From an uncultured Ruminococcus sp. (GTDB lineage: Bacteria > Bacillota > Clostridia > Oscillospirales > Acutalibacteraceae), in assembly GCA_934476515.1 (NCBI GenBank), contig CAKSNZ010000005.1, positions 58,101 through 122,100 of the forward strand: 64,000 nt of DNA. Reading direction: 5' to 3'. The notes under the pieces are model-generated. The model searched no databases and had not been told where the DNA came from. It saw nothing but the letters and a program-made list of their open reading frames with translations. A program made the position numbers and the translations under genes. This document shows, in pieces, positions 1-64,000 of the stretch. Within the stretch, counting starts at the first letter, position 1, and each line of letters opens with the position of its first letter.

Positions 1-2459
1 ACCTTGAACATTATACCCTTAAACTACTTGTAAAAGAGGAAAATGGTAAGGTAGTTTTAACAGAAATGGCTCACAAAATTGCATCACAATTTGATGAAGT
101 AATGGTTGACGAATATCAAGATGCAAACGAAGTGCAAGATATAATTTTCAGAGCAGTTTCAGGAGAAGAAAAAGATTTGTTTGTAGTAGGGGATGTAAAG
201 CAAAGTATCTATTCCTTTAGACAAGCTATGCCTAAAATCTTTATTGACAGAAAAGAAAAATATCCTCTTTATGTAGCAGAAAAGGACAATTACCCTGGCA
301 GAATAGTTCTTGAAAAGAATTTTAGATCCAGAAAAGAAATCACAGATTCAGTTAACTTTGTTTTTGACTCAATAATGTCAAAGGATTGTGGTGACATTGA
401 ATACAATGAGGAAGAAACTTTAATTTGTGGTGCAACTTATAATGATACTGATGAAACAAAAGTATCTCTTAATCTAATTGATATGGATTATGAAGAAGAA
501 ACAGATAAATGTATTGTTGAGGCTGATTTTATAGCTAAAGAAATTTTCCGTACCAAGGCTCAGAGAAGTGTTTATGATAAAGGAGATTTAAGACCTGCTA
601 ATGACGGTGATTTTGCAATCCTACTTAGAAGTGCAAATAAATATGCTCATATTTATGTTAATAGATTGAAAATGTGGGGTATTCAAGCCACTTCAACAGT
701 TAGTGAAAGTTTCCTACAAAATCGTGAAATTGTTATTATAACAAATCTACTTAGAATTATTGATAACCCATTACAAGATATTCCTTTGCTTTCTGTAATG
801 GCAAGTCCTTTGTATGGCTTTTCCGGTGATGAACTAGCCTTAATGCGTACAGAGGATAGAAAAAAGAGAGTCTATAATTCCCTTGTAACCTTTGCAGAAA
901 AGGGCAGTGAAAAGGCAAAGAGATTGCTTGAAGATTTAGACAGATTTCGTACATATGCAGTTACAATGCCTGTACATACCTTACTTGACAGAATTTTTGA
1001 AGAAACTTTCTATACTTCAATTTTTGATGGTGTGTCAGAGACAGATGTGCCATACAACAATATTCTTCTATTTAAAGAATATGCAACAAACTATGAGTCA
1101 AGTGGATACAAAGGACTTTCAGCATTTGTAACTTATATTGATAACCTTGTAAAGCAAGAAAGTGACCTAAACGCAAGTAAATCCGGTGAAGAAAGTGACC
1201 TAAACGCAGTAAAGATTATGAGTATCCATGGTAGTAAGGGTTTGGAATTTCCATTTGTATTTTTAGCAAATACTACAAGAAAGTTTGTCAGTGATGCAAG
1301 TGACAATGTGCTTATTCATAAGGATTTAGGTTTTTCACTAAAAGTAAAGGATTTTGAAAATTCAATAAGATATAACACACTACCACGAGTAGCAACTTCT
1401 ATTGAAATCAAAAACAGTGAAAAGTCAGAAGAATTAAGAGTCCTTTATGTTGCACTAACAAGAGCAAGAGAAGAACTTCATATGATTTGTACAGAAAAGA
1501 ATATGGCGAATTATATTGGTAAAATGGGTTCATATATTTCTAATACTGAGAAAATCTCACCATATGCAGTATCCTCAGCAAATAAAATTTCCGATTGGTT
1601 AATTATGTGTGGACTTATCCAAACAGATGGTAGTGAACTTAGAAAAATTGCAGATATTAACCATTTCTCTAAATTCAAATCTTGCCCAAAGTGGGATATT
1701 AAGTATATTAAAGGTGTAAATAGTGATGAAGAAGTTGAGGAAGACTCCATAACTACTACTAACCAAGATACAGAAGTAACCGATGATTATATTGATACAA
1801 TTATCAAAGACAGACTTGAGTATAAGTACAAGAATGAAGGTATCAATGCTATCCCAACAAAAGTTGCAGTATCTGATATTAGTCACAATATTTCTAAGGA
1901 AAGATTTAAGAAAGTTCTTGCACGACCTGACTTTATGTCAGAAAAGTCAATGACACCAACTGAAAGAGGTACAGCAGTACATTCAGCTTTACAGTATATT
2001 GACTTTAAAAATGCAAGAAATGACTTTGATAAAGAAATAGAAAGATTAGTTACAAAAGGCTTTATCACTAAAAGACAAGGTGAAGTCCTTGACCGTAATA
2101 AACTACTAAACCTTGTAAATTCACCTTTAACAGATAGAATTGTAAATTCCGAAAAAGTATATCGTGAGTTTAAGTTCTATACAAAAATCTTAGCAAAAGA
2201 TGCATTAGAAAATGTACCTGAGAATTTTTCAGAACAAAAAATTATCCTACAAGGTGCAGTTGACTTAGCATTTGTAGAAGATAATTCACTTGTAATTGTT
2301 GACTACAAAACCGATAGAATTAAAGATGTTTCAGAGCTAAAGGAACTGTATTCTCAGCAACTTTTACTTTACAAAAACGCTATGGAACAGTGTACTCCAT
2401 ATTCAGTTTCTAAATGCATAATCTATTCAATCACTTTAGGTGATTTTGTAGAAGTGTAG
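1..2459 (+). CDS. addA: ATP-dependent helicase/nuclease subunit A (AddA), 5' end outside window
   Basis: The reading frame is open from the first in-frame codon (position 3), so the gene begins upstream. About 820 residues are visible of a family usually near 1200. Visible helicase motifs are Walker B-type VDEYQDAN close to the visible N-terminus, GDVKQSIYSFR, NFRSRKEI, SIHGSKGLEF and LYVALTRAREEL (around residues 405-490). A C-terminal RecB-type nuclease domain carries GTAVHSALQ, GAVDLAF and VDYKTD, then QLLLY. AddA pairs with AddB (not in the window; expected upstream) to process double-strand breaks for recombination at Chi-like sites. All catalytic motifs of the visible part are intact. 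The assignment is firm. Confidence 0.96.
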   Translation, partial: LEHYTLKLLVKEENGKVVLTEMAHKIASQFDEVMVDEYQDANEVQDIIFRAVSGEEKDLFVVGDVKQSIYSFRQAMPKIFIDRKEKYPLYVAEKDNYPGRIVLEKNFRSRKEITDSVNFVFDSIMSKDCGDIEYNEEETLICGATYNDTDETKVSLNLIDMDYEEETDKCIVEADFIAKEIFRTKAQRSVYDKGDLRPANDGDFAILLRSANKYAHIYVNRLKMWGIQATSTVSESFLQNREIVIITNLLRIIDNPLQDIPLLSVMASPLYGFSGDELALMRTEDRKKRVYNSLVTFAEKGSEKAKRLLEDLDRFRTYAVTMPVHTLLDRIFEETFYTSIFDGVSETDVPYNNILLFKEYATNYESSGYKGLSAFVTYIDNLVKQESDLNASKSGEESDLNAVKIMSIHGSKGLEFPFVFLANTTRKFVSDASDNVLIHKDLGFSLKVKDFENSIRYNTLPRVATSIEIKNSEKSEELRVLYVALTRAREELHMICTEKNMANYIGKMGSYISNTEKISPYAVSSANKISDWLIMCGLIQTDGSELRKIADINHFSKFKSCPKWDIKYIKGVNSDEEVEEDSITTTNQDTEVTDDYIDTIIKDRLEYKYKNEGINAIPTKVAVSDISHNISKERFKKVLARPDFMSEKSMTPTERGTAVHSALQYIDFKNARNDFDKEIERLVTKGFITKRQGEVLDRNKLLNLVNSPLTDRIVNSEKVYREFKFYTKILAKDALENVPENFSEQKIILQGAVDLAFVEDNSLVIVDYKTDRIKDVSELKELYSQQLLLYKNAMEQCTPYSVSKCIIYSITLGDFVEV

Positions 2460-2467
2460 GTGATTTT

Positions 2468-3007
2468 ATGAGTAAAATTCTTATTTTAGTAGGTAGCGTT
2501 AGAAAAAATAGCAATACAGAACTTTTGGCAAATGCCTTTAAACAAGGGGCAGAAAAACACAATTCTGTGGAAATTATTTCAGTAGCAGACTACAAAATTA
2601 ATCCTTGTGTAGGTTGCGAATATTGCCAAAATAGTGACGGTAATGTTTGTGTACAAAATGATGATATGAAAATTATCTATGAAAAACTGAAAGAATGTGA
2701 CACATTGGTTATTGCATCACCGGTGTATTTTTACGGAATTTCTGCCCAACTGAAAGCACTAATCGACAGACTACATACACCAATGAGAAATACTTTTTCT
2801 GTTAAGAATATGGCTTTGCTATTAGTAGCCGGTGCATCACTTCCACAAGTTTTTGACTCAATCCTAGTTCAGTATAACCTTGTGCTTAGTTACTTTAAAC
2901 TTAATGACTTAGGCAAGGTTCTAGTAACAGATGTTAGACAGAAAGGTGCTATCAAAGATAACAAAGCCCTACTTGATGCCTATAATTTAGGTATGTCAAT
3001 AAGTTAA
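2468..3007 (+). CDS. NADPH-dependent FMN reductase / iron-sulfur flavoprotein-like
   Basis: This 179-residue flavodoxin-fold protein starts 8 bp after addA behind an AGGTGAT ribosome-binding site and is probably co-transcribed with it. The N-terminal GSVRKNSNTELL matches the FMN phosphate loop of the NADPH-dependent FMN reductase superfamily. Residues about 47-61 hold a C-x2-C-x2-C-x7-C cluster (CVGCEYCQNSDGNVC), the pattern of iron-sulfur flavoproteins. ASPVYFYGISAQLKALIDR is the typical second FMN-binding segment. It probably moves electrons between NAD(P)H or ferredoxin and small acceptors in the cytoplasm. Whether a [4Fe-4S] cluster is really bound, and the substrate, cannot be told from sequence. 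Confidence 0.85.
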   Translation: MSKILILVGSVRKNSNTELLANAFKQGAEKHNSVEIISVADYKINPCVGCEYCQNSDGNVCVQNDDMKIIYEKLKECDTLVIASPVYFYGISAQLKALIDRLHTPMRNTFSVKNMALLLVAGASLPQVFDSILVQYNLVLSYFKLNDLGKVLVTDVRQKGAIKDNKALLDAYNLGMSIS

Positions 3008-3051
3008 ATTTGTAGTGATTAATTAATACCAATCACAAAACGCAATAATAA

Positions 3052-3111
3052 TTAATTCCAAATCACAATAGTTAATCATAAATCTCAATAATTAATCATA
3101 AATTGCAATAG
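3052..3111. repeat. Three tandem 20-bp A/T-rich repeats
   Basis: Units at 3052-3071, 3072-3091 and 3092-3111 share the pattern TAATnnnAAATnnCAATAnT with few differences. A more degenerate unit may precede them near 3025-3050. The function is unknown; the array could vary in copy number. Confidence 0.7.
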
Positions 3112-3122
3112 TTTGTAAACAA

Positions 3123-3144
3123 AAAGCTCCCAATTGGGAGCTTT
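3123..3144. terminator. Palindromic terminator-like hairpin
   Basis: AAAGCTCCC and GGGAGCTTT form a perfect 9-bp stem around an AATT loop. On the minus strand it is followed by a T-run, on the plus strand by a weaker T/C tract. It could end the addA/FMN-reductase transcript or stop antisense reading into it. Confidence 0.6.
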
Positions 3145-3323
3145 CCTCTTTGTATTATAATTTTTCAATTTTATCTTAATACTGGTTAGAAAAATTAGAG
3201 TTTGTCTTTTTAATTTTGATTGTGTGTTAAGGTAAATTCCTTTTAAATACAATCGGCTATAAAGAAAATTCATAGTGAGAATATGTACCTAAATTATATA
3301 AAAACTATGACTCACAGTTGTAG

Positions 3324-3342
3324 GGGACATCATTGATGTCCC
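3324..3342. repeat. 9-bp inverted repeat (GGGACATCA/TGATGTCCC)
   Basis: This is a perfect inverted repeat with a single-base centre and no T-run after it. It looks like a small dispersed palindrome rather than a terminator. Confidence 0.5.
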
Positions 3343-3516
3343 GTTATAAACTATACTATTTATCGGTATTATCCACTGTGTAGTAAGTTATAATTTATAA
3401 TCTGCAAATAGGACAAAAAGCCCATAGGTATCACACTTTTTAACGGGCGAACAATTAAGTGAACATCAAAGAAAACGAGCCATAGGCGAAGTTTGATTTG
3501 CTAATGAGAACTTATG

Positions 3517-3543
3517 CAAAAGTTTTTTGTAAAAAAACTTTTG
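3517..3543. repeat. A/T-rich hairpin
   Basis: CAAAAGTTTTTT pairs with AAAAAACTTTTG over a very short loop. It is adjacent to the MITE-like element. The function is unknown; it may be a remnant of another small repeat. Confidence 0.4.
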
Positions 3544-3613
3544 TAGTGAAGCCCCTACGACTGTTTGTTGTTATTTTGTCCTGTGTAATTACCCTAAATT
3601 TGTACATATTCGC

Positions 3614-3890
3614 CAGTCTCCCTTGTGTAAAGGGAGATGTCAGCGATAGCTGACAGAGGGATTGTTTAGTAGGCAGTAATAGATAGATAAAATTTAGATA
3701 GGAAAACAAAACCTATTATATATCTATCGAATAAAATTGATATAGCAAAAAGTATATACCATAACAATCCCTCAGTCGCTCTTTAAGAGTAAATTGTCAT
3801 TCTTCCAATTTACAAGCGACTAGCTTTTCTAGCGAAAACGGCAAACCCTTTGTCCCTTAGCAAGGGAATACCTTTACACAAGGGAGCCTT
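3614..3890. mobile_element. MITE-like non-coding inverted-repeat element
   Basis: The ends carry the 16-bp inverted repeat ctcccttgtgtaaagg (left 3617-3632, right complement 3871-3886). A second nested inverted repeat around gagggattgtt occurs at about 3656-3666 and 3763-3775. The left arm also contains a 7-bp hairpin, tgtcagc/gctgaca (3639-3656). Nothing inside codes for a plausible protein, and the element is about 275 bp long. This nested structure fits a miniature inverted-repeat transposable element moved in trans. No clear target-site duplication was identified by eye. Confidence 0.6.
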
Positions 3891-3975
3891 ATTTGCTAAA
3901 ATTTAACACTTTACATTTAGCCCTACAAACCCTAATTTATAGTGCTAATTACAACTCACCACAATAAAATCAAAA

Positions 3976-5571
3976 TCACCTATTCAACTTTTCAATAATC
4001 TTTTCAGCACATTTGATGCCATCAACACCGGCAGAAACAATACCACCGGCATAACCGGCACCTTCACCACAAGGATAAAGTCCCTCAACACTAACACTTT
4101 CAAGGCTTTCTCTGTCACGAAGAATTCTGATAGGTGATGAACTTCTTGACTCAACACCGGTTAGTAATGCATCATTATCAGCAAAACCTTTGAGCCTTTT
4201 ATCCATCTGTATAATGCCACTTCTCATTGAATTAGTGATAAATTCCGGTAGCACATCATCCATTTTACAGAACTTTGTACCGATTTTATATGATGGCAAT
4301 ACTTCACCAAAGTTATCACTAACTTTATTGTTGAGAAAGTCTCCAACCTTTTGTACAGGTGCTTTGTAGTCACTGCCACCAACTAAAAATGCTTTTCTCT
4401 CAATTTCTTCTTGAAAGTACATTCCGGAAAGTACATCATCACCAAAGTCATTTGGATTAATCCCAACAAGTAGGGCAGAGTTAGAATTTACTTCATCTCT
4501 GGCATAATAACTCATACCGTTGGTAACAACAGTTTCTTCTGTACTTTGTGCCGGTACAACCAAACCACCGGGACACATACAAAATGTATAAACACCTCTA
4601 CCGTTTTCAAGGTGACTGTTTAGCTTATATATTGATGGTGTTAGTTTTTTGCATTTTGCAAATTCACCGTATTGTGCAATGTCAATTTTTTCTTGTAAAT
4701 GCTCAATTCTTGCACCTACTGCAAAAGGCTTTGCCTCAATAGAAAGGTTCATATCCTTAATCATCCTAAATGTATCTCTAGCCGAATGACCGATTGCAAG
4801 AATAATATTGTCGCAGAAAATTTCTTTTTCTTGACCATTACTTGTAGCAATAATTGACTTAACCTTGTTGCCTTTAAGATTAATTTTACTTAAACAAGTT
4901 CCAAATAATACTTTGCCACCAAGTGACTTAATTTCTTCTCTAATGTTTTTAATAGTAGGTTTTAATTTGTCAGTACCAATGTGAGGTTTTGCATTGTACA
5001 TAATGTCTTTAGGTGCACCATGACTGACAAATTCTTCAAATAACTTTCTAACTCTCTTGTCCTTAGTACCGGTAGTTAACTTACCGTCAGAAAAAGCACC
5101 TGCACCACCTTCACCAAATTGTACATTAGAATTAGTGTTTAATTTACCACCATTCCAAAATGTATCAACATCACTTGTCCTAGTGTCAATGTCCATACCT
5201 CTTTCAATGAGAGTAACCTTAGCACCTGACCTTGCAAGTATTAAACTTGCAAATAATCCGGCAGGACCTGCACCAACAACAACTGTGTTGCTACTGTTAT
5301 TTTTGCAAATAGGTTGTTCGTATTTGTAGATTTTACTTTCAGAAACCTTTTTGCTTTTAGTTCTTTTTAGTGTAGAATTTTCATTCTTAACCTTAACATC
5401 AACAGTAGCTAGGAAATGAACATCACTTTTCTTTCTGGCATCAATAGATAACTTGAAAAGTTCATAGCTAACTATTTCATCTTTCTTACAGTTAAGTTCC
5501 TTAACTATTTTTTTAATCAACTCATCTTCCTTGTAATTAGGAGATAATCGTAAATTATTTATTCTTATCAT
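3976..5571 (-). CDS. FAD-dependent dehydrogenase, COG2509-like
   Basis: This is a 531-residue flavoprotein. I start at the ATG giving MIRINNLRL, because the longer frame runs back into the upstream gene and this ATG overlaps that gene's TGA as ATGA. After a roughly 100-residue N-terminal domain come the dinucleotide-binding VVGAGPAGLFASLILARSG and an ERG acidic end. Then follow QFGEGGAGAFSDGKL, typical of this uncharacterised dehydrogenase family, and a C-terminal GEGAGYAGGIVSAGVDG that closes the FAD site. It is translationally coupled to the next flavoprotein. The substrate is unknown; relatives are annotated only as NAD(P)/FAD-dependent oxidoreductases. Confidence 0.85.
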   Translation of the reverse strand: MIRINNLRLSPNYKEDELIKKIVKELNCKKDEIVSYELFKLSIDARKKSDVHFLATVDVKVKNENSTLKRTKSKKVSESKIYKYEQPICKNNSSNTVVVGAGPAGLFASLILARSGAKVTLIERGMDIDTRTSDVDTFWNGGKLNTNSNVQFGEGGAGAFSDGKLTTGTKDKRVRKLFEEFVSHGAPKDIMYNAKPHIGTDKLKPTIKNIREEIKSLGGKVLFGTCLSKINLKGNKVKSIIATSNGQEKEIFCDNIILAIGHSARDTFRMIKDMNLSIEAKPFAVGARIEHLQEKIDIAQYGEFAKCKKLTPSIYKLNSHLENGRGVYTFCMCPGGLVVPAQSTEETVVTNGMSYYARDEVNSNSALLVGINPNDFGDDVLSGMYFQEEIERKAFLVGGSDYKAPVQKVGDFLNNKVSDNFGEVLPSYKIGTKFCKMDDVLPEFITNSMRSGIIQMDKRLKGFADNDALLTGVESRSSSPIRILRDRESLESVSVEGLYPCGEGAGYAGGIVSAGVDGIKCAEKIIEKLNR

Positions 5572-6761
5572 TCTAAAGCACCGGCTTTCATTCCTGAGGC
5601 AAAAGCAAATTGTAAATTGTATCCACCACAAATGCCGTCAATGTCAATAATCTCACCACAAAAATATAGGTTAGGAATATATAGACTTTCCAGAGTATTA
5701 GTGTTAATTTCTTTACCTGATACACCACCACAGGTAACCTGACTTTTTGAATAATCATTTTTACCGGTAGTAACAAAGTCAAATTCATTTATTATTCCGG
5801 CAAGATTTTCAATTTCTTTTTTAGAAATATCATTGCACTTTCTGTTGAAAGAACCCATTTTTCCAACCTTTAATAATGCAACAGAAAGTTTATTGTTAAA
5901 CATACCAAGGAAAAAGTCCTCAATACTGTTGTCTTTAAACAAAGTTCTTCTTTCCTTTAAAATATCAATAATTTCATTTTTACTGTAGTCAGGCATTAAG
6001 GAAACTCTTACTGTATCATAGTCAAGATAACTAAGATTAAATGCACAAATACCTGAAATACTTTCACCTGTAAACTGAATTTCACCACTGTCACTTTTAA
6101 CTACTTTACCTTTTTTCATAACAGATACTTTGCCATCAGCTCTAACACCTTTGATAGTTTTTAGAATATCAGACTTAACATTAATAGGGCAAAGTGCAGG
6201 TTTTAGCTTGGTAATAGTGTGGCCTAAGTTTTCTACAAGTGAATACATACTACCGTCACTACCAAGGTTAGGACTGCTTTTGCCACCTGTAGCAATAATT
6301 AATTTGTCACAACTGAATTTATATAAATTAGTCTTAATTTCAAAAGTCTCACCAACTGAAATATCAGTTACCCTACAGTCTGTATATATTTCAATATCGT
6401 CTTGATAAAGTCTGTTTCTAAGAATATCAAGAACTGCTGAGGCTTGTTTACATTTAGGATAAACTCTGCCACAATTATCTGCAAAGGTATATAAACCCAT
6501 ACTGTTAAAATAATTTACTATATATTTAGGAGAATATTCGGAAAATAAATTTTTAATCCCATAGCTAAAGCTACCATGATAATCTTTAATTTTAGCACCT
6601 ATATTTGTCATATTGCATTTGCCGTTACCTGTAGCTAAAATTTTCTTGCCGATTCTACTTTCCTTTTCAATAATGGCAACATTTTCGTATTGCTTTTTAG
6701 CTTCAATAGCTGCTACAATACCTGATGCACCACCACCGATTATTACAACATCATACTTCAT
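5568..6761 (-). CDS. NAD(P)/FAD-dependent oxidoreductase, HI0933/YhiN (BaiN-like) family
   Basis: This is a 397-residue flavoprotein. The start chosen is the ATG giving MKYDVVIIGGG, with GAGG six bases upstream; the frame's earlier ATG would add a hydrophobic tail with no match to the family. Features are GGGASGIVAAIEA (FAD phosphate loop), GNGKCNMTN and ATGGKS. The C-terminal CGEIIDIDGICGGYNLQFAFASG is diagnostic of the HI0933/YhiN group. Some relatives act on bile-acid enoyl intermediates, but most have no known substrate. The TGA overlaps the next gene's ATG, so the two proteins may work together. Confidence 0.86.
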   Translation of the reverse strand: MKYDVVIIGGGASGIVAAIEAKKQYENVAIIEKESRIGKKILATGNGKCNMTNIGAKIKDYHGSFSYGIKNLFSEYSPKYIVNYFNSMGLYTFADNCGRVYPKCKQASAVLDILRNRLYQDDIEIYTDCRVTDISVGETFEIKTNLYKFSCDKLIIATGGKSSPNLGSDGSMYSLVENLGHTITKLKPALCPINVKSDILKTIKGVRADGKVSVMKKGKVVKSDSGEIQFTGESISGICAFNLSYLDYDTVRVSLMPDYSKNEIIDILKERRTLFKDNSIEDFFLGMFNNKLSVALLKVGKMGSFNRKCNDISKKEIENLAGIINEFDFVTTGKNDYSKSQVTCGGVSGKEINTNTLESLYIPNLYFCGEIIDIDGICGGYNLQFAFASGMKAGALE

Positions 6762-6781
6762 ATATTTCCTCATAAAAAACA

Positions 6782-6803
6782 ATAGTGGGATTGCTCCCAC
6801 TAT
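6782..6803 (-). terminator. Rho-independent terminator after the small export gene
   Basis: The 9-bp stem ATAGTGGGA/TCCCACTAT with a 4-base loop is followed on the minus strand by TTGTTTTTT. It lies between the export protein gene and the flavoprotein gene, so it would end or attenuate transcription from the former. Confidence 0.8.
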
Positions 6804-6830
6804 CTAAAATTTTAATATTTTAATATAATT

Positions 6831-7436
6831 TTATTTTGCCTTTTTCTTCTTTAGAATATGTCTTACAACAAAGATACCGATTACTACTGCAACGATACCA
6901 CAAAGAGCAGCTACAACAACACTTGTTGGAATGTTAAATGTTGTTACAATCCAAGGAATACCGTAAGTGATAATTGTCATAATAGTTGCTGACATACATA
7001 GTCCCAAAATAGTAGCAATAAATGTTTGCTTTAAACTAAAGTTAAATAAACCGGCTACAAGACCACCTGTCCAAGCACCTGTTACAGGAAGTGGAATACC
7101 GATAAATACTGTAAGACCGAAGGTTTTGTACTTCATAATCTTAGGAGCACTTGTGTTTGCTTTATTCTCTAGGAAGTCAACAAACTTAACAACAGGACTT
7201 AACTTAGTTTTTCTCAAGAACTTTAGTAGCTTTTCAATAAACAGTACTACGAATGGGATTGGTAAGAAGTTACCAACAATACAAATTGGCAATGCTTGCC
7301 ATAGTGGTACTTTACATAGAGCAGCAGCAATCAGTCCACCACGAAGTTCCAAAATAGGGAACAATGATACTAAGAAACAGAACAACTGTCCGTTCATATG
7401 TAGCGTATCGTTTAACATATTAATAAATGATTCCAT
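6831..7436 (-). CDS. Small multidrug-export (COG2426) family membrane protein
   Basis: This 201-residue integral membrane protein has several hydrophobic helices. FPILELRGGLIAAAL near residue 25 and GIPLPVTGAWTGGLVAGLF near residue 115 are the two half-repeat signatures of the Sm_multidrug_ex (DedA-related) family. The C-terminal tail is lysine-rich (KKKKAK), placing it in the cytoplasm under the positive-inside rule. The original drug-export label rests on little evidence; a lipid- or small-molecule-translocation role is equally possible. It is transcribed alone or with the downstream flavoproteins, separated by a terminator. Confidence 0.8.
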   Translation of the reverse strand: MESFINMLNDTLHMNGQLFCFLVSLFPILELRGGLIAAALCKVPLWQALPICIVGNFLPIPFVVLFIEKLLKFLRKTKLSPVVKFVDFLENKANTSAPKIMKYKTFGLTVFIGIPLPVTGAWTGGLVAGLFNFSLKQTFIATILGLCMSATIMTIITYGIPWIVTTFNIPTSVVVAALCGIVAVVIGIFVVRHILKKKKAK

Positions 7437-7561
7437 AACATTCTCCTATCGGTCATTATTACTAAAATATTATATATTAATTTATTCAATTTATCAATAG
7501 ATTTCATTGACTTTGTTTTTAATTTTTTGTAAAATAATAGTGTATTGTGAAGGAGTGTGCT

Positions 7562-8044
7562 ATGAAATCTTTACATATGAGCAAAAAAGATAAATTAAAA
7601 GCAATTATACTCATAATTATGACTTTATGTGTTGTTGCTTTTATTTTTATGCATTCATTAACCCCGGCAACTCTCAGTGCTGAGGAGTCAGGTGCAGTTA
7701 CTGACTGGCTAACTAATTTAATACCCTTTCAGTTAACAGACCATATTGTCAGAAAAATGGCACACTTTACGGAATATTCAGTTCTTGGCTTTTTAACCTC
7801 TTTTACTGTATATTCTTTCTTCAAGAAACCAACCGGTGGAATTTTCATAAAATTGTTTGTTACTCTTTTTACAGCAGTAATTGACGAAACAATACAACTT
7901 AATGTACCCGATAGAAGTGGACAAGTAACAGATGTGCTACTTGATTTTTCAGGTGCAGTTACGGGTATAATAGTATCCACCTTGTTGATTTTGATTTACT
8001 TACTATATAAAAAAGGAAAGGAAATGAAAAATGGAAGGAACTAA
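7562..8044 (+). CDS. VanZ-like family membrane protein
   Basis: This 160-residue protein has about four membrane segments. I use the ATG at 7562, behind AAGGAG with 6-base spacing, rather than the GTG 15 bp upstream that overlaps the ribosome-binding site. KMAHFTEYSVLGFL and the later DETIQLNVPDRSGQVTDVLLDFSG are the VanZ-family signature (conserved His, Glu and Asp in the membrane). VanZ gives low teicoplanin resistance in Tn1546, but most relatives are housekeeping membrane proteins of unknown function, and no vancomycin genes are near. It overlaps the start of the MATE gene by 14 bp. Confidence 0.85.
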   Translation: MKSLHMSKKDKLKAIILIIMTLCVVAFIFMHSLTPATLSAEESGAVTDWLTNLIPFQLTDHIVRKMAHFTEYSVLGFLTSFTVYSFFKKPTGGIFIKLFVTLFTAVIDETIQLNVPDRSGQVTDVLLDFSGAVTGIIVSTLLILIYLLYKKGKEMKNGRN

Positions 8045-9416
8045 ACAAAACAAAATGGGTACTGCCCCAATGTTCAGACTTATTTTAGGTATGAGTTTAC
8101 CTGCTATGTTTAGTATGCTTATTCAGGCACTATACAACATTGTTGATAGTATGTTTGTTAGTAACTATAGCAATAGTATTTTAACCGGTAATGACTCACT
8201 ACTTTCTGTTAATATTGCTTATCCGTTACAGATGATTCTTATTTCTGTAGCAGTTGGTTCAGGTGTTGGTGTTAACTCACTAATAGCCAGAAGACTTGGT
8301 GCAAGACATCAAGAACAAGCTGACTCAGCAGCAACTCATGGATTTTTCTTAACATTTATTGACTGGTTTATATTTGTTCTTATTGGTATATTTCTTGCAA
8401 AACCATTTATCTCACTATATACAAATGACCAAGCTATTATGGATGCCAGTGTAGCCTATATCAGAATTGTACTTATCGGTTCATTAGGTTCAAATATCAC
8501 TTGTATGCTTGAAAAGGTATTGCAGTCAACAGGTAATATGATAATGCCAATGCTTAGTCAGCTAACAGGTGCAGTTATAAATATTATCCTTGACCCAATC
8601 TTTATTTACACATTTGACTTAGGTGTAGCCGGTGCTGCTATTGCAACAATTATTGCTCAGCATATTAGTGCTGTTCTTTGCTTATTCTTCTTATTTGGAA
8701 AGAAACAACTTGTAAAAATCCATGTTAAAGGATTTAGATTTAAGGCAGAAACAGTAAAGAACATTTATGTAGTTGCTTTACCTGCAATGGTTATGCAAGC
8801 TATCGGTTCATTTATGGTTATGGGTATTAACTTTATTATCTCATTGGCTCATGATACAGTAGCAGCTAAGAATGCAGCAACAAATGTATTTGGTGTTTAT
8901 TTCAAACTTCAGTCATTTGTATTTATGCCTGTATTCGGTCTAAACCAAGGTTCAACACCTATTATCGGTTTTAACTATGGTGCTAGGGATAAAAAGAGGA
9001 TGTACAGTGCTATTAAGTGGGCTATTCTCTTTGCAGTAATTATTATGACTGCCGGTTTTATTGTATTCCAAATTGTTCCGGAAGTACTTCTAGGTCTGTT
9101 TAACCCAACAGAAGAAATGCTTGATATTGGTACAGTAGCTTTGAGAATTATCTCTCTATGCTTTATTCCTGCAGCACTTGGTATTGTATTCTCAGGTGTA
9201 TTTCAGGCAGTAGGTAAGGGTGTCAGAAGTCTTATTATGTCACTACTTCGTCAGCTATGTTTAATTGTTCCTATTGCTTACTTCCTATCAAGTATCAGCC
9301 TAAAGGATATGTGGTATGCTTTCCCTCTAGCTGAAATCGGTTCACTTATTGTTGGTATTATCTTCTTTATCACTCTTGTAAAGGGTGACTTCAAGAGACT
9401 TGACCACAAGGAATAA
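8031..9416 (+). CDS. MATE family efflux transporter
   Basis: This 461-residue protein has about 12 hydrophobic helices in two MatE repeats. The start of repeat 1 (MSLPAMFSMLIQALYNIVDS) and of repeat 2 (VALPAMVMQAIGSFMVMGIN) align with each other, as the family requires. VGSGVGVNSLIARRLG and LNQGSTPIIGFNYGA are typical MATE motifs. It probably exports cationic compounds or a metabolite in exchange for Na+ or H+. The start overlaps the VanZ-like gene, so the pair is translationally coupled. The substrate cannot be predicted. Confidence 0.93.
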   Translation: MEGTKQNKMGTAPMFRLILGMSLPAMFSMLIQALYNIVDSMFVSNYSNSILTGNDSLLSVNIAYPLQMILISVAVGSGVGVNSLIARRLGARHQEQADSAATHGFFLTFIDWFIFVLIGIFLAKPFISLYTNDQAIMDASVAYIRIVLIGSLGSNITCMLEKVLQSTGNMIMPMLSQLTGAVINIILDPIFIYTFDLGVAGAAIATIIAQHISAVLCLFFLFGKKQLVKIHVKGFRFKAETVKNIYVVALPAMVMQAIGSFMVMGINFIISLAHDTVAAKNAATNVFGVYFKLQSFVFMPVFGLNQGSTPIIGFNYGARDKKRMYSAIKWAILFAVIIMTAGFIVFQIVPEVLLGLFNPTEEMLDIGTVALRIISLCFIPAALGIVFSGVFQAVGKGVRSLIMSLLRQLCLIVPIAYFLSSISLKDMWYAFPLAEIGSLIVGIIFFITLVKGDFKRLDHKE

Positions 9417-9452
9417 TTAACCTTTTACTGCATATATTTTAGTGGTGATAAT

Positions 9453-9782
9453 ATGCAGTATGATAGAAATGATGAAATTACTTATGACAAAGAATTCTTA
9501 GAAACCACTAACAGAGAATATTATAATCCCGAGGACTACAAGAATAATGACGAATTTTGTAGTGAAGAAAAAGTTTTTTCCGAAAAAAAGAAAAAACCAC
9601 TGCCAACTGTTATTTTGTGTCAGCTGATTATATGTATTCTTCTTGGCATTTTCCTTTATTGTTCCAGAACTTATGCACCTGACCTTTTCAGCAATATTAT
9701 GAGTAGTGTCAATGATATGATTAACGATTCATTGGTTGTTGACGGTAATAACCTTAATGATTATTTTGTAAATAATGGTTAA
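9453..9782 (+). CDS. Small bitopic membrane protein upstream of M50 protease; possible reduced SpoIVFA
   Basis: This 109-residue protein has an acidic N-terminal part (about 1-45), a basic KKKK stop, a single membrane segment (about residues 50-68) and a short C-terminal tail. I recognise no catalytic motif. It overlaps the M50 protease gene by 8 bp. In Bacilli and Clostridia the gene before SpoIVFB is SpoIVFA, which has a cytoplasmic N-terminus, one TM and then a LytM domain; here only the N-terminal/TM part exists. Calling it a truncated SpoIVFA-like regulator is an inference from position and topology, not from sequence identity. Confidence 0.65.
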   Translation: MQYDRNDEITYDKEFLETTNREYYNPEDYKNNDEFCSEEKVFSEKKKKPLPTVILCQLIICILLGIFLYCSRTYAPDLFSNIMSSVNDMINDSLVVDGNNLNDYFVNNG

Positions 9783-10371
9783 ACGGTTTTTAGGTGTAGA
9801 AATTTCTTTTCAATTTTACTATTTTGCTTTACTTACTATAGTCCTTATATTTGATAAAAGTGGTGGGATTTTCTGTTGCTTTTTGTCTTCATTCTTTCAT
9901 GAGATAGGACATCTTCTTGCCATTTTAGTTTTAAAGCAAAAGGTAGATAGAATAGAATTTTCATTATTTGATATAAAGATAAAGTCTAACTATTATGTTA
10001 GTTTTAGTAAAGAACTTATCATCACCCTTAGTGGTGTGGCTTTTAACCTTATATTATTTTTATTCTTTATAAGAACAATAAAGCTATTTGCCTTAGCAAA
10101 TTTATTTATAGGAATTTTCAACTTATTGCCTGTTTCCACATTAGATGGGGGACAGGCAATAAATATTATATTAAATAAGTTTATTTCTGAAGAAAAATCT
10201 GTTATAATTTTAAATATACTTACAGTGATTTTTGCAATACCTATTTTCACTTTAGGTATAATAGTTTTATTTAATACAGGATATAATTTTTCTTTCTTAC
10301 TTTTAGGTGTGTATTTATTCCTAACACCTATCTACAACAGAAAGGCTATTTCAAGAGGTAACTATGATTAA
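9775..10371 (+). CDS. Site-2 intramembrane metalloprotease (M50, SpoIVFB-like)
   Basis: This is a 198-residue polytopic membrane protein. FFHEIGHLLA (around residue 40) is the HExxH zinc motif inside a membrane helix, and LLPVSTLDGGQA (around residue 120) is the NPDG-type second motif supplying the aspartate ligand. Length and order match the short SpoIVFB subgroup of site-2 proteases, which cleave pro-sigma-K in the mother cell. There is no PDZ or CBS domain. It overlaps the one-TM protein upstream and the radical-SAM gene downstream (8 bp each). This neighbourhood recurs in Clostridia. If the organism sporulates, pro-sigma-K is the likely substrate. Confidence 0.85.
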   Translation: MVKRFLGVEISFQFYYFALLTIVLIFDKSGGIFCCFLSSFFHEIGHLLAILVLKQKVDRIEFSLFDIKIKSNYYVSFSKELIITLSGVAFNLILFLFFIRTIKLFALANLFIGIFNLLPVSTLDGGQAINIILNKFISEEKSVIILNILTVIFAIPIFTLGIIVLFNTGYNFSFLLLGVYLFLTPIYNRKAISRGNYD

Positions 10372-12214
10372 TAAGGAAGTAGAAAAATATTTATTAAAAG
10401 TTCAGAAACCGGCAAAATATGTTGGTGGTGAACTTAATGCAGTTGTAAAGAATAAGGAAGATGTAGATGTACGATTTGCATTTTGTTTTCCCGATACTTA
10501 CGAAGTAGGTATGTCCCATTTAGGAATGAAAATTCTTTACAGCCAGTTTAACAGTGTGCCATATATTTGGTGTGAAAGAGTTTTTGCACCTTGGATTGAT
10601 ATGGAAGATGTTATGAAAGAACATAACATTCCACTGTATGCACTTGAAAGTGGTGACCCACTATCTGACTTTGACTTTATCGGTTTTACTTTGCAGTACG
10701 AACTATCATTTACAAATGTTCTCAATATGCTAAAGCTAGGTAATATTCCGATTTGTTCAAAGGACAGAATGAACTTAGGTCTTAAGAATATTGTAGTAGC
10801 AGGTGGCCCATGTGCTTGTAATCCGGAACCAATAGCAGATTTTATAGATATTTTCTTTATCGGTGAAGGTGAAGAGGTTGATATGGAGGTTATGGAGCTT
10901 TACCGTCAATGTAGAGATGAAAATGTTTCAAGAGAAGAATTCTTAATCAGAGTATCTAAGATTAAGGGTTGTTATGTGCCATCCCTTTATGATGTAACTT
11001 ATAACGAAGACGGTACAGTAAAAGCAGTAACACCAAACCATGGTGCACCAAAGAAAATTGAAAAAAGATTAATGATGAATATGGATGAATGTTATTATCC
11101 TGATAACTTTGTTGTGCCAAATACTGAGATTGTCCACGATAGAGCAATGCAAGAAATTTTCAGAGGTTGTATTCGTGGATGTAGATTTTGTCAAGCCGGT
11201 TTCCTTTATAGACCTGTTAGAGAAAAGTCACCTGAAACTATCAACAAGCAGTGCCATGACCTATGTAACAATACAGGTTATGATGAAGTTTCACTTTCAT
11301 CCCTTAGTTCAAGTGACTATACTCAGATTGTTCCACTACTAACCGAATTAAATAAATGGTCAGTTGATGAACAAGTCAGTATCTCTTTACCATCATTAAG
11401 AGTTGATGGCTTTACCGATGATATTATGTCAAAAATTAAGACAGTTCGTAAAAGTGGTTTAACCTTTGCACCGGAAGCCGGTTCACAAAGATTAAGAGAT
11501 GCAATCAACAAAAATGTAAAAGAAGATGAATTACTAAAAACTTGCAGAACTGCTTTCTCAGGTGGATGGACAAGAGTAAAGCTATACTTTATGATTGGTT
11601 TACCAACAGAAACAATGGATGATGTAAATGCTATTCCGGCACTGGGCAAAACGGTTGTTGACGAATATTACAAAACTGAGGATAGACCAAAGGGTAAGTC
11701 CGTTAGTGTTACAGTTTCAGCATCCAGCTTTGTACCAAAGCCATTTACTCCATTCCAATGGGAACCACAGGATACTATTCCAACAATTCACGAAAAGCAG
11801 AAAAGTATTCTTGACCATATTGAAAGTAAGAAAATTAATTTTAACTACCACGATGCCGATACTAGCTTCCTAGAAGGTGTATTTGCCAGAGGTGACAGAA
11901 AACTTTGTAAAGCTATGAAACTAGCTTGTGAAAGAGGGTTTCACTTTGACGGTTGGAATGAATGTTTTGACTTGCAGAAATGGTTAGATTTATTTGAAGA
12001 ATGTGGAATTGACCCATCATTCTATGCTAATCGTAGAAGAAGTTTTGATGAAGTTTTACCTTGGGACCATATTGATTATGGTATCAAAAAGCAATTTTTA
12101 ATTGACGAATGTCACAAGGCATATTGTTCTACAACTACACCAAACTGTAGACAAGAATGTAGTAAATGTGGTGCAAATCGTTATGGTGGAGGTGTTTGTT
12201 TTGAAACCCGTTAG
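10364..12214 (+). CDS. TIGR03960-type B12-binding/radical SAM protein
   Basis: This is a 616-residue protein. An N-terminal cobalamin-binding-like Rossmann region (PDTYEVGMSHLGMKILY, then GGPCACNPEPIADFIDIFFIGEGE) precedes the radical-SAM core. The CxxxCxxC motif lies in GCIRGCRFCQAG near residue 270. A cysteine-rich tail (CRQECSKCGANRYGGGVC) ends the protein. The product of the family is unknown; it nearly always precedes the DUF2344 gene, as here, where the two overlap by 14 bp. The usual rng or rplU neighbours are absent from this side. Confidence 0.92.
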   Translation: MINKEVEKYLLKVQKPAKYVGGELNAVVKNKEDVDVRFAFCFPDTYEVGMSHLGMKILYSQFNSVPYIWCERVFAPWIDMEDVMKEHNIPLYALESGDPLSDFDFIGFTLQYELSFTNVLNMLKLGNIPICSKDRMNLGLKNIVVAGGPCACNPEPIADFIDIFFIGEGEEVDMEVMELYRQCRDENVSREEFLIRVSKIKGCYVPSLYDVTYNEDGTVKAVTPNHGAPKKIEKRLMMNMDECYYPDNFVVPNTEIVHDRAMQEIFRGCIRGCRFCQAGFLYRPVREKSPETINKQCHDLCNNTGYDEVSLSSLSSSDYTQIVPLLTELNKWSVDEQVSISLPSLRVDGFTDDIMSKIKTVRKSGLTFAPEAGSQRLRDAINKNVKEDELLKTCRTAFSGGWTRVKLYFMIGLPTETMDDVNAIPALGKTVVDEYYKTEDRPKGKSVSVTVSASSFVPKPFTPFQWEPQDTIPTIHEKQKSILDHIESKKINFNYHDADTSFLEGVFARGDRKLCKAMKLACERGFHFDGWNECFDLQKWLDLFEECGIDPSFYANRRRSFDEVLPWDHIDYGIKKQFLIDECHKAYCSTTTPNCRQECSKCGANRYGGGVCFETR

Positions 12215-12863
12215 AATTTGGTTTACTAAAGATAATGAATGTAAGTATATAAGTCACCTTGACCTTAACCGAGTTGTAATGCGTGCATTACACAAAAGCA
12301 AACTTAACATTTGGCATACTGAGGGCTTTAACCCACACCCATTTGTAACCTTTGCTTTGCCACTTTCTCTTGGATTTAAAGGTGTAAAGGAAACAATGGA
12401 TATTAAGCTACTTGATGATGATTATAATAATGAAGAAATTATTTCTGCCCTTAATAATTGCCTACCTTCCGGCATCAAGGTTTATGATGTTACTGAACCT
12501 GTTATGAAAGCCGGTAAAATTGCTCAGGCACTTTTTGAAATCAATTTGTATCCTGAAACAGTTGACCTAGACACTCTATACAGTAACTTTACGGAACTTC
12601 TAAATCAACCTGAAATTTTAGTTATGAAGAAAACTAAGAAAAAAGGTTTGAAAGAAATTGACATTAAACCTCATATCTTAAAGGTTAATGTAGCTAAAGA
12701 AGATGATTGTGTTAAGTGCAATATGCTTTTACCTGCCGGTAGCACAACCAACATTAACCCTACATTGTTTATTAATGCTTATAACGAAAAGTATAATGAT
12801 GATGTAATTTATCGTATTACAAGACTTGATGTATTTAACGATAAAGGTGAAAGTTTCAAGTGA
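12201..12863 (+). CDS. DUF2344 / TIGR03936 family protein
   Basis: This is a 220-residue protein. I choose a TTG start at 12201 because GGAGG lies 8 bases upstream and the product then begins KPVRIWFTKDNECKYISHLDL, the family's conserved N-terminus. The longer frame reads through the preceding gene. Further conserved pieces are HTEGFNPHPFVTFALPLSLG and the C-terminal RLDVF. The function is unknown; family members are fused to, or adjacent to, the TIGR03960 radical-SAM protein, suggesting a joint RNA- or protein-modifying role. The next gene's ATG overlaps this stop. Confidence 0.88.
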   Translation: MKPVRIWFTKDNECKYISHLDLNRVVMRALHKSKLNIWHTEGFNPHPFVTFALPLSLGFKGVKETMDIKLLDDDYNNEEIISALNNCLPSGIKVYDVTEPVMKAGKIAQALFEINLYPETVDLDTLYSNFTELLNQPEILVMKKTKKKGLKEIDIKPHILKVNVAKEDDCVKCNMLLPAGSTTNINPTLFINAYNEKYNDDVIYRITRLDVFNDKGESFK

Positions 12864-13777
12864 TGAGGTACAATTCTCTAAACAACTATTTGCGTAATAA
12901 ATTCGGCAAAAAAGTTTACAAGATTTCCATTGACGGTGGTTTTACTTGTCCTAATCGTGACGGTAAAATTTCTACAGGTGGTTGTATATTTTGTTCTGCA
13001 AAGGGTTCAGGTGACTTTGCTACAAGCAAATCCCTTTCCATAACCCAGCAAATTGAACAAGGCAAAGAGAGAGTAAGAAGTAAAACTAAAGACAATAGCT
13101 TTATTGCTTACTTTCAAGCCTTTACAAATACTTATGCACCAATAGATGTGCTGGAAAGTAAATTTACTGAGGCTATAAATCATAAGGATATTGTAGCCTT
13201 GTCAGTAGCCACAAGACCTGATTGTGTAGATGATAATGTACTTAAGTTACTTGAAAAGCTAAATAAAATCAAGCCTGTATGGGTGGAGCTTGGACTTCAA
13301 ACTATCAAAGAAAGTTCAGTTGATTATATCCGTAGAGGATATGAAAATTCCGTATATGTTGATACAGCAACAAAACTTAGAAATATAGGTATAGAAGTTA
13401 TAACCCATATTATTTTAGGTTTACCTAATGAAAGTAAACTTGATATGCTACGGTCAGTTGATTTTGCCTGTAAATATTCTGACGGTATTAAACTTCAATT
13501 ACTTCATATTCTAAAAGGTACAGACTTACTGAAAGATTATGAAGACAGTAAATTCAATGCCCTAACTATGGAACAGTATATTAACATTCTATGTGATGCA
13601 GTTTCTATAATTCCTAAGAATGTTATAATCCATAGACTTACAGGTGATGGGGATAAGAAGATATTAGTTGCTCCACTATGGAGTGGCAACAAAAAGGTAG
13701 TGCTAAACACAATTAACAAAACCTTTGAAGAAAGAAATATTATTCAAGGTTCAAAAACTTTGCAAGATTATATTTAA
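12860..13777 (+). CDS. TIGR01212 (YtqA-like) radical SAM protein
   Basis: This is a 305-residue protein. FTCPNRDGKISTGGCIFCSAKGSGDF holds the C-x12-C-x2-C cluster-binding arrangement of the YhcC/YtqA family; later segments SVATRPDCVDD, VELGLQTI and HIILGLPNE are radical-SAM core strands. Its activity is not established. It overlaps the DUF2344 gene by 4 bp and ends in front of a strong terminator, so it is the last gene of the operon that begins around the VanZ/MATE or M50 genes. Confidence 0.9.
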   Translation: MMRYNSLNNYLRNKFGKKVYKISIDGGFTCPNRDGKISTGGCIFCSAKGSGDFATSKSLSITQQIEQGKERVRSKTKDNSFIAYFQAFTNTYAPIDVLESKFTEAINHKDIVALSVATRPDCVDDNVLKLLEKLNKIKPVWVELGLQTIKESSVDYIRRGYENSVYVDTATKLRNIGIEVITHIILGLPNESKLDMLRSVDFACKYSDGIKLQLLHILKGTDLLKDYEDSKFNALTMEQYINILCDAVSIIPKNVIIHRLTGDGDKKILVAPLWSGNKKVVLNTINKTFEERNIIQGSKTLQDYI

Positions 13778-13782
13778 CTCGT

Positions 13783-13817
13783 AAGAACAGTAGAAAACCT
13801 ACTGTTCTTTTCTTTTG
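13783..13817 (+). terminator. Rho-independent terminator
   Basis: AAGAACAGTAG/CTACTGTTCTT forms an 11-bp perfect stem with a 5-base loop followed by TTCTTTT. It closes the radical-SAM operon. Confidence 0.92.
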
Positions 13818-13898
13818 TTAATAATATTAGCAATAACTACAAATTATTATATTGATATTTTCACATATTATACAATATTACGAATATACACAAAACAT

Positions 13899-13916
13899 AT
13901 CGAAATAATAGGAATA
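13899..13916 (+). promoter_or_regulatory. Candidate CymR/Rrf2 operator upstream of the sulfate transporter
   Basis: The motif atcgaaataataggaata is almost repeated (attgaaataataggatta) in front of the metY sulfur operon at 24847-24864. Its second half resembles the ATnGGAATT end of the published Bacillus CymR consensus. It ends 4 bp before the -35 box. A CymR-type Rrf2 regulator is encoded at 24232-24684. Confidence 0.6.
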
Positions 13917-13920
13917 CTTC

Positions 13921-13949
13921 TTGACATTTATGAGATGTGATAATATAAT
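13921..13949 (+). promoter_or_regulatory. Sigma-A promoter of the sulfate transport/tetrapyrrole operon
   Basis: A perfect TTGACA (13921-13926) and TATAAT (13944-13949) are separated by 17 bp, about 60 bp before the substrate-binding protein start. Confidence 0.88.
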
Positions 13950-14009
13950 ATACAACATAGCATACTAAACAGATAGGTAATGTATTAAATTATTATTGAG
14001 GTGAACAAA

Positions 14010-15047
14010 ATGAAAAAATTATTATCAAAAAACTTAATATCATTGCTTCTAGTAATTACTTTACTATGCACTTCAGCAGTAGTTTTTTCAGGTTGTAGTT
14101 CATCAAAAGCAAAGAACGGTGAAGTGTCTATTGTAAATGTGTCTTATGACCCTACAAGAGAATTTTATGAAGAATATAACAAAATCTTTGCAAAACATTG
14201 GTACAAAACCCATCAGCAAGATGTTGAGGTTATTCAGTCACATGGTGGTTCAGGCAAACAAGCCCTTGAAGTTGCAAACGGCCTAGAGGCTGATGTGGTA
14301 ACTTTAGCACTTGAATATGATATAAATTCAATACAGGATGCCGGTTTAATTAAAAAAGGTTGGGTAAATAACTTCAAGAACGACTCAGCACCATATACAT
14401 CAACAATAGTTTTTCTTGTTCGTAAGGGTAATCCTAAGAACATTCACGATTGGGATGACCTAGTAAAGAAAGGTGTAGGAGTAATTACTCCTAACCCTAA
14501 AACATCAGGTGGTGCAAGGTGGAATTACCTAGGTGCATGGGCTTATGCAAATGAAAAGTATAATGGTGATGAAACCAAAGTTAAAGAATTTATCAAAAAG
14601 GTATATCAGAATGTTTTAGTTCTAGATTCAGGTGCAAGAGGTGCAACAACTTCATTTATAGAAAACGGTCAAGGTGATGTGCTTATAGCTTGGGAGAATG
14701 AGGCTTACCTTTCATTACAGGATTATAAGGATGAATACGAAATTATTTCACCAAGTATTAGTATTTTGGCTCAACCATCAGTAGCAGTTGTTGATGATGT
14801 AGTTGATGACAGAGGTACAAGAAATGTTGCTACAGAATATTTAAAGTACATTTACAGTGATGACGCTCAGCGTATAGCCGGTAAAAATTATTACCGACCT
14901 ACTAATAAGAAAATTCTAAAAGAATTTAGCGATAAGTTCGATTTATCAATGAAACTTGTAACTATCAAAGATTTTGGTGGTTGGGAAAAGGTTCAGAAAA
15001 AGCACTTTGCAGACGGTGGAATTTTTGATGAAATTTATGCAAAGTAA
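14010..15047 (+). CDS. Sulfate ABC transporter substrate-binding lipoprotein
   Basis: This 345-residue protein belongs to the Sbp/CysP family. The ATG at 14010 is preferred over an in-frame GTG at 14001 because GAGGTGA overlaps that GTG and sits 6 bases before the ATG. A lipoprotein signal ends at the lipobox FSGCSSSK (Cys about residue 29). The mature domain has VSYDPTREFYEEYN and QSHGGSGKQA, the sulfate-contacting segments of the Sbp family, and ANGLEADVVTLAL. It captures sulfate or thiosulfate outside the membrane for the CysTWA permease encoded next. The gene is first in the operon and probably under Cys-dependent repression. Confidence 0.94.
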   Translation: MKKLLSKNLISLLLVITLLCTSAVVFSGCSSSKAKNGEVSIVNVSYDPTREFYEEYNKIFAKHWYKTHQQDVEVIQSHGGSGKQALEVANGLEADVVTLALEYDINSIQDAGLIKKGWVNNFKNDSAPYTSTIVFLVRKGNPKNIHDWDDLVKKGVGVITPNPKTSGGARWNYLGAWAYANEKYNGDETKVKEFIKKVYQNVLVLDSGARGATTSFIENGQGDVLIAWENEAYLSLQDYKDEYEIISPSISILAQPSVAVVDDVVDDRGTRNVATEYLKYIYSDDAQRIAGKNYYRPTNKKILKEFSDKFDLSMKLVTIKDFGGWEKVQKKHFADGGIFDEIYAK

Positions 15048-15084
15048 TGTATAGAAGAAATAACGGAGAATTGGGTGTAACAAA

Positions 15085-15921
15085 ATGAAGAAAAAGGCAA
15101 ATAAAAGGGTTATTCCTTTTTTTGGATTGTCAATGGGTGTCACAGTAACAATGCTGAGTTTAGTTGTTCTGATACCTCTTGCATCCCTAATTATTTATAC
15201 TTCAAAATTAAGTTTTAGCGAAATTATTGCAACAATTACTGCTCCAAGAGTTGTAGCAAGTTATAAGGTCAGTTTCATAACTGCTTTCATAGCTTCACTT
15301 ATTAATGCAGTAATGGGTGTTATCTTAGCATGGGTACTTATAAGATATAAATTTCCTTGTAGAAGAATTTTAGATGGTATTATCGAATTGCCATTTGCTT
15401 TACCTACAGCAGTAGCAGGTATAGCATTAACAAGTTTAACTGCCGATAACGGTTTGGTAGGTAAGTTCTTTGCTAAGTTCGGTATCAGTATTGCTTATAC
15501 TAAAGTTGGTATTACAGTAGCTTTAGTTTTTATAGGTATTCCATTTGTAGTAAGAGCAGTTCAGCCTATTCTCGAAAAGCTGGACTCAACTTATGAAGAA
15601 GCAGCCGGTGTACTTGGTGCTAGTAGAGTAAAAATATTTTGGAAAATTATTTTTCCGGAAATTTTCCCATCAGTGCTAACAGGCTTTGGTTTAGCATTTG
15701 GCAGATGCCTTGGTGAATATGGTAGTATCGTTTTCATTGCCGGTAATAAACCATTTGAAACAGAAATCACACCACTTATTATTATGTCAAAGTTACAAGA
15801 ATTTGACTATTCGTCAGCAACTGCAATTGCACTTGTAATGCTGATAGTTTCATTCTTAGTACTATTCTTAGTTAACCTAGTTCAAATTCATAACACAAAA
15901 ATTCTAAAGGGAGGTAGATAA
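15085..15921 (+). CDS. cysT: Sulfate ABC transporter permease CysT (CysU)
   Basis: This 278-residue membrane protein has six hydrophobic segments. The EAA loop EEAAGVLGASRVKIFWKIIFPEI-type segment is present (EEAAGVLGASRVKIFW), and FGRCLGEYGSIVFIAGN matches the CysT signature. It forms the heterodimeric permease with CysW, the product of the next gene 1 bp downstream. It starts 37 bp after the binding-protein gene. Confidence 0.93.
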   Translation: MKKKANKRVIPFFGLSMGVTVTMLSLVVLIPLASLIIYTSKLSFSEIIATITAPRVVASYKVSFITAFIASLINAVMGVILAWVLIRYKFPCRRILDGIIELPFALPTAVAGIALTSLTADNGLVGKFFAKFGISIAYTKVGITVALVFIGIPFVVRAVQPILEKLDSTYEEAAGVLGASRVKIFWKIIFPEIFPSVLTGFGLAFGRCLGEYGSIVFIAGNKPFETEITPLIIMSKLQEFDYSSATAIALVMLIVSFLVLFLVNLVQIHNTKILKGGR

Positions 15922-15922
15922 A

Positions 15923-16744
15923 ATGGAAAACAGTTCAAAAGGCTCAAAAGTAGTTAAGTGGGTACTAATCGGAGTTAGCTTTCTTTTCATAGCAATTATG
16001 CTTATTCTACCTTTGATTACTGTACTGACAGAGGCTTTTAAAGATGGCATAAAAGTCTTTTACCAAGCAGTAACAGATAAATACACAGTAGATGCAATAG
16101 TCTTAACACTTGAAGCAACAGGTATTGCAGTAATTGTAAATACTCTTTTCGGTATCTTTGCATCATGGTCAATTACTAAGTTTCAGTTTAAAGGTAAGAA
16201 AATTTTAACTACATTAATCGACTTACCGGTAACAGTTTCTCCTGTTATTGCAGGTTTGATTTTCGTATTAACATACGGTAGGCAAAGTCCTATTTATCCA
16301 ATACTTGACGCACTGCATATTAAGGTTATCTTTGCAGTACCGGGTATTATTTTAGCAACAGTATTTGTTACCTTCCCATTTATTTCAAGAGAGCTTATTC
16401 CTGTTCTTGAGTCACAAGGCAGTGATGAAGAAGAGGCAGCAGCTTTGATGGGTGCTAATGGCTTTACAATCTTTAGAAAGATTACTTTCCCTCATATTAA
16501 GTGGGCATTCCTATATGGTGTTGTACTTTGTGCAGCAAGAGCAATGGGTGAATTTGGTGCAGTATCAGTTCTTTCTGGTCACTTACGAGGAAGAACAAAC
16601 ACCCTACCATTACATGTAGAAATTTTGTTTAACGAATTTAAGTATGTACCGGCATTTGCAGTTTCAGCAATACTTGTACTAATGGCTGTGGCAATACTTG
16701 TAATAAGAAGTGTTGTAGAATATAGAGGAAAGAAGGAACTATAA
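15923..16744 (+). CDS. cysW: Sulfate ABC transporter permease CysW
   Basis: This 273-residue membrane protein is the second half of the sulfate permease. EEAAALMGANGFTIFRKI is the EAA loop that docks on CysA, and ARAMGEFGAVSVLSGHLRG is the CysW hallmark. It begins 1 bp after cysT behind GGGAGGT. Confidence 0.93.
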   Translation: MENSSKGSKVVKWVLIGVSFLFIAIMLILPLITVLTEAFKDGIKVFYQAVTDKYTVDAIVLTLEATGIAVIVNTLFGIFASWSITKFQFKGKKILTTLIDLPVTVSPVIAGLIFVLTYGRQSPIYPILDALHIKVIFAVPGIILATVFVTFPFISRELIPVLESQGSDEEEAAALMGANGFTIFRKITFPHIKWAFLYGVVLCAARAMGEFGAVSVLSGHLRGRTNTLPLHVEILFNEFKYVPAFAVSAILVLMAVAILVIRSVVEYRGKKEL

Positions 16745-16745
16745 G

Positions 16746-17804
16746 ATGTATGTTGAATTAAAGAATATTAACAAAACATATGGAGATTACAAAGCATCAA
16801 GTGATGTAAACTTCGGCATAGAAAAAGGCAAACTTATCGGCTTACTAGGTCCTTCCGGTAGTGGCAAAACTACAATCCTTCGTATGATTGCAGGACTTGA
16901 AAATCCCGACAGTGGTGAAATTATTATTGACGGTGAAGTTGTTAACAATATTCCTGCAAGTAAAAGAGGTATAGGCTTTGTATTCCAAAACTATGCACTG
17001 TTTAGATATATGACTGTTTTTGATAATATTGCTTTCGGTCTGAAAATTCAGAAAAAAAGTAAGAAGTATATTAGAGAAAGAGTAAAAGAACTTATTAAGT
17101 TAATCGGTCTTGAAGGTCTTGATAATCGTTATCCAAGTCAGCTTTCAGGAGGTCAAAGACAGAGAGTAGCTTTTGCAAGAGCATTAGCGCCAAACCCACA
17201 TTTACTTTTACTTGATGAACCTTTTGCAGCTATTGATGCAAAGGTTAGACAGGAACTTCGTTCATGGCTAAAAGAGATGATTCAAAAGCTTGGTGTTACA
17301 AGTATTTTTGTAACTCATGACCAGGATGAGGCAATTGAAGTAGCTGATGAAATTATCATCACCAACAAAGGCAGAATTGAACAAAAGGGAACACCTTTTG
17401 AAATTTACCAAAAGCCGGAAACTGCTTTTTCAGCAACATTCTTTGGCAAAACTTCTTTCCTAGAAGATTACACAAAGTTCAATACTTTTGAAAGAATTGA
17501 AGGTGCAGAAAAAGCAATTGTAAGACCTGAATTTGTAAAAATTTATAAATATGGTGAAAAGCTAAAGTACAAGACTTCTGCTTCTATCGGTAAAGTTGCG
17601 AAAACTGCCTTTATGGGCGATAGAATAGAAATTACTGTTGAATGTAACGGTAGCACACTAGTTGCCACAAGAGGACTTGATGAACCTTCAGTTTCAGTAG
17701 GTGAGGAAGTAAGAGTGTTCCTATACAAAACTATTGTAACAGTTGGCAACAAAGCCCATATCCTAGATAACCTAGCACTAACAGAGGTTTCAATGGTTAT
17801 CTAA
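16746..17804 (+). CDS. cysA: Sulfate ABC transporter ATPase CysA
   Basis: This 352-residue protein has Walker A GPSGSGKTT, signature LSGGQRQRVAFARA and Walker B LLLLDEPFAAID with the switch histidine in FVTHDQDEA. The C-terminal 110 residues form the TOBE-like regulatory domain of CysA/ModC importers. It powers sulfate uptake through CysTW. It starts 1 bp after cysW. Confidence 0.94.
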   Translation: MYVELKNINKTYGDYKASSDVNFGIEKGKLIGLLGPSGSGKTTILRMIAGLENPDSGEIIIDGEVVNNIPASKRGIGFVFQNYALFRYMTVFDNIAFGLKIQKKSKKYIRERVKELIKLIGLEGLDNRYPSQLSGGQRQRVAFARALAPNPHLLLLDEPFAAIDAKVRQELRSWLKEMIQKLGVTSIFVTHDQDEAIEVADEIIITNKGRIEQKGTPFEIYQKPETAFSATFFGKTSFLEDYTKFNTFERIEGAEKAIVRPEFVKIYKYGEKLKYKTSASIGKVAKTAFMGDRIEITVECNGSTLVATRGLDEPSVSVGEEVRVFLYKTIVTVGNKAHILDNLALTEVSMVI

Positions 17805-17806
17805 TA

Positions 17807-17835
17807 TTGACAATATTCATTTCAAGTATTAAAAT
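17807..17835 (+). promoter_or_regulatory. Internal promoter before hemA
   Basis: TTGACA (17807-17812), a 17-bp spacer and TAAAAT (17830-17835) lie in the short cysA-hemA gap. It could let the tetrapyrrole genes be read independently of sulfate transport, while readthrough from upstream is still possible because no terminator is present. Confidence 0.65.
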
Positions 17836-17865
17836 TTACATTAGAATTTTAAATGGGTGAAAATA

Positions 17866-18978
17866 TTGAATTGTATTAGTCTTAACTATAAGCAAATAAA
17901 GCTTGATATTAGAAAGTCATTTGCTTTTGATGATAATGTAAAACTAAATATTATGAAACAACTTACACTGGGTGACAAAATCACCCAGTGCATTTTACTA
18001 TGTACTTGTAACCGTACAGAGGTTTATTTTGACGGTAGTAAAAAGTACTTTGATTATGTAATAAATGTATTGTCACAGTATTCTAATGTGTCAAAAGATG
18101 CAATCAAAAAGTACGCTATGTTCTTTGAAAATGAAAAAGCTACTTTCCATCTTTTTAAAGTAACAAGTGGAATTGACTCAATGGTTATGGGTGAGGATGA
18201 AATCCTTAGCCAAACAAGAAGTGCATATATGTTCTCTAAAAATAATAACTTTACAAGTTATGAATTCAATATGATTTTCCAAAAGTCATTTGAATGTGCA
18301 AAGATTATTAAGAATGAAACGCCTTTATCCACAACATCAATTTCAGTAGCTACATTAGTAGGTAATGTTGTGTCAAAATTAGGGGACAACACAAATGTAC
18401 TTGTAATCGGTGCAAGTGGTAAAATCGGTACAACAGTTGTAAAAAATCTTCTTTCACATAAAAATATTAATGTAAAAATAACTATGAGAGAACACAATAA
18501 GCAACTGTCAACTGTTGATGATAATATTGAGGTTGTACCTTATAATGATAGATATAATTATATTAACAATTCTGATTGTATTGTAAGTGCAACAAAAAGT
18601 CCTCATTATACTATTACTAAGTATGATGTTGATAATAGTGATATTAATACAAAGTCAAGACTGCTTATTGACCTTGCAGTACCACCTGATATTGACAGTG
18701 AACTTGACGGTTACAATGGTTTTTCAATTTTAAACATTGACCACTTTGAAGAAATAGCAAATTACAATAATAAAATCAAAGAGTCAAGTGTTGAGTCAGC
18801 GTTGAAAATTATCGGCAGTGAAATAGATGAACTAAAGAAAGATATCATCTTTCATTCATTTTTACCTAAGATGAAGAATATGGATGATAAAGAGAAGAAA
18901 GTTATTTATAAGATGAAGTCAAATTTATCTTCAAAGTCATTTGAAGAATTTATTTCAGTATATGAGAAAGAGAGTTAG
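17866..18978 (+). CDS. hemA: Glutamyl-tRNA reductase (short C-terminus)
   Basis: This enzyme converts Glu-tRNA to glutamate-1-semialdehyde with NADPH, the first step of tetrapyrrole synthesis. I favour a TTG start (product MNCISLNYKQ) with GGGTGA five bases upstream; an in-frame GTG at 17857 lacks a spaced ribosome-binding site. The active-site segment LLCTCNRTEVYF contains the catalytic Cys. GIDSMVMGEDEILSQ and the NADP loop VLVIGASGKIGTTVVKNLL are present. At about 370 residues it is shorter than usual (about 415-450). The C-terminal dimerisation helices appear reduced, although the catalytic and NADPH domains look intact. Confidence 0.9.
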   Translation: MNCISLNYKQIKLDIRKSFAFDDNVKLNIMKQLTLGDKITQCILLCTCNRTEVYFDGSKKYFDYVINVLSQYSNVSKDAIKKYAMFFENEKATFHLFKVTSGIDSMVMGEDEILSQTRSAYMFSKNNNFTSYEFNMIFQKSFECAKIIKNETPLSTTSISVATLVGNVVSKLGDNTNVLVIGASGKIGTTVVKNLLSHKNINVKITMREHNKQLSTVDDNIEVVPYNDRYNYINNSDCIVSATKSPHYTITKYDVDNSDINTKSRLLIDLAVPPDIDSELDGYNGFSILNIDHFEEIANYNNKIKESSVESALKIIGSEIDELKKDIIFHSFLPKMKNMDDKEKKVIYKMKSNLSSKSFEEFISVYEKES

Positions 18979-18979
18979 T

Positions 18980-19588
18980 ATGGGGTATTTTCCATTTTTT
19001 GTAGATGTAGAAAATCAAAATTGCCTTGTTGTAGGTGGTGGTGTGGTAGCTTTGAGAAAGATAGAAAAGCTATTGCCTTTTAACCCAAACATTACTGTTG
19101 TTTCTCCTAAAGTACATAAAGAAATTTTATCAATAAAAAATATAAATATAATTAAGAGAAAATTTGATTTTAATGATTTAAAAGAAAAATCATTTGTAAT
19201 TACTGCAACTGATGATAAAGTCCTCAATAAAGAAATTTATAATTCTTGTAAAGAAAATAATATTCCTGTAAATACTGTTGATGATAAGGATAATTGTTCC
19301 TTTATTTTTCCTGCACTAGCTAGGAATAATGGTGTAACTGTTGCAATCTCAACATCAGGAAAAAGCCCTCTATACGCAAAGTATCTTCGTAAAAAGATAG
19401 AAAACTTAATCCAAGATAGTGAAAGTATAGTTGATAACCTAAGCAAATACAGAGAGAAAATTAAGAATGAAATTTCTTTAGAAGAAAATAGAAAGTTAGC
19501 ATTTGAAAAGCTACTTGAATATTCTCTAAGTAATGAAAGTATTACAGATGATTTAGTAGATAAAATAATTAAGGATTTGTCAGTATGA
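18980..19588 (+). CDS. Precorrin-2 dehydrogenase (SirC-like siroheme synthase domain)
   Basis: This 202-residue protein begins MGYFPFFVDVENQNCLVVGGG, the typical N-terminus of SirC/Met8/CysG-N, with the ATG 1 bp after the hemA stop. VVGGGVVALRKIEKLL is the NAD+ site; ATDDKVLNKEI and FPALARNNGVTVAISTSGKSP follow as in the family. It oxidises precorrin-2 to sirohydrochlorin on the way to siroheme, the cofactor of the sulfite reductase encoded at 26177. No separate sirohydrochlorin ferrochelatase is visible in the window. This protein could be bifunctional like Met8p, or the chelatase lies elsewhere. Confidence 0.9.
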   Translation: MGYFPFFVDVENQNCLVVGGGVVALRKIEKLLPFNPNITVVSPKVHKEILSIKNINIIKRKFDFNDLKEKSFVITATDDKVLNKEIYNSCKENNIPVNTVDDKDNCSFIFPALARNNGVTVAISTSGKSPLYAKYLRKKIENLIQDSESIVDNLSKYREKIKNEISLEENRKLAFEKLLEYSLSNESITDDLVDKIIKDLSV

Positions 19589-20439
19589 ATATAAAGATAG
19601 GAACAAGAAAAAGTAAATTAGCACTTGCACAAACTAATATGGTTGTAAATGAAATCAAAAAGTATTTTCCCTCAATTAATATTGAGGTAGTACATTTTAC
19701 AACTAAAGGTGACAAAGTCCTTAATAAACCACTTATAAATATAGGTGGTAAAGGTGTCTTTGTAACAGAAATTGAAGATGCTTTATTAAATAAAGAAATT
19801 GATTTAGCAGTTCATAGTGCTAAGGATTTACCTTTACAGTTGCAAGATAATTTAACTATTTCTGCAGTTCTGAAAAGAGGAAATTACAGAGATACTTTAG
19901 TAACTGTTAAGAGTAAAGAAATAGATTTTTCAAGGGAAATTATAATAGGTACAGGCAGTAACCGTAGAAAGTTAGCATTTAAAAATTTATATCCAAATGC
20001 TACTTTTAAGGATATTAGAGGTAATGTAGATACTCGTTTAAATAAACTTTATAATGGTGAGTATGACGGTATTATCCTTGCAATGGCAGGTCTTGAAAGG
20101 TTAGATTTGTTAAGTGACAGTAGATTTACTTTCACACCGTTTGACTATAAAGATTTTGTACCGGCACCATGCCAAGGTATAATTGCTATTGAGTCGAGAA
20201 ACAATGATTTAACGGAAATTTTATCTAAAATAAATCATAAAGATACCTTTTATTCGTTCCAAACCGAAAGACATATTTTAAACATTCTTAATGCAGATTG
20301 TGGAATGCCACTGGGTGCATATAGCTTTGTTGAAAATAATAAAATCAATGTAGTATATACAAGTGGCAGTAAAAAGATAATCACAAAAAGTGATTTAATA
20401 GAAAATAGATTTAGCCTTGCAGAAAGTGTGGTGAGATAG
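19585..20439 (+). CDS. hemC: Hydroxymethylbilane synthase
   Basis: This 284-residue porphobilinogen deaminase polymerises four porphobilinogens. IGTRKSKLALAQT is the N-terminal signature, HSAKDLPLQL the conserved dipyrromethane-contact region, and LNADCGMPLGAY holds the cysteine that binds the dipyrromethane cofactor. It overlaps sirC by 4 bp (ATGA). The next gene begins on its last stop base. Confidence 0.95.
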   Translation: MNIKIGTRKSKLALAQTNMVVNEIKKYFPSINIEVVHFTTKGDKVLNKPLINIGGKGVFVTEIEDALLNKEIDLAVHSAKDLPLQLQDNLTISAVLKRGNYRDTLVTVKSKEIDFSREIIIGTGSNRRKLAFKNLYPNATFKDIRGNVDTRLNKLYNGEYDGIILAMAGLERLDLLSDSRFTFTPFDYKDFVPAPCQGIIAIESRNNDLTEILSKINHKDTFYSFQTERHILNILNADCGMPLGAYSFVENNKINVVYTSGSKKIITKSDLIENRFSLAESVVR

Positions 20440-21911
20440 TGGGAGTAGTATATTTAGTAGGTGCAGGTTGTGGTGATTATGACTTAATCACTATGAGAGG
20501 CTATGAACTAATCAAGAAGTGTGATGTATTGGTTTATGATAGTCTAATAGACAGTAAATTCCTTGATTTTGTAAAGGATACTTGTGAGAAAATTCCGGTA
20601 GGCAAAAGAGCCGGTCAAAAAAGTGCAAAGCAAGAAGATATAAACAATATCCTAGTTACAAAAGGAAAAGAAAATAAAATTGTTGTAAGACTTAAGGGTG
20701 GTGACCCATTTGTCTTTGGTAGAGGTGGAGAAGAAATTATTTCTTTAAAAGAAAATAATATTCCATATGAAGTAGTACCCGGAATTACTTCCTCAGTAGC
20801 AGTACCGGAGCTTTCAGGTATTCCTGTAACTCATAGAAAAACTGCAAGAAGTTTCACCGTAATTACAGGTCATACAAAGGATGATTTGTTACCTGAGAAT
20901 ATGGAGCATTTTGCAAAGTTAAAGGGTACATTAGTATTTCTAATGGGACTAAATAATATTGAGAAAATTACCCAAAGTTTAATTGCAAATGGCAAAGATA
21001 AATCTACACCATCAGCAGTAATTTCAAATGGTGCAACTAAAAATCAAGTTGTAGTAAAAGGTACACTGGAAAATATCGCAGAAAAAGTTAAAGAAAATAA
21101 TGTAAAGTCACCGGCAATTATAACTGTGGGAGAAACTTCTTCCTATGACTTTTCTCGTACAATTAAACTACCACTTGATAACACCTCAGTTACAGTAACA
21201 GGTACTAAGAGATTTTCAGAAAAATTACAACAGAAACTTTATGAAAAAGGTGCGTCAGTAACCCACCTAAATTATCTAAAGGTAGAAAAGTATAATCAAA
21301 ATAGAAATTTAGAAAATGCACTAAAGAATTTATCTGACTATTCTTTAATAGTGCTGACAAGTATTAACGGTGCAGAAATTTTCTTTGAAAAGTTAATTGA
21401 ATATAAGATTGATGTACGAAAATTATCCAACATTAAGTTTGCAGTAATAGGCTCAGGAACTGCCAAAACTATGGAGAACCATGGTATTATTCCTGACCTG
21501 GTACCGGCAGAATTTACTTCATTGGCACTGGGCAATTTAATTGCAAAAACTTATGAAAAAGGAAAAGTCCTAATCCTGAGAGCAGAGAAAGGCTCAAAGG
21601 ACTTAACAGAAGTTTTGTCAAAAAATAATATTGACTATGATGATATAAAGACTTATGATGTAATTAACAGTAGCAAAAGTATGGAAAAGGAAGTAACAAC
21701 CGACTACATTACTTTTGCAAGTTCTTCCGGTGTAGAAGAATTTTTCAAAAATAATTTTACAATATCAGATAGAACAAAGATTGTTTCAATCGGTAACATA
21801 ACTTCAAAGTCACTACTAAAGCATAATATAAAGGACTTTATAACTTCAAAAGTAGCCGATACAAATGGTCTTTTAAGTGCTATAATTAATGATGTGAAAT
21901 TTAGGAAATAG
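20439..21911 (+). CDS. Uroporphyrinogen-III C-methyltransferase / uroporphyrinogen-III synthase fusion
   Basis: This 490-residue fusion starts at GTG overlapping the hemC stop. Residues about 1-240 are CobA/SUMT: VYLVGAGCGDYDLITMRG, the SAM-loop VVRLKGGDPFVFGRGGEE and VPGITSSVAVPELSGIPVTHR. Residues about 245-490 form HemD (uroporphyrinogen-III synthase), with LVPAEFTSLALG and YITFASSSGVEEFF. The fusion channels hydroxymethylbilane to uroporphyrinogen III and then precorrin-2, committing the pathway to siroheme. CobA-HemD fusions are known in Clostridia and Lactobacillales. Confidence 0.94.
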   Translation: MGVVYLVGAGCGDYDLITMRGYELIKKCDVLVYDSLIDSKFLDFVKDTCEKIPVGKRAGQKSAKQEDINNILVTKGKENKIVVRLKGGDPFVFGRGGEEIISLKENNIPYEVVPGITSSVAVPELSGIPVTHRKTARSFTVITGHTKDDLLPENMEHFAKLKGTLVFLMGLNNIEKITQSLIANGKDKSTPSAVISNGATKNQVVVKGTLENIAEKVKENNVKSPAIITVGETSSYDFSRTIKLPLDNTSVTVTGTKRFSEKLQQKLYEKGASVTHLNYLKVEKYNQNRNLENALKNLSDYSLIVLTSINGAEIFFEKLIEYKIDVRKLSNIKFAVIGSGTAKTMENHGIIPDLVPAEFTSLALGNLIAKTYEKGKVLILRAEKGSKDLTEVLSKNNIDYDDIKTYDVINSSKSMEKEVTTDYITFASSSGVEEFFKNNFTISDRTKIVSIGNITSKSLLKHNIKDFITSKVADTNGLLSAIINDVKFRK

Positions 21912-21922
21912 AGGAATAGAAA

Positions 21923-22891
21923 ATGGAAAGAATGAGAAGACTTCGTCAGTCAAAGGCAATTCGTGATATGGTGGAGGAAACAAGAGTAAATAAAAAGGAT
22001 TTAATCTATCCTATCTTTGTTGCTGAAGGTGAAAATATCAAAACACCTGTTGACTCAATGCCCGGTGTTTATCAGTATTCAATAGATAACCTTGACCCAA
22101 TTTTAAAGGAAATAAATGATAGCAAAATTTCAGGACTTTTAATTTTCGGTGTACCTAAGCATAAGGATGAAGTAGGTTCATCAGCTTATGACGACAACGG
22201 TATTACCCAAAATGCCATTAGATATATTAAGTCAAAGTATCCTAATATGATTGTTGTTGCAGATGTATGTTTATGTGAATACACTTCTCATGGTCATTGT
22301 GGTGTAGTAGACGGTGATGAAATTCTAAACGATGCAACTTTACCACTACTTTGCAAAATGTCAGTTAGCCTAGCAAAAGCAGGTGCAGATATTATTGCAC
22401 CGTCAGATATGATGGACGGTAGAGTAGAGGCTATCAGAGACAGCCTTGACCATAACGGCTTTATAAACACACCAATTATGGCTTATAGTGCAAAGTTTGC
22501 ATCAGCATACTATTCACCGTTTAGAGATGCAGCAGATTCTTGCCCACATTTTGGTGACAGAAAGTCATATCAAATGAATGTTGCAAACGGTAGAGAGGCT
22601 TTAAGAGAAATTTTAGCCGATGACTATGAAGGTGCTGATATGTTAATGGTAAAACCTGCTTTAGCTTTCCTAGATATTATTGCCAAAGCTAAGGAATATA
22701 CCAACAAGCCTATTGTTACTTACAATGTTAGTGGTGAGTATTCAATGGTAAAAGCAGCAGCACAAAATGGTTGGATTGATGAAAAGAAAATCGTAATGGA
22801 AAATATGATTGGAATGAAAAGAGCCGGTGCTGATATTATTATTACATATCACGCATTAGATGTAGCAAAATGGCTTGATGAAGAGGAATAA
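21923..22891 (+). CDS. hemB: Porphobilinogen synthase (delta-aminolevulinate dehydratase)
   Basis: This 322-residue enzyme condenses two 5-aminolevulinate molecules. DVCLCEYTSHGHCG has the zinc-type cysteine cluster. The Schiff-base lysines lie in AYSAKFASAYYSPFRDA and MLMVKPALAF, and APSDMMDGRV is the family signature. It follows cobA-hemD by 11 bp behind GAGG. Confidence 0.96.
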   Translation: MERMRRLRQSKAIRDMVEETRVNKKDLIYPIFVAEGENIKTPVDSMPGVYQYSIDNLDPILKEINDSKISGLLIFGVPKHKDEVGSSAYDDNGITQNAIRYIKSKYPNMIVVADVCLCEYTSHGHCGVVDGDEILNDATLPLLCKMSVSLAKAGADIIAPSDMMDGRVEAIRDSLDHNGFINTPIMAYSAKFASAYYSPFRDAADSCPHFGDRKSYQMNVANGREALREILADDYEGADMLMVKPALAFLDIIAKAKEYTNKPIVTYNVSGEYSMVKAAAQNGWIDEKKIVMENMIGMKRAGADIIITYHALDVAKWLDEEE

Positions 22892-22892
22892 T

Positions 22893-24155
22893 ATGATTAC
22901 TACAAATTCAGAAAATTTATATAATGAAGCACAAAAGTTTATGCCCGGTGGTGTAAACAGTCCTGTAAGAGCTTGTCGTTCAGTAGGCAGAACACCACTG
23001 TTTATTGATAAAGCAAAGGGCAGTTATATTTATGATGTTGACGGAAATAAATATATTGATTACATTTGTTCTTGGGGTCCTAATATTTTAGGTCATTGTA
23101 GGGAAGAAGTTATTAATGCAGTTAAAGCAACTTGTGACAAAGGTTTAACATTCGGTGCTTGTCATAAGGGAGAAATTACTTTAGCAAAGTTAATTCAAAA
23201 GCACTTCCCATCAATGGAAATGTTACGACTTGTTAATTCCGGTACAGAAGCAGTTATGAGTGCCATCAGAGCAGCAAGAGGCTATACAGGCAAGGACAAG
23301 ATTATTAAGTTTGAGGGTTGCTATCATGGCCATTCCGATGGACTACTAGTAAAGGGCGGTTCAGGACTTTTAACAAACTCAATCCCTAATAGTGCCGGTG
23401 TACCAAAGGGTTACACAGATACAACCTTACTTGCAAAGTACAATGATGAAAATTCTGTTGAAGAATTATTCAATGCTAACAAAGATGAAATTGCTTGTGT
23501 TATTGTAGAGCCTTGTGCAGCTAATATGGGTGTTGTACCACCAAAGGAAGGCTTTTTGCAGTTCCTAAGAGATATTACAAAGAAGAACAATGCACTTCTG
23601 ATTTTTGATGAAGTTATTACAGGTTTTAGACTTTCAATAGGTGGTGCTCAAAAGTATTACAATATAACACCTGACCTTACTACACTTGGTAAAATTGTTG
23701 GTGGTGGTATGCCACTTGCAGTTTATGGTGGTAAAAGGGAAGTAATGGAGTGTGTTGCACCACTTGGTTCTGTATATCAAGCAGGTACACTTTCAGGTAA
23801 TCCGGTAGCAGTTACTTCCGGTATAGAAACTATCAAGATTCTTGAAAGTAATGTATCTGAGTATGATGTACTAAATGAAAAGTCAGCAAAGATTGAAAAG
23901 GCTATGAAAGAAATAGGTCTTAATGTTAACAGAGTAGGTTCAATTATGACACCATTCTTTACTGACAAAATGGTTATTGACTACGATACAGCAGTAACTT
24001 CAAATACAGAAAATTTTGCAAAGTTTTTTAACCATATGCAAAGTAACGGTATCTATTCAGCACCATCACAGTTTGAAGCAATGTTTGTTTCAATGGCTCA
24101 TTCCGATGAAGATATTGATTACACTTGTGATGTAATTAAATCATTTAAGCTATAA
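22893..24155 (+). CDS. hemL: Glutamate-1-semialdehyde 2,1-aminomutase
   Basis: This 420-residue PLP enzyme makes 5-aminolevulinate from the HemA product. The ATG at 22893, 1 bp after the hemB stop with GAGGAA upstream, gives MITTNSENLYNEAQKFMPGG, the conserved beginning. FMPGGVNSPVRA, LVNSGTEAVMSAIR, FDEVITGFR and LGKIVGGGMPLAVYGG (PLP lysine) are present. It is the last gene before a strong terminator. Confidence 0.96.
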   Translation: MITTNSENLYNEAQKFMPGGVNSPVRACRSVGRTPLFIDKAKGSYIYDVDGNKYIDYICSWGPNILGHCREEVINAVKATCDKGLTFGACHKGEITLAKLIQKHFPSMEMLRLVNSGTEAVMSAIRAARGYTGKDKIIKFEGCYHGHSDGLLVKGGSGLLTNSIPNSAGVPKGYTDTTLLAKYNDENSVEELFNANKDEIACVIVEPCAANMGVVPPKEGFLQFLRDITKKNNALLIFDEVITGFRLSIGGAQKYYNITPDLTTLGKIVGGGMPLAVYGGKREVMECVAPLGSVYQAGTLSGNPVAVTSGIETIKILESNVSEYDVLNEKSAKIEKAMKEIGLNVNRVGSIMTPFFTDKMVIDYDTAVTSNTENFAKFFNHMQSNGIYSAPSQFEAMFVSMAHSDEDIDYTCDVIKSFKL

Positions 24156-24177
24156 TGAATTTTATATAACAAAAAAG

Positions 24178-24215
24178 TGGGGACTACTTATTAATTTAAG
24201 CAGTCCCCATTTTTA
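24178..24215. terminator. Bidirectional terminator between hemL and the Rrf2 gene
   Basis: TGGGGACT (24178-24185) pairs with AGTCCCCA around an A/T-rich loop, with T-run TTTTT after it on plus and an AAAAAA tract on the other side (T-run on minus). It serves both convergent transcripts. Confidence 0.85.
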
Positions 24216-24231
24216 GGAGTATAATAGTAGA

Positions 24232-24684
24232 TTAAATATAATACATAAACTCAGATTCTTTTTTACCACTCTTTTGTTTACACATTTCTGTAATATCAGC
24301 AAGAGTAATTTTTTCTGTAAAATTCTGAAGAAAAGCAGTAATGTTATCCCAAACTTCTGACTTTAAGGTTTTTACAATGACAGAGTCTTCATTAACATTA
24401 TAGAAGTTTACATTTTCAAGTACAGAAATATCAAGTGTATCAATAATTTCTTTTAATGTGATTTCATCACTTGGTCTTGCAATGTTATATCCACCACGAG
24501 AACCTTTGATACCTCTAATCAAATTACCTTGTCTGAGAATTGTCATTATCTGTTCAAGGTATTTGCTTGATATGTTGTGTCTTTGAGAAATGCTATACAT
24601 TGTAACTGCCTCATTCTTACCGGAGTTAAGAGCAATATCTACAAGAGCAATAATTCCAAATTCAACTTTAGTAGAGATTTTCAT
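24232..24684 (-). CDS. Rrf2 family transcriptional regulator, CymR-like
   Basis: This 150-residue protein has the Rrf2 winged-helix start MKISTKVEFGIIALVDIALN and the conserved ISSKYLEQIMTILRQGNLIRGIKGSRGGYNIARP. The three-cysteine [2Fe-2S] site of IscR/NsrR is absent (one Cys only, near the C-terminus), so a CymR-type cysteine-metabolism repressor is more likely. In Bacillus and Staphylococcus CymR acts with CysK as corepressor. It is divergent from the metY sulfur operon and convergent with the siroheme operon. The control of both operons is inferred from a shared upstream motif. Confidence 0.88.
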   Translation of the reverse strand: MKISTKVEFGIIALVDIALNSGKNEAVTMYSISQRHNISSKYLEQIMTILRQGNLIRGIKGSRGGYNIARPSDEITLKEIIDTLDISVLENVNFYNVNEDSVIVKTLKSEVWDNITAFLQNFTEKITLADITEMCKQKSGKKESEFMYYI

Positions 24685-24733
24685 ACAAATCCTCCCTTCT
24701 TACAATACATACAATACATATCAACTTACTAGT

Positions 24734-24762
24734 ATTATAACACACCTGATTTTTATATTCAA
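24734..24762 (-). promoter_or_regulatory. Promoter of the Rrf2 regulator gene
   Basis: Read on the minus strand, TTGAAT (complement of 24757-24762), a 17-bp spacer and TATAAT (complement of 24734-24739) lie about 50 bp before the ATG, followed by an AGGAGG-type ribosome-binding site. Confidence 0.75.
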
Positions 24763-24843
24763 TATGGTAGTTTTCAGTATTAATCACGAAGAATTTTGTA
24801 GAAATAAAGAAAATTATGTATAAATTACTGAAAATACACTAAA

Positions 24844-24907
24844 CCTATTGAAATAATAGGATTACTATATTATAATAACTACAAAATCTACTGAAAACGT
24901 AGGAAAT
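24844..24907 (+). promoter_or_regulatory. metY operon promoter with overlapping palindromic operator
   Basis: TTGAAA (24848-24853), a 17-bp spacer and TATAAT (24871-24876) form the promoter. The palindrome cctattgaaataatagg (24844-24860) covers the -35 box, so a bound repressor would block RNA polymerase. A second, weaker copy of the same pattern (tctactgaaaacgtagg, 24888-24904) lies downstream of the -10, where the transcript would begin. The first motif matches the one before the sulfate transporter operon. Confidence 0.7.
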
Positions 24908-24927
24908 AAAAATTAGTGGGTGATATA

Positions 24928-26154
24928 ATGAAGTTCAATACTAAGTTACTTCATAAGGGTTTTAATGGCGACAAAGAAACCGGAGCAACAGTAACCCCAA
25001 TTTATCAGGTAAGTGCTTTTAAGCATGAGTCACCTGAAAAACTAGAAAAGGTTTTTAACAACACTGCTCCGGGTTTTGCTTATACAAGAATTAGTAACCC
25101 TACAGTTTCTTCTTTTGAAAATCGAATAACTGCAATAGAAAATGGTATAGGTACAGTTGCTTGTGCCTCAGGTATGGCAGCAGTTACAATGTCACTACTA
25201 AACATTTTGCAGTCAGGGGATGAAGTTATTGCAGGTTCAGGACTTTTTGGTGGAACAATTGATTTGTTCGGCGATTTAAGTAGTTTTGGAATCAATACTA
25301 AATTTGCAAAGCATATTACAGTAGAAGATGTAAAGCCTTTAATAACTGATAAGACAAAAGCAATTTTTGCTGAGCTAATCGGTAATCCTGCACTTGATAT
25401 TGTAGATATTGAAAGTGTGGCTTCTTTAGCACACAGTAAGGGTATTCCTCTTATTTTAGACAGTACAACAGCAACACCTTATCTTATCAATCCATTTAAG
25501 TATGGTGCTGATATAGTTATTCATTCATCATCAAAGTACATTAACGGTGGTGGTAACTCAATCAGTGGTGTAATTGTTGACAGTGGTAATTTTAAATGGG
25601 ATTATGAAAAGTATCCTAACTTAAAGGAATATTCAAAGTATGGCAAGTTTGCTTATTTAGCAAAATTAAGAAATGGCATTTGGAGAAACACAGGTTGTTG
25701 TCTTTCACCAATGAATGCCTTTATGAATAGTGTAGGCCTTGAAACTTTAGGTTTAAGAATGGAAAGACTTTGTAGTAATTCCTATAAACTTGCAAAGTTT
25801 TTTGAAGATGAAACTCCTCTTGAAGTTAACTATCCCGGTCTAGAGAGTAGTCCTTATTACTCTTTAGCCAAGAAGTACTTTAACGGCAAGGGTGGTGCTA
25901 TTGTAACAATCCGTACCGGAAGCAAGGAAAAAGCATTTAAGTTATTGAATAACTTGCAAATTCCTTCAATAGCGACTAATATAGGAGATACAAGAACCTT
26001 GGTAATTCATCCGGCCAGTACAATTTATATACACAATACACCGGAACAAATGGAAAATGCCGGTGTGTATGATGATACAATCAGAATTAGTGTTGGCATT
26101 GAAGATATTGAGGATCTTATAGATGACTTTAGTCAAGCTATAAAAAATATTTAA
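24928..26154 (+). CDS. metY: O-acetyl-L-homoserine sulfhydrylase (MetY-like)
   Basis: This 408-residue PLP enzyme of the Cys/Met metabolism family starts at ATG 24928 behind GGGTGA. TRISNPTVSSFENRI, ASGMAAVTMSLLN and SSSKYINGGGNSISG (PLP lysine) are diagnostic. It makes homocysteine from O-acetylhomoserine and a sulfur donor. In the neighbouring context (thiS-like carrier, ThiF-like activator, JAMM protease) the donor may be a protein thiocarboxylate, as shown for the Wolinella MetY/HcyS system, rather than free sulfide. It is the first gene of a 12-gene sulfur operon running to 34600. Confidence 0.9.
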   Translation: MKFNTKLLHKGFNGDKETGATVTPIYQVSAFKHESPEKLEKVFNNTAPGFAYTRISNPTVSSFENRITAIENGIGTVACASGMAAVTMSLLNILQSGDEVIAGSGLFGGTIDLFGDLSSFGINTKFAKHITVEDVKPLITDKTKAIFAELIGNPALDIVDIESVASLAHSKGIPLILDSTTATPYLINPFKYGADIVIHSSSKYINGGGNSISGVIVDSGNFKWDYEKYPNLKEYSKYGKFAYLAKLRNGIWRNTGCCLSPMNAFMNSVGLETLGLRMERLCSNSYKLAKFFEDETPLEVNYPGLESSPYYSLAKKYFNGKGGAIVTIRTGSKEKAFKLLNNLQIPSIATNIGDTRTLVIHPASTIYIHNTPEQMENAGVYDDTIRISVGIEDIEDLIDDFSQAIKNI

Positions 26155-26176
26155 GGTATTAATTAGGAGAAAAGGT

Positions 26177-27037
26177 ATGGCAGTAGATTACAAAACCCTA
26201 AAAAAGGGTGGCTTTATGAGACAGAAGCAAAAAAATAATTTTTCACTAAGACTAAGAGTAGTTGGTGGTAACTTAACTGCAACTCAACTTGCAAAGGTTG
26301 CAGAAGTTGCCGAAAAGTACGGTGACGGTTATGTTCACCTAACTTCTCGTCAAAGTGTTGAAATTCCTTTCATAAAGATTGATGATATTGAAGATGTAAA
26401 GAATGCTTTAGCAGAAGGCAATGTTGAACCCGGTGTTTGTGGACCAAGAGTCAGAACAATCACAGCTTGTCAGGGTAAAGAGATTTGTCCAAGTGGTTGT
26501 ATTGATACATACGCTTTAGCTAAAGAACTTGATGAAAGATATTTCGCAAAGGAACTACCTCATAAGTTTAAGTTTGGTATTACAGGTTGCCAGAACAACT
26601 GTCTAAAGACAGAAGAAAACGACCTTGGTATCAAGGGTGGTATGAATGTAAGCTGGAGAGAAAGCGACTGTATTCATTGTGGACTTTGTGAAAAGGTTTG
26701 TAGAAGTAAAGCTATCACAATTGAAAATGATGAAATCAAGATTGATAAGTCAAAGTGTAACTTCTGTGGCAGATGTGTTAAGTCTTGTCCAACAGATGCT
26801 TATGATACAGTGGAAGGTTACATTGTTTCATTTGGTGGTCTTTTCGGTAACTCAATCAATAAGGGTGAAACAATCATTCCTTTTATTGATAACAAAGAAA
26901 AGTTACTTGAAATTTGTGACACAACAATTAATTTCTTTAACGAAAATGCAAACCCTGGAGAAAGATTTAAGTTTACTCTTGACAGAGTAGGCAGAGAAAA
27001 ATTTGTAGATAAGATTTTGGAGGTTTATAATGGCTGA
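26177..27037 (+). CDS. Small siroheme sulfite reductase with ferredoxin domain
   Basis: This is a 286-residue protein. An N-terminal nitrite/sulfite-reductase ferredoxin-like half (LRLRVVGGNLTATQLAKVA, VHLTSRQSVEIPFI) precedes the siroheme-[4Fe-4S] ligands C98-x5-C104 and C138-x3-C142 (TACQGKEIC and GITGCQNNC). A 2[4Fe-4S] ferredoxin insert follows (CIHCGLCEKVC, CNFCGRCVKSC). At 286 residues it is much smaller than CysI and resembles the small, single-subunit sulfite reductases of anaerobes. It would reduce sulfite to sulfide with siroheme supplied by the operon just upstream. It overlaps tusA by 8 bp. Confidence 0.87.
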   Translation: MAVDYKTLKKGGFMRQKQKNNFSLRLRVVGGNLTATQLAKVAEVAEKYGDGYVHLTSRQSVEIPFIKIDDIEDVKNALAEGNVEPGVCGPRVRTITACQGKEICPSGCIDTYALAKELDERYFAKELPHKFKFGITGCQNNCLKTEENDLGIKGGMNVSWRESDCIHCGLCEKVCRSKAITIENDEIKIDKSKCNFCGRCVKSCPTDAYDTVEGYIVSFGGLFGNSINKGETIIPFIDNKEKLLEICDTTINFFNENANPGERFKFTLDRVGREKFVDKILEVYNG

Positions 27038-27275
27038 TTTTAAGATTGATGATACAGTAGATATTACTGATGTTGTTTGCCCAACAACATTTGTAAAGGC
27101 AAAGATTGCCCTTGAAGAACTGGAAGAAGGAGAAATCCTTTCAGTTAAGATGAATGACGGTGAACCTGTACAGAATGTACCAAGAAGTATCAAAGAAGAA
27201 GGTCATCAGATTCTAAAGCTAATTGATAACGAGGATGGTACTTATAACTTAATTGTTAAAAAGGTTGGTGATTAA
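27030..27275 (+). CDS. TusA-family sulfurtransferase
   Basis: This 81-residue protein has the TusA/SirA fold signature DVVCPTTFVKAKIALEEL, with the active Cys in the Cys-Pro motif near residue 18 at the start of the first helix. It would carry persulfide sulfur between the sulfite reductase and the carrier-activating machinery encoded next. It overlaps the preceding gene by 8 bp; the following TTG start is 1 bp after its stop. Confidence 0.87.
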   Translation: MADFKIDDTVDITDVVCPTTFVKAKIALEELEEGEILSVKMNDGEPVQNVPRSIKEEGHQILKLIDNEDGTYNLIVKKVGD

Positions 27276-27276
27276 C

Positions 27277-27594
27277 TTGGCAACAAGAATTAGCAGTGAC
27301 GATTTTGAAACACAGGTGCTTTTATCAGAAACACCGGTACTGACAGAATTTTATTCTGACAGTTGTATTCCTTGTAAGCGAATGTCACCATTACTTTCAC
27401 AGATTGAAAGTCAGTATGGTGATAGCCTAAAGGTAGTAAAAGTTAACATTAACTTTGATGCCGAGTTAGCTAAAGAATACGGTGTGCTTTCAGTACCAAC
27501 AGTAGTATTCTTTGATAAGGGTGAAGAAGTTGAAAGACTAAACGGTCTACAACCTAAAGACTCATTAACAGAAATTATTGATACATTAGTATAA
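27277..27594 (+). CDS. Thioredoxin family protein
   Basis: This 105-residue protein is placed at TTG 27277, directly after the tusA stop, because the longer frame reads inside tusA. EFYSDSCIPCKRMSPLL gives a CxxC active site (CIPC instead of the usual CGPC), and VPTVVFFDKGEEV has the cis-proline. It probably supplies reductant to APS reductase, sulfite reductase or the carrier cycle, recharged by the thioredoxin-reductase-like protein at 29068. Confidence 0.87.
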   Translation: MATRISSDDFETQVLLSETPVLTEFYSDSCIPCKRMSPLLSQIESQYGDSLKVVKVNINFDAELAKEYGVLSVPTVVFFDKGEEVERLNGLQPKDSLTEIIDTLV

Positions 27595-27608
27595 AGGAGA
27601 ACAATATA

Positions 27609-27815
27609 ATGGTTATTACAGTAGCAGGAAACAAGAAAGAAGTAAAAGACGGCCTAACAGTTGCACAGTTAGTTATTGATGAAAAGGTAGAAACACCTGA
27701 GTATGTAACTGTAACAATCAACGATGAATTTGTTGAAAGTGGCACATTTGAAACAACTGTTCTAAAAGACGGTGACACAGTTGAATTCCTATACTTCATG
27801 GGAGGTGGACAGTAA
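27609..27815 (+). CDS. ThiS-like sulfur carrier protein with C-terminal GGGQ
   Basis: This 68-residue beta-grasp protein (MVITVAGNKKEVKDGLTVAQ) ends in FMGGGQ. Carrier proteins of this fold must end in Gly-Gly to be adenylated and thiocarboxylated, so the extra Gln would block it until removed. A JAMM protease is encoded two genes downstream. This mirrors HcyS of Wolinella, whose extra C-terminal residue is cut by HcyD before HcyF loads sulfur for MetY. Thiazole genes (thiG, thiH) are absent, so I read it as an HcyS-type carrier rather than ThiS. Its stop overlaps the activator start. Confidence 0.87.
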   Translation: MVITVAGNKKEVKDGLTVAQLVIDEKVETPEYVTVTINDEFVESGTFETTVLKDGDTVEFLYFMGGGQ

Positions 27816-28624
27816 TGGCGTTTACTAACGAACAGATTGAACGTTATTCACGCCATATCATCCTAAAAGAAGTTGGTGCAAAAGGCCAGAAGAAACTTCT
27901 TAATGGTAAGGTGTTGATTATCGGTGCAGGTGGCTTAGGTGCTCCTGTAGCAATGTACCTAGCAGCTGCCGGTGTAGGTACAATCGGTATTGCTGATGCT
28001 GATGAAGTTGATCTATCTAACCTACAAAGACAGATTATCCACGCAACTAAGGATGTTGGCAAACCAAAGGTTCAGTCAGCTAAAGAAACAATGGAAGAAA
28101 TGAACCCTGATGTAAAGGTTATCACTTACCATACATTTGTTACAAGTGAAAACATTATGGACCTTATTAAGGACTATGACTTTATCATTGACGGTACAGA
28201 TAACTTCCCGGCAAAATTCTTAATTAACGATGCTTGTGTAATGGCTAAGAAGCCTTTCTCTCATGCCGGTATCATTCGTTTCAAAGGTCAGCTAATGACT
28301 TATGTACCCGGTGAAGGTCCTTGCTACAGATGTGTATTCAAGAATCCACCACCAAAGGATGCAGTTCCAACTTGTAAACAAGCCGGTGTTATCGGTGCAA
28401 TGGGTGGTGTTATCGGTAGCCTACAGGCTATGGAAGCAGTTAAGTATCTACTAGGTGTTGGTGATTTGTTAACAGGTTATCTACTAACTTACGATGCACT
28501 AAAGATGGAATTTAGAAAGGTTAAGCTACCACAGGATACTCATTCTTGTGCAGTATGTGGTGACCACCCAACTATCACAGAATTAATCGACTACGAACAA
28601 GCTGAATGTGATGGTGTATTATAA
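27815..28624 (+). CDS. ThiF/MoeB/HcyF-type adenylyltransferase
   Basis: This 269-residue E1-like enzyme has NEQIERYSRHIILKEVG at the start, the nucleotide loop IIGAGGLGAPVAMYLAAAGVG, LSNLQRQI and DGTDNFPAKFLINDACV. Zinc-binding cysteines lie in CYRCVF and CAVCGDHP. It lacks a rhodanese domain. It would adenylate the carrier's C-terminal glycine for sulfur transfer. Gene coupling with the carrier supports a dedicated partner. Confidence 0.92.
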   Translation: MAFTNEQIERYSRHIILKEVGAKGQKKLLNGKVLIIGAGGLGAPVAMYLAAAGVGTIGIADADEVDLSNLQRQIIHATKDVGKPKVQSAKETMEEMNPDVKVITYHTFVTSENIMDLIKDYDFIIDGTDNFPAKFLINDACVMAKKPFSHAGIIRFKGQLMTYVPGEGPCYRCVFKNPPPKDAVPTCKQAGVIGAMGGVIGSLQAMEAVKYLLGVGDLLTGYLLTYDALKMEFRKVKLPQDTHSCAVCGDHPTITELIDYEQAECDGVL

Positions 28625-28645
28625 TTTATAAAAATTGAGGTTATT

Positions 28646-29056
28646 ATGATTAAACTATCAAAATCAGATTATAATAAAATACTAGACCATGCTATTAAGG
28701 ACTTGCCTGATGAGGCTTGTGGCTTAATAGCCGGTACAGTTGAAGGTGAAGACAAAATCATCAAGAAGGTTTATCTTCTAACAAATATTGACCATTCCAA
28801 CGAACATTTCTCTCTTGATCCTAAGGAGCAGTTAATGGCAGTTAAGGATATGCGTCAGAACGGATTTGTGCCACTAGGCAATTGGCACAGTCATCCTGAG
28901 TCACCTTCAAGACCTTCTGAAGAGGACAAGCGTCTTGCTTATGATAGTAAGGCTAGTTATATGATACTTTCATTGATGGATAGAGATAATCCAGTATTAA
29001 ATTCTTTTCATATTGAAAATAATACTTCACAAAAGGAAGAACTTGTGATAGAATAA
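28646..29056 (+). CDS. JAMM/MPN+ metalloprotease (Mec/HcyD-like)
   Basis: This 136-residue protein carries the complete JAMM motif H81-x-H83-x7-S91-x2-D94 (HSHPESPSRPSEED), with the upstream glutamate in LPDEACGLIAG. Bacterial relatives beside sulfur carriers trim the carrier C-terminus (HcyD, QbsD) or release cysteine from it (Mec). Here the carrier ends GGGQ, so removal of the terminal Gln is the expected role. It starts 21 bp after the activator gene. Confidence 0.9.
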   Translation: MIKLSKSDYNKILDHAIKDLPDEACGLIAGTVEGEDKIIKKVYLLTNIDHSNEHFSLDPKEQLMAVKDMRQNGFVPLGNWHSHPESPSRPSEEDKRLAYDSKASYMILSLMDRDNPVLNSFHIENNTSQKEELVIE

Positions 29057-29067
29057 TTGGAGGACTT

Positions 29068-29982
29068 ATGTACGATATAGTTATTATAGGTAGTGGACCT
29101 GCAGGATTATCTGCTTCTGTATATGCAAAAAGAGAAATGCTCAATTCAATAGTAATAGAAAAGGAATTTATGGGCACAGGTCAAATTGCAGAAAGTGACC
29201 GAGTAGATAACTATATAGGTCTTTATGGCGAAAGTGGTTATGACCTTGGAGAAAAGTTTCGTGACCATGCCATAAAGCTGGGTACAGAGTTTGTTGAAGG
29301 TAAAGTGGAAAGTATCCTTAAACACGATAATCACTATAACCTAAAACTTTCAAATGGCGAAAATATAGAAACAAAAACTATTATTTTGGCTACCGGTACA
29401 AGCCGTAGAAAGTTGGGGATTAAAGGTGAAAAGGAACTTACCGGTAAAGGTGTTACTTACTGTGCAATATGTGACGGTGCTTTTTATAAGGACTTGCCGG
29501 TTGCAGTAGTAGGTGGAGGAGATACTGCTTTACAGGATGCACTTTTACTTTCAAAAATTGCCTCCAAGGTGTATTTAATCCATAGAAGAGATGAATTTCG
29601 TGGAAACAAAATTCTCTCTGAAAAGGTGAAGAATACAGAAAATATTGAACTTGTACTTTCTTCTACACCAAAAGAAATTGTAGGGGATAAGCAAGTAGAA
29701 AAAATCATTGTTACTAAAAATAACAGCGATAGAGAAATCATTGTGTCAGGTGTATTTGTTGCAGTTGGCAGTGTTCCAAATTCAGATTTATTGAAAAATC
29801 TAGTGAAGTTAGATGATAACGGATATGTTGTAGCCTCTGAAGAGGGTGTCACTTCAACAAAAGGTATTTTTGTTGCCGGAGATGTTCGCACTAAGAGGTT
29901 ACGACAAGTAGTTACAGCAGTATCAGACGGTGCAAATGCAGTAATGTCTGCTGAGGACTATTTGTTAAAAAATAACTTGTAA
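29068..29982 (+). CDS. Thioredoxin reductase-like FAD/NAD(P) oxidoreductase
   Basis: This 304-residue protein has the FAD loop IIGSGPAGLSASVYAKR, redox pair CAIC in GVTYCAICDGAFYKD, NADP loop VAVVGGGDTALQDALLL and C-terminal GIFVAGDVRTKRLRQVVTA. Its TrxB fold and place in the sulfur operon suggest it recycles the neighbouring thioredoxin. It lies 11 bp after the JAMM gene. A housekeeping trxB may exist elsewhere. Confidence 0.9.
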   Translation: MYDIVIIGSGPAGLSASVYAKREMLNSIVIEKEFMGTGQIAESDRVDNYIGLYGESGYDLGEKFRDHAIKLGTEFVEGKVESILKHDNHYNLKLSNGENIETKTIILATGTSRRKLGIKGEKELTGKGVTYCAICDGAFYKDLPVAVVGGGDTALQDALLLSKIASKVYLIHRRDEFRGNKILSEKVKNTENIELVLSSTPKEIVGDKQVEKIIVTKNNSDREIIVSGVFVAVGSVPNSDLLKNLVKLDDNGYVVASEEGVTSTKGIFVAGDVRTKRLRQVVTAVSDGANAVMSAEDYLLKNNL

Positions 29983-30011
29983 ACACTAAAAGGAAAAAGA
30001 GTTGGTTTATA

Positions 30012-31691
30012 ATGAAGATAGAAAGATTACAAACTGATGTTCTGATAATTGGTGGTGGCACTGCCGGATGTTATGCAGCACTGACTATCTCAGAACATAG
30101 TGATGCAAAAGTGCTTATTTGTGAAAAGGCACATATAAAGAGGAGTGGTTGCCTTGCAGCCGGTGTTAATGCACTTAACGCCTACATTGTAGAGGGCAGA
30201 ACTCCTCAGGACTACGTTGATTATGCCAGAAAAGATGCTGACGGTATCGTAAGAGGTGACTTGCTTCTTACAATGTCAGAAAGACTAAACAGCGTAACAG
30301 AAAGACTGGAAAAGCTTGGTCTTGTTATTCTAAAAGATAAAGATGGTAAGTATGTTACAAGAGGTAACAGAAACCTAAAAATTAATGGTGAAAACATTAA
30401 GCCTATTTTGGCTGATGCTGTAAATGAATTAGATAATGTTACTGTTCTTAACAGAGTTAACATTACTGATTATGCAGTAGAAAATAACCACATTAACGGT
30501 GCTTTTGGTATTGGTATCGAGAACGATACATTCTATGTTATCAAAGCAAAAGCAGTTATTATTGCTACCGGTGGTGCAGCAGGTTTATATAAGCCTAACA
30601 ACCCGGGTTTCTCACGTCACAAAATGTGGTATCCACCATTTAATACCGGTGCAGGTTTTGCAATGGGTATCAATGCCGGTGCAGAAATGACAACATTTGA
30701 AATGCGTTTCATTGCACTAAGATGTAAAGATACAATCGCTCCTACAGGTACATTAGCTCAGGGTGTTGGTGCTAAACAGATTAATTCACTTGGTGAAGTG
30801 TATGAAACTAAGTACGGTATTACAACATCTCAGAGAGTTTACGGTACAGTAAACGAAAACCTAAACGGTAGAGGTCCTTGTTATTTACAGACAGAGGGCA
30901 TAACAGAAGAACAAGACGAATCTTTGTTAAAGGCTTATTTAAATATGGCACCATCTCAAACCATTAAGTGGATTGAAAGTGGCAAGAACCCTAGTCAGCA
31001 GAATGTTGAAATTGAGGGTACAGAACCTTACATAGTTGGTGGTCATACAGCAAGTGGCTATTGGGTAGATACTAACAGAAAGACTACTATTGACGGACTT
31101 TATGCAGCAGGTGATGTTGCAGGTGGTTGTCCTCAAAAGTATGTTACAGGTGCATTAGCCGAAGGCGAAATTGCAGCACTTTCTGTAGTTGAATATATCA
31201 AAGATAAAAATGTTGCTACTATTGACGATAAGGTAGTTAATAATCATATTGACGAAGTAGAAAACTTCCTAAAGGATAAACATTGTAAGTTTACTACCGA
31301 ACAACTGGAAGAGGCTATGCAGACAGTAATGGACTCTTATGCCGGTGGTATCAAAACAAATTATCGTTTTAATGAAAAGCAACTTGAAATAGCAGATTAC
31401 AAAATCAAGCAGTTAATGGAACTTTCAAAGGATTTATATGCAGAAGATTTCCAAGAACTTATGTATATTTACGAACTGAGAGAAAGACTTACTGTTTGCA
31501 GAAGTGTAATTGCTCACCTAAAAGCAAGAAAAGAAACTCGTTGGCATAGCTTTGCAGAAAATCTTGATTACCCTGAAAAGGATAATGAACATTGGAACAA
31601 GTATGTTAACTCTATTCTTGAAGATGGTGAAATTAAGATTATTACAAGAGAATTAGTGGAGGAGGGTACAAACTATGAGCATTTCAATTGA
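30012..31691 (+). CDS. aprA: Adenylylsulfate reductase alpha subunit
   Basis: This 559-residue flavoprotein of the AprA/fumarate-reductase family has the FAD loop VLIIGGGTAGCYAALTISE, then CLAAGVNALNAYI and a C-terminal GLYAAGDVAGGCPQKYVTGALAEGE as in AprA. At 559 residues it is shorter than AprA of dissimilatory sulfate reducers (over 600). It reduces adenylylsulfate to sulfite and AMP with electrons from AprB, its overlapping neighbour. Next to cysDN and a small sulfite reductase, and with no sign of dsrAB or qmo genes, it should serve assimilation. Confidence 0.9.
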   Translation: MKIERLQTDVLIIGGGTAGCYAALTISEHSDAKVLICEKAHIKRSGCLAAGVNALNAYIVEGRTPQDYVDYARKDADGIVRGDLLLTMSERLNSVTERLEKLGLVILKDKDGKYVTRGNRNLKINGENIKPILADAVNELDNVTVLNRVNITDYAVENNHINGAFGIGIENDTFYVIKAKAVIIATGGAAGLYKPNNPGFSRHKMWYPPFNTGAGFAMGINAGAEMTTFEMRFIALRCKDTIAPTGTLAQGVGAKQINSLGEVYETKYGITTSQRVYGTVNENLNGRGPCYLQTEGITEEQDESLLKAYLNMAPSQTIKWIESGKNPSQQNVEIEGTEPYIVGGHTASGYWVDTNRKTTIDGLYAAGDVAGGCPQKYVTGALAEGEIAALSVVEYIKDKNVATIDDKVVNNHIDEVENFLKDKHCKFTTEQLEEAMQTVMDSYAGGIKTNYRFNEKQLEIADYKIKQLMELSKDLYAEDFQELMYIYELRERLTVCRSVIAHLKARKETRWHSFAENLDYPEKDNEHWNKYVNSILEDGEIKIITRELVEEGTNYEHFN

Positions 31692-31989
31692 TAAGGATAA
31701 ATGTATCGGTTGTGGTAAGTGTAGAAATGTTTGTCCCGGTACACTAATCAAAGTGGATGAAAATAAAAAAGCATATATAAAGTATCCAAAAGATTGTTGG
31801 GGATGTACTTCCTGTATTAAGGAGTGTCCTGTCTATGCAATTAACTTTTTCTTAGGTGCCGATATTGGTGGTATGGGTAGTAATGTCCATACAGAAAAAG
31901 AAGGAGATATTCTCCATTGGATAATCAATAAACCTGATGGCAAAACAATAAACATAGATATTAATCAGAAAGAGTCTAATAAGTATTAA
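31675..31989 (+). CDS. aprB: Adenylylsulfate reductase beta subunit, ferredoxin-like
   Basis: This 104-residue protein has two [4Fe-4S] motifs, [13 protein letters not shown] and [12 protein letters not shown], and lacks the longer C-terminal wrap seen in dissimilatory AprB (about 150 residues). It overlaps aprA by 17 bp behind GGAGGAGGG. It passes electrons to the AprA flavin. The donor could be ferredoxin or the thioredoxin pair in the operon. Confidence 0.9.
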
Positions 31990-32009
31990 AGAGGAAAGAA
32001 GGAAAGATT

Positions 32010-32909
32010 ATGAGTTATGATTCACATCTTGATGCTCTTGAAGCAGAAGCAATTTACATAATGAGAGAGGTTGCAGCAGAGTGTGAAAAACCGGTAATGC
32101 TTTACTCAATCGGTAAGGATAGCTCAGTTATGCTACACCTTGCTATGAAAGCTTTCTATCCTGAGAAACCACCATTCCCATTCCTACATGTTGATACAAC
32201 ATGGAAGTTTAAGGAAATGATTGAGTTCCGTGATAGAATTGCTAAGGAGTATGGCATTGATATGCTGGTTTATACTAACCAAGATGGTGTAAAACAGGGT
32301 ATTAACCCATTTGACCATGGTTCATCTTATACAGATATTATGAAAACTCAGGCTCTAAAACAAGCCCTAAATAAATACGGCTTTACTGCTGCTTTTGGTG
32401 GTGGTCGTAGAGATGAAGAAAAGTCACGTGCTAAGGAAAGAATTTTCTCATTCCGTAACAAGGCACAGGCTTGGGACCCTAAGAATCAGCGTCCTGAAAT
32501 GTGGAAACTTTACAACACAAAGATTGAAAAAGGCGAATCAATCCGTGTATTCCCAATTTCAAACTGGACAGAAAAAGATATTTGGCAGTATATTAAGAGA
32601 GAAAATATTGAGATTGTTCCTCTTTACTTTGCTGATGTTCGTCCTGTTGTTGAGAGAGATGGCAACCTAATTATGGTTGATGATGACCGTATGCGTCTAA
32701 AAGAAGGCGAAAAGCCAATGATGAAGTCAGTTAGATTCAGAACACTTGGCTGTTATCCACTAACAGGTGGTGTAGAATCTACTGCTCATACTCTTGACGA
32801 AATTATTGACGAAACATTAAGTGCAGTATCATCAGAAAGAACTTCCAGAGTTATTGACAATGAGGCTGCCGGTAGTATGGAAAGAAGAAAGAGAGAGGGA
32901 TATTTCTAA
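32010..32909 (+). CDS. cysD: Sulfate adenylyltransferase subunit 2
   Basis: This 299-residue PP-loop ATP pyrophosphatase family enzyme has [14 protein letters not shown] as the PP-loop, [13 protein letters not shown] and [15 protein letters not shown], and a C-terminal RKREGYF. With CysN it makes adenylylsulfate from ATP and sulfate, coupled to GTP hydrolysis. Its stop overlaps the cysN start. Confidence 0.95.
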
Positions 32910-34600
32910 TGAAAGGTTTACTAAAATTTATTACTTGTGGTAGTGTTGATGACGGTAAGTCCACTCTAATCGGTCATATTCTTTATGACTCAAAGCTACT
33001 ATATGCAGACCAAGAAAAAGCCCTTGAACTAGACAGTAAGGTTGGTTCAAGAAACGGTAAAATTGACTATTCACTTCTTCTTGACGGCCTTATGGCTGAA
33101 AGAGAACAGGGTATTACTATTGACGTAGCATACCGTTACTTTACAACAGATAACCGTTCTTTCATTGTTGCTGATACTCCGGGTCACGAAGAATATACTC
33201 GTAATATGGCAGTTGGTGCATCATTTGCCGACCTTGCAGTTATTCTAATTGACGCTTCACAAGGTGTTCTTGTACAGACAAGAAGACATGCAAGAATTTG
33301 CTCACTAATGGGTATTAAGTATTTTGTTTTTGCAGTAAACAAGATGGACCTTGTAAAGTATGACAAGGCTACTTTTGATAAAATTACAGACCAAATTAAC
33401 GAACTAAAGGCTGAACTTAACCTTGAGAATGTTGTTATTATCCCACTATCAGCTACTGAGGGTGACAATGTTACTGTTAAGTCAGACAACATTCCTTGGT
33501 ATGATGGTAAGACACTTCTTGATTACCTAGAAACTGTTGATATTAAGTCATCTGATAACGAAAAAGGTTTCTATATGCCTGTACAGAGAGTATGCCGTCC
33601 TGACCATACATTCAGAGGCTTCCAGGGACAGATTGAGTCCGGTGAAATTTCTGTCGGTGATGAAATCACAACTTTACCAAGTAACGAAAAAGCTAAGGTT
33701 AAGCAGATTCTTGTTGTTGATAAAGACAGCAAAACTGCAAAGGTTGGTCAACCTGCTACAATTACACTTGATAAGGAAGTGGATGTATCAAGAGGCTGTG
33801 TACTAACTAAAGATTCTGAAATCGGTGTTTATAAGAAGTTAAAGGCTTCACTTCTATGGATGGATGATAATACACTAACAGAGGGTACTGACTACCTTGT
33901 AAAGCTAGGTACAAAGACTATTCCTGCTATTGTTACAAAAATTGAATATGCAGTAGATGTAAACACAGGTGAACATATTCAGAAGGATGAACTAAACAAG
34001 AACGAAATTGCTCTATGTGACATTCTTCTAACTGAACCTATTGTTGTAGATAAGTTTGATAACCACAAAACTTTAGGTGAACTTATCCTTATTGACAGAG
34101 TTACAAATATGACATCAGCTTGTGGTGTTGTAGAAGAAACTCTTGAAAAGGCTGATTACGGCTCACATAAAGCATCATTTAAGAAAGGTGAAGTTGAAGC
34201 CAGAGGCGATATTTTTGAAGAATTCTATTATGACTCAGCTAGTCAGAATGTTCTAAAGTATCAGCCTGTTAACAACACTTATTCTGTTGGTGATACTATT
34301 CCTACTGTTGGTGACTCTTATAATTACCCTGAAAGCTTTGATATTATCATACTAAGAGATAGTGTTGCTGTTAAGGTTAGAGATAAGAAGATTACAGAGA
34401 TTATCCCAACTTCTGAATATCAGTATGGTAATGTACCTGTAGTTAACGGCAGAGGTTTTGAAGTAAATGCATCTTCTGATGAAGATATTAAGTCTTTCTT
34501 AGCAGAATATAAGGCTTACGAAAAAGATAACAATAATGACTTCTTTACTAAGTGGCTAGACTTTGATACATACCGTAAGGTTGTTTTCAGCGTAAAGTAA
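32909..34600 (+). CDS. cysN: Sulfate adenylyltransferase subunit 1 (GTPase)
   Basis: This 563-residue elongation-factor-like GTPase has P-loop GSVDDGKSTLIG, DTPGHEEYTRNMA and NKMDLVKYD. At about 563 residues it is longer than a plain CysN (about 470) but has no P-loop kinase (CysC) at the C-terminus. The extra C-terminal stretch (about 450-563) has no motif I recognise. The lack of CysC agrees with an APS-reducing rather than PAPS-reducing route. It is the last gene of the sulfur operon, followed by a terminator about 105 bp downstream. Confidence 0.92.
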   Translation: MKGLLKFITCGSVDDGKSTLIGHILYDSKLLYADQEKALELDSKVGSRNGKIDYSLLLDGLMAEREQGITIDVAYRYFTTDNRSFIVADTPGHEEYTRNMAVGASFADLAVILIDASQGVLVQTRRHARICSLMGIKYFVFAVNKMDLVKYDKATFDKITDQINELKAELNLENVVIIPLSATEGDNVTVKSDNIPWYDGKTLLDYLETVDIKSSDNEKGFYMPVQRVCRPDHTFRGFQGQIESGEISVGDEITTLPSNEKAKVKQILVVDKDSKTAKVGQPATITLDKEVDVSRGCVLTKDSEIGVYKKLKASLLWMDDNTLTEGTDYLVKLGTKTIPAIVTKIEYAVDVNTGEHIQKDELNKNEIALCDILLTEPIVVDKFDNHKTLGELILIDRVTNMTSACGVVEETLEKADYGSHKASFKKGEVEARGDIFEEFYYDSASQNVLKYQPVNNTYSVGDTIPTVGDSYNYPESFDIIILRDSVAVKVRDKKITEIIPTSEYQYGNVPVVNGRGFEVNASSDEDIKSFLAEYKAYEKDNNNDFFTKWLDFDTYRKVVFSVK

Positions 34601-34950
34601 GTTTTTCTGTAACAAAAATTCAAATTATCTAAAATGGATTATCTGAAAATGATTATCTAATAATTAAAATTATTTTCAATTAAATAGAATAATTGTTTCT
34701 CAAAGTTGCTGATGTATTTTGCATCAGCAATTTTTTTGCCTTGTTTATTTTATAAATAAAACACCTATAATTTATTATGCACTAAAATTTGTCAGTTTGT
34801 TAAGATGTATTATACATAATGCGAGAAAAGAATTTTTTGTGTTATTTTCTGTTACCTTTTATGCTCTTAAAGGGTATTAGCTTGTGAAAGGACAAAACAA
34901 GAGTCCTTCAAAAAAGAAAGATAAAGGAAGAGTAAGAAAGGAAGATTTTT
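34601..34950. other. 350-bp intergenic region between sulfur and hydantoinase loci
   Basis: This A/T-rich stretch holds repeated ATTATCT words near 34625-34665, the terminator at 34706-34737, and a leader before the cysteine hydrolase gene with a small AAGGAC/GTCCTT hairpin near 34887-34910. I see no strong sigma-A promoter for the downstream gene; TTGTCA near 34789 with TACATA is only a weak candidate. There is no gene. Confidence 0.6.
34706..34737 (+). terminator. Rho-independent terminator of the sulfur operon
   Basis: TTGCTGATG/CATCAGCAA forms a 9-bp stem with a 7-base loop, then seven T residues. It separates the sulfur operon from the hydantoinase locus. Confidence 0.92.
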
Positions 34951-35685
34951 ATGTCAAACAAGGATTATAAGTTTGTGGACCATTATTCATTCGATGAGGA
35001 CCTTCTAAAGAAAGCTTTTGCAGAAGCTAGAGAAGTGTACAAAGAACGTGGTTTTATGAGAAAGATGGGCTTTGGTAAAGCACCTGCAATTACAACAGTT
35101 GATATGGCAAAGGCTTGGATGTCAGAAGGTCATCCATTCACTTGTGACCATTCAGAAGAAGTTTGTGCTGAAGCCTTAAAAGTTCTTGAAGCAGCTCGTA
35201 AAGTTGGTGTTCCAATTTTCCACACAACAACAGGTTTTGTTGGTAAAGAACAGTGGGACCTTCCAAGATGGGATGAAAAAATTCCGGTTAGTACACTAGA
35301 TATTAACAGTGATTGGATGGACATTGACCCTAAGCTAAAGCCAAGACCTGAAGAACCTGTTATTCATAAGAAATTTGCTTCTAATTTCTTTGGTACTCAT
35401 TTAGCACAGACACTTAACTACTTAGGTGTTGATACAGTAATTGTTATGGGTGCTACAGCTTGTGCTTGTGTTAGACACACAGTAATGGATTCAACAGGCT
35501 ATGGTTTCAGAACAATCGTTCCTGAAGGAACAGTTGGTGATAGAGTTCCCGGTGTTGTTGAATGGAACCTATTTGATATGGAAGCAAAATTTGCTGATGT
35601 TGTTCCGGTAGATGAGGTTGTTAAGTATCTTGAAGGTATTGACCCATCAGTTTATACTAAACATGCTAGAAAGTTTGACAAATAA
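34951..35685 (+). CDS. Isochorismatase-fold cysteine hydrolase, N-carbamoylsarcosine amidase-like
   Basis: This 244-residue enzyme has the triad Asp51 (TTVDMAKAW), Lys141 (HKKFASNFFGT) and Cys173 (GATACACVRHT), the order of cysteine hydrolases such as N-carbamoylsarcosine amidase. An N-terminal extension (residues 1-42) and GFGKAPAITTVDM-type start also fit that group. Next to HyuA/HyuB, the likely reaction is hydrolysis of the N-carbamoyl product (N-carbamoylsarcosine to sarcosine, CO2 and ammonia). Other ureido or nicotinamide-type substrates cannot be excluded. A close, cysteine-less copy is fused to a sigma factor at 42891. Confidence 0.85.
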   Translation: MSNKDYKFVDHYSFDEDLLKKAFAEAREVYKERGFMRKMGFGKAPAITTVDMAKAWMSEGHPFTCDHSEEVCAEALKVLEAARKVGVPIFHTTTGFVGKEQWDLPRWDEKIPVSTLDINSDWMDIDPKLKPRPEEPVIHKKFASNFFGTHLAQTLNYLGVDTVIVMGATACACVRHTVMDSTGYGFRTIVPEGTVGDRVPGVVEWNLFDMEAKFADVVPVDEVVKYLEGIDPSVYTKHARKFDK

Positions 35686-35712
35686 TAAAAAATTCTTATA
35701 ATATGAAATATT

Positions 35713-35762
35713 AGCAGAGACAATGAGGTTTCTATTTAGAACTTTGTTGCCTCTGCTTTTTT
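35713..35762 (+). terminator. Terminator or attenuator after the hydrolase gene
   Basis: AGCAGAG (35713-35719) and CTCTGCT (35751-35757) form the outer stem of a long hairpin with further partial pairing, followed by six T residues. It lies between the hydrolase and hyuA, so some transcripts may stop here. Confidence 0.7.
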
Positions 35763-35787
35763 GTTTTTGAAATGGAGTGATTGAGTT

Positions 35788-37866
35788 ATGAAGAGAATCG
35801 GCGTTGACGTTGGTGGTACATTTACTGACTTTATCTATGTTGATGATGACGGTAAAATCGAGGTGTACAAAACTTCTACAACACCTCATGACCCATCAAT
35901 CGGTATGATGGAAGGTATTAATGCAGTTTGTGACAAACTTGGAATTGAACATAGCGAAATTGATGAAATATTCCATGGCACAACTATTGCAACAAATATG
36001 GTTCTTGAACATAAAGGTGCAAGAGCCGGTATGATTACAACAAAAGGATATAGAGATATTATCCATATTGCTAGACACAAGAGACCTACTAACTTTTCAA
36101 TTGTAGAAGACATTCCATGGCAGAAATACCCGGTATGTCAGAGAAGAGATAGATATGGTGTAGAAGAAAGAGTTGTTTCTCCTAATGGTGACGAACTTAT
36201 TCCTCTAAATGAAGAAGAAGTAAGACAAGCTGTTAGAAAGATGAAGAAAGATAAAGTGGAAGCTATTGCAGTATGTTTCTTGTTCTCTTTCTTAAATCCT
36301 GCCCATGAACAAAGGGTTAAAGAAATTATTAAGGAAGAATACCCGGAAGTATATATTTCATTAAGCTCTGAAGTTCTCCCTCAGTTTAGAGAATATGAAA
36401 GATTTACTACAACCGGTCTTAATGCATATATCGGACCTACGACTTCACGATATATTAAACAGCTCCGAAAGACTCTTGTTGAACAGGGATATACAGCTAA
36501 TGTGCACCTAATGCAATCATTTGGTGGTGTTGCATCAGCAGAAGCTGCCCAGAAAAAGCCGGTTAATCTTCTTTTATCCGGACCGGTTGGTGGTGTTCTT
36601 GGTGCTATCTGGACAACTAAATTAACAGACATCAACAATGTTATCACTCTTGACATTGGTGGTACATCAGCTGATATTTCTGTTCTTGCTGACCTAAAAC
36701 CAAGTATGAAACACTTGTTAGACACTAAGGTTGGTGGCTATGCTGCTATGGTACCTATGATTGATGTTGGTACAATCGGTGCCGGTGGTGGTTCAATGGC
36801 ATATATTGATGAAGGTGGATTCTTTAGAGTAGGTCCACAATCAGCAGGTGCTGTACCGGGTCCGGCTTGTTATAATCGTGGTGGTGAAGAACCAACAGTT
36901 TCTGATGCCAATATTATCCTTGGCAGATTAGGTACAAAGCTACTTGGTGGTAGAATGGAAATCAAGCCTGAACTGGCTGAAAAAGCTATTATGAGCCGTA
37001 TCGGTGAACCACTGGACAAAAGCCTTGATGAGGCTGCACTTGGTATTATTGATATTATGAACAATAATATGATTCAAGAAATTGAAAAGGAAAGTGTTCG
37101 TAGAGGTTTTGACCCAAGAGAATTTGCTCTATTTGCTTGTGGTGGTGCAGGTTCACTTCATGCCTGTAGTGTAGCCAGAGAGCTTGGTATGAAACAGGTT
37201 GTTGTACCTCTAAACCCAGGTGCTTTGTGTGCAGTTGGTCTTGTTAATACTGATTTGATGTATGACTTCTCTAAGACAGAAATGCAACTTGCATCAAATG
37301 TTGATTTAGAATCACTAAAGAAAGACTATGCTTCCCTTGAAAAGAAAGCTCACGATAGACTTATTGAAGATAATATGTCTGAAGACGAAATTGTTATTCA
37401 GAGAGTTGCTGACTGTAGATATGAAGGTCAAGGTTATGAAATGCGTGTACCTGTTATCGGTGGTGAAGTAACAGAAGAAACAATTGAAAAAATGAAAGAA
37501 TCTTTCCATATTGCCCACAAAAAGCAGTTTGGTCGTTCATATAGACAGGTTGATATTGAAATTGTTAATATCCGTGTAATTGGTACAGGTGAAATCGAAG
37601 ACCTAGAACCAATTAAAATTCAGAAGAGTTCCGGCAATATTGAAGATGCAGTTGTTGACGAAAGAATGGTTACATTCAAGGTTGACGAAAAGCCGGTTAA
37701 AATGTCAACTAAGGTTTATGACAGAACAAAGTTTGGTGCCGGTGATGTTATTAACGGTCCGGCTATTATCAATCAGATGGATACAACTATTGTTGTTGAA
37801 CCGGGCTGTGTAGGTCGTGTAAACGATTACGGTATTATTGTTATTGATATTAATGTTGAAGAATAA
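35788..37866 (+). CDS. hyuA: Hydantoinase/oxoprolinase subunit A (ATP-dependent)
   Basis: This 692-residue protein has the Hydant_A_N start MKRIGVDVGGTFTDFIYVDD (actin-like ATP fold), HGTTIATNMVLEHKGA, and TLDIGGTSADIS and GGGSMAYIDEGG in the hydantoinase A core. With HyuB it forms an ATP-hydrolysing ring-opening amidohydrolase (N-methylhydantoinase, oxoprolinase or acetone-carboxylase relatives). The adjacent carbamoyl amidase favours N-methylhydantoin or hydantoin as substrate. It starts 102 bp after the amidase gene behind a terminator-like hairpin. Confidence 0.92.
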   Translation: MKRIGVDVGGTFTDFIYVDDDGKIEVYKTSTTPHDPSIGMMEGINAVCDKLGIEHSEIDEIFHGTTIATNMVLEHKGARAGMITTKGYRDIIHIARHKRPTNFSIVEDIPWQKYPVCQRRDRYGVEERVVSPNGDELIPLNEEEVRQAVRKMKKDKVEAIAVCFLFSFLNPAHEQRVKEIIKEEYPEVYISLSSEVLPQFREYERFTTTGLNAYIGPTTSRYIKQLRKTLVEQGYTANVHLMQSFGGVASAEAAQKKPVNLLLSGPVGGVLGAIWTTKLTDINNVITLDIGGTSADISVLADLKPSMKHLLDTKVGGYAAMVPMIDVGTIGAGGGSMAYIDEGGFFRVGPQSAGAVPGPACYNRGGEEPTVSDANIILGRLGTKLLGGRMEIKPELAEKAIMSRIGEPLDKSLDEAALGIIDIMNNNMIQEIEKESVRRGFDPREFALFACGGAGSLHACSVARELGMKQVVVPLNPGALCAVGLVNTDLMYDFSKTEMQLASNVDLESLKKDYASLEKKAHDRLIEDNMSEDEIVIQRVADCRYEGQGYEMRVPVIGGEVTEETIEKMKESFHIAHKKQFGRSYRQVDIEIVNIRVIGTGEIEDLEPIKIQKSSGNIEDAVVDERMVTFKVDEKPVKMSTKVYDRTKFGAGDVINGPAIINQMDTTIVVEPGCVGRVNDYGIIVIDINVEE

Positions 37867-37899
37867 GCATTGATAAATAACAGGAAAGGAAGATTTTTT

Positions 37900-39681
37900 A
37901 TGAAAAATGTTATTGAAGGTTTAAATATTCCTAGAGTAAAAGTTGATCCGGTTACTTTGCAGGTTCTTGGTGGTTCATTTAAGATGATTGCACAGGAAAT
38001 GGGTATGGTTCTATATAGAATGTCATATTCAAGTATCATTCGTGAATCAGAAGATATTGGTGCAGGTATTGTTGATACAGTTGGTCGTCAGCTTTGTGAA
38101 AGTGAAAGTACACCAATGCATGTTGGTTCAATCGGTGGTAATGTTAAAGGTATCTTAACAAGATGGAAACTTGAAGATATTCATGAAGGTGATATTTTCA
38201 TCCATAACCACCCATTCCATGGTACTTCTCATTCACCTGATATTCATATTTGTATTCCTATTTTCTATAAAGGAAAATTAATCAGTTTCTCTTGTGTTCA
38301 GGCTCACTTGCTTGATAATGGTTCTCATACACCGGGTATGGATGTATTTGCCAGAGATGTATATGCTGAAACAAGAATTTATTATGGCTTAAAGCTATAT
38401 GAAAAGGGCAAGAGAAATGACCAGTTATGGCAGATGATTCTTGATAATGTTCGTACTCCGTCAATGAACGAAAACGACTTAAAGGCTATGATTGCTTCTG
38501 CTAAACACGGTATTAAACGTTTTACAGAACTACTTGATAAATATAGTGTAGAAGTTGTATTTTCTGCTATTGAAGATTGGATGGATTATTCCGAGAGAAT
38601 GTTGCGTAGTGCAATTAGCAAAGTACCTGATGGCACATATTATGCAGAAGGTTGGTTGGATAATGACGGTAAGCATCTTGATAAAATGCTTAAAGTTTGT
38701 ACAACAACTACTATCAAGGGTGACTCAGTAACAATCGACCTAACAGGTAGTGCAGATGAAGTTTATACAGCATTTAACGCATCTTTTGAAGGTACAACAA
38801 AAACTTCAATTAACTACATTATGCATGCACTGTTCCTTGATGATGATATTTATGAACAGTACATTCCTCAGAATGATGGTATGGCTAGACCTGTAACAAT
38901 TATTGCTCCTAAGGGTTGTATCTTTAATCCTAACTTTCCAAGAGCAAGTTTCTCAAGATTTAACCAAGCTAATTTACTTGCTGACTGTGTAATGCGTTCA
39001 TTAGCAGGTGTTATGCCGGAAAGAGTTTCAGCCGGTACATCAGCACATATTCACTTTGTAAGTTACAACGGCTTTAATAAGTCTAAAGGTGAATATTGGG
39101 TTTATCTTGAAGTTGATGAAGGTTCATATGGTGGTCGTTATGGCAAAGATGCCATTGACTCATGTGATGCACTTGTAGCCAATACAAGAAATGTTCCTAT
39201 TGAGGAAATTGAGTGGCACTATCCACTAAGAGTTGAAAGATATGAACTAAACCCTGCAAAGGTTGCACCCGGTAAGTGGAGAGGTGGTCTTGGTATCGTA
39301 AGAGAAACAAGATTTTTACAAGAAGGTACAGTTACTTGTGAAGGTGACCGTCACAAAGAAGCTCCTAAGGGTATCTTTGGTGGTTATGATGGTACATCAG
39401 CAAGTATGACTAAGAACCCTGATTCAGATAATCCTAAGTCATTGGAATCAAAACTATCTGATGAAGAATTTGCAGCCAACGATGTTTTGCAGATTTGTAC
39501 TCCTTGTGGTGGTGGCTACGGCAACCCACTTGAAAGAGATCCTGAAATGGTGCTTGGAGATGTTCTTGACGACTTTACAACAGTAGAGGATGCTGAAAAA
39601 TCTTATGGTGTTGTAATTGATGCATCTACAATGACAGTTGATGTTGAAAAAACAACAGCTCTAAGAAACTCAATGAAATAA
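37900..39681 (+). CDS. hyuB: Hydantoinase/oxoprolinase subunit B
   Basis: This 593-residue protein belongs to the Hydantoinase_B family. The ATG at 37900 follows AGGAAAGGAAG and gives MKNVIEGLNIPRVKVDPVTLQVLGG; the longer frame has no ribosome-binding site. DIFIHNHPFHGTSHSPDIHICIP and CGGGYGNPLERDPE are typical. It works with HyuA in ATP-dependent opening of a cyclic ureide or lactam. It lies 33 bp after hyuA. Confidence 0.92.
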   Translation: MKNVIEGLNIPRVKVDPVTLQVLGGSFKMIAQEMGMVLYRMSYSSIIRESEDIGAGIVDTVGRQLCESESTPMHVGSIGGNVKGILTRWKLEDIHEGDIFIHNHPFHGTSHSPDIHICIPIFYKGKLISFSCVQAHLLDNGSHTPGMDVFARDVYAETRIYYGLKLYEKGKRNDQLWQMILDNVRTPSMNENDLKAMIASAKHGIKRFTELLDKYSVEVVFSAIEDWMDYSERMLRSAISKVPDGTYYAEGWLDNDGKHLDKMLKVCTTTTIKGDSVTIDLTGSADEVYTAFNASFEGTTKTSINYIMHALFLDDDIYEQYIPQNDGMARPVTIIAPKGCIFNPNFPRASFSRFNQANLLADCVMRSLAGVMPERVSAGTSAHIHFVSYNGFNKSKGEYWVYLEVDEGSYGGRYGKDAIDSCDALVANTRNVPIEEIEWHYPLRVERYELNPAKVAPGKWRGGLGIVRETRFLQEGTVTCEGDRHKEAPKGIFGGYDGTSASMTKNPDSDNPKSLESKLSDEEFAANDVLQICTPCGGGYGNPLERDPEMVLGDVLDDFTTVEDAEKSYGVVIDASTMTVDVEKTTALRNSMK

Positions 39682-39689
39682 TTTTTATG

Positions 39690-39729
39690 AACAAGGGTGT
39701 TTACATTGGTATTCACCCTTGTTTTTGTT
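39690..39729 (+). terminator. Hairpin terminator between hyuB and the permease gene
   Basis: AACAAGGGTG (39690-39699) and CACCCTTGTT (39714-39723) form a 10-bp stem followed by TTTGTTT, ending only about 20 bp before the permease ATG. It may attenuate readthrough so that the transporter is made in lower amounts than HyuAB. Confidence 0.8.
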
Positions 39730-39747
39730 TATTGGGGAGTGAGAGAA

Positions 39748-41919
39748 ATGTCAAAGGAAAGAGAAAAAGTAAAAGAAATGGGAAAGTCTTCTCTTATTTC
39801 TGAAGATATACTTCCAATAACTTCTAGCAAAAGAACCTTAGGTGGACTTGGTTTTGCTAATATTTGGATTGGTATGGCAATTGTAATTTCAGTTTTCAGT
39901 TTTGGTGCTAGTGGTATTGATGGAATGAATATTTGGGGTGTTATGTCTGCTACATTAGTAGCGAATATAATCATTGCAGTAGTTGGTAGCTTAACCGGTG
40001 ATATTGGTGTTGAACATGGTATTTCCTTTGCTATTTATCTAAGAGCCCCATTTGGTACAGTTGGTGTTCATCTACCGGCAATTGCAAGAGGTATTGTTGC
40101 TTCTTGTTGGTTTGGTATTAACACCTACATTGGTTCAACAGCAATTAACTACTTTACACTTGCTCTGTTTGGAATAGACAACTGGTTCTTGTGGTTTATT
40201 ATTTTTGCAATAGTTCAGATTGGTAACACAATGCTTGGCCTAAAAGGTATTGATAAGTTTGCATCATTTGCAGCACCTTGTATTATTCTAATTACTTGTT
40301 GGATGTTCTATAAGGTCAACAACATTGCAGTAATTAACAATGTTTCAATCTTTGGTTATAAGCCTCCACACCCATCAGCAACTTGTTGGATTACAACAAT
40401 GTGTGCCAATATCGGTATGTGGGCAGCACTTGCAGCTGATATTCCAAACTTTACACGAAGTCTAAAATCCACTATGGGTGAGCGAAATTGGCTAAAGCGT
40501 AACCGTAATAACTGGATTCCACAGTTTGCAACCTTACCTATTATTGAAACTTTTATTGCAGCTATTGGTGCTATTTCCTACCTAACAACAGGCAACTGGA
40601 ACCCTGTAGAAGTTATTCAGTCACAAGCTAAAGGTGTAACACTTATTATCTTACTAGTAATGGTTATCTTAGCACAGTGGTCAACTAATACAGCAGCTAA
40701 CCTAGTACCACCGGCAATGTGCTTTACAAATGCCGGAGCAAAGTGGAACTTACCATATAAAGTAGCAGTATTAATTGCAGGTTTAATCGGTGTTTGTGTA
40801 ATGCCTTGGGAAATCTTAGATCAGCTTTATACTTACCTAGGTTACTTTGGTTCATTCCTATCAGCCTTAGCAGGTATTATGCTTTGTGATTATTATGTAA
40901 TTCGTCACAGAAGATTAAATGTACTTGATATGTTTAAGTCAGATGGTCAGTATCGTTACCACAAAGGTTTCAATATTGCAGGCCTTATAGCTTGGATAGC
41001 AGGTACAATAATAGCAAATGTATTTTCTGACTATGGTTATTTGTTTGGACTACCAACAGGTTTCTTAGTTTATTTACTGCTAATGAAAACTTGGTATCTA
41101 AAGAAATTCCCTCAAGCTGAAGTTACTTCCGATTATTCAGAAGAATTTCTTGGAATGTCAGTAGGTCACGATTGGGTAGTACCGGGTTACGAAAAGTTTG
41201 CCGGTGTTATTCCTGATATTGATTCTTCTTTGGTAGAAAATGTAAATGTTTCTTCTTATCATGGTGGTAAAGATTACGAAAATGCTACAGGTCATAAACT
41301 TGTAATTACATTTGGTAGAGAATATGGCAGTAGAGGTAAAGATTTTGCAGCTTTACTTGCTAAACGGCTGGATATACCCTATTACGATGAAGATATGATT
41401 AAACTTGCAGCACAAAAACTTAATGTTTCCGAAACTGTTTTAGCAGAGGAAGAAGAAACACCTCGTAGCGAACTTAAGACAGCTCTTACAAAAGGTGGTA
41501 TGTTTGCAGCTAAAGAATATGAAGGTTCAAATGTAGATAAAATGTTTATGGTACAGTCCCAGATTATTTTGGAATTGGCTAAGAAATCACCTTGTATTAT
41601 TGTTGGCAGATGTTCAAACTATGTTCTTGAAAATGCCAAGATACCAACAATAGATGTGTTTGTTGCAGCAAATCTTGAAGACAGAATCAAGAATATAATG
41701 AAACGAAAGCACTTGTCCCATGAAAAGGCAAAGAACCACTTAATCAAAAAGGAAAAGTGCAGAGAATCATATTTCAATTACTATACTTCCTATGAATGGG
41801 GTAAACCTCAGTATTATGACTTGTGTGTAAATACAAGTAGTATGGACTTAGATGATTTGGTTGATCATGTAGAATCCTATATTAATACGAATATAAGTAA
41901 TCATATTGGAAAAAAGTAA
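39748..41919 (+). CDS. NCS1-type permease fused to a cytidylate kinase-like domain
   Basis: This is a 723-residue protein. Residues about 30-465 form an NCS1 (cytosine/hydantoin/allantoin) transporter with about 12 membrane helices; NIGMWAALAADIPNFTRS and QWSTNTAANLVPPAMCF are family landmarks. After a roughly 50-residue linker, residues about 515-720 match the cytidylate kinase-like (PF13189-type) family: VITFGREYGSRGKDFAALLAKRL, LDIPYYDEDMI and IIVGRCSNYVLE. The start chosen is ATG 39748 behind GGGGAGTGAG. The context suggests uptake of N-methylhydantoin or a related ureide. The kinase-like tail could phosphorylate a substrate or sense nucleotides; neither is shown. The fusion is continuous in one frame. 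Confidence 0.87.
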   Translation: MSKEREKVKEMGKSSLISEDILPITSSKRTLGGLGFANIWIGMAIVISVFSFGASGIDGMNIWGVMSATLVANIIIAVVGSLTGDIGVEHGISFAIYLRAPFGTVGVHLPAIARGIVASCWFGINTYIGSTAINYFTLALFGIDNWFLWFIIFAIVQIGNTMLGLKGIDKFASFAAPCIILITCWMFYKVNNIAVINNVSIFGYKPPHPSATCWITTMCANIGMWAALAADIPNFTRSLKSTMGERNWLKRNRNNWIPQFATLPIIETFIAAIGAISYLTTGNWNPVEVIQSQAKGVTLIILLVMVILAQWSTNTAANLVPPAMCFTNAGAKWNLPYKVAVLIAGLIGVCVMPWEILDQLYTYLGYFGSFLSALAGIMLCDYYVIRHRRLNVLDMFKSDGQYRYHKGFNIAGLIAWIAGTIIANVFSDYGYLFGLPTGFLVYLLLMKTWYLKKFPQAEVTSDYSEEFLGMSVGHDWVVPGYEKFAGVIPDIDSSLVENVNVSSYHGGKDYENATGHKLVITFGREYGSRGKDFAALLAKRLDIPYYDEDMIKLAAQKLNVSETVLAEEEETPRSELKTALTKGGMFAAKEYEGSNVDKMFMVQSQIILELAKKSPCIIVGRCSNYVLENAKIPTIDVFVAANLEDRIKNIMKRKHLSHEKAKNHLIKKEKCRESYFNYYTSYEWGKPQYYDLCVNTSSMDLDDLVDHVESYINTNISNHIGKK

Positions 41920-41921
41920 TA

Positions 41922-41975
41922 GATATAAAGGCTAAGGAGAATTTTCTATAGGAAGGTTCTCCTTATAGCCATATC
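41922..41975. promoter_or_regulatory. Long imperfect inverted repeat before the EamA gene
   Basis: GATATAAAGGCTAAGGAGAA (41922-41941) is largely complementary to 41957-41975, with a small bulge. It has no T-run after it, so it is not a typical terminator. It could be an RNA processing site or an operator between the permease and the EamA-sigma pair. Confidence 0.45.
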
Positions 41976-42004
41976 ATAAATAAAATGAAAATAGAGGAAT
42001 TATT

Positions 42005-42877
42005 ATGAGTTCAATTTTTATAATTATTGCAGGTATATTGTGGGGTATAATCTCAGTATTTGTCACATCTCTAAAGTCAATAGGTTTTTCTTCAATGGAA
42101 GTAGTAGCCCTAAGAGTTATCTTTTCAGCAATTATTTTATTAATATACCTACTTGTTATTGATAGAAGTAAATTGAAAATAAAGCTAAAGGATATACCTC
42201 TATTTTGTGGTACAGGTATTTGCAGTATAGTATTCTTTAATTTTTGTTATTTTCAGTCAATAGAAATTATTGGTGGTGCAGCAATTCCGGCATTGTTGCT
42301 TTATACTGCTCCTATATTTGTTATGTTTATGTCACTGTTTTTATTTAAAGAAAATATAACAGTAAAGAAAGTTATTTCACTTTTAGTAACTATTCTTGGA
42401 ATGTGTTTTTTGACAGGTGTGTTTTCCGGTAAAGAAACCATTACATTAGAAGGTTTTTTGTATGGTTTAGGTGCAGGTTTTGGTTATGCACTTTACAGTA
42501 TTTTCGGAAAGTTCTTATTGAAAAAATATGACTCTATGACTATTACAACATATACATTTGTTGTAGCATCTGTAGCAGTAATTCCGTTTTCAGGAATAAT
42601 TAAAGACTATAATTTAATGCTAAATACAGAAAGCCTTCTGTGGTCACTGGGTCTAGCTTTAGTATGTACAATTTTACCTTTTATTTTATATACAAAAGGC
42701 CTACTGAAGATTGAGGCAGGTAAAGCATCTATCCTTGCAACAGTAGAACCATTTGTAGCTGCAATAATTGGTGTAACAGTATTTAGCGAAAGTATAACGG
42801 TAGAAAAAATTATAGGTATGGTTTTAATTTTATTTGCAATCATACTTTTAAATATAAATATAAAAAAAGCAAAGTAA
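42005..42877 (+). CDS. EamA/DMT family transporter
   Basis: This 290-residue protein has ten predicted membrane helices in two EamA repeats (IIAGILWGIISVFVTSL at the start and LYGLGAGFGYALYSIFGKF for the second). ATVEPFVAAIIGV is the conserved DMT segment near the end. It may export a product of the locus or take up a metabolite; no direct substrate cue exists. The sigma-fusion gene follows after 13 bp with a good GGAGGT site, so the two are co-expressed. Confidence 0.9.
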   Translation: MSSIFIIIAGILWGIISVFVTSLKSIGFSSMEVVALRVIFSAIILLIYLLVIDRSKLKIKLKDIPLFCGTGICSIVFFNFCYFQSIEIIGGAAIPALLLYTAPIFVMFMSLFLFKENITVKKVISLLVTILGMCFLTGVFSGKETITLEGFLYGLGAGFGYALYSIFGKFLLKKYDSMTITTYTFVVASVAVIPFSGIIKDYNLMLNTESLLWSLGLALVCTILPFILYTKGLLKIEAGKASILATVEPFVAAIIGVTVFSESITVEKIIGMVLILFAIILLNINIKKAK

Positions 42878-42890
42878 TGGAGGTATTTGT

Positions 42891-44066
42891 ATGGATATAA
42901 AGAATGTTATCAATCAGTATTACGATATGGTTCATAAAATTGCTTATAGCAAAACTCAAAATGTTAATGATGCTGACGATTTAACACAAGAAGTATTTTT
43001 AAAATATCTTCAGTCAGACAAAAAGTTTGATAGTGATGACCATATTAAGAATTGGCTAATTAGGGTTACAATCAATACCTATTTACATCAGATTTCATCA
43101 GGTTGGAACAAAAACACAACCTATATGACAGATGAACTTCTTGGTGCTATGGAGGGTGCAAATTCTAACTTTTCCTATGAAGACAACTATGTTGTTGAAG
43201 ATGATATTTATGATATAATCAAAACATTACCGGACTCAAACAGAAATGTACTGTGGGATTTTTATTACAAAGATATGAGCATAAGACAAATTGCACTTAA
43301 CGAAAACAAAACTGAAAGTGCAGTAAAAATGTTACTTTCCAGAAGTAGAAAAGTCCTAAAGGAGAAGATGGAACAAAGACACCTTATCTCAGAAAAGCTA
43401 TTTATCTCTGTTGATAAACAACTTAAAAATTACTTTAAAGCCTATGAACAAAAGTACATAGAAAGTGGCAGAATTTATACCCATAGAAAGCCTGTCAAGA
43501 ACATTTGTGTGGTAATTGTGGATATGGCAAATGGTTGGACAAAACCGGGTCATCCATTTGCTTGTGATATAGGCAATACAGTTGTAAATGCAAGGAAAAT
43601 TTGTGACGCAATACGAAAAACAAATAAACTTCCGTTAATGTTTACAAAAACTTGTTTCCACAAAAAAGGTAAAGAAAAATTAAAACTTAATGGCAGAAAA
43701 ATTCCGGCAGAAAATCTTGAAGTGGAAAATTATTGGACAGAAATTGATGATATTCTTGATGTTCAAGATTGTGAAATGGTAATGACAAAGTATTGTATGA
43801 GTTGCTTTGGTAAACCTGAATTTGAAAAGTATCTTCAAGCTATGGAAGTAGATACTATAATGATTGCAGGTGTAACTGCCTCAGGTGCAATTAGATATAC
43901 TGTAATGGATGCCCACTGTAGAGGTTATAATGTTATTGTAGTAAAAGATGCAATAGCCGATAGAATACCCGGTGCAGTGTATTGGAATTTGTTTGATATG
44001 GAAATGAACTTTGCCAAGACTATGTCAACAGATAATGCAATTAAACTAATTGAGCAGTATTCATAA
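42891..44066 (+). CDS. ECF-type sigma factor fused to a catalytically dead isochorismatase-like domain
   Basis: This is a 391-residue two-domain protein in one uninterrupted frame. Residues about 5-70 are sigma region 2 (NDADDLTQEVFLKYL, IKNWLIRVTINTYL). Residues about 112-165 are region 4 (LPDSNRNVLWDFYYKDMSIRQIA, ESAVKMLLSRSRKVL). Residues about 205-388 form an isochorismatase fold very like the 244-residue enzyme of this locus (shared pieces HPFACD, RIPGAVYWNLFDME versus RVPGVVEWNLFDME). Asp211 and Lys300 of the triad are kept, but the nucleophile position is Ala333 (TASGAIRYT against ACACVRHT). A ligand-sensing, non-hydrolytic regulator of the hydantoinase genes is the natural inference. 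A terminator follows at once. Confidence 0.9.
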   Translation: MDIKNVINQYYDMVHKIAYSKTQNVNDADDLTQEVFLKYLQSDKKFDSDDHIKNWLIRVTINTYLHQISSGWNKNTTYMTDELLGAMEGANSNFSYEDNYVVEDDIYDIIKTLPDSNRNVLWDFYYKDMSIRQIALNENKTESAVKMLLSRSRKVLKEKMEQRHLISEKLFISVDKQLKNYFKAYEQKYIESGRIYTHRKPVKNICVVIVDMANGWTKPGHPFACDIGNTVVNARKICDAIRKTNKLPLMFTKTCFHKKGKEKLKLNGRKIPAENLEVENYWTEIDDILDVQDCEMVMTKYCMSCFGKPEFEKYLQAMEVDTIMIAGVTASGAIRYTVMDAHCRGYNVIVVKDAIADRIPGAVYWNLFDMEMNFAKTMSTDNAIKLIEQYS

Positions 44067-44106
44067 GAAAACCTCCCTAATGTTTTAACAATAGGGAGGT
44101 TTTCTT
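44065..44106. terminator. Strong bidirectional terminator
   Basis: AAGAAAACCTCCCTA (44065-44079) pairs perfectly with 44092-44106 over 15 bp with a 12-base loop. It begins at the sigma-fusion stop codon and also overlaps the end of the convergent rodA-like gene. Confidence 0.92.
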
Positions 44107-45295
44107 AATCAAAAAATTCATTTTTTAGTAGCAATTTATATTTGCCTGAAAGTTTATCGTCAATTTCCATTTTGTTATGAAGATAAACACTTTGTACAAG
44201 TCCAACACCAAAGAACATTGACATTACAGATGTACCACCTTGTGAGAAGAATGGAAGTGTAATACCTACAACAGGCAAGAATCCAAGTACCATTCCAAGG
44301 TTAATGATTGTTTGAGTTGTCAGCATACCGAAAAGACCATAACAAATGCACCTACCGGCAATATCCTTTGACTTTATGGCAATTACAATAATCTTAACCA
44401 TCAGTAAAATCAGAATTAGTATAAGCACAATGCACCCAACAAATCCCAATTCTTCACCTGCTACAGTAAAGATAAAGTCGTTCTGTTGTTCAGGCACAAT
44501 GTTGTTCTGTACTCTAGTACCCTTACCTATTCCTGAACCGAATATTCCGCCTGATGCAATAGAAACCTTACCTTGATATTGTTGCCAACCATAGTCAGTT
44601 AGTGCATTACCGTCAAGGTCAAACAGTGCAAGTATTCTGTTTCTGTGTTCATCATTCATTACAAAGCTCCAAATAAACGGAATACAGATGACCACTGCAC
44701 CTAAAGCAATAGCAAAGTATCTTAACTGTACACCGGCAGTAAATGCCATAATAGCAAACATCATTAAGAAAATTAATGCAGAACCGTCATCACCTTGAAA
44801 GTGAATAATAACAATAGGTATCATAGCATGAATAAATAAAAGTAACACACCTTTTATATTCTTAATAAGACCATTTTCCACAGTATAAGCAAGGTGCTTA
44901 GAAAAAGTGATAATAAAGCAAATTTTCATTAATTCCGATGGCTGAAATGTCATACCACCCGGTAGCCTAATCCAAGCAGTATCATCAGTACCGGTAACTG
45001 TAATACCGAATAAAAATACAGATACTGCAAGTAGTATCCCAACAATAGTCCAAATGTACCAGTATTTCAAAAGATTAATGTAATCAATAACAGAAAAAAT
45101 TATTGCTCCTAAAATACCAATACCTACTGCAATAATCTGAGATTGTAAGTAGTTTGAGTCAGTAGCCCTCTGCAAACTATAAATCAAAATAAAGCTATAT
45201 ACGGTAGCACTTAGTGTTAAAAGCCATAACAACTTGTCTGTATTTGCTATGTAATCTTTAACAGAGTGTATTAAGTTTTTTATCTGTGCCACCAC
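44105..45295 (-). CDS. rodA: FtsW/RodA/SpoVE-type peptidoglycan polymerase (RodA-like)
   Basis: This 396-residue SEDS protein has about ten membrane helices. WIRLPGGMTFQPSELMKICFII is the RodA/FtsW core motif, and GIFGSGIGKGTR and LPFFSQGGTSVMSMFFGVGL near the end are also conserved. It polymerises glycan strands from lipid II with a partner class B PBP. The RodA label rather than FtsW rests on the overall sequence feel and the lack of dcw neighbours. The start is uncertain: two adjacent GTG codons follow AAAGG closely. Confidence 0.86.
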   Translation of the reverse strand: MVAQIKNLIHSVKDYIANTDKLLWLLTLSATVYSFILIYSLQRATDSNYLQSQIIAVGIGILGAIIFSVIDYINLLKYWYIWTIVGILLAVSVFLFGITVTGTDDTAWIRLPGGMTFQPSELMKICFIITFSKHLAYTVENGLIKNIKGVLLLFIHAMIPIVIIHFQGDDGSALIFLMMFAIMAFTAGVQLRYFAIALGAVVICIPFIWSFVMNDEHRNRILALFDLDGNALTDYGWQQYQGKVSIASGGIFGSGIGKGTRVQNNIVPEQQNDFIFTVAGEELGFVGCIVLILILILLMVKIIVIAIKSKDIAGRCICYGLFGMLTTQTIINLGMVLGFLPVVGITLPFFSQGGTSVMSMFFGVGLVQSVYLHNKMEIDDKLSGKYKLLLKNEFFD

Positions 45296-45449
45296 CTTTC
45301 TAAAATATTATAATAAAAAAATATGTCATAATCAAGAAATTATTGAAATAACTGATTTATATTTCTTTTAAGACAATTTATTATTACTACTTCTATGATA
45401 TAATCAAAATGTTAATTTAGTATTCAAATTTGATATAAGGAGAGTTGTT

Positions 45450-47117
45450 ATGCTAACAGATATTGAAATTGCACAACAGGCTAAACTAAGACTTATTAAA
45501 GATGTTGCATCTGACATTGATATTAATGAAGATGAACTGGAATTTTATGGTAAATATAAAGCTAAACTTTCTGATGAACTTTCAGAAAGAGTTAGCAAGA
45601 ATAAAGACGGTAAACTTGTTCTTGTAACTGCTATTAACCCAACACCTGCCGGTGAAGGTAAAACAACTACTTCAGCAGGTTTAGGTCAGGCTATGGCTAA
45701 AATCGGCAAGAAGGCAATTATTGCATTAAGAGAACCTTCCCTAGGTCCTGTATTTGGTATCAAGGGTGGTGCAGCAGGTGGTGGTTATTCACAGGTTCTA
45801 CCTATGGAAGAAATTAACCTACATTTTACAGGTGATATGCACGCTATCACTTCAGCTAACAACCTACTATGTGCTATGCTTGATAACCATATGCAACAAG
45901 GCAATGTTCTTGGTATTGACCCAAGAAGAATTCTATTTAAGAGATGTCTTGATATGAACGATAGAGCACTTAGAAATGTTGTTATCGGTTTAGGTGGCAA
46001 GGTTAACGGTGTACCAAGAGAAGACGGTTTCATCATTACTGTTGCATCAGAAGTTATGGCTATCCTATGTTTAGCAAATGATATTTCTGATTTAAAGAAA
46101 AGATTGGGCAACATTCTTGTTGCTTATACATATGACGGCAATCCTGTATTTTGTAAGGATATTAAGGCTGACGGTGCTATGACTGCACTATTAAAGGATG
46201 CTCTAAAGCCTAACCTAGTACAGACACTAGAGGGTACACCTGCTATTATGCATGGTGGTCCTTTTGCAAATATTGCTCATGGTTGTAACTCAGTAAGAGC
46301 AACAAAACTTGCACTAAAGCTAGGTGACTATTGTATAACAGAAGCAGGTTTCGGTTCTGACTTAGGTGCTGAAAAGTTCCTAGACATTAAGTGTAGATAT
46401 GCCGGTATTGCTCCATCATGTATTGTTATTGTTGCTACTTGTAGAGCATTAAAGTATAACGGTGGTGTGCCAAAGGCAGAAGTTTCTGAACCTAACCTAG
46501 ATGCACTAAAGGATGGTATTGTAAACCTAGGTGTTCATATTGATAATATGAACAAGTACGGTGTACCTGTAGTAGTTGCTATTAACCGTTTCTATACTGA
46601 CTCAGATGAAGAATTAAAGTATATTGAAGACTATTGCCACCAAAGAGGTGCAGAGTTTGCACTTTCTGATGTATTCTGTGAAGGTGGTAACGGTGGTGTT
46701 GACCTAGCTAAAAAGGTTGTTGAAGCTTGTGAAAAGCCATCAGACTTTAAGTTACTATACGATAACGACTTAACAATTAAAGAAAAGATGAACCGTATTG
46801 CAACAGAAATTTACGGTGCAGATAAAGTTAACTACACACCACAGGCTGAAAAAGCTCTAAAGGATGTTGTTGCTTTAGGTGGTGACAAACTTCCTGTTTG
46901 TGTAGCTAAGACTCAGTATTCTCTATCTGATAATCCGGCACTACTAGGTGCACCAAAGGGCTTTGATATTACAGTTAGAGATGTTAGAATTTCTAACGGT
47001 GCAGGTTTTGTAGTTGTTTATACAGGCAACATTATGACAATGCCGGGACTACCAAAAGTACCTGCAGCAAACAACATTGATGTTGACGAAAATAATGTAA
47101 TTAGTGGATTGTTCTAA
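45450..47117 (+). CDS. fhs: Formate-tetrahydrofolate ligase
   Basis: This 555-residue enzyme has the P-loop-like [38 protein letters not shown] and [12 protein letters not shown], all family signatures. It ligates formate to tetrahydrofolate, feeding purine synthesis (genes at 50912-57430) and C1 metabolism. A TATAAT box occurs about 50 bp upstream. The ribosome-binding site is AAGGAGAG. Confidence 0.97.
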
Positions 47118-47118
47118 T

Positions 47119-47538
47119 ATGGAATATATAACTCATTCTGTTGAAGAAACAGAGAATCTAGCAAGTAAATTAGCCAAGAAACTAAAGGGTACAGAAGTAA
47201 TTGCATTCTTTGGTGGCTTAGGTATGGGCAAAACTGCCTTTACCAGAGGTCTTTGTAAAGGGTTAAATTACTTTGACGGTGTACAAAGTCCAACATTTTC
47301 ATTGGTAAACCAGTATAATGCAGATTATACTGTTTACCACTTTGATATGTACCGTATAAACACTTACGACGATTTGTACAGTACAGGATTTTTTGATTAT
47401 CTAGACACAGGTATTCTTGTTATTGAGTGGAGCGAAAATATAGAAAATGCTTTACCTGATGACTATATCAGTGTTGAAATCAAAAAAGGCGAAAATGATG
47501 ATGACAGAATTATTAAAATTGAAGGAATTGAACTTTAA
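47119..47538 (+). CDS. tsaE: tRNA threonylcarbamoyladenosine biosynthesis ATPase TsaE
   Basis: This 139-residue ATPase has P-loop GGLGMGKTAFTRGL, FSLVNQY and HFDMYRI, and a Walker-B-like LVIEWSE. It starts at ATG 47119 just after the fhs stop. It supports t6A modification of ANN-decoding tRNAs together with TsaB, whose gene overlaps its stop. Confidence 0.93.
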   Translation: MEYITHSVEETENLASKLAKKLKGTEVIAFFGGLGMGKTAFTRGLCKGLNYFDGVQSPTFSLVNQYNADYTVYHFDMYRINTYDDLYSTGFFDYLDTGILVIEWSENIENALPDDYISVEIKKGENDDDRIIKIEGIEL

Positions 47539-48242
47539 TGAAAATTTTAGGTATTGATACTTCAGCCAAAACATCCTCAGTAGGTATTGTTGAAGATGGT
47601 AAGGTAGTAGATGAAGTTTTTGTCAATGAGGGTTTAACTCATAGTGAAACAATAATGCCTATGATTGACAAATTACTAAAACAAAATAACATAAGTGTTG
47701 ATGATATAGATGCCTATGCAGTTAATAACGGTCCGGGTTCTTTTACCGGTGTCAGAATAGGTGTTGCAGTAGTTAAGGGTATGGCTTTTAAGGATAACAA
47801 AGATTGTTATGAAGTTTCTACACTTGACTCTATTGCTTATAACTGTATTGATAAAGATGGTACAGTTGTTTCTTGTATTGATGCAAGAAGAAACCAGGTC
47901 TTTAACGCAGTTTATTCTGTATCAAAGGGCAAACTTACAAAAGAAGTTAATGACCGTTCAATACTTATTAAGGATTTGTACGAAGAACTTAAAGATGTAG
48001 AAGAAAATATTTATTTTGTCGGTGATGGTCAAGATAAAGTACTTGATTATTTCTCAGAAAATGATATGCTTAAAGAGAACTTTAAGTTTCCGGAATATTT
48101 AGAAAATGTTCAGAGAGGTACTAATACTGCTATGATTGCTTATAATAATCAGTCTGGTAAGAAGAAAGGTAAGGATATTTTGCCTCAGTACCTAAAGCTA
48201 ACTCAAGCTGAACAAGAATTAAGAAAGAAGAGGGAAAAGTAA
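47538..48242 (+). CDS. tsaB: tRNA threonylcarbamoyladenosine biosynthesis protein TsaB
   Basis: This 234-residue ASKHA-fold protein has LGIDTSAKTSSVGIV at the start, GPGSFTGVRIGVAVVKGMA and CIDARRNQVFNAVY. It is a scaffold of the TsaBDE complex. It overlaps tsaE and rpiB by one base each, an ordinary compact housekeeping arrangement. Confidence 0.94.
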   Translation: MKILGIDTSAKTSSVGIVEDGKVVDEVFVNEGLTHSETIMPMIDKLLKQNNISVDDIDAYAVNNGPGSFTGVRIGVAVVKGMAFKDNKDCYEVSTLDSIAYNCIDKDGTVVSCIDARRNQVFNAVYSVSKGKLTKEVNDRSILIKDLYEELKDVEENIYFVGDGQDKVLDYFSENDMLKENFKFPEYLENVQRGTNTAMIAYNNQSGKKKGKDILPQYLKLTQAEQELRKKREK

Positions 48243-48694
48243 TGATAGCTATTGGTTGCGATCACGGTGGACTAGATATTAAAAATGCAGTAATCGAATA
48301 CCTAAAGAAGAATGGTATTGAATACAAGGATTACGGTTGTTATACATCAGAAAGTGTTGATTACCCTAAGTATGCTTATAAAGTAGCTACAGCAGTAGCA
48401 AATAAAGAAGCTGAACTGGGTATCCTATGTTGTGGTACAGGTATCGGTATCTCTATTGCAGCAAACAAGGTTAAGGGCATCAGAGCAGCAGTTGTTAGTA
48501 ACGAATTCTGTGCAGAAATGACTCGCCGTCATAACGATGCAAATATCCTATGTATGGGTGGCAGAGTTATTAACGAAGAACAGGCAGTTAAATTTGCTGA
48601 TATTTTCTTAAACACACCATTTGAAGGTGACAGACACAACAGAAGATTGGATATGGTAAGTGCTATCGAAAACGGTACTTATGAAGATAAATAA
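48242..48694 (+). CDS. rpiB: Ribose-5-phosphate isomerase B
   Basis: This 150-residue enzyme has AIGCDHGGLDIK at the start and the catalytic-cysteine loop LCCGTGIGISIAANK. ARRHNDANILCMGGR-type residues (TRRHNDANILCMGGRVI) follow. It interconverts ribose- and ribulose-5-phosphate, supplying PRPP precursors to the pyrimidine/purine genes nearby. Confidence 0.96.
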   Translation: MIAIGCDHGGLDIKNAVIEYLKKNGIEYKDYGCYTSESVDYPKYAYKVATAVANKEAELGILCCGTGIGISIAANKVKGIRAAVVSNEFCAEMTRRHNDANILCMGGRVINEEQAVKFADIFLNTPFEGDRHNRRLDMVSAIENGTYEDK

Positions 48695-48715
48695 TTATTA
48701 GAAAGCAGGATTAAT

Positions 48716-49348
48716 ATGGAAAATCAAGTTACAGTTTTTGACCATCCTCTAATTCAACATAAGTTGACTCATATGAGAGATGAAAAAACAGGTAGTAAAC
48801 TATTTAGAGAATTAGTATCAGAAGTTTCAATGTTAATGTGCTATGAAGCTACTAGAGATTTACCACTAAAGGAAGTCGAAGTACAAACTCCTCTAGTAAA
48901 GACAAAGTCAAAGGTTATTGCAGGTCGTAAACTAGCATTTGTTCCTATTCTTAGAGCAGGTCTTGGTATGCTGGATGCAATGCTAGAGATGGTACCGGCT
49001 GCAAAGGTTGGTCATATCGGTCTTTATAGAGATGAAGAAACTCATGAACCTGTTGAATATTACAACAAGTTACCATCAGACATTGAAGAAAGAGATGTAT
49101 TTGTTCTTGACCCAATGCTAGCTACAGGTGGTAGTGCAGTGGATGCTATCAACATTATTAAGAAGAGCCATCCTCATTCAATTAAGTTCCTTTGCATTAT
49201 TGCAGCTCCTGAAGGCATTAAGGCATTAACTGAGGCTCACCCTGATGTTCAGGTATTTTGTGCAGCTAAGGATGAAGGCCTAAATGAAAACTGCTACATT
49301 ATGCCCGGTCTAGGTGACGCAGGTGACAGAATTTTCGGTACAAAGTAA
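48716..49348 (+). CDS. upp: Uracil phosphoribosyltransferase
   Basis: This 210-residue enzyme has [34 protein letters not shown] and the PRPP loop [33 protein letters not shown] is the canonical C-terminus binding uracil. It salvages uracil to UMP. A terminator follows 34 bp later. Confidence 0.97.
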
Positions 49349-49381
49349 TCTGTATTGTAAATTTTAAACTTAATAAAAATC

Positions 49382-49416
49382 AGTCGGTACACCATAAATG
49401 TACCGACTTTTCTTTT
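49382..49416 (+). terminator. Rho-independent terminator after upp
   Basis: AGTCGGTACA (49382-49391) and TGTACCGACT (49399-49408) form a 10-bp stem, then TTTCTTTT. Confidence 0.92.
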
Positions 49417-49437
49417 AATATAATCATATATACAAAA

Positions 49438-49463
49438 ACACCCACACAATTAAGTGTGGGTGT
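49438..49463 (-). terminator. Rho-independent terminator after pyrB
   Basis: ACACCCACAC/GTGTGGGTGT forms a 10-bp stem with a 6-base loop, followed on the minus strand by TTTTTG. It lies just downstream of the pyrB stop. Confidence 0.9.
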
Positions 49464-49483
49464 AGCTTTATTCTGTAAAAGAA

Positions 49484-50554
49484 TTATTCGATTTCATTAT
49501 CACAGTAATCACAAATTTTATGATTATCCTTTAAGTAATATTTCTTAGGTAGGTAAGCCTCTTGATTAACAATACATCTAGGGTTTTTACACTTAACATC
49601 AGAAATAAACTTTTTGTCATTGCTATGGAAGAAGTAGTCTTTGTCTTCAAGTAGTAGCATAATCAGTGCCATCCTGCCGTACATACCATAAACAGCTTGT
49701 TTGAAGTAACAAGCTCTTGGGTCATCATCAACTTCAACAGTAATTTCATCAACTCTAGGTAGTGGGTGAAGTACAATCATATCCTTTTTAGCATATGACA
49801 TTTTTTCTGTATCAAGAATGTATTGACCTTTTTGTGCTTGATAATCTTCTTCACTGGCAAATCTTTCCCTTTGAATTCTTGTCATATAAAGAACATCAAG
49901 GTCTGCAATATTGCTCTGTAAGTCATCAACTTCTTCATAAGGACAACCGGCATTATCCATAATATCCTTAATATAGTCAGGAATACTTAGTTCCTTAGTT
50001 GAGATAAGTACAAATGAATTACCCTCAAAGTGGCTCATTGTCTTGATAAGTGAATGAACAGTTCTGCCATTCTTTAAGTCACCACAAAGACCAATCTTAA
50101 GGTGGTTTAATCTGCCCTTTTCATTAGAAAGGGTAACTAAGTCTGTAAGTGTCTGAGTAGGGTGCAGGTGGCCACCATCACCTGCATTAATAACAGGTAC
50201 GCGACTGTAAAGTGAAGCTGCCTTTGCAGAACCCTCAACAGGATTTCTCATTGCAATAATATCAGCATAACCACTAACAATAGTAATAGTATCTTTTAGG
50301 CTTTCACCTTTAGAAACTGAAGAGTTTTGTGGATTATCAAAACCGATAATTTTACCACCTAATCTCATCATAGCAGTTTGGAAAGACATCTGTGTACGAG
50401 TTGATGGCTCATAAAAAAGAGTTGCCATGATTTTACCATCACAAACATGGCTATACTTTACCGGATCTGCCTTTATCTTTCCAGCCAACTCAATAGTTTG
50501 CTGAAGCTGTGTAAAAGTTAAATCCTCAAGATCAATGACATGTCTATGTTTCAT
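49484..50554 (-). CDS. pyrB: Aspartate carbamoyltransferase with PyrI-like zinc tail
   Basis: This is a 356-residue protein. The start is the ATG giving [12 protein letters not shown]; the longer open frame runs through the tRNA-Leu gene and is not coding. Catalytic segments are [10 protein letters not shown], the HPTQTL loop and [10 protein letters not shown]. Residues 1-305 match ordinary PyrB length. The last 45 residues hold Cys322, Cys327, Cys348 and Cys351 (CKNPRC and CDYC), which resemble the zinc domain of the regulatory subunit PyrI. No full PyrI gene is adjacent. The tail may stabilise the catalytic trimer or dock a separate allosteric partner. Confidence 0.93.
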
Positions 50555-50581
50555 GACAACTTCCCCCAATATTATTAAATT

Positions 50582-50668
50582 TGGTGCCGGTGACCGGACT
50601 CGAACCGGTACGATATCGCTATCGGTGGATTTTGAGTCCACTACGTCTGCCAATTCCGTCACACCGGC
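50582..50668 (-). tRNA. tRNA-Leu(CAA)
   Basis: On the minus strand GCCGGTG pairs with CACCGGC as acceptor stem, followed by encoded ACCA. The anticodon stem GTGGA/TCCAC encloses CTCAAAA, giving anticodon CAA. A long variable arm and the TTCGAGT T-loop are present, as in class II tRNA-Leu. It is 87 nt with the CCA encoded, 28 bp upstream of pyrB. Confidence 0.96.
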
Positions 50669-50814
50669 AAATCAACCGTATGTTATTATATAATAAGTAT
50701 GGATAAAAAGCAAGAATTTTTTTAATTTTTTTATTATTTAAGGACAAAACTATATTTTTATACTAGTGAAATACTGTTTTTTTTCAGAAATTTTAAGTTT
50801 TATGATGTTTTTTG

Positions 50815-50843
50815 TTGATTATGGAGCATTTTTATTATATAAT
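50815..50843 (+). promoter_or_regulatory. Promoter of the purine operon
   Basis: TTGATT (50815-50820), a 17-bp spacer and TATAAT (50838-50843) lie about 70 bp before purC. The leader is short and shows no purine-riboswitch aptamer. Confidence 0.75.
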
Positions 50844-50911
50844 ATATCTGTGTTTTTACGAAACACTTAATTTGTTAATCTATGTTTAAAAACCTATAGG
50901 AGGAATAAAGG

Positions 50912-51619
50912 ATGGAAATTAAAGAACAACTTTACGAAGGTAAGGCAAAGAAAGTTTTTGCTACAGATGACCCTGATCTATGTGTAGTATCTTATAAGGA
51001 TGATGCTACTGCTTTTAACGGTAAGAAAAAGGGTACTATCGTTGGTAAAGGTGTAGTAAACAACAGAATGAGTAACTTTATGTTCAAAATGCTAGAAGAG
51101 AACGGTATTCATACTCACTATGTTGAAGAACTAAATGACAGAGATACTGTTGTTAAAAAGGTTGAAATTGTTCCACTAGAAGTTATCGTAAGAAATAGAG
51201 CAGCTGGTTCTTTCTCAAAGAAGTATGGCGTTCCTGAAGGTTCAGACCTTGCTTCTCCTATTCTTGAATTTGACTATAAGAGTGATCCTTTGGATGACCC
51301 ACTGGTTAATAACTATCATATTCTTGCTCTTGGCCTAGCTACTCAGGAAGAAATTGATACTATTGCTTCAATGGCTCTAAAGATTGACCAGCTTATGATT
51401 GACTTCTTCAAGAAGTGTAATGTTGAACTAGTTGACTTTAAGCTGGAATTCGGTCGTTTTCATGGTGAAATCGTTCTTGCTGACGAAATTTCTCCTGATA
51501 CATGCCGTTTCTGGGATCTAGATACTCATGAAAAACTAGACAAAGACCGTTTCCGTCGTGATATGGGTGGCGTTGAAGAAGCATACGCTGAAATGATGAA
51601 GAGAATTGGTCTTGCTTAA
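50912..51619 (+). CDS. purC: Phosphoribosylaminoimidazole-succinocarboxamide synthase
   Basis: This 235-residue SAICAR synthetase has LYEGKAKKVFATDDPD, VEIVPLEVIVRNRAAGS and LVDFKLEFGR, then SPDTCRFWD. It ligates aspartate to CAIR. It is first in a purine operon, behind AGGAGG. Confidence 0.96.
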   Translation: MEIKEQLYEGKAKKVFATDDPDLCVVSYKDDATAFNGKKKGTIVGKGVVNNRMSNFMFKMLEENGIHTHYVEELNDRDTVVKKVEIVPLEVIVRNRAAGSFSKKYGVPEGSDLASPILEFDYKSDPLDDPLVNNYHILALGLATQEEIDTIASMALKIDQLMIDFFKKCNVELVDFKLEFGRFHGEIVLADEISPDTCRFWDLDTHEKLDKDRFRRDMGGVEEAYAEMMKRIGLA

Positions 51620-51649
51620 TTTTTAATTTATTAATGGATGGTGACTCCC

Positions 51650-53113
51650 TTGAGCATAAATTTTAACAATTATCACAGTGAAGGTCTTCACGAAGAATGT
51701 GGTGTATTTGGTATTTATGGCAACGATGCAATCAAGCCATCGTATGCTTGTTATAACGGACTTCTTGCACTTCAACACCGTGGACAGGAAAGTTGTGGTA
51801 TTGCTGTAAGTGATTGTGGTGTTATTGATTACCACAAAGATATGGGACTTGTTACCGAAGTATTCAACAATAAAATATTAGACAAACTTGACGGACAGAT
51901 TGCACTTAGTCATGTCCGTTATTCAACTGCAGGCGGCTCTGTGCGTGAAAACTCACAGCCGCTTGTTATGCGTTATAAAAAAGGCACACTTGCAATTGCA
52001 CATAATGGTAACCTTACCAATGCTGCCGAAATTAAGCATACTCTTGAACACAGAGGTGCTATTTTCCAAACAACTATTGACTCTGAGGCTATTGCTTATG
52101 TTATTGCTCGTGAAAGACAAAAGGTTCATTCCGTTGAAGAAGCAGTAAGAAACACTATGAATACAATCAAAGGTGCTTATTGCTTGCTTGTTATGAGTCC
52201 TAGAAAGCTTATTGCTGCCAGAGACCCTAACGGATTTAGACCACTTTGTATTGGTAAAATCAACAATTCATATTGTTTTGCCAGTGAGTCTTGTGCCCTT
52301 GACGCAGTAGGTGCTGATTTTGTCAGAGATGTAGAACCGGGTGAAATCGTTATTGTTGATGAAGACGGTATCAGAAGTGATAAAACCCATTGTGGCAAGA
52401 AAAAGTCAATTTGTATATTTGAGTATATTTATTTTGCTCGTAGCGATAGTAATATTGACGGTATTTCTGTTTACGAATCAAGAAAAGAAGCCGGTAGAAT
52501 CCTTGCAAGATGTCATCCTGTAGAGGCTGACCTTGTTATTGGTGTTCCTGAGTCCGGTATTGACGCAGCAATCGGTTATAGTGAAGAATCAGGTATTCCT
52601 TATGAAAAGGGTATCGTTAAGAATAACTATATTGGTAGAACCTTTATTAAACCAACCCAGGGTGAAAGAATGAAGAGTGTTAAGATTAAACTTAACCCGC
52701 TAAGTTCTATTAAGGGTAAGAGAGTTGTTGTAATTGATGACTCAGTTGTTAGAGGTACTACTGTTGATAGAATTGTTACCATGCTTAGAGAAGCAGGTGC
52801 AAGTGAAGTACATATGAGAATTTCTTCTCCACCTTTTATGTGGCCTTGTTATTATGGTACAGATATTCCTTCAAAAGGTGAGCTTATTGCTTGTAACCAT
52901 ACTATAGAAGAAATCAGACAAATTAGTGGTGCAGATTCCTTTGGATATTTGCCGGTTGAACATCTTAGAGAACTTACTTTCTCTGATGATGTATGTTACT
53001 GTGACGGTTGTTTCACAGGACAGTACCCAGCAGACATTACCCACAACCAGCTTGAGGGTAAAAAGCGTGGTGGTATGAATTTTAAAAATACAAAAATCAA
53101 GGAGAAAGTATAA
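51650..53113 (+). CDS. purF: Amidophosphoribosyltransferase
   Basis: This enzyme transfers glutamine ammonia to PRPP, the first purine step. I prefer the TTG at 51650 (GGTGA six to eight bases upstream); an in-frame ATG at 51638 has no clear ribosome-binding site. A short propeptide of about 15 residues ends before the nucleophile Cys in HEECGVFGIYG. RHVRYSTAGG-like (SHVRYSTAGG) and the PRPP loop VVVIDDSVVRGTT are present. The C-terminal CYCDGCFTGQYP, with an earlier Cys, fits the [4Fe-4S]-containing Bacillus type. Its stop overlaps purB. Confidence 0.94.
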   Translation: MSINFNNYHSEGLHEECGVFGIYGNDAIKPSYACYNGLLALQHRGQESCGIAVSDCGVIDYHKDMGLVTEVFNNKILDKLDGQIALSHVRYSTAGGSVRENSQPLVMRYKKGTLAIAHNGNLTNAAEIKHTLEHRGAIFQTTIDSEAIAYVIARERQKVHSVEEAVRNTMNTIKGAYCLLVMSPRKLIAARDPNGFRPLCIGKINNSYCFASESCALDAVGADFVRDVEPGEIVIVDEDGIRSDKTHCGKKKSICIFEYIYFARSDSNIDGISVYESRKEAGRILARCHPVEADLVIGVPESGIDAAIGYSEESGIPYEKGIVKNNYIGRTFIKPTQGERMKSVKIKLNPLSSIKGKRVVVIDDSVVRGTTVDRIVTMLREAGASEVHMRISSPPFMWPCYYGTDIPSKGELIACNHTIEEIRQISGADSFGYLPVEHLRELTFSDDVCYCDGCFTGQYPADITHNQLEGKKRGGMNFKNTKIKEKV

Positions 53114-54546
53114 TGAGTAAAGATTGTTACGAATCCCCATTGTCTTCAAGATATGCAAGTAAAGAAATGAAGTATATCTTCAGTCCGGATATGAAGTTCC
53201 GTACATGGAGAAAACTTTGGATTGCTCTTGCAGAAAGTGAAATGGAACTAGGACTTCCTATTACACAGGAACAGATTGATGAACTAAAGGCTAATGCCGA
53301 TAACATTAATTATGAAGTAGCAGAAGCTAGAGAAAAGCTTGTTCGTCACGATGTAATGAGCCATGTTTATGCTTATGGTCAGCAATGCCCAAAGGCTAAA
53401 GGTATCATTCACCTAGGTGCTACTTCTTGTTATGTTGGTGATAACACAGATGTTATCATTATGACAGAAGGTCTAAAGTTAGTTAGAAATAAGCTTGTTA
53501 CTGTTATTCGTGAACTTGCTAAGTTTGCCGATAAGTACAAGGATTTACCTACACTTGCTTTTACACATTTCCAACCTGCACAGCCTACAACAGTAGGTAA
53601 GAGAGCATCTCTATGGTTACAGGAATTATTAATGGATCTTGAAGATGTTGAATATCAGTTAAGTAAGGCAAAGTTACTAGGTTGTAAGGGTACAACAGGT
53701 ACACAGGCTAGTTTCCTTGAATTATTTGAAGGTGACCACGAAAAGTGTAAGGAACTTGACAGAAGAATTGCAAAGAAAATGGGCTATAGTGCTTGTTTTG
53801 CAGTGTCAGGTCAGACTTATTCAAGAAAGCTTGATACACAGGTTCTAAATGTTCTTTCCGGTATTGCTCAGAGTGCTGCTAAGTTCTCTAACGATATTAG
53901 ACTACTTCAACACCTAAAGGAAGTTGAAGAACCATTTGAAAAGAACCAAATCGGTTCTTCTGCTATGGCATACAAGAGAAACCCTATGCGTTCAGAAAGA
54001 ATCGGTTCTCTATCAAGATATGTTATGGTTGATGTACTTAACGGTGCATTTACCACTGCTACACAGTGGTTTGAAAGAACACTTGATGACTCTGCAAACA
54101 AGAGATTAAGCATTCCTGAAGCATTCCTAGCTATTGACGGAATTCTTAACCTATATGCTAATGTTACAGATGGTCTTGTTGTTTATCCAAAGGTTATTGA
54201 ACAGCGTCTAAGAAAAGAACTACCATTTATGGCTACAGAAAATATTATGATGGATGCCGTAAAGCGTGGTGGTGACAGACAGGAACTTCACGAAAAAATC
54301 AGACAACACTCTATGGCTGCTTCCAGAGTAGTCAAAGAAGAGGGTGGTGAAAATGATCTTCTTGAAAGAATTGCAAATGATAAGTCATTTGGTGTTACTC
54401 TTGAAGAACTAGAGGCTATTCTTCAGCCTTCAAAATATGTTGGTCGTGCTCCACAGCAGACAACAGACTTCTTAAACGAAGTTGTATATCCTGCTATTGC
54501 TCCTTACGAAAATATTGAGGACGAAAAGGCAGAAATCACAGTATAA
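53113..54546 (+). CDS. purB: Adenylosuccinate lyase
   Basis: This 477-residue fumarase-superfamily enzyme has HDVMSHVYAYGQQCP, THFQPAQPTTVGKRA and the signature GSSAMAYKRNPMRSERI. It cleaves SAICAR and adenylosuccinate. MSKDCYESPLSSRYAS places it with the longer type seen in Clostridia and eukaryotes. Confidence 0.95.
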   Translation: MSKDCYESPLSSRYASKEMKYIFSPDMKFRTWRKLWIALAESEMELGLPITQEQIDELKANADNINYEVAEAREKLVRHDVMSHVYAYGQQCPKAKGIIHLGATSCYVGDNTDVIIMTEGLKLVRNKLVTVIRELAKFADKYKDLPTLAFTHFQPAQPTTVGKRASLWLQELLMDLEDVEYQLSKAKLLGCKGTTGTQASFLELFEGDHEKCKELDRRIAKKMGYSACFAVSGQTYSRKLDTQVLNVLSGIAQSAAKFSNDIRLLQHLKEVEEPFEKNQIGSSAMAYKRNPMRSERIGSLSRYVMVDVLNGAFTTATQWFERTLDDSANKRLSIPEAFLAIDGILNLYANVTDGLVVYPKVIEQRLRKELPFMATENIMMDAVKRGGDRQELHEKIRQHSMAASRVVKEEGGENDLLERIANDKSFGVTLEELEAILQPSKYVGRAPQQTTDFLNEVVYPAIAPYENIEDEKAEITV

Positions 54547-54590
54547 ACAAATGATGCAAATTATTTGCATTTTGAAAGGATGTCAAACAA

Positions 54591-55871
54591 ATGGTTAAAG
54601 CTATAGTTGGTGCTAACTGGGGCGATGAAGGTAAGGGTAAAATTACTGATGTATTAGCTCAGAACTCTGATGTAGTAATTCGTTTTCAGGGTGGTGCTAA
54701 TGCAGGACATACTATCGTAAATGAATACGGTAAGTTTGCACTTCACCAGTTACCATCAGGTGTATTTAATGGCAATGTTACAAATATTATCGGTAATGGC
54801 GTTGCATTCTCAGTAGAGAATTTTGTAAAAGAAATGAAGGAATTAAAGGACAGAGGTGTTCCTGAACCAAAGATTTTAATTTCTGACAGAGCTCAAATCG
54901 TAATGCCTTATCATGTTGCATTTGACTGCTATGAAGAAGAAAGACTAGGCAAGAACTCTTTTGGTTCAACAAAGAGTGGTATTGCTCCTTTCTATTCAGA
55001 TAAGTATAGCAAAATTGGTTTCCAGATTAATGAACTTTATGATGATATTGATTATCTAAAGGAAAAGATTGCAAGAACTCTTGAAGTTAAGAATGCAACA
55101 CTTAAGAATCTATACAACAAACCTCCAATTTCAGTTGACGAAATTTTCAACAAGCTAATGGAATACAGAGATGCTCTTGCTCCATATGTTGCAGATACAT
55201 TTACTTTCTTGCATGATGCTTGTAAGGATGGCAAGAATATTCTATTAGAGGGTCAGCTAGGCTCACTAAAAGATACTGACTTTGGTATCTATCCAATGGT
55301 TACTTCCAGTAACACAATTGCAGGTTATGGTGCAGTTGGTGCAGGTGGTATTCCTCCTTACGAAATCAAGGATATTGTTACAGTTGTTAAAGCATATTCA
55401 AGTGCAGTTGGTGCAGGTGAATTTGTTTCTGAAATCTTCGGTGAAGAAGCTGACGAACTTCGTAGAAGAGGTGGCGATGGTGGCGAATTTGGTGCTACAA
55501 CAGGTCGTCCTCGTAGAATGGGTTGGTTAGATTTAGTTGCTACAAGATACGGTTGTCGTGTACAGGGTGCTACTCAGGTTGCATTTACTGTTCTTGATGT
55601 TCTTGGTTATCTTGATGAAATCCCTGTTTGTGTTGGATACGAACTAGACGGTGAAGAAATCGACTACTTCCCATCAACAACAAAGCTAAAGAGATGTAAG
55701 CCAATTCTTAAGAAACTTCCTGGTTGGAAGTGCGACATTAGTGGTATTAAGAATTATGAAGACCTACCTGAGAACTGCCGTAACTATATTGAATTTGCAG
55801 AAAAAGAAATCGGTGTGCCAATTACTATGGTTTCTAACGGTCCTGCAAGAGAAGATATTATTTACAGATAA
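54591..55871 (+). CDS. purA: Adenylosuccinate synthetase
   Basis: This 426-residue enzyme starts MVKAIVGANWGDEGKGKITD, with QGGANAGHT and GATTGRPRRMGWLD as the GTP/IMP-binding segments. It turns IMP and aspartate to adenylosuccinate, using GTP. It lies 44 bp after purB. Confidence 0.97.
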   Translation: MVKAIVGANWGDEGKGKITDVLAQNSDVVIRFQGGANAGHTIVNEYGKFALHQLPSGVFNGNVTNIIGNGVAFSVENFVKEMKELKDRGVPEPKILISDRAQIVMPYHVAFDCYEEERLGKNSFGSTKSGIAPFYSDKYSKIGFQINELYDDIDYLKEKIARTLEVKNATLKNLYNKPPISVDEIFNKLMEYRDALAPYVADTFTFLHDACKDGKNILLEGQLGSLKDTDFGIYPMVTSSNTIAGYGAVGAGGIPPYEIKDIVTVVKAYSSAVGAGEFVSEIFGEEADELRRRGGDGGEFGATTGRPRRMGWLDLVATRYGCRVQGATQVAFTVLDVLGYLDEIPVCVGYELDGEEIDYFPSTTKLKRCKPILKKLPGWKCDISGIKNYEDLPENCRNYIEFAEKEIGVPITMVSNGPAREDIIYR

Positions 55872-55885
55872 TTTTGAGGTGTGTA

Positions 55886-57430
55886 ATGGCGAAAGCAAAA
55901 GAAAAAGTTCTTGTTCTTGACTTTGGTGGTCAGTACAACCAGCTTATTGCAAGACGAGTTCGTGATCACCATGTATATGCTGAAATTAAGCAGTACACTA
56001 CAGATATAGAAGAAATTAAGGCCGAAAATTATAAGGGCATTATTTTTACAGGTGGACCAAACTCAGTTTATGATATGAGTTCACCACATTATTCAAAAGA
56101 AATCCTTGAACTTGGTATTCCGGTTCTTGGCATTTGTTATGGCTGTCAGCTAATCACATGGATGTGTGACGGTAAGGTTGAATCAGCTATTAATAGCGAA
56201 TATGGTAAAATTCAAATTGATATTTCAAAGCCTGATAGCAAACTATTTAAGGATGTTCCTAAGGAAAATATTGTTTGGATGAGTCACACTGACTATGTTA
56301 GTGAAATTCCAAAAGGTTTTGAAGTAACTGCATCATCAAAGGATTGCCCTTGTGCAGCTTTTGAAAATGTAGATAAGAACCTATACGCAGTACAGTTTCA
56401 TCCGGAAGTTACTCACTCAGAATATGGTAATGTAATTCTAAAGAACTTTCTTTATGATGTTTGCCATTGTTCAGGTGATTGGCAGATGGATAGCTTTATC
56501 GACAATACAGTTAACGCACTAAGAGAAAAGATTGGTGACAAAAAGGTTGTCCTAGGTCTTTCCGGTGGTGTTGACAGTTCTGTTGCAGCTGCACTTCTAA
56601 GTAAGGCAGTAGGTAAGCAATTAACTTGTGTATTTGTTGACCAAGGTTTAATGCGTAAAAACGAAGGTGACTTTGTAGAAGAAACTTTCACAAAGTTATT
56701 TGATATGAACTTTGTTCGTGTAAATTGTGGCCACGAATTTATCTCTAAGTTAAAGGGTGCAACAGACCCTGAAGACAAGAGAAAGATTATCGGTACAGAA
56801 TTCTATAAAGTATTCTGGGATAAAATCAGAGAAGAAGCTGATGGTGGTTTCTTTGCTCAAGGTACAATTTATCCTGACTGTATCGAAAGTGGTAAGGGTA
56901 ACGCAGATAAAATCAAAACTCACCACAATAAGGTTGCAATGCCTGAAGACATTAAGTTTGATGATGTTGTTGAACCACTTTGTGACCTGTTTAAGGATGA
57001 AGTTAGAGTTGTTGGCGAAAAGCTGGGTATCCCTAAGGAATTAGTTTGGAGACAACCATTCCCGGGTCCCGGTCTAGGTGTTAGAATTATTGGCGAAATC
57101 ACAGAAGAAAAGATTAAAATTCTTCAAGATGCCGATGCAGTTTTCAGAGATGAAATTGCAAAGAGTGGTATCGCTCAGGATTTGAGCCAGTTCTTCTGCG
57201 TACTACCGGATGTTAGAACAGTTGGTGTTATGGGTGACCATAGAACATATGACCACCTTGTAGCAATCCGTGCAGTTACTACCGATGACTTTATGACTGC
57301 CGACTTTGCAAGAATCCCTTATGATGTCCTTGCAAGAGTCTCTAACCGTATCGTTAATGAGTGCGAACATATCAATCGTGTAGTTTATGATATTACATCA
57401 AAACCCCCTGGAACAATCGAGTGGGAGTAA
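55886..57430 (+). CDS. guaA: GMP synthase (glutamine-hydrolysing)
   Basis: This is a 514-residue protein. The ATG at 55886 follows GAGGTG. N-terminal class I amidotransferase with nucleophile Cys in GICYGCQLI and QFHPEV; then the PP-loop GLSGGVDSSVAAALL and the dimerisation domain ending SKPPGTIEWE. It makes GMP from XMP. It is last in the purine operon, with a terminator next. Confidence 0.97.
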   Translation: MAKAKEKVLVLDFGGQYNQLIARRVRDHHVYAEIKQYTTDIEEIKAENYKGIIFTGGPNSVYDMSSPHYSKEILELGIPVLGICYGCQLITWMCDGKVESAINSEYGKIQIDISKPDSKLFKDVPKENIVWMSHTDYVSEIPKGFEVTASSKDCPCAAFENVDKNLYAVQFHPEVTHSEYGNVILKNFLYDVCHCSGDWQMDSFIDNTVNALREKIGDKKVVLGLSGGVDSSVAAALLSKAVGKQLTCVFVDQGLMRKNEGDFVEETFTKLFDMNFVRVNCGHEFISKLKGATDPEDKRKIIGTEFYKVFWDKIREEADGGFFAQGTIYPDCIESGKGNADKIKTHHNKVAMPEDIKFDDVVEPLCDLFKDEVRVVGEKLGIPKELVWRQPFPGPGLGVRIIGEITEEKIKILQDADAVFRDEIAKSGIAQDLSQFFCVLPDVRTVGVMGDHRTYDHLVAIRAVTTDDFMTADFARIPYDVLARVSNRIVNECEHINRVVYDITSKPPGTIEWE

Positions 57431-57437
57431 CGTATAA

Positions 57438-57482
57438 AAATGCCGAGAGCCTGTATTTATGCGGGTTTCCGGCATTTGTTTT
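57438..57482 (+). terminator. Rho-independent terminator of the purine operon
   Basis: AAATGCCG (57438-57445) and CGGCATTT (57470-57477) form the outer stem, with inner pairing, then TGTTTTATT. Confidence 0.85.
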
Positions 57483-57566
57483 ATTAAATGGCTCTAGTTT
57501 GACTCTTTTTGTGGGGAGAGTAATATAAAAAATGTGTGTTGAGAATTAGCATAGGAGGGAATAAAA

Positions 57567-58412
57567 ATGTTTAAGGTTGCAATATTACAAAAACGTGCCA
57601 TTCATGCACAAATAGATAAGAATATTGAAAGTATCATTATGGCAATGAAAGAAGCTTCGGAGAACCATGCAGATATTCTATTGCTGCCGGAATGCTTTAT
57701 TACAGGATATGATTTGCCTATGTTATATGAAAAAAGCATTGCAGACGATGATATAAGAATTGCAAAAATATGTGAGAATGCTAAAAAATATAAAATAGGC
57801 GTAGTGCTTACTGCATTTACAAAAGGTAATAATAAGCAACCGCAGAACTCAGCATTTGTTATCAGTAAATTAGGCGATATATTAATGAAATACTCTAAGG
57901 TTCATACTTGCGACTTTGCAGATGAAAGAAATGTTGAATCAGGGAAAGAGTTTAAGGTGTGCGATTTTGAAGGAATACAATTAGGTATTATGATTTGTTA
58001 TGACAGAGTGTACCCGGAAAGCGCAAGAATACTGATGCTAAAAGGTGCAGAAGTTATTCTTGTACCGAATGATTGCGGTTCTATGCAACCAAGAATCAGA
58101 GCGCTTTCTACAAGAGCATATGAAAATATGGTTGCAGTTGCTATGGCAAATCCGAATGGAGATAATGCTGGATGTTCCTGTGCATTTAGTCCCATTTGCT
58201 GGGATAGAAATGGGAAATGTGTTGATAACACAGTTTTGCTGGCTGACAATAAGGCAGAGGGAATTTTATATGCGGAGTTTGATATGGAAGCTATTAGAGA
58301 ATATAGGAATCGGGAAATGTTAGGAAACACATTTCGTAAGGTAGAAGCATACAGTCAGTTGTTAAGTAAAGAAATCAAGAAACCATTTATAAGGGATGGC
58401 CAGAATAGATAA
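57567..58412 (+). CDS. Carbon-nitrogen hydrolase (nitrilase superfamily)
   Basis: This 281-residue enzyme has the Glu-Lys-Cys triad: Glu in LLPECFITGYD, Lys in KYSKVHTCDFADE and Cys in GIMICYDRVYPES. The short form with no extra domains fits aliphatic amidase/N-carbamoyl amidase members. The substrate is unknown. Codon choice is slightly different from the upstream genes, and it opens the accessory end of the window. It has a good AGGAGG site and follows the purine terminator. Confidence 0.88.
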   Translation: MFKVAILQKRAIHAQIDKNIESIIMAMKEASENHADILLLPECFITGYDLPMLYEKSIADDDIRIAKICENAKKYKIGVVLTAFTKGNNKQPQNSAFVISKLGDILMKYSKVHTCDFADERNVESGKEFKVCDFEGIQLGIMICYDRVYPESARILMLKGAEVILVPNDCGSMQPRIRALSTRAYENMVAVAMANPNGDNAGCSCAFSPICWDRNGKCVDNTVLLADNKAEGILYAEFDMEAIREYRNREMLGNTFRKVEAYSQLLSKEIKKPFIRDGQNR

Positions 58413-58417
58413 ATCAG

Positions 58418-58723
58418 AAGTAACAAGAGGGAATATTTTATCAAGATTCAGATGTAGAGTGTCAATTGCTCTATGTAATGGGTGATATGGAGGCGGATAT
58501 CAGGACATATCATATTCATATTGTAAAATGGAACGGAACTGAGTGGAAGAATTATATTCATTTTAGAGATTATCTAAAAGCTAATGAGAATATGGCATTG
58601 CAGTATGAAAATTTTATCCCCTCACTTTTCATGCCGAAAATCGGGTGTTCTAACACCTTAAAAATTGAGAATTTACAAAATGTTCAAAATCCCGAGGGCT
58701 ATCCGCAAAAAGAAAACAGGTAA
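58418..58723 (+). pseudogene. Truncated GrpB-like (UPF0157) fragment
   Basis: About 45 residues (MEADIRTYHIHIVKWNGTEW to FRDYLKANENMALQYENF) resemble the C-terminal half of GrpB family proteins. The nucleotidyltransferase-like N-terminal half is missing. After about position 58615 the frame enters unrelated sequence. It is most likely a remnant left by a deletion or insertion at this junction. Confidence 0.55.
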
Positions 58724-58729
58724 AGGACT

Positions 58730-59067
58730 GTGAGATCCTCTGCCTGTTGCAGTATATATTTTCGAAACAGAAACAGAATCGTGCGATCTCGTTTCCGATT
58801 ATCTTACTTTGTTACGGTTCTAATTCAGGTGTCGGCTTGCACACTTCCATCATCAGCCGCGATGTAAATCGAAATACGTTTGTGAACGCTTGTAGCTCAT
58901 GCCGGTCATAATTTCTACATCCGTTTTTTAATTTGTTCGAACGGAACCTTTTGCTGTTCTGTGAGAGTGGCTCTGAGTTCCGTTTCAAGCCGCACAACGG
59001 TTACAAACGATCCGCCTTTGTCTGTGCCTTTTTGCTATACTCTGCACTGTTTTTTGAAAGAATGAGC
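58730..59067. other. Decayed, probably mobile-element-derived sequence
   Basis: G+C rises here compared with the preceding genome. On the minus strand, pieces such as FVTVVRLETELRATLTEQQ (near 58935-59010) end at a stop, and then short pieces in two frames (MTGMSYKRSQTYFDLH and MMEVCKPTPELEP, near 58805-58910) read like one broken gene. I do not recognise the parent family with confidence. It looks like the scar of an integrated element flanking the potassium module. Confidence 0.4.
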
Positions 59068-59068
59068 G

Positions 59069-59134
59069 TCTTAATGCAATCTTAATACAGAGCGCTGAAT
59101 CATTACACTGTTTTATTATGTTTCACGGTATACT
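59069..59134 (+). promoter_or_regulatory. OmpR-family direct repeats and -10 box before trkH
   Basis: Two TCTTAAT words at 59069-59075 and 59080-59086 have an 11-bp period, the layout of binding sites of KdpE/PhoB-type regulators. A -10-like TATACT (59129-59134) lies downstream without a good -35 box, as expected for an activator-dependent promoter. A KdpE-type regulator is encoded at 63468. Confidence 0.6.
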
Positions 59135-59167
59135 CTTTATAAACAAGAAGAAATAGGAGAAGTATAT

Positions 59168-60505
59168 ATGTCTAAAATTACACATAGAAAAAAGAGGCTG
59201 TCATCCTTTAAGCTGATCGTTTTAGGCTTTGCCAGTGTCATAGTGCTTGGAGCGCTGATATTGATGCTGCCGTTTTCATCGACTGCCGGAGTTGTTACGC
59301 CGTTTCATGAGGCGCTGTTCACATCGACCTCCGCCGTTTGCGTTACGGGGCTGGTCGTGCAGGATACAGGTAGCTATTGGTCCGCTTTCGGGCAGACGGT
59401 AATACTGCTGATGATCCAGATAGGCGGGCTCGGTGTTGTGACAGTTGCGGCATTTTTCGCTATGCTGTCCGGCAGAAAAATATCTCTGATGCAGCGCAGT
59501 ACCATGCAGGACGCCATCTCTGCCCCGAAGGTCGGCGGGATCGTCCGCCTGACCCGCTTTATTGTACGGGGAACTTTTTTGATCGAGCTTATCGGAATGA
59601 TCGTCATGCTGCCGACATTTTGCGGAAAATTCGGTATCAAGGGAATTTGGATGGCGGCATTTCATTCGATTTCCGCCTTTTGCAACGCCGGCTTTGACAT
59701 ACTCGGCACCGCAGAAAACAAATACCCGTCTCTTACGGGATACATCGGAGAGCCTACAATAAACATTGCAATTATGCTTTTAATTATTGTGGGTGGTATT
59801 GGATTTTTGACCTGGGACGATATTTACACAAACAAGTGGCATTTCAAAAAATACCGTATGCAAAGTAAAGTCATATTGGTAACAACGGCAATCCTCATTA
59901 TCGCTCCCGCAGTATTCTTTTTCTTCTGTGATTTTATGGGGCTGCCACTCGGCGAAAGGATTCTTGCGTCGCTTTTTCAGTCTGTCACACCGAGAACCGC
60001 CGGTTTCAATACCGCCGATCTTCCCACTATGACCGGTTCCTCTAAGGCAATTATGATTCTGCTGATGCTCGTCGGAGGATCGCCCGGCTCCACGGCAGGC
60101 GGTATGAAAACGACCACGTTTGCTGTTCTGATTTTGAGTGCATTCTCCGTCTGTCGCAAAAAGAATGATGCCGAAGTCTACGGCAGGCGCATTGATGGTT
60201 CGACAGTGAAAAACGCCGTAACCGTTGCCGTAATGTATTTCTTGCTGTTTTTTATCGGTGGCATTGTTATCAGCACGGCAGAGGGTCTGCCACTTAGCAC
60301 TTGTCTTTATGAAACGGCATCCGCTGTCGGAACGGTTGGGCTTACGCTCGGGATCACACCGCAGCTCGGCATTCTATCTCAGCTTATTTTAATCGTCTTA
60401 ATGTATCTCGGTAGAGTCGGCGGACTCACCCTGGTTTATGCGGCGATCTCAAATAAAAATCAGAGCGTCGCAAAGCTGCCGCTCGAAAAGATCACAGTTG
60501 GATAA
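59168..60505 (+). CDS. TrkH/KtrB family potassium transporter
   Basis: This 445-residue membrane protein has four M1-P-M2-type repeats. The pore loops include STSAVCVTGLVVQDTG, FCNAGFDILGT, PRTAGFNTADL and SAVGTVGLTLG, each with the filter glycine. The lengths fit KtrB. It forms the K+ (Na+-coupled) pore, gated by the RCK protein encoded next (15 bp gap). Codon use is markedly more G/C-rich than the genome's, indicating acquisition. Confidence 0.92.
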   Translation: MSKITHRKKRLSSFKLIVLGFASVIVLGALILMLPFSSTAGVVTPFHEALFTSTSAVCVTGLVVQDTGSYWSAFGQTVILLMIQIGGLGVVTVAAFFAMLSGRKISLMQRSTMQDAISAPKVGGIVRLTRFIVRGTFLIELIGMIVMLPTFCGKFGIKGIWMAAFHSISAFCNAGFDILGTAENKYPSLTGYIGEPTINIAIMLLIIVGGIGFLTWDDIYTNKWHFKKYRMQSKVILVTTAILIIAPAVFFFFCDFMGLPLGERILASLFQSVTPRTAGFNTADLPTMTGSSKAIMILLMLVGGSPGSTAGGMKTTTFAVLILSAFSVCRKKNDAEVYGRRIDGSTVKNAVTVAVMYFLLFFIGGIVISTAEGLPLSTCLYETASAVGTVGLTLGITPQLGILSQLILIVLMYLGRVGGLTLVYAAISNKNQSVAKLPLEKITVG

Positions 60506-60520
60506 AGGAGTTAATATATT

Positions 60521-61168
60521 ATGAAAAACATATTGTTAATAGGCCTCGGCAGATTCGGAAAGAATATCGCTTTGCAGCTTAACAAGTTAGGACACGAGGT
60601 GATGGCAGTAGACAACAACGAAGAAAGAGTCAATGAGATTCTGCCGATCGTTACCAATGCGCAGATCGGCGACAGCACAAACACGGAGTTTTTAAAGTCG
60701 CTCGGCATCAGAAACTTTGATGTGTGCATCGTCACCATCGGTGGAGATTTTCAAAACTCGCTGGAAACCACTTCTTTGCTGAAGGAGCTCGGTGCAAAAT
60801 TAGTTGTATCCCGCGCCGAGCGTGATGTGCAGGCAAAATTTCTTCTGCGCAACGGAGCGGACGAGGTCGTTTCCCCAGAAAAACAGGTAGCAAATTGGGC
60901 TGCTATTCGGTACACCGCCGACCACATTCGGGATTACATTGAGGTTGATGAGGCTCATGCCATTTTTGAGGTAGAGGTGCCGGAGGGATGGGTCGGCAAA
61001 TCCGTCGGGGAGCTGGATATCCGCAGAAAATACAGCATCAATATTATGGCGACTAAGGAGAACGGAAAAATCAATATGGCAGTTACGCCGGAAACCGTTC
61101 TTACGGACAAGATTACCCTTTTGGTTCTCGGTTCTTACAAAAAACTGCAAAAGTGTTTTCACATTTGA
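60521..61168 (+). CDS. TrkA/KtrA-type RCK regulator of potassium uptake
   Basis: This 215-residue protein has RCK_N with the NAD/ATP loop NILLIGLGRFGKNIALQL and acidic VDNNEERV, then RCK_C (VEVPEGWVGKSVGELDIRRKYSINIMA). A single RCK unit of this length is KtrA-like. It gates the TrkH/KtrB pore in the cytoplasm. It shares the high-G+C island. Confidence 0.93.
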   Translation: MKNILLIGLGRFGKNIALQLNKLGHEVMAVDNNEERVNEILPIVTNAQIGDSTNTEFLKSLGIRNFDVCIVTIGGDFQNSLETTSLLKELGAKLVVSRAERDVQAKFLLRNGADEVVSPEKQVANWAAIRYTADHIRDYIEVDEAHAIFEVEVPEGWVGKSVGELDIRRKYSINIMATKENGKINMAVTPETVLTDKITLLVLGSYKKLQKCFHI

Positions 61169-61183
61169 CAGAGGTGAACGGAA

Positions 61184-61439
61184 TTGGCTGAGTTATTGCT
61201 GATTGTCTGTCTGCTTGGCATATTTGCTTTCGGATTTTATCTTATGATCAGGCTGGATCGATTTCTTGAAGAAAACAGAAAGGCACTGTTAAGGGAAAAC
61301 GGAATCCTGCGAGCCTTCCGAAGTTCTGCTGTCACATGGGCTGTCCGACAGTGAGATATTAAGCGAGATCCACCGTTTTTGGGAAACGCACGGAAAGGTC
61401 GATATTATTCTTTCCGACAGCAAAGAGAATACATTTTAG
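61184..61439 (+). pseudogene. Small membrane protein with a frameshift
   Basis: A TTG start after GAGGTGA opens MAELLLIVCLLGIFAFGFYL, one TM helix and a cytoplasmic coil (RLDRFLEENRKALLREN), then stops at 61352-61354. The +1 frame continues sensibly from about 61305 to 61439 (EPSEVLLSHGLSDSEILSEI, then KVDIILSDSKENTF). The two parts read like one roughly 84-residue protein broken by a single-base shift, by mutation, sequencing error or programmed shift. It lies between trkA and the kinase gene and may be an accessory subunit. Confidence 0.6.
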
Positions 61440-61498
61440 TTTGCGGTAGATTATTTCACGATTTTGATGTATAATGAAACAAAAGGACGGTGAACCAG

Positions 61499-63475
61499 AT
61501 GAAAACACAAACCGAGCAGTCAACAAAAAGCGCAGACGAGCATATCCTTGTCTGCCTATCCTCTTCGCCGTCCAATGCAAAGATCATACACACCGCCTCA
61601 AAGATGGCTAAGGTCCTTCATGCAAGATTTACCGCCATCTATGTGCAGACGGATACGGTCATAAATGATGAGGATCAGTCCCGACTTTCGCAGAACATAC
61701 AGCTCGCGCAAAAGCTCGGCGCCGAGATCGTTATGACGCACGGCGAGGATGTACCACTGCAGATCTCGGAATATGTCAAGCTTTCCGATGTCACAAAAAT
61801 CGTGATCGGTCAAAGCAGCGCCAGACGAAGATGTCTGTTTGGGATACCAACTCTCACCGAAAAGCTGATTTTCTCCGCCCCTGATGTTGACATTCATATT
61901 ATTCCAGACGCACTGAACTACACAAAGCCGCACAGACGCCGTCTGTTCTTTGGTGCAGAGATACCTTCGCTGCGGAATATTGCCGTGACCGTCCTGGTGC
62001 TTGCCGTATGCACGGCGATCGGGTTTCTGTTCGATCATCTCGGCTTTTCCGATACCAATATCGTTACGGTATACATTCTAGGTGTGCTGATGATCTCCGT
62101 TTTGACCAAAGGATACCTTTGCAGTATGGCAGGCTCACTTCTAAGTGTTGTATTGTTCGGATTTTTCCTTACCGAACCCAGGTTGTCCTTTCAGACCTAT
62201 GCCGTAGGCTATCCCGTTACCTTTGCAGTCATGCTGGCATCTTCCATTCTCACCGGCACGCTTGCCTCGAAGCTGAAAGATCAAGCAAGGCTCTCGGCTC
62301 GCTCCGCGTTCCGTGTGCAGGTGCTGTTTGACACTGACCGTCTGCTGCAAAAAGCAAAAAGCAACGATGATGTTTTAAGCGTGACCTGTATGCAGCTCTC
62401 ACGACTGCTTGACCGAAGCATTGTTGCCTATATGAAAGGCGAAAACGGAATGTTGTCCGGTCGGCTGTATGCCGAAAAAAAGGATACACACGCTGAAAAG
62501 CTGCTAAACGATGCAGAGCGGCAGACCGCAGAATGGGTGCTTCAAAACGGTTGCCGTGCAGGAGCAACGACCACACAGTTTAGAAAATCCGAATGTCTTT
62601 ATCTTGCGATCCGTGCAGGCGGCAGAGTCTACGGGGTGATCGGAATACCGATGAAACCCAAGAAGCCTGATTCATTTGAAGGCAGCATCGTACTTTCGGT
62701 TGTGAACGAATGTGCTCTGGCAATGGATAATGCTCACAACGCCGCCGAAAAGGAACGGGTGGCAGATCTTGCAAAAAGCGAACAGCTGCGTGCAGACCTT
62801 TTGCGGTCAATCTCACACGATCTGCGCACGCCGCTTTGCTCCGTTTCTGGTAATGCGGACACGCTTTTGCATAACGGAAGCTGCCTGGACGAAGCAACCA
62901 AACAGCAGATCTATAAAGATATTTATGACGATTCCGAATGGTTGATCGGCGTAGTGGAAAATCTTTTGTATGTCACAAGACTGAATGACGGACGCCTAAA
63001 GCTGGAGCTTACCGACCAGCTTGTGGACGAAGTGGTCAACGAAGCCGTTTCGCATTTGAAGAAAAAATCCGTCGGACACAAGGTGACGGTAAAGTGCGAC
63101 GATCTGATCCTTGCCCGTATGGACGCACAGCTTATCGTGCAGGTCGTCGTCAATCTTATTGACAACGCCTTGAAATATACCGAACAAGGCTCCGAGATCT
63201 GCGTAAGTGTCGAAAAACAGGGTGGGAATGCCGTGATCCGTGTCGCCGATGACGGAAACGGAATTGCAGACGATGTGAAACCGCACATTTTTGAAATGTT
63301 TTACACCGGAAAAAACACAGTCGCAGACAGCCGCAGAAGCTTTGGAATCGGGCTTACCTTGTGCAAAGCGATCGTCGAGCTGCACGGCGGGACGCTGACG
63401 CTTGCCGACAATGTACCGCACGGCTGTGTATTTACCTTTACTTTACCACTTAGCGAGGTGACTCTGAATGAATAA
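61499..63475 (+). CDS. KdpD-like sensor histidine kinase lacking the N-terminal KdpD domain
   Basis: This 658-residue protein starts at ATG 61499 behind AAGGACGGTGA. Order: Usp-like domain (about 15-130, HILVCLSSSPSNAKII), four TM helices of DUF4118 type (about 155-260), GAF-like segment (about 275-395), HisKA with SISHDLRTPLCSV, and HATPase with NLIDNALKYT, VADDGNGI and FGIGLTLCK. KdpD of most bacteria is about 900 residues and starts with a roughly 210-residue KdpD sensor domain, missing here from the start. It presumably senses K+ limitation or turgor and phosphorylates KdpE, whose ATG overlaps its end by 8 bp. Confidence 0.92.
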   Translation: MKTQTEQSTKSADEHILVCLSSSPSNAKIIHTASKMAKVLHARFTAIYVQTDTVINDEDQSRLSQNIQLAQKLGAEIVMTHGEDVPLQISEYVKLSDVTKIVIGQSSARRRCLFGIPTLTEKLIFSAPDVDIHIIPDALNYTKPHRRRLFFGAEIPSLRNIAVTVLVLAVCTAIGFLFDHLGFSDTNIVTVYILGVLMISVLTKGYLCSMAGSLLSVVLFGFFLTEPRLSFQTYAVGYPVTFAVMLASSILTGTLASKLKDQARLSARSAFRVQVLFDTDRLLQKAKSNDDVLSVTCMQLSRLLDRSIVAYMKGENGMLSGRLYAEKKDTHAEKLLNDAERQTAEWVLQNGCRAGATTTQFRKSECLYLAIRAGGRVYGVIGIPMKPKKPDSFEGSIVLSVVNECALAMDNAHNAAEKERVADLAKSEQLRADLLRSISHDLRTPLCSVSGNADTLLHNGSCLDEATKQQIYKDIYDDSEWLIGVVENLLYVTRLNDGRLKLELTDQLVDEVVNEAVSHLKKKSVGHKVTVKCDDLILARMDAQLIVQVVVNLIDNALKYTEQGSEICVSVEKQGGNAVIRVADDGNGIADDVKPHIFEMFYTGKNTVADSRRSFGIGLTLCKAIVELHGGTLTLADNVPHGCVFTFTLPLSEVTLNE

Positions 63476-64000
63476 ACCCCTTGTTCTCGTTGTGGAGGAC
63501 GACCGTCCTGTCCGCAATCTGATCGTAACAACATTAAAGGCGCACGATTACCGCTATCTGACTGCAGAGAACGGACGCGGTGCCATTATGGAGGTGACCT
63601 CCCATAACCCGGATATCGTTCTGCTGGATCTGGGTCTGCCGGATATCGACGGCACACAGGTGATCGATAGCATCCGCTCATGGTCAAATATGCCCATTAT
63701 TGTGATCAGTGCGCGCAGCGAGGATAAAGACAAAATCACGGCACTGGATGCTGGGGCGGACGACTATCTGACAAAGCCATTTTCCGTAGAGGAGCTTTTG
63801 GCACGGCTTCGTGTCACGCAAAGAAGACTTTTGCTTTTGCAGGCAAACAGCGACACCGACTCACCCATTTTCCAAAACGGCGAGCTTAAAATTGATTATG
63901 CCGCCGGCTGCGCTTATTTAAACGGGGAGGAATTGCACCTGACCCCGATTGAATACAAGCTTTTGTGTCTGCTCTCTCATAATGTCGGAAAGGTGCTGAC
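63468..64000 (+). CDS. KdpE-like response regulator, 3' end outside window
   Basis: About 177 residues are visible. The receiver has VLVVEDDRPVRNLI, phosphoacceptor Asp in VLLDLGLPDIDG and Lys in YLTKPFSVEELLARL. It is followed by the beginning of an OmpR-type winged helix (GELKIDYAAGCAYLNGEELH, LTPIEYKLLCLL). It is probably the activator of the trkH operon through the TCTTAAT repeats at 59069. The gene continues past the window. Confidence 0.93.
   Translation, partial: MNKPLVLVVEDDRPVRNLIVTTLKAHDYRYLTAENGRGAIMEVTSHNPDIVLLDLGLPDIDGTQVIDSIRSWSNMPIIVISARSEDKDKITALDAGADDYLTKPFSVEELLARLRVTQRRLLLLQANSDTDSPIFQNGELKIDYAAGCAYLNGEELHLTPIEYKLLCLLSHNVGKVL

Follow-up and report, generated by a model that had tools for sequence, protein, structure and literature searches.

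Positions 42891–44066 (forward strand) of the window, the 64,000-nucleotide stretch of an uncultured Ruminococcus sp. contig analysed here, hold an unbroken reading frame that starts with ATG, six bases behind a GGAGGT motif, and encodes a 391-aa fusion of an ECF sigma factor with an N-carbamoylsarcosine amidohydrolase (CSHase) domain that lacks its nucleophile. Three Pfam matches, all above their cut-offs, define the architecture: sigma region 2 at residues 7–70 (42909–43100; PF04542, Sigma70_r2, 6.1e-13), sigma region 4 at residues 105–158 (43203–43364; PF08281, Sigma70_r4_2, 7.4e-7, with the Pfam match itself covering residues 105–154) and a CSHase-like domain of isochorismatase fold at residues 206–381 (43506–44033; PF00857, Isochorismatase, 1.3e-26). 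The joining of these three parts in one frame, first described in a first-pass annotation made from the sequence alone, is thereby confirmed. A long, conserved linker (residues 71–104, 43101–43202), which we propose as a contact site of the sensor domain, separates regions 2 and 4. Region 4 is followed by a junction helix (residues 165–192, 43383–43466), which by structural match and alignment is the homologue of the CSHase N-terminal helix. Immediately 3' of the gene, an inverted repeat recognized by eye (44067–44104) is probably its terminator, and it is absent from the six sites of the terminator scan.

The sigma part belongs to the ECF type (group 4), with regions 2 and 4 above cut-off and no Pfam match to regions 1 or 3; the TIGR02937 sigma70-ECF profile was matched with 72.5 bits (cut-off 42.9). 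Region 4 is followed by a C-terminal extension of about 225 residues, and the neighbours of the fusion gene (ORFs of at least 100 aa) include no anti-sigma gene, in agreement with the earlier description of a self-contained factor. The direct neighbours encode an EamA transporter and, on the opposite strand, an FtsW/RodA protein. At the level of the gene, the long extension and the lack of an adjacent anti-sigma gene are those of an ECF factor with a regulatory C-terminal extension.

The CSHase domain is nearly full-length and starts before the segment recognized by Pfam. Structural similarity to 1nba, an N-carbamoylsarcosine amidohydrolase, begins at model residue 167, and the fusion aligns from this residue onwards with the N-terminal helix of CSHases. 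1nba is also the closest solved relative by sequence (E 4e-38), with a Cys opposite Ala333 of the fusion, and CSHase is likewise the sensor domain's nearest solved relative in the structural comparison. Structure prediction of the full protein from a 43-row alignment (pLDDT 81.2, against 69.5 from 10 rows) recovered the 1nba-like isochorismatase fold; the linker has low confidence in this model, which resolves neither it nor the packing of the domains (pTM 0.58).

The catalytic residues were compared in an alignment of 10 fusions and 105 CSHases. The latter comprise the CSHase of the window and those 104 that measure 205–280 aa among 120 listed from 782 found; of the fusions, P0001 and P0002 are almost identical to each other, and P0005, which ends before the nucleophile site, was left out. 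Asp211 (43521–43523) and Lys300 (43788–43790) of the catalytic triad are kept in all 10 fusions, and the codon at 43887–43889 is GCA, giving Ala333 at the place of the nucleophilic Cys, as the first-pass annotation had read them. The loss of Cys is common to the aligned fusions, which carry Ala in nine cases, Ser in one and Cys in none, whereas Cys is present in 102 of the 105 CSHases and the other three have a gap. The fusion thus has the isochorismatase fold of a CSHase without the Asp-Lys-Cys triad of the enzyme.

Many of the positions conserved in CSHases are nevertheless retained, with Asp211, Trp216, Arg242, Lys270, Asp286, Lys300, Ser304, Thr329, Arg335, Asp357, Arg358, Trp365, Phe368 and Asp369 present in every fusion. 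Among the 67 columns conserved in at least 95% of CSHases, 25 are kept in all 10 fusions and 36 in at least nine, while 22 keep the CSHase residue in no more than three. Changes common to all 10 are Gly215 for Ala, Lys or Arg253 for Thr, and Met, Ile or Leu303 for Ala; Met372 replaces Ala in nine. In the numbering of the window CSHase, the places of Lys141, Ala143, Ala212 and Lys213 are altered in 10 of 10 fusions and that of His176 in seven. Since 22 of the 67 near-invariant columns are altered in at least seven fusions, the ligand need not be the substrate of the enzyme.

Two protein searches, in a database of 5.8 billion sequences, yielded nine full-length fusion clusters with the same domain order (P0002, P0003, P0004 and P0006–P0011), which are 39–98% identical to the window protein; one of them contains 440 member sequences. 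In one search, 22 proteins were obtained, comprising by their Pfam labels nine fusions, P0005, 11 other sigma-domain proteins and one isochorismatase-family protein. G001, the nearest genome examined (96.7% identical over 24.7 kb), encodes the fusion at 98% identity, and this, together with the nine clusters, contradicts an assembly error joining two separate genes, which had been raised at the outset as a possible objection. G001 was also the only genome in which the fusion was seen among 59 relatives and among 161, 394 and 391 genomes drawn from the genus, the order and the class, respectively, sets that overlap and of which the first two were judged among the best matches listed. When species genomes were scanned with two short words, a procedure that may miss near kin, three places were obtained where only the enzyme part matched. 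The rarity of the fusion in genomes is therefore a soft statement, and the protein clusters are its main record. Among plasmid records, 42 had a match, and none had one place covering 80% of the fusion query. We also observed a 271-aa form, P0005, with 99 member sequences, that ends within the sensor domain; by analogy with truncations of ECF41 this form might act as a sigma factor free of regulation, or it might be no more than a broken allele or fragment.

Selection appears to act on the entire protein. Between the window and G001 the fusion gene differs by 34 synonymous and 8 replacement changes, with a dN/dS of 0.050 overall, 0.034 for residues 1–165 and 0.059 for residues 166–391, and positions in both halves are invariant across the 10 fusions. 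On these comparisons, the sensor domain is a conserved relative of CSHase, devoid of the nucleophile and under purifying selection, and the shared changes combined with the low dN/dS look like the acquisition of a new function and not like decay.

The origin of the sensor domain was addressed in a 40-row tree, in which nine fusion sensor domains form one group (100/100 support) with the CSHases P0115, P0116, P0117, P0123 and P0126 as sister (99/93) and the window CSHase on another branch; this tree has long branches, a long-branch warning for P0011 and P0009, and a bootstrap that was not settled. The identity between the sensor and the G001 CSHase, which shows no replacement change from that of the window, is about 36%. 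The sensor had been called a dead copy of a catabolic enzyme; a local duplication of the neighbouring CSHase was considered in this sense and rejected, the tree, for all its long branches, placing the sensor beside another CSHase clade. The P0011 fusion and the CSHase P0123, which keeps its Cys, come from source contigs of equal size (22,614) and the same sources (jgi, lgn), and they probably share one contig; direct observation of a sigma fusion close to a CSHase is limited to the window and G001.

The linker between sigma regions 2 and 4 distinguishes the fusions from other ECF factors. It measures 34 residues in all nine distinct fusions, against 20–26 residues in 23 unfused ECFs (21 from the genus and two from the order). 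Comparing only pairs with a core identity of 0.30–0.50 in both sets (means 0.45 and 0.41), the mean pair identity of the linker was 0.41 in fusions (26 of 36 pairs) and 0.16 in unfused ECFs (220 of 253 pairs), a contrast part of which may reflect paralogy, as the unfused ECFs belong to several groups. Ser70, Trp72, Thr76, Glu88, Phe94, Asp98 and Tyr100 are invariant in this region in the 10 fusions. Ser70 (16 of 23), Trp72 (11 of 23) and Thr76 (9 of 23) are also common in the unfused ECFs, whereas Phe94 (2 of 23), Asp98 (4 of 23) and Tyr100 (1 of 23) are rare there, and Glu88 lies within the added part.

Upstream of the fusion gene and on the same strand, five genes form with it an apparent operon, as suggested by their order and spacing, in which the fusion is last. 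The first encodes a CSHase (34951–35685; 1nba, 1e-59) that keeps its nucleophile, Cys173. It is followed by the subunits A (HyuA, 35788–37866; PF01968, PF05378 and PF19278) and B (HyuB, 37870–39681; PF02538, 4e-148) of a hydantoinase/oxoprolinase, an NCS1-type permease carrying a cytidylate-kinase-like domain at its C-terminus (39697–41919; PF02133 and PF13189) and an EamA-type transporter (42005–42877; PF00892, 1e-41), whose gene ends 13 bases before that of the fusion. A route from N-methylhydantoin via N-carbamoylsarcosine to sarcosine has been described in Clostridium FS41 (PMC4417704), and the predicted chemistry of the gene set fits it. HyuA and HyuB also match caprolactamase models below the cut-offs (635 and 258 of 1000 bits), and given these matches the substrate of the gene set itself is uncertain. 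A search of G001 for sarcosine reductase (PF07355) returned no match and was uninformative, as the control matched in none of 14 genomes.

The same five genes occur in the same order in G626, a genome from another family of the class, where only the enzyme part of the fusion query was matched and the fusion is absent. Upstream of this CSHase set and divergent to it, a 501-aa protein (8943–10448 of locus L034) without Pfam match, whose start resembles a helix-turn-helix by eye, may be the regulator of the gene set. In a further genome, G689, a CSHase lies near genes for glycine/sarcosine/betaine reductase, an amidohydrolase, a sigma54 activator and a GntR regulator (2331–8812 of locus L035). 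This is another arrangement of a pathway of the same kind, and it fits sarcosine as the product of such CSHases. From these three genomes, hosts seem to differ in the regulator that they employ for the pathway, and the sigma fusion would be one such regulator.

The architecture, the disarmed and conserved CSHase domain and the position of the gene behind a hydantoin/N-carbamoylsarcosine-type set make it fairly probable that the fusion is a one-component, cytoplasmic, metabolite-gated ECF sigma factor. The metabolite-responsive sigma factor envisaged by the first-pass annotation gains weight from these features, although the ligand that it assumed, a carbamoyl substrate or product, may differ given the 22 changed columns. 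More specifically, and here we are tentative, an evolved substrate trap, created in a catabolic enzyme by the change of Cys to Ala or Ser, may have been combined with an ECF sigma factor into a self-contained, metabolite-gated switch for ureide (creatinine-type) breakdown that acts via a co-evolved sigma2–sigma4 linker; the subunit that selects promoters for RNA polymerase would then also be the receptor for a carbon/nitrogen source. The permease would import a hydantoin or ureide, and accumulating N-carbamoylsarcosine (alternatively N-methylhydantoin, sarcosine or a related compound) would occupy the dead pocket and escape hydrolysis there. Closing of the pocket would shift the junction helix and the conserved linker, and regions 2 and 4 would thereby be freed, or assembled, for RNA polymerase. 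The resulting holoenzyme would transcribe the CSHase–hydantoinase–permease genes as well as the fusion's own gene, until the active CSHase clears the ligand and resets the switch.

That a domain of this fold can hold a ligand without its nucleophile is known from laboratory mutants: structures have been obtained of maleamate amidase C149A with maleate (4l08), of BiuH C169S with biuret (6xjm) and of TrtA C162S with triuret (6xje). The inactivity of TrtA C162S allowed its cocrystallization, and its helix alpha2 shifts by about 4.5 Å on binding (PMC7948467); in the same source, the C169S mutant of RhdBiuH was not seen to hold triuret. By analogy with TrtA, a helix movement on binding is a plausible source of the signal in the fusion.

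Several known systems resemble the fusion in part. The prevailing view of ECF factors makes them the outputs of membrane anti-sigma factors, and at least 26 ECF groups carry extensions predicted to regulate (PMC8999054). One-protein ECFs with a regulatory C-terminal domain have been described in ECF41, with a SnoaL domain, and in ECF238/CorE (PMC8999054, PMC3426412). ECF41 members (SigJ, Ecf41Bli) share with the fusion the regions 2 and 4, a C-terminal extension, the lack of an adjacent anti-sigma gene and a location near target enzyme genes (PMC3426412, PMC8999054), and their sigma2–sigma4 linker contains a conserved motif, which is unusual for ECFs and parallels the unusually conserved linker of the fusion (PMC3426412). 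The extension of ECF41 contacts this linker and prevents polymerase binding (PMC8999054); partial truncation raised activity about 20-fold and 120-fold, and full removal abolished it (PMC3426412). The extension is SnoaL-like, however, as in ECF56, and the accessible text of these sources names no specific ligand for it, whereas that of the fusion is an isochorismatase domain (PF00857) of CSHase type without nucleophile, encoded beside a live CSHase. ECF238/CorE unites ligand sensor and sigma factor in a single protein (PMC8999054), as is proposed for the fusion, but senses metal through Cys in a Cys-rich C-terminus and has no enzyme-derived domain. In MocR/GabR regulators an enzyme fold serves as effector domain joined to a transcription part (PMC6917764, PMC5320631); these are PLP-dependent DNA-binding regulators with a winged helix and an aminotransferase fold, neither of which was matched by Pfam in the fusion, and not sigma subunits. 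From 1nba and other isochorismatase-like hydrolases the fusion differs in the missing Cys, the altered columns and the attachment to a sigma factor.

The word isochorismatase is absent from the text of the ECF review PMC8999054, and no ECF sigma–isochorismatase or sigma–CSHase fusion was found in the literature by titles and the starts of abstracts, a search in whose scope subscription papers were mostly not included. The first-pass annotation knew of no described system of this design; as a general statement this gives way to the precedents ECF41 and ECF238/CorE, and within the literature covered it holds for the isochorismatase version. By its domain composition, the fusion adds an isochorismatase variant to the ECF factors with C-terminal regulatory extensions.

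Enzymes of the isochorismatase fold are oligomers, and the dead domain could instead be a docking or oligomerization module. Its partner would be a second copy of itself or the active CSHase, the latter acting as an anti-sigma or co-sigma factor that reports enzyme level or occupancy. In TrtA the substrate is bound by a residue of another subunit (PMC7948467), protein contacts made by the C-terminal extension are believed to control ECF42 factors (PMC8999054), and the changes common to the fusions could be interface residues. Docking, however, needs none of Asp211, Lys300, Arg335, Asp357 and Arg358, all of which are kept in every fusion, and the low identity between sensor and CSHase and their separate branches make mixed oligomers less likely, so that we regard this explanation as rather unlikely. 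A similarly low probability is assigned to a sensor that recognizes something other than a pathway ureide, such as another N-carbamoyl compound or amide or a general nitrogen signal, and controls another or a wider regulon. The altered near-invariant columns and the uncertain substrate of the gene set, with its sub-cut-off caprolactamase matches, speak for it; the 13-base spacing from the EamA gene of the set and a closest solved relative that is the very enzyme encoded in that set speak against it.

The two remaining explanations concern the integrity of the protein and its chemistry. A join that has no function or is almost neutral, a gene in decay or an artefact of assembly would accord with the restriction to G001 in the four overlapping genome sets and with the existence of the 271-aa form, but nine clusters of the same order at 39–98% identity, one of them with 440 members, a dN/dS of 0.05 and invariant positions in both halves render it very improbable. 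Less credible still is an enzyme that works through another nucleophile, for example Cys305 or Cys225, which are both invariant in the 10 fusions: Cys225 occurs in 105 of 105 CSHases, Cys305 was found alongside the true Cys in the six CSHases checked that are nearest to the fusions in the tree, and both residues look inherited. Cys305 was rejected as a replacement nucleophile on this ground.

If the proposed metabolite gating is correct, the fusion would be a sigma factor with a soluble nutrient as its direct ligand, and one-component sensing and sigma switching would be combined in one chain. The signal and mechanism of ECF41-type extensions were left open (PMC3426412, PMC8999054, in the parts accessible); the disarmed enzyme domain suggests a ligand class, and it makes binding, gating and the role of the linker directly testable. 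Synthetic circuits could also draw on such a protein as a compact sigma factor gated by a ligand, and it would help to study how anaerobes, with gut species as a guess, control the breakdown of creatinine-type nitrogen.

Searches for promoters and RNA elements gave few candidates. In the CSHase leader (34740–34950), two blocks seen by eye are conserved in G001, but two genomes about 97% alike are too similar for footprinting and cannot single out a promoter, and the blocks were discarded as a promoter of the sigma factor. A Sigma70 scan of the window found 45 sites against 38.9 (sd 6.8) in shuffled sequences, so that most of these sites are noise, and the sole Rfam match was dismissed as chance (22.1 bits, gathering score 86). 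A hairpin with a T run (35713–35770, forward strand), not among the terminator-scan sites, lies between the CSHase gene and hyuA, with an exact TTGACA-16-TATAAT match 5' of it at 35675–35702. The region folds with −22.5 kcal/mol (35675–35787, z −3.2) in the window and, with a U run, with −33.2 kcal/mol (z −4.3) at the corresponding place in G626 (L034 7783–7906, reverse strand), and it has the look of an attenuator or a partial terminator that both families have kept. Another hairpin, lacking a T run and seen by eye between the permease and EamA genes (41930–41970), may be a processing or stabilizing element. The join of the permease to a cytidylate-kinase-like PF13189 domain is also found in the G626 gene set (L034 1707–3836).
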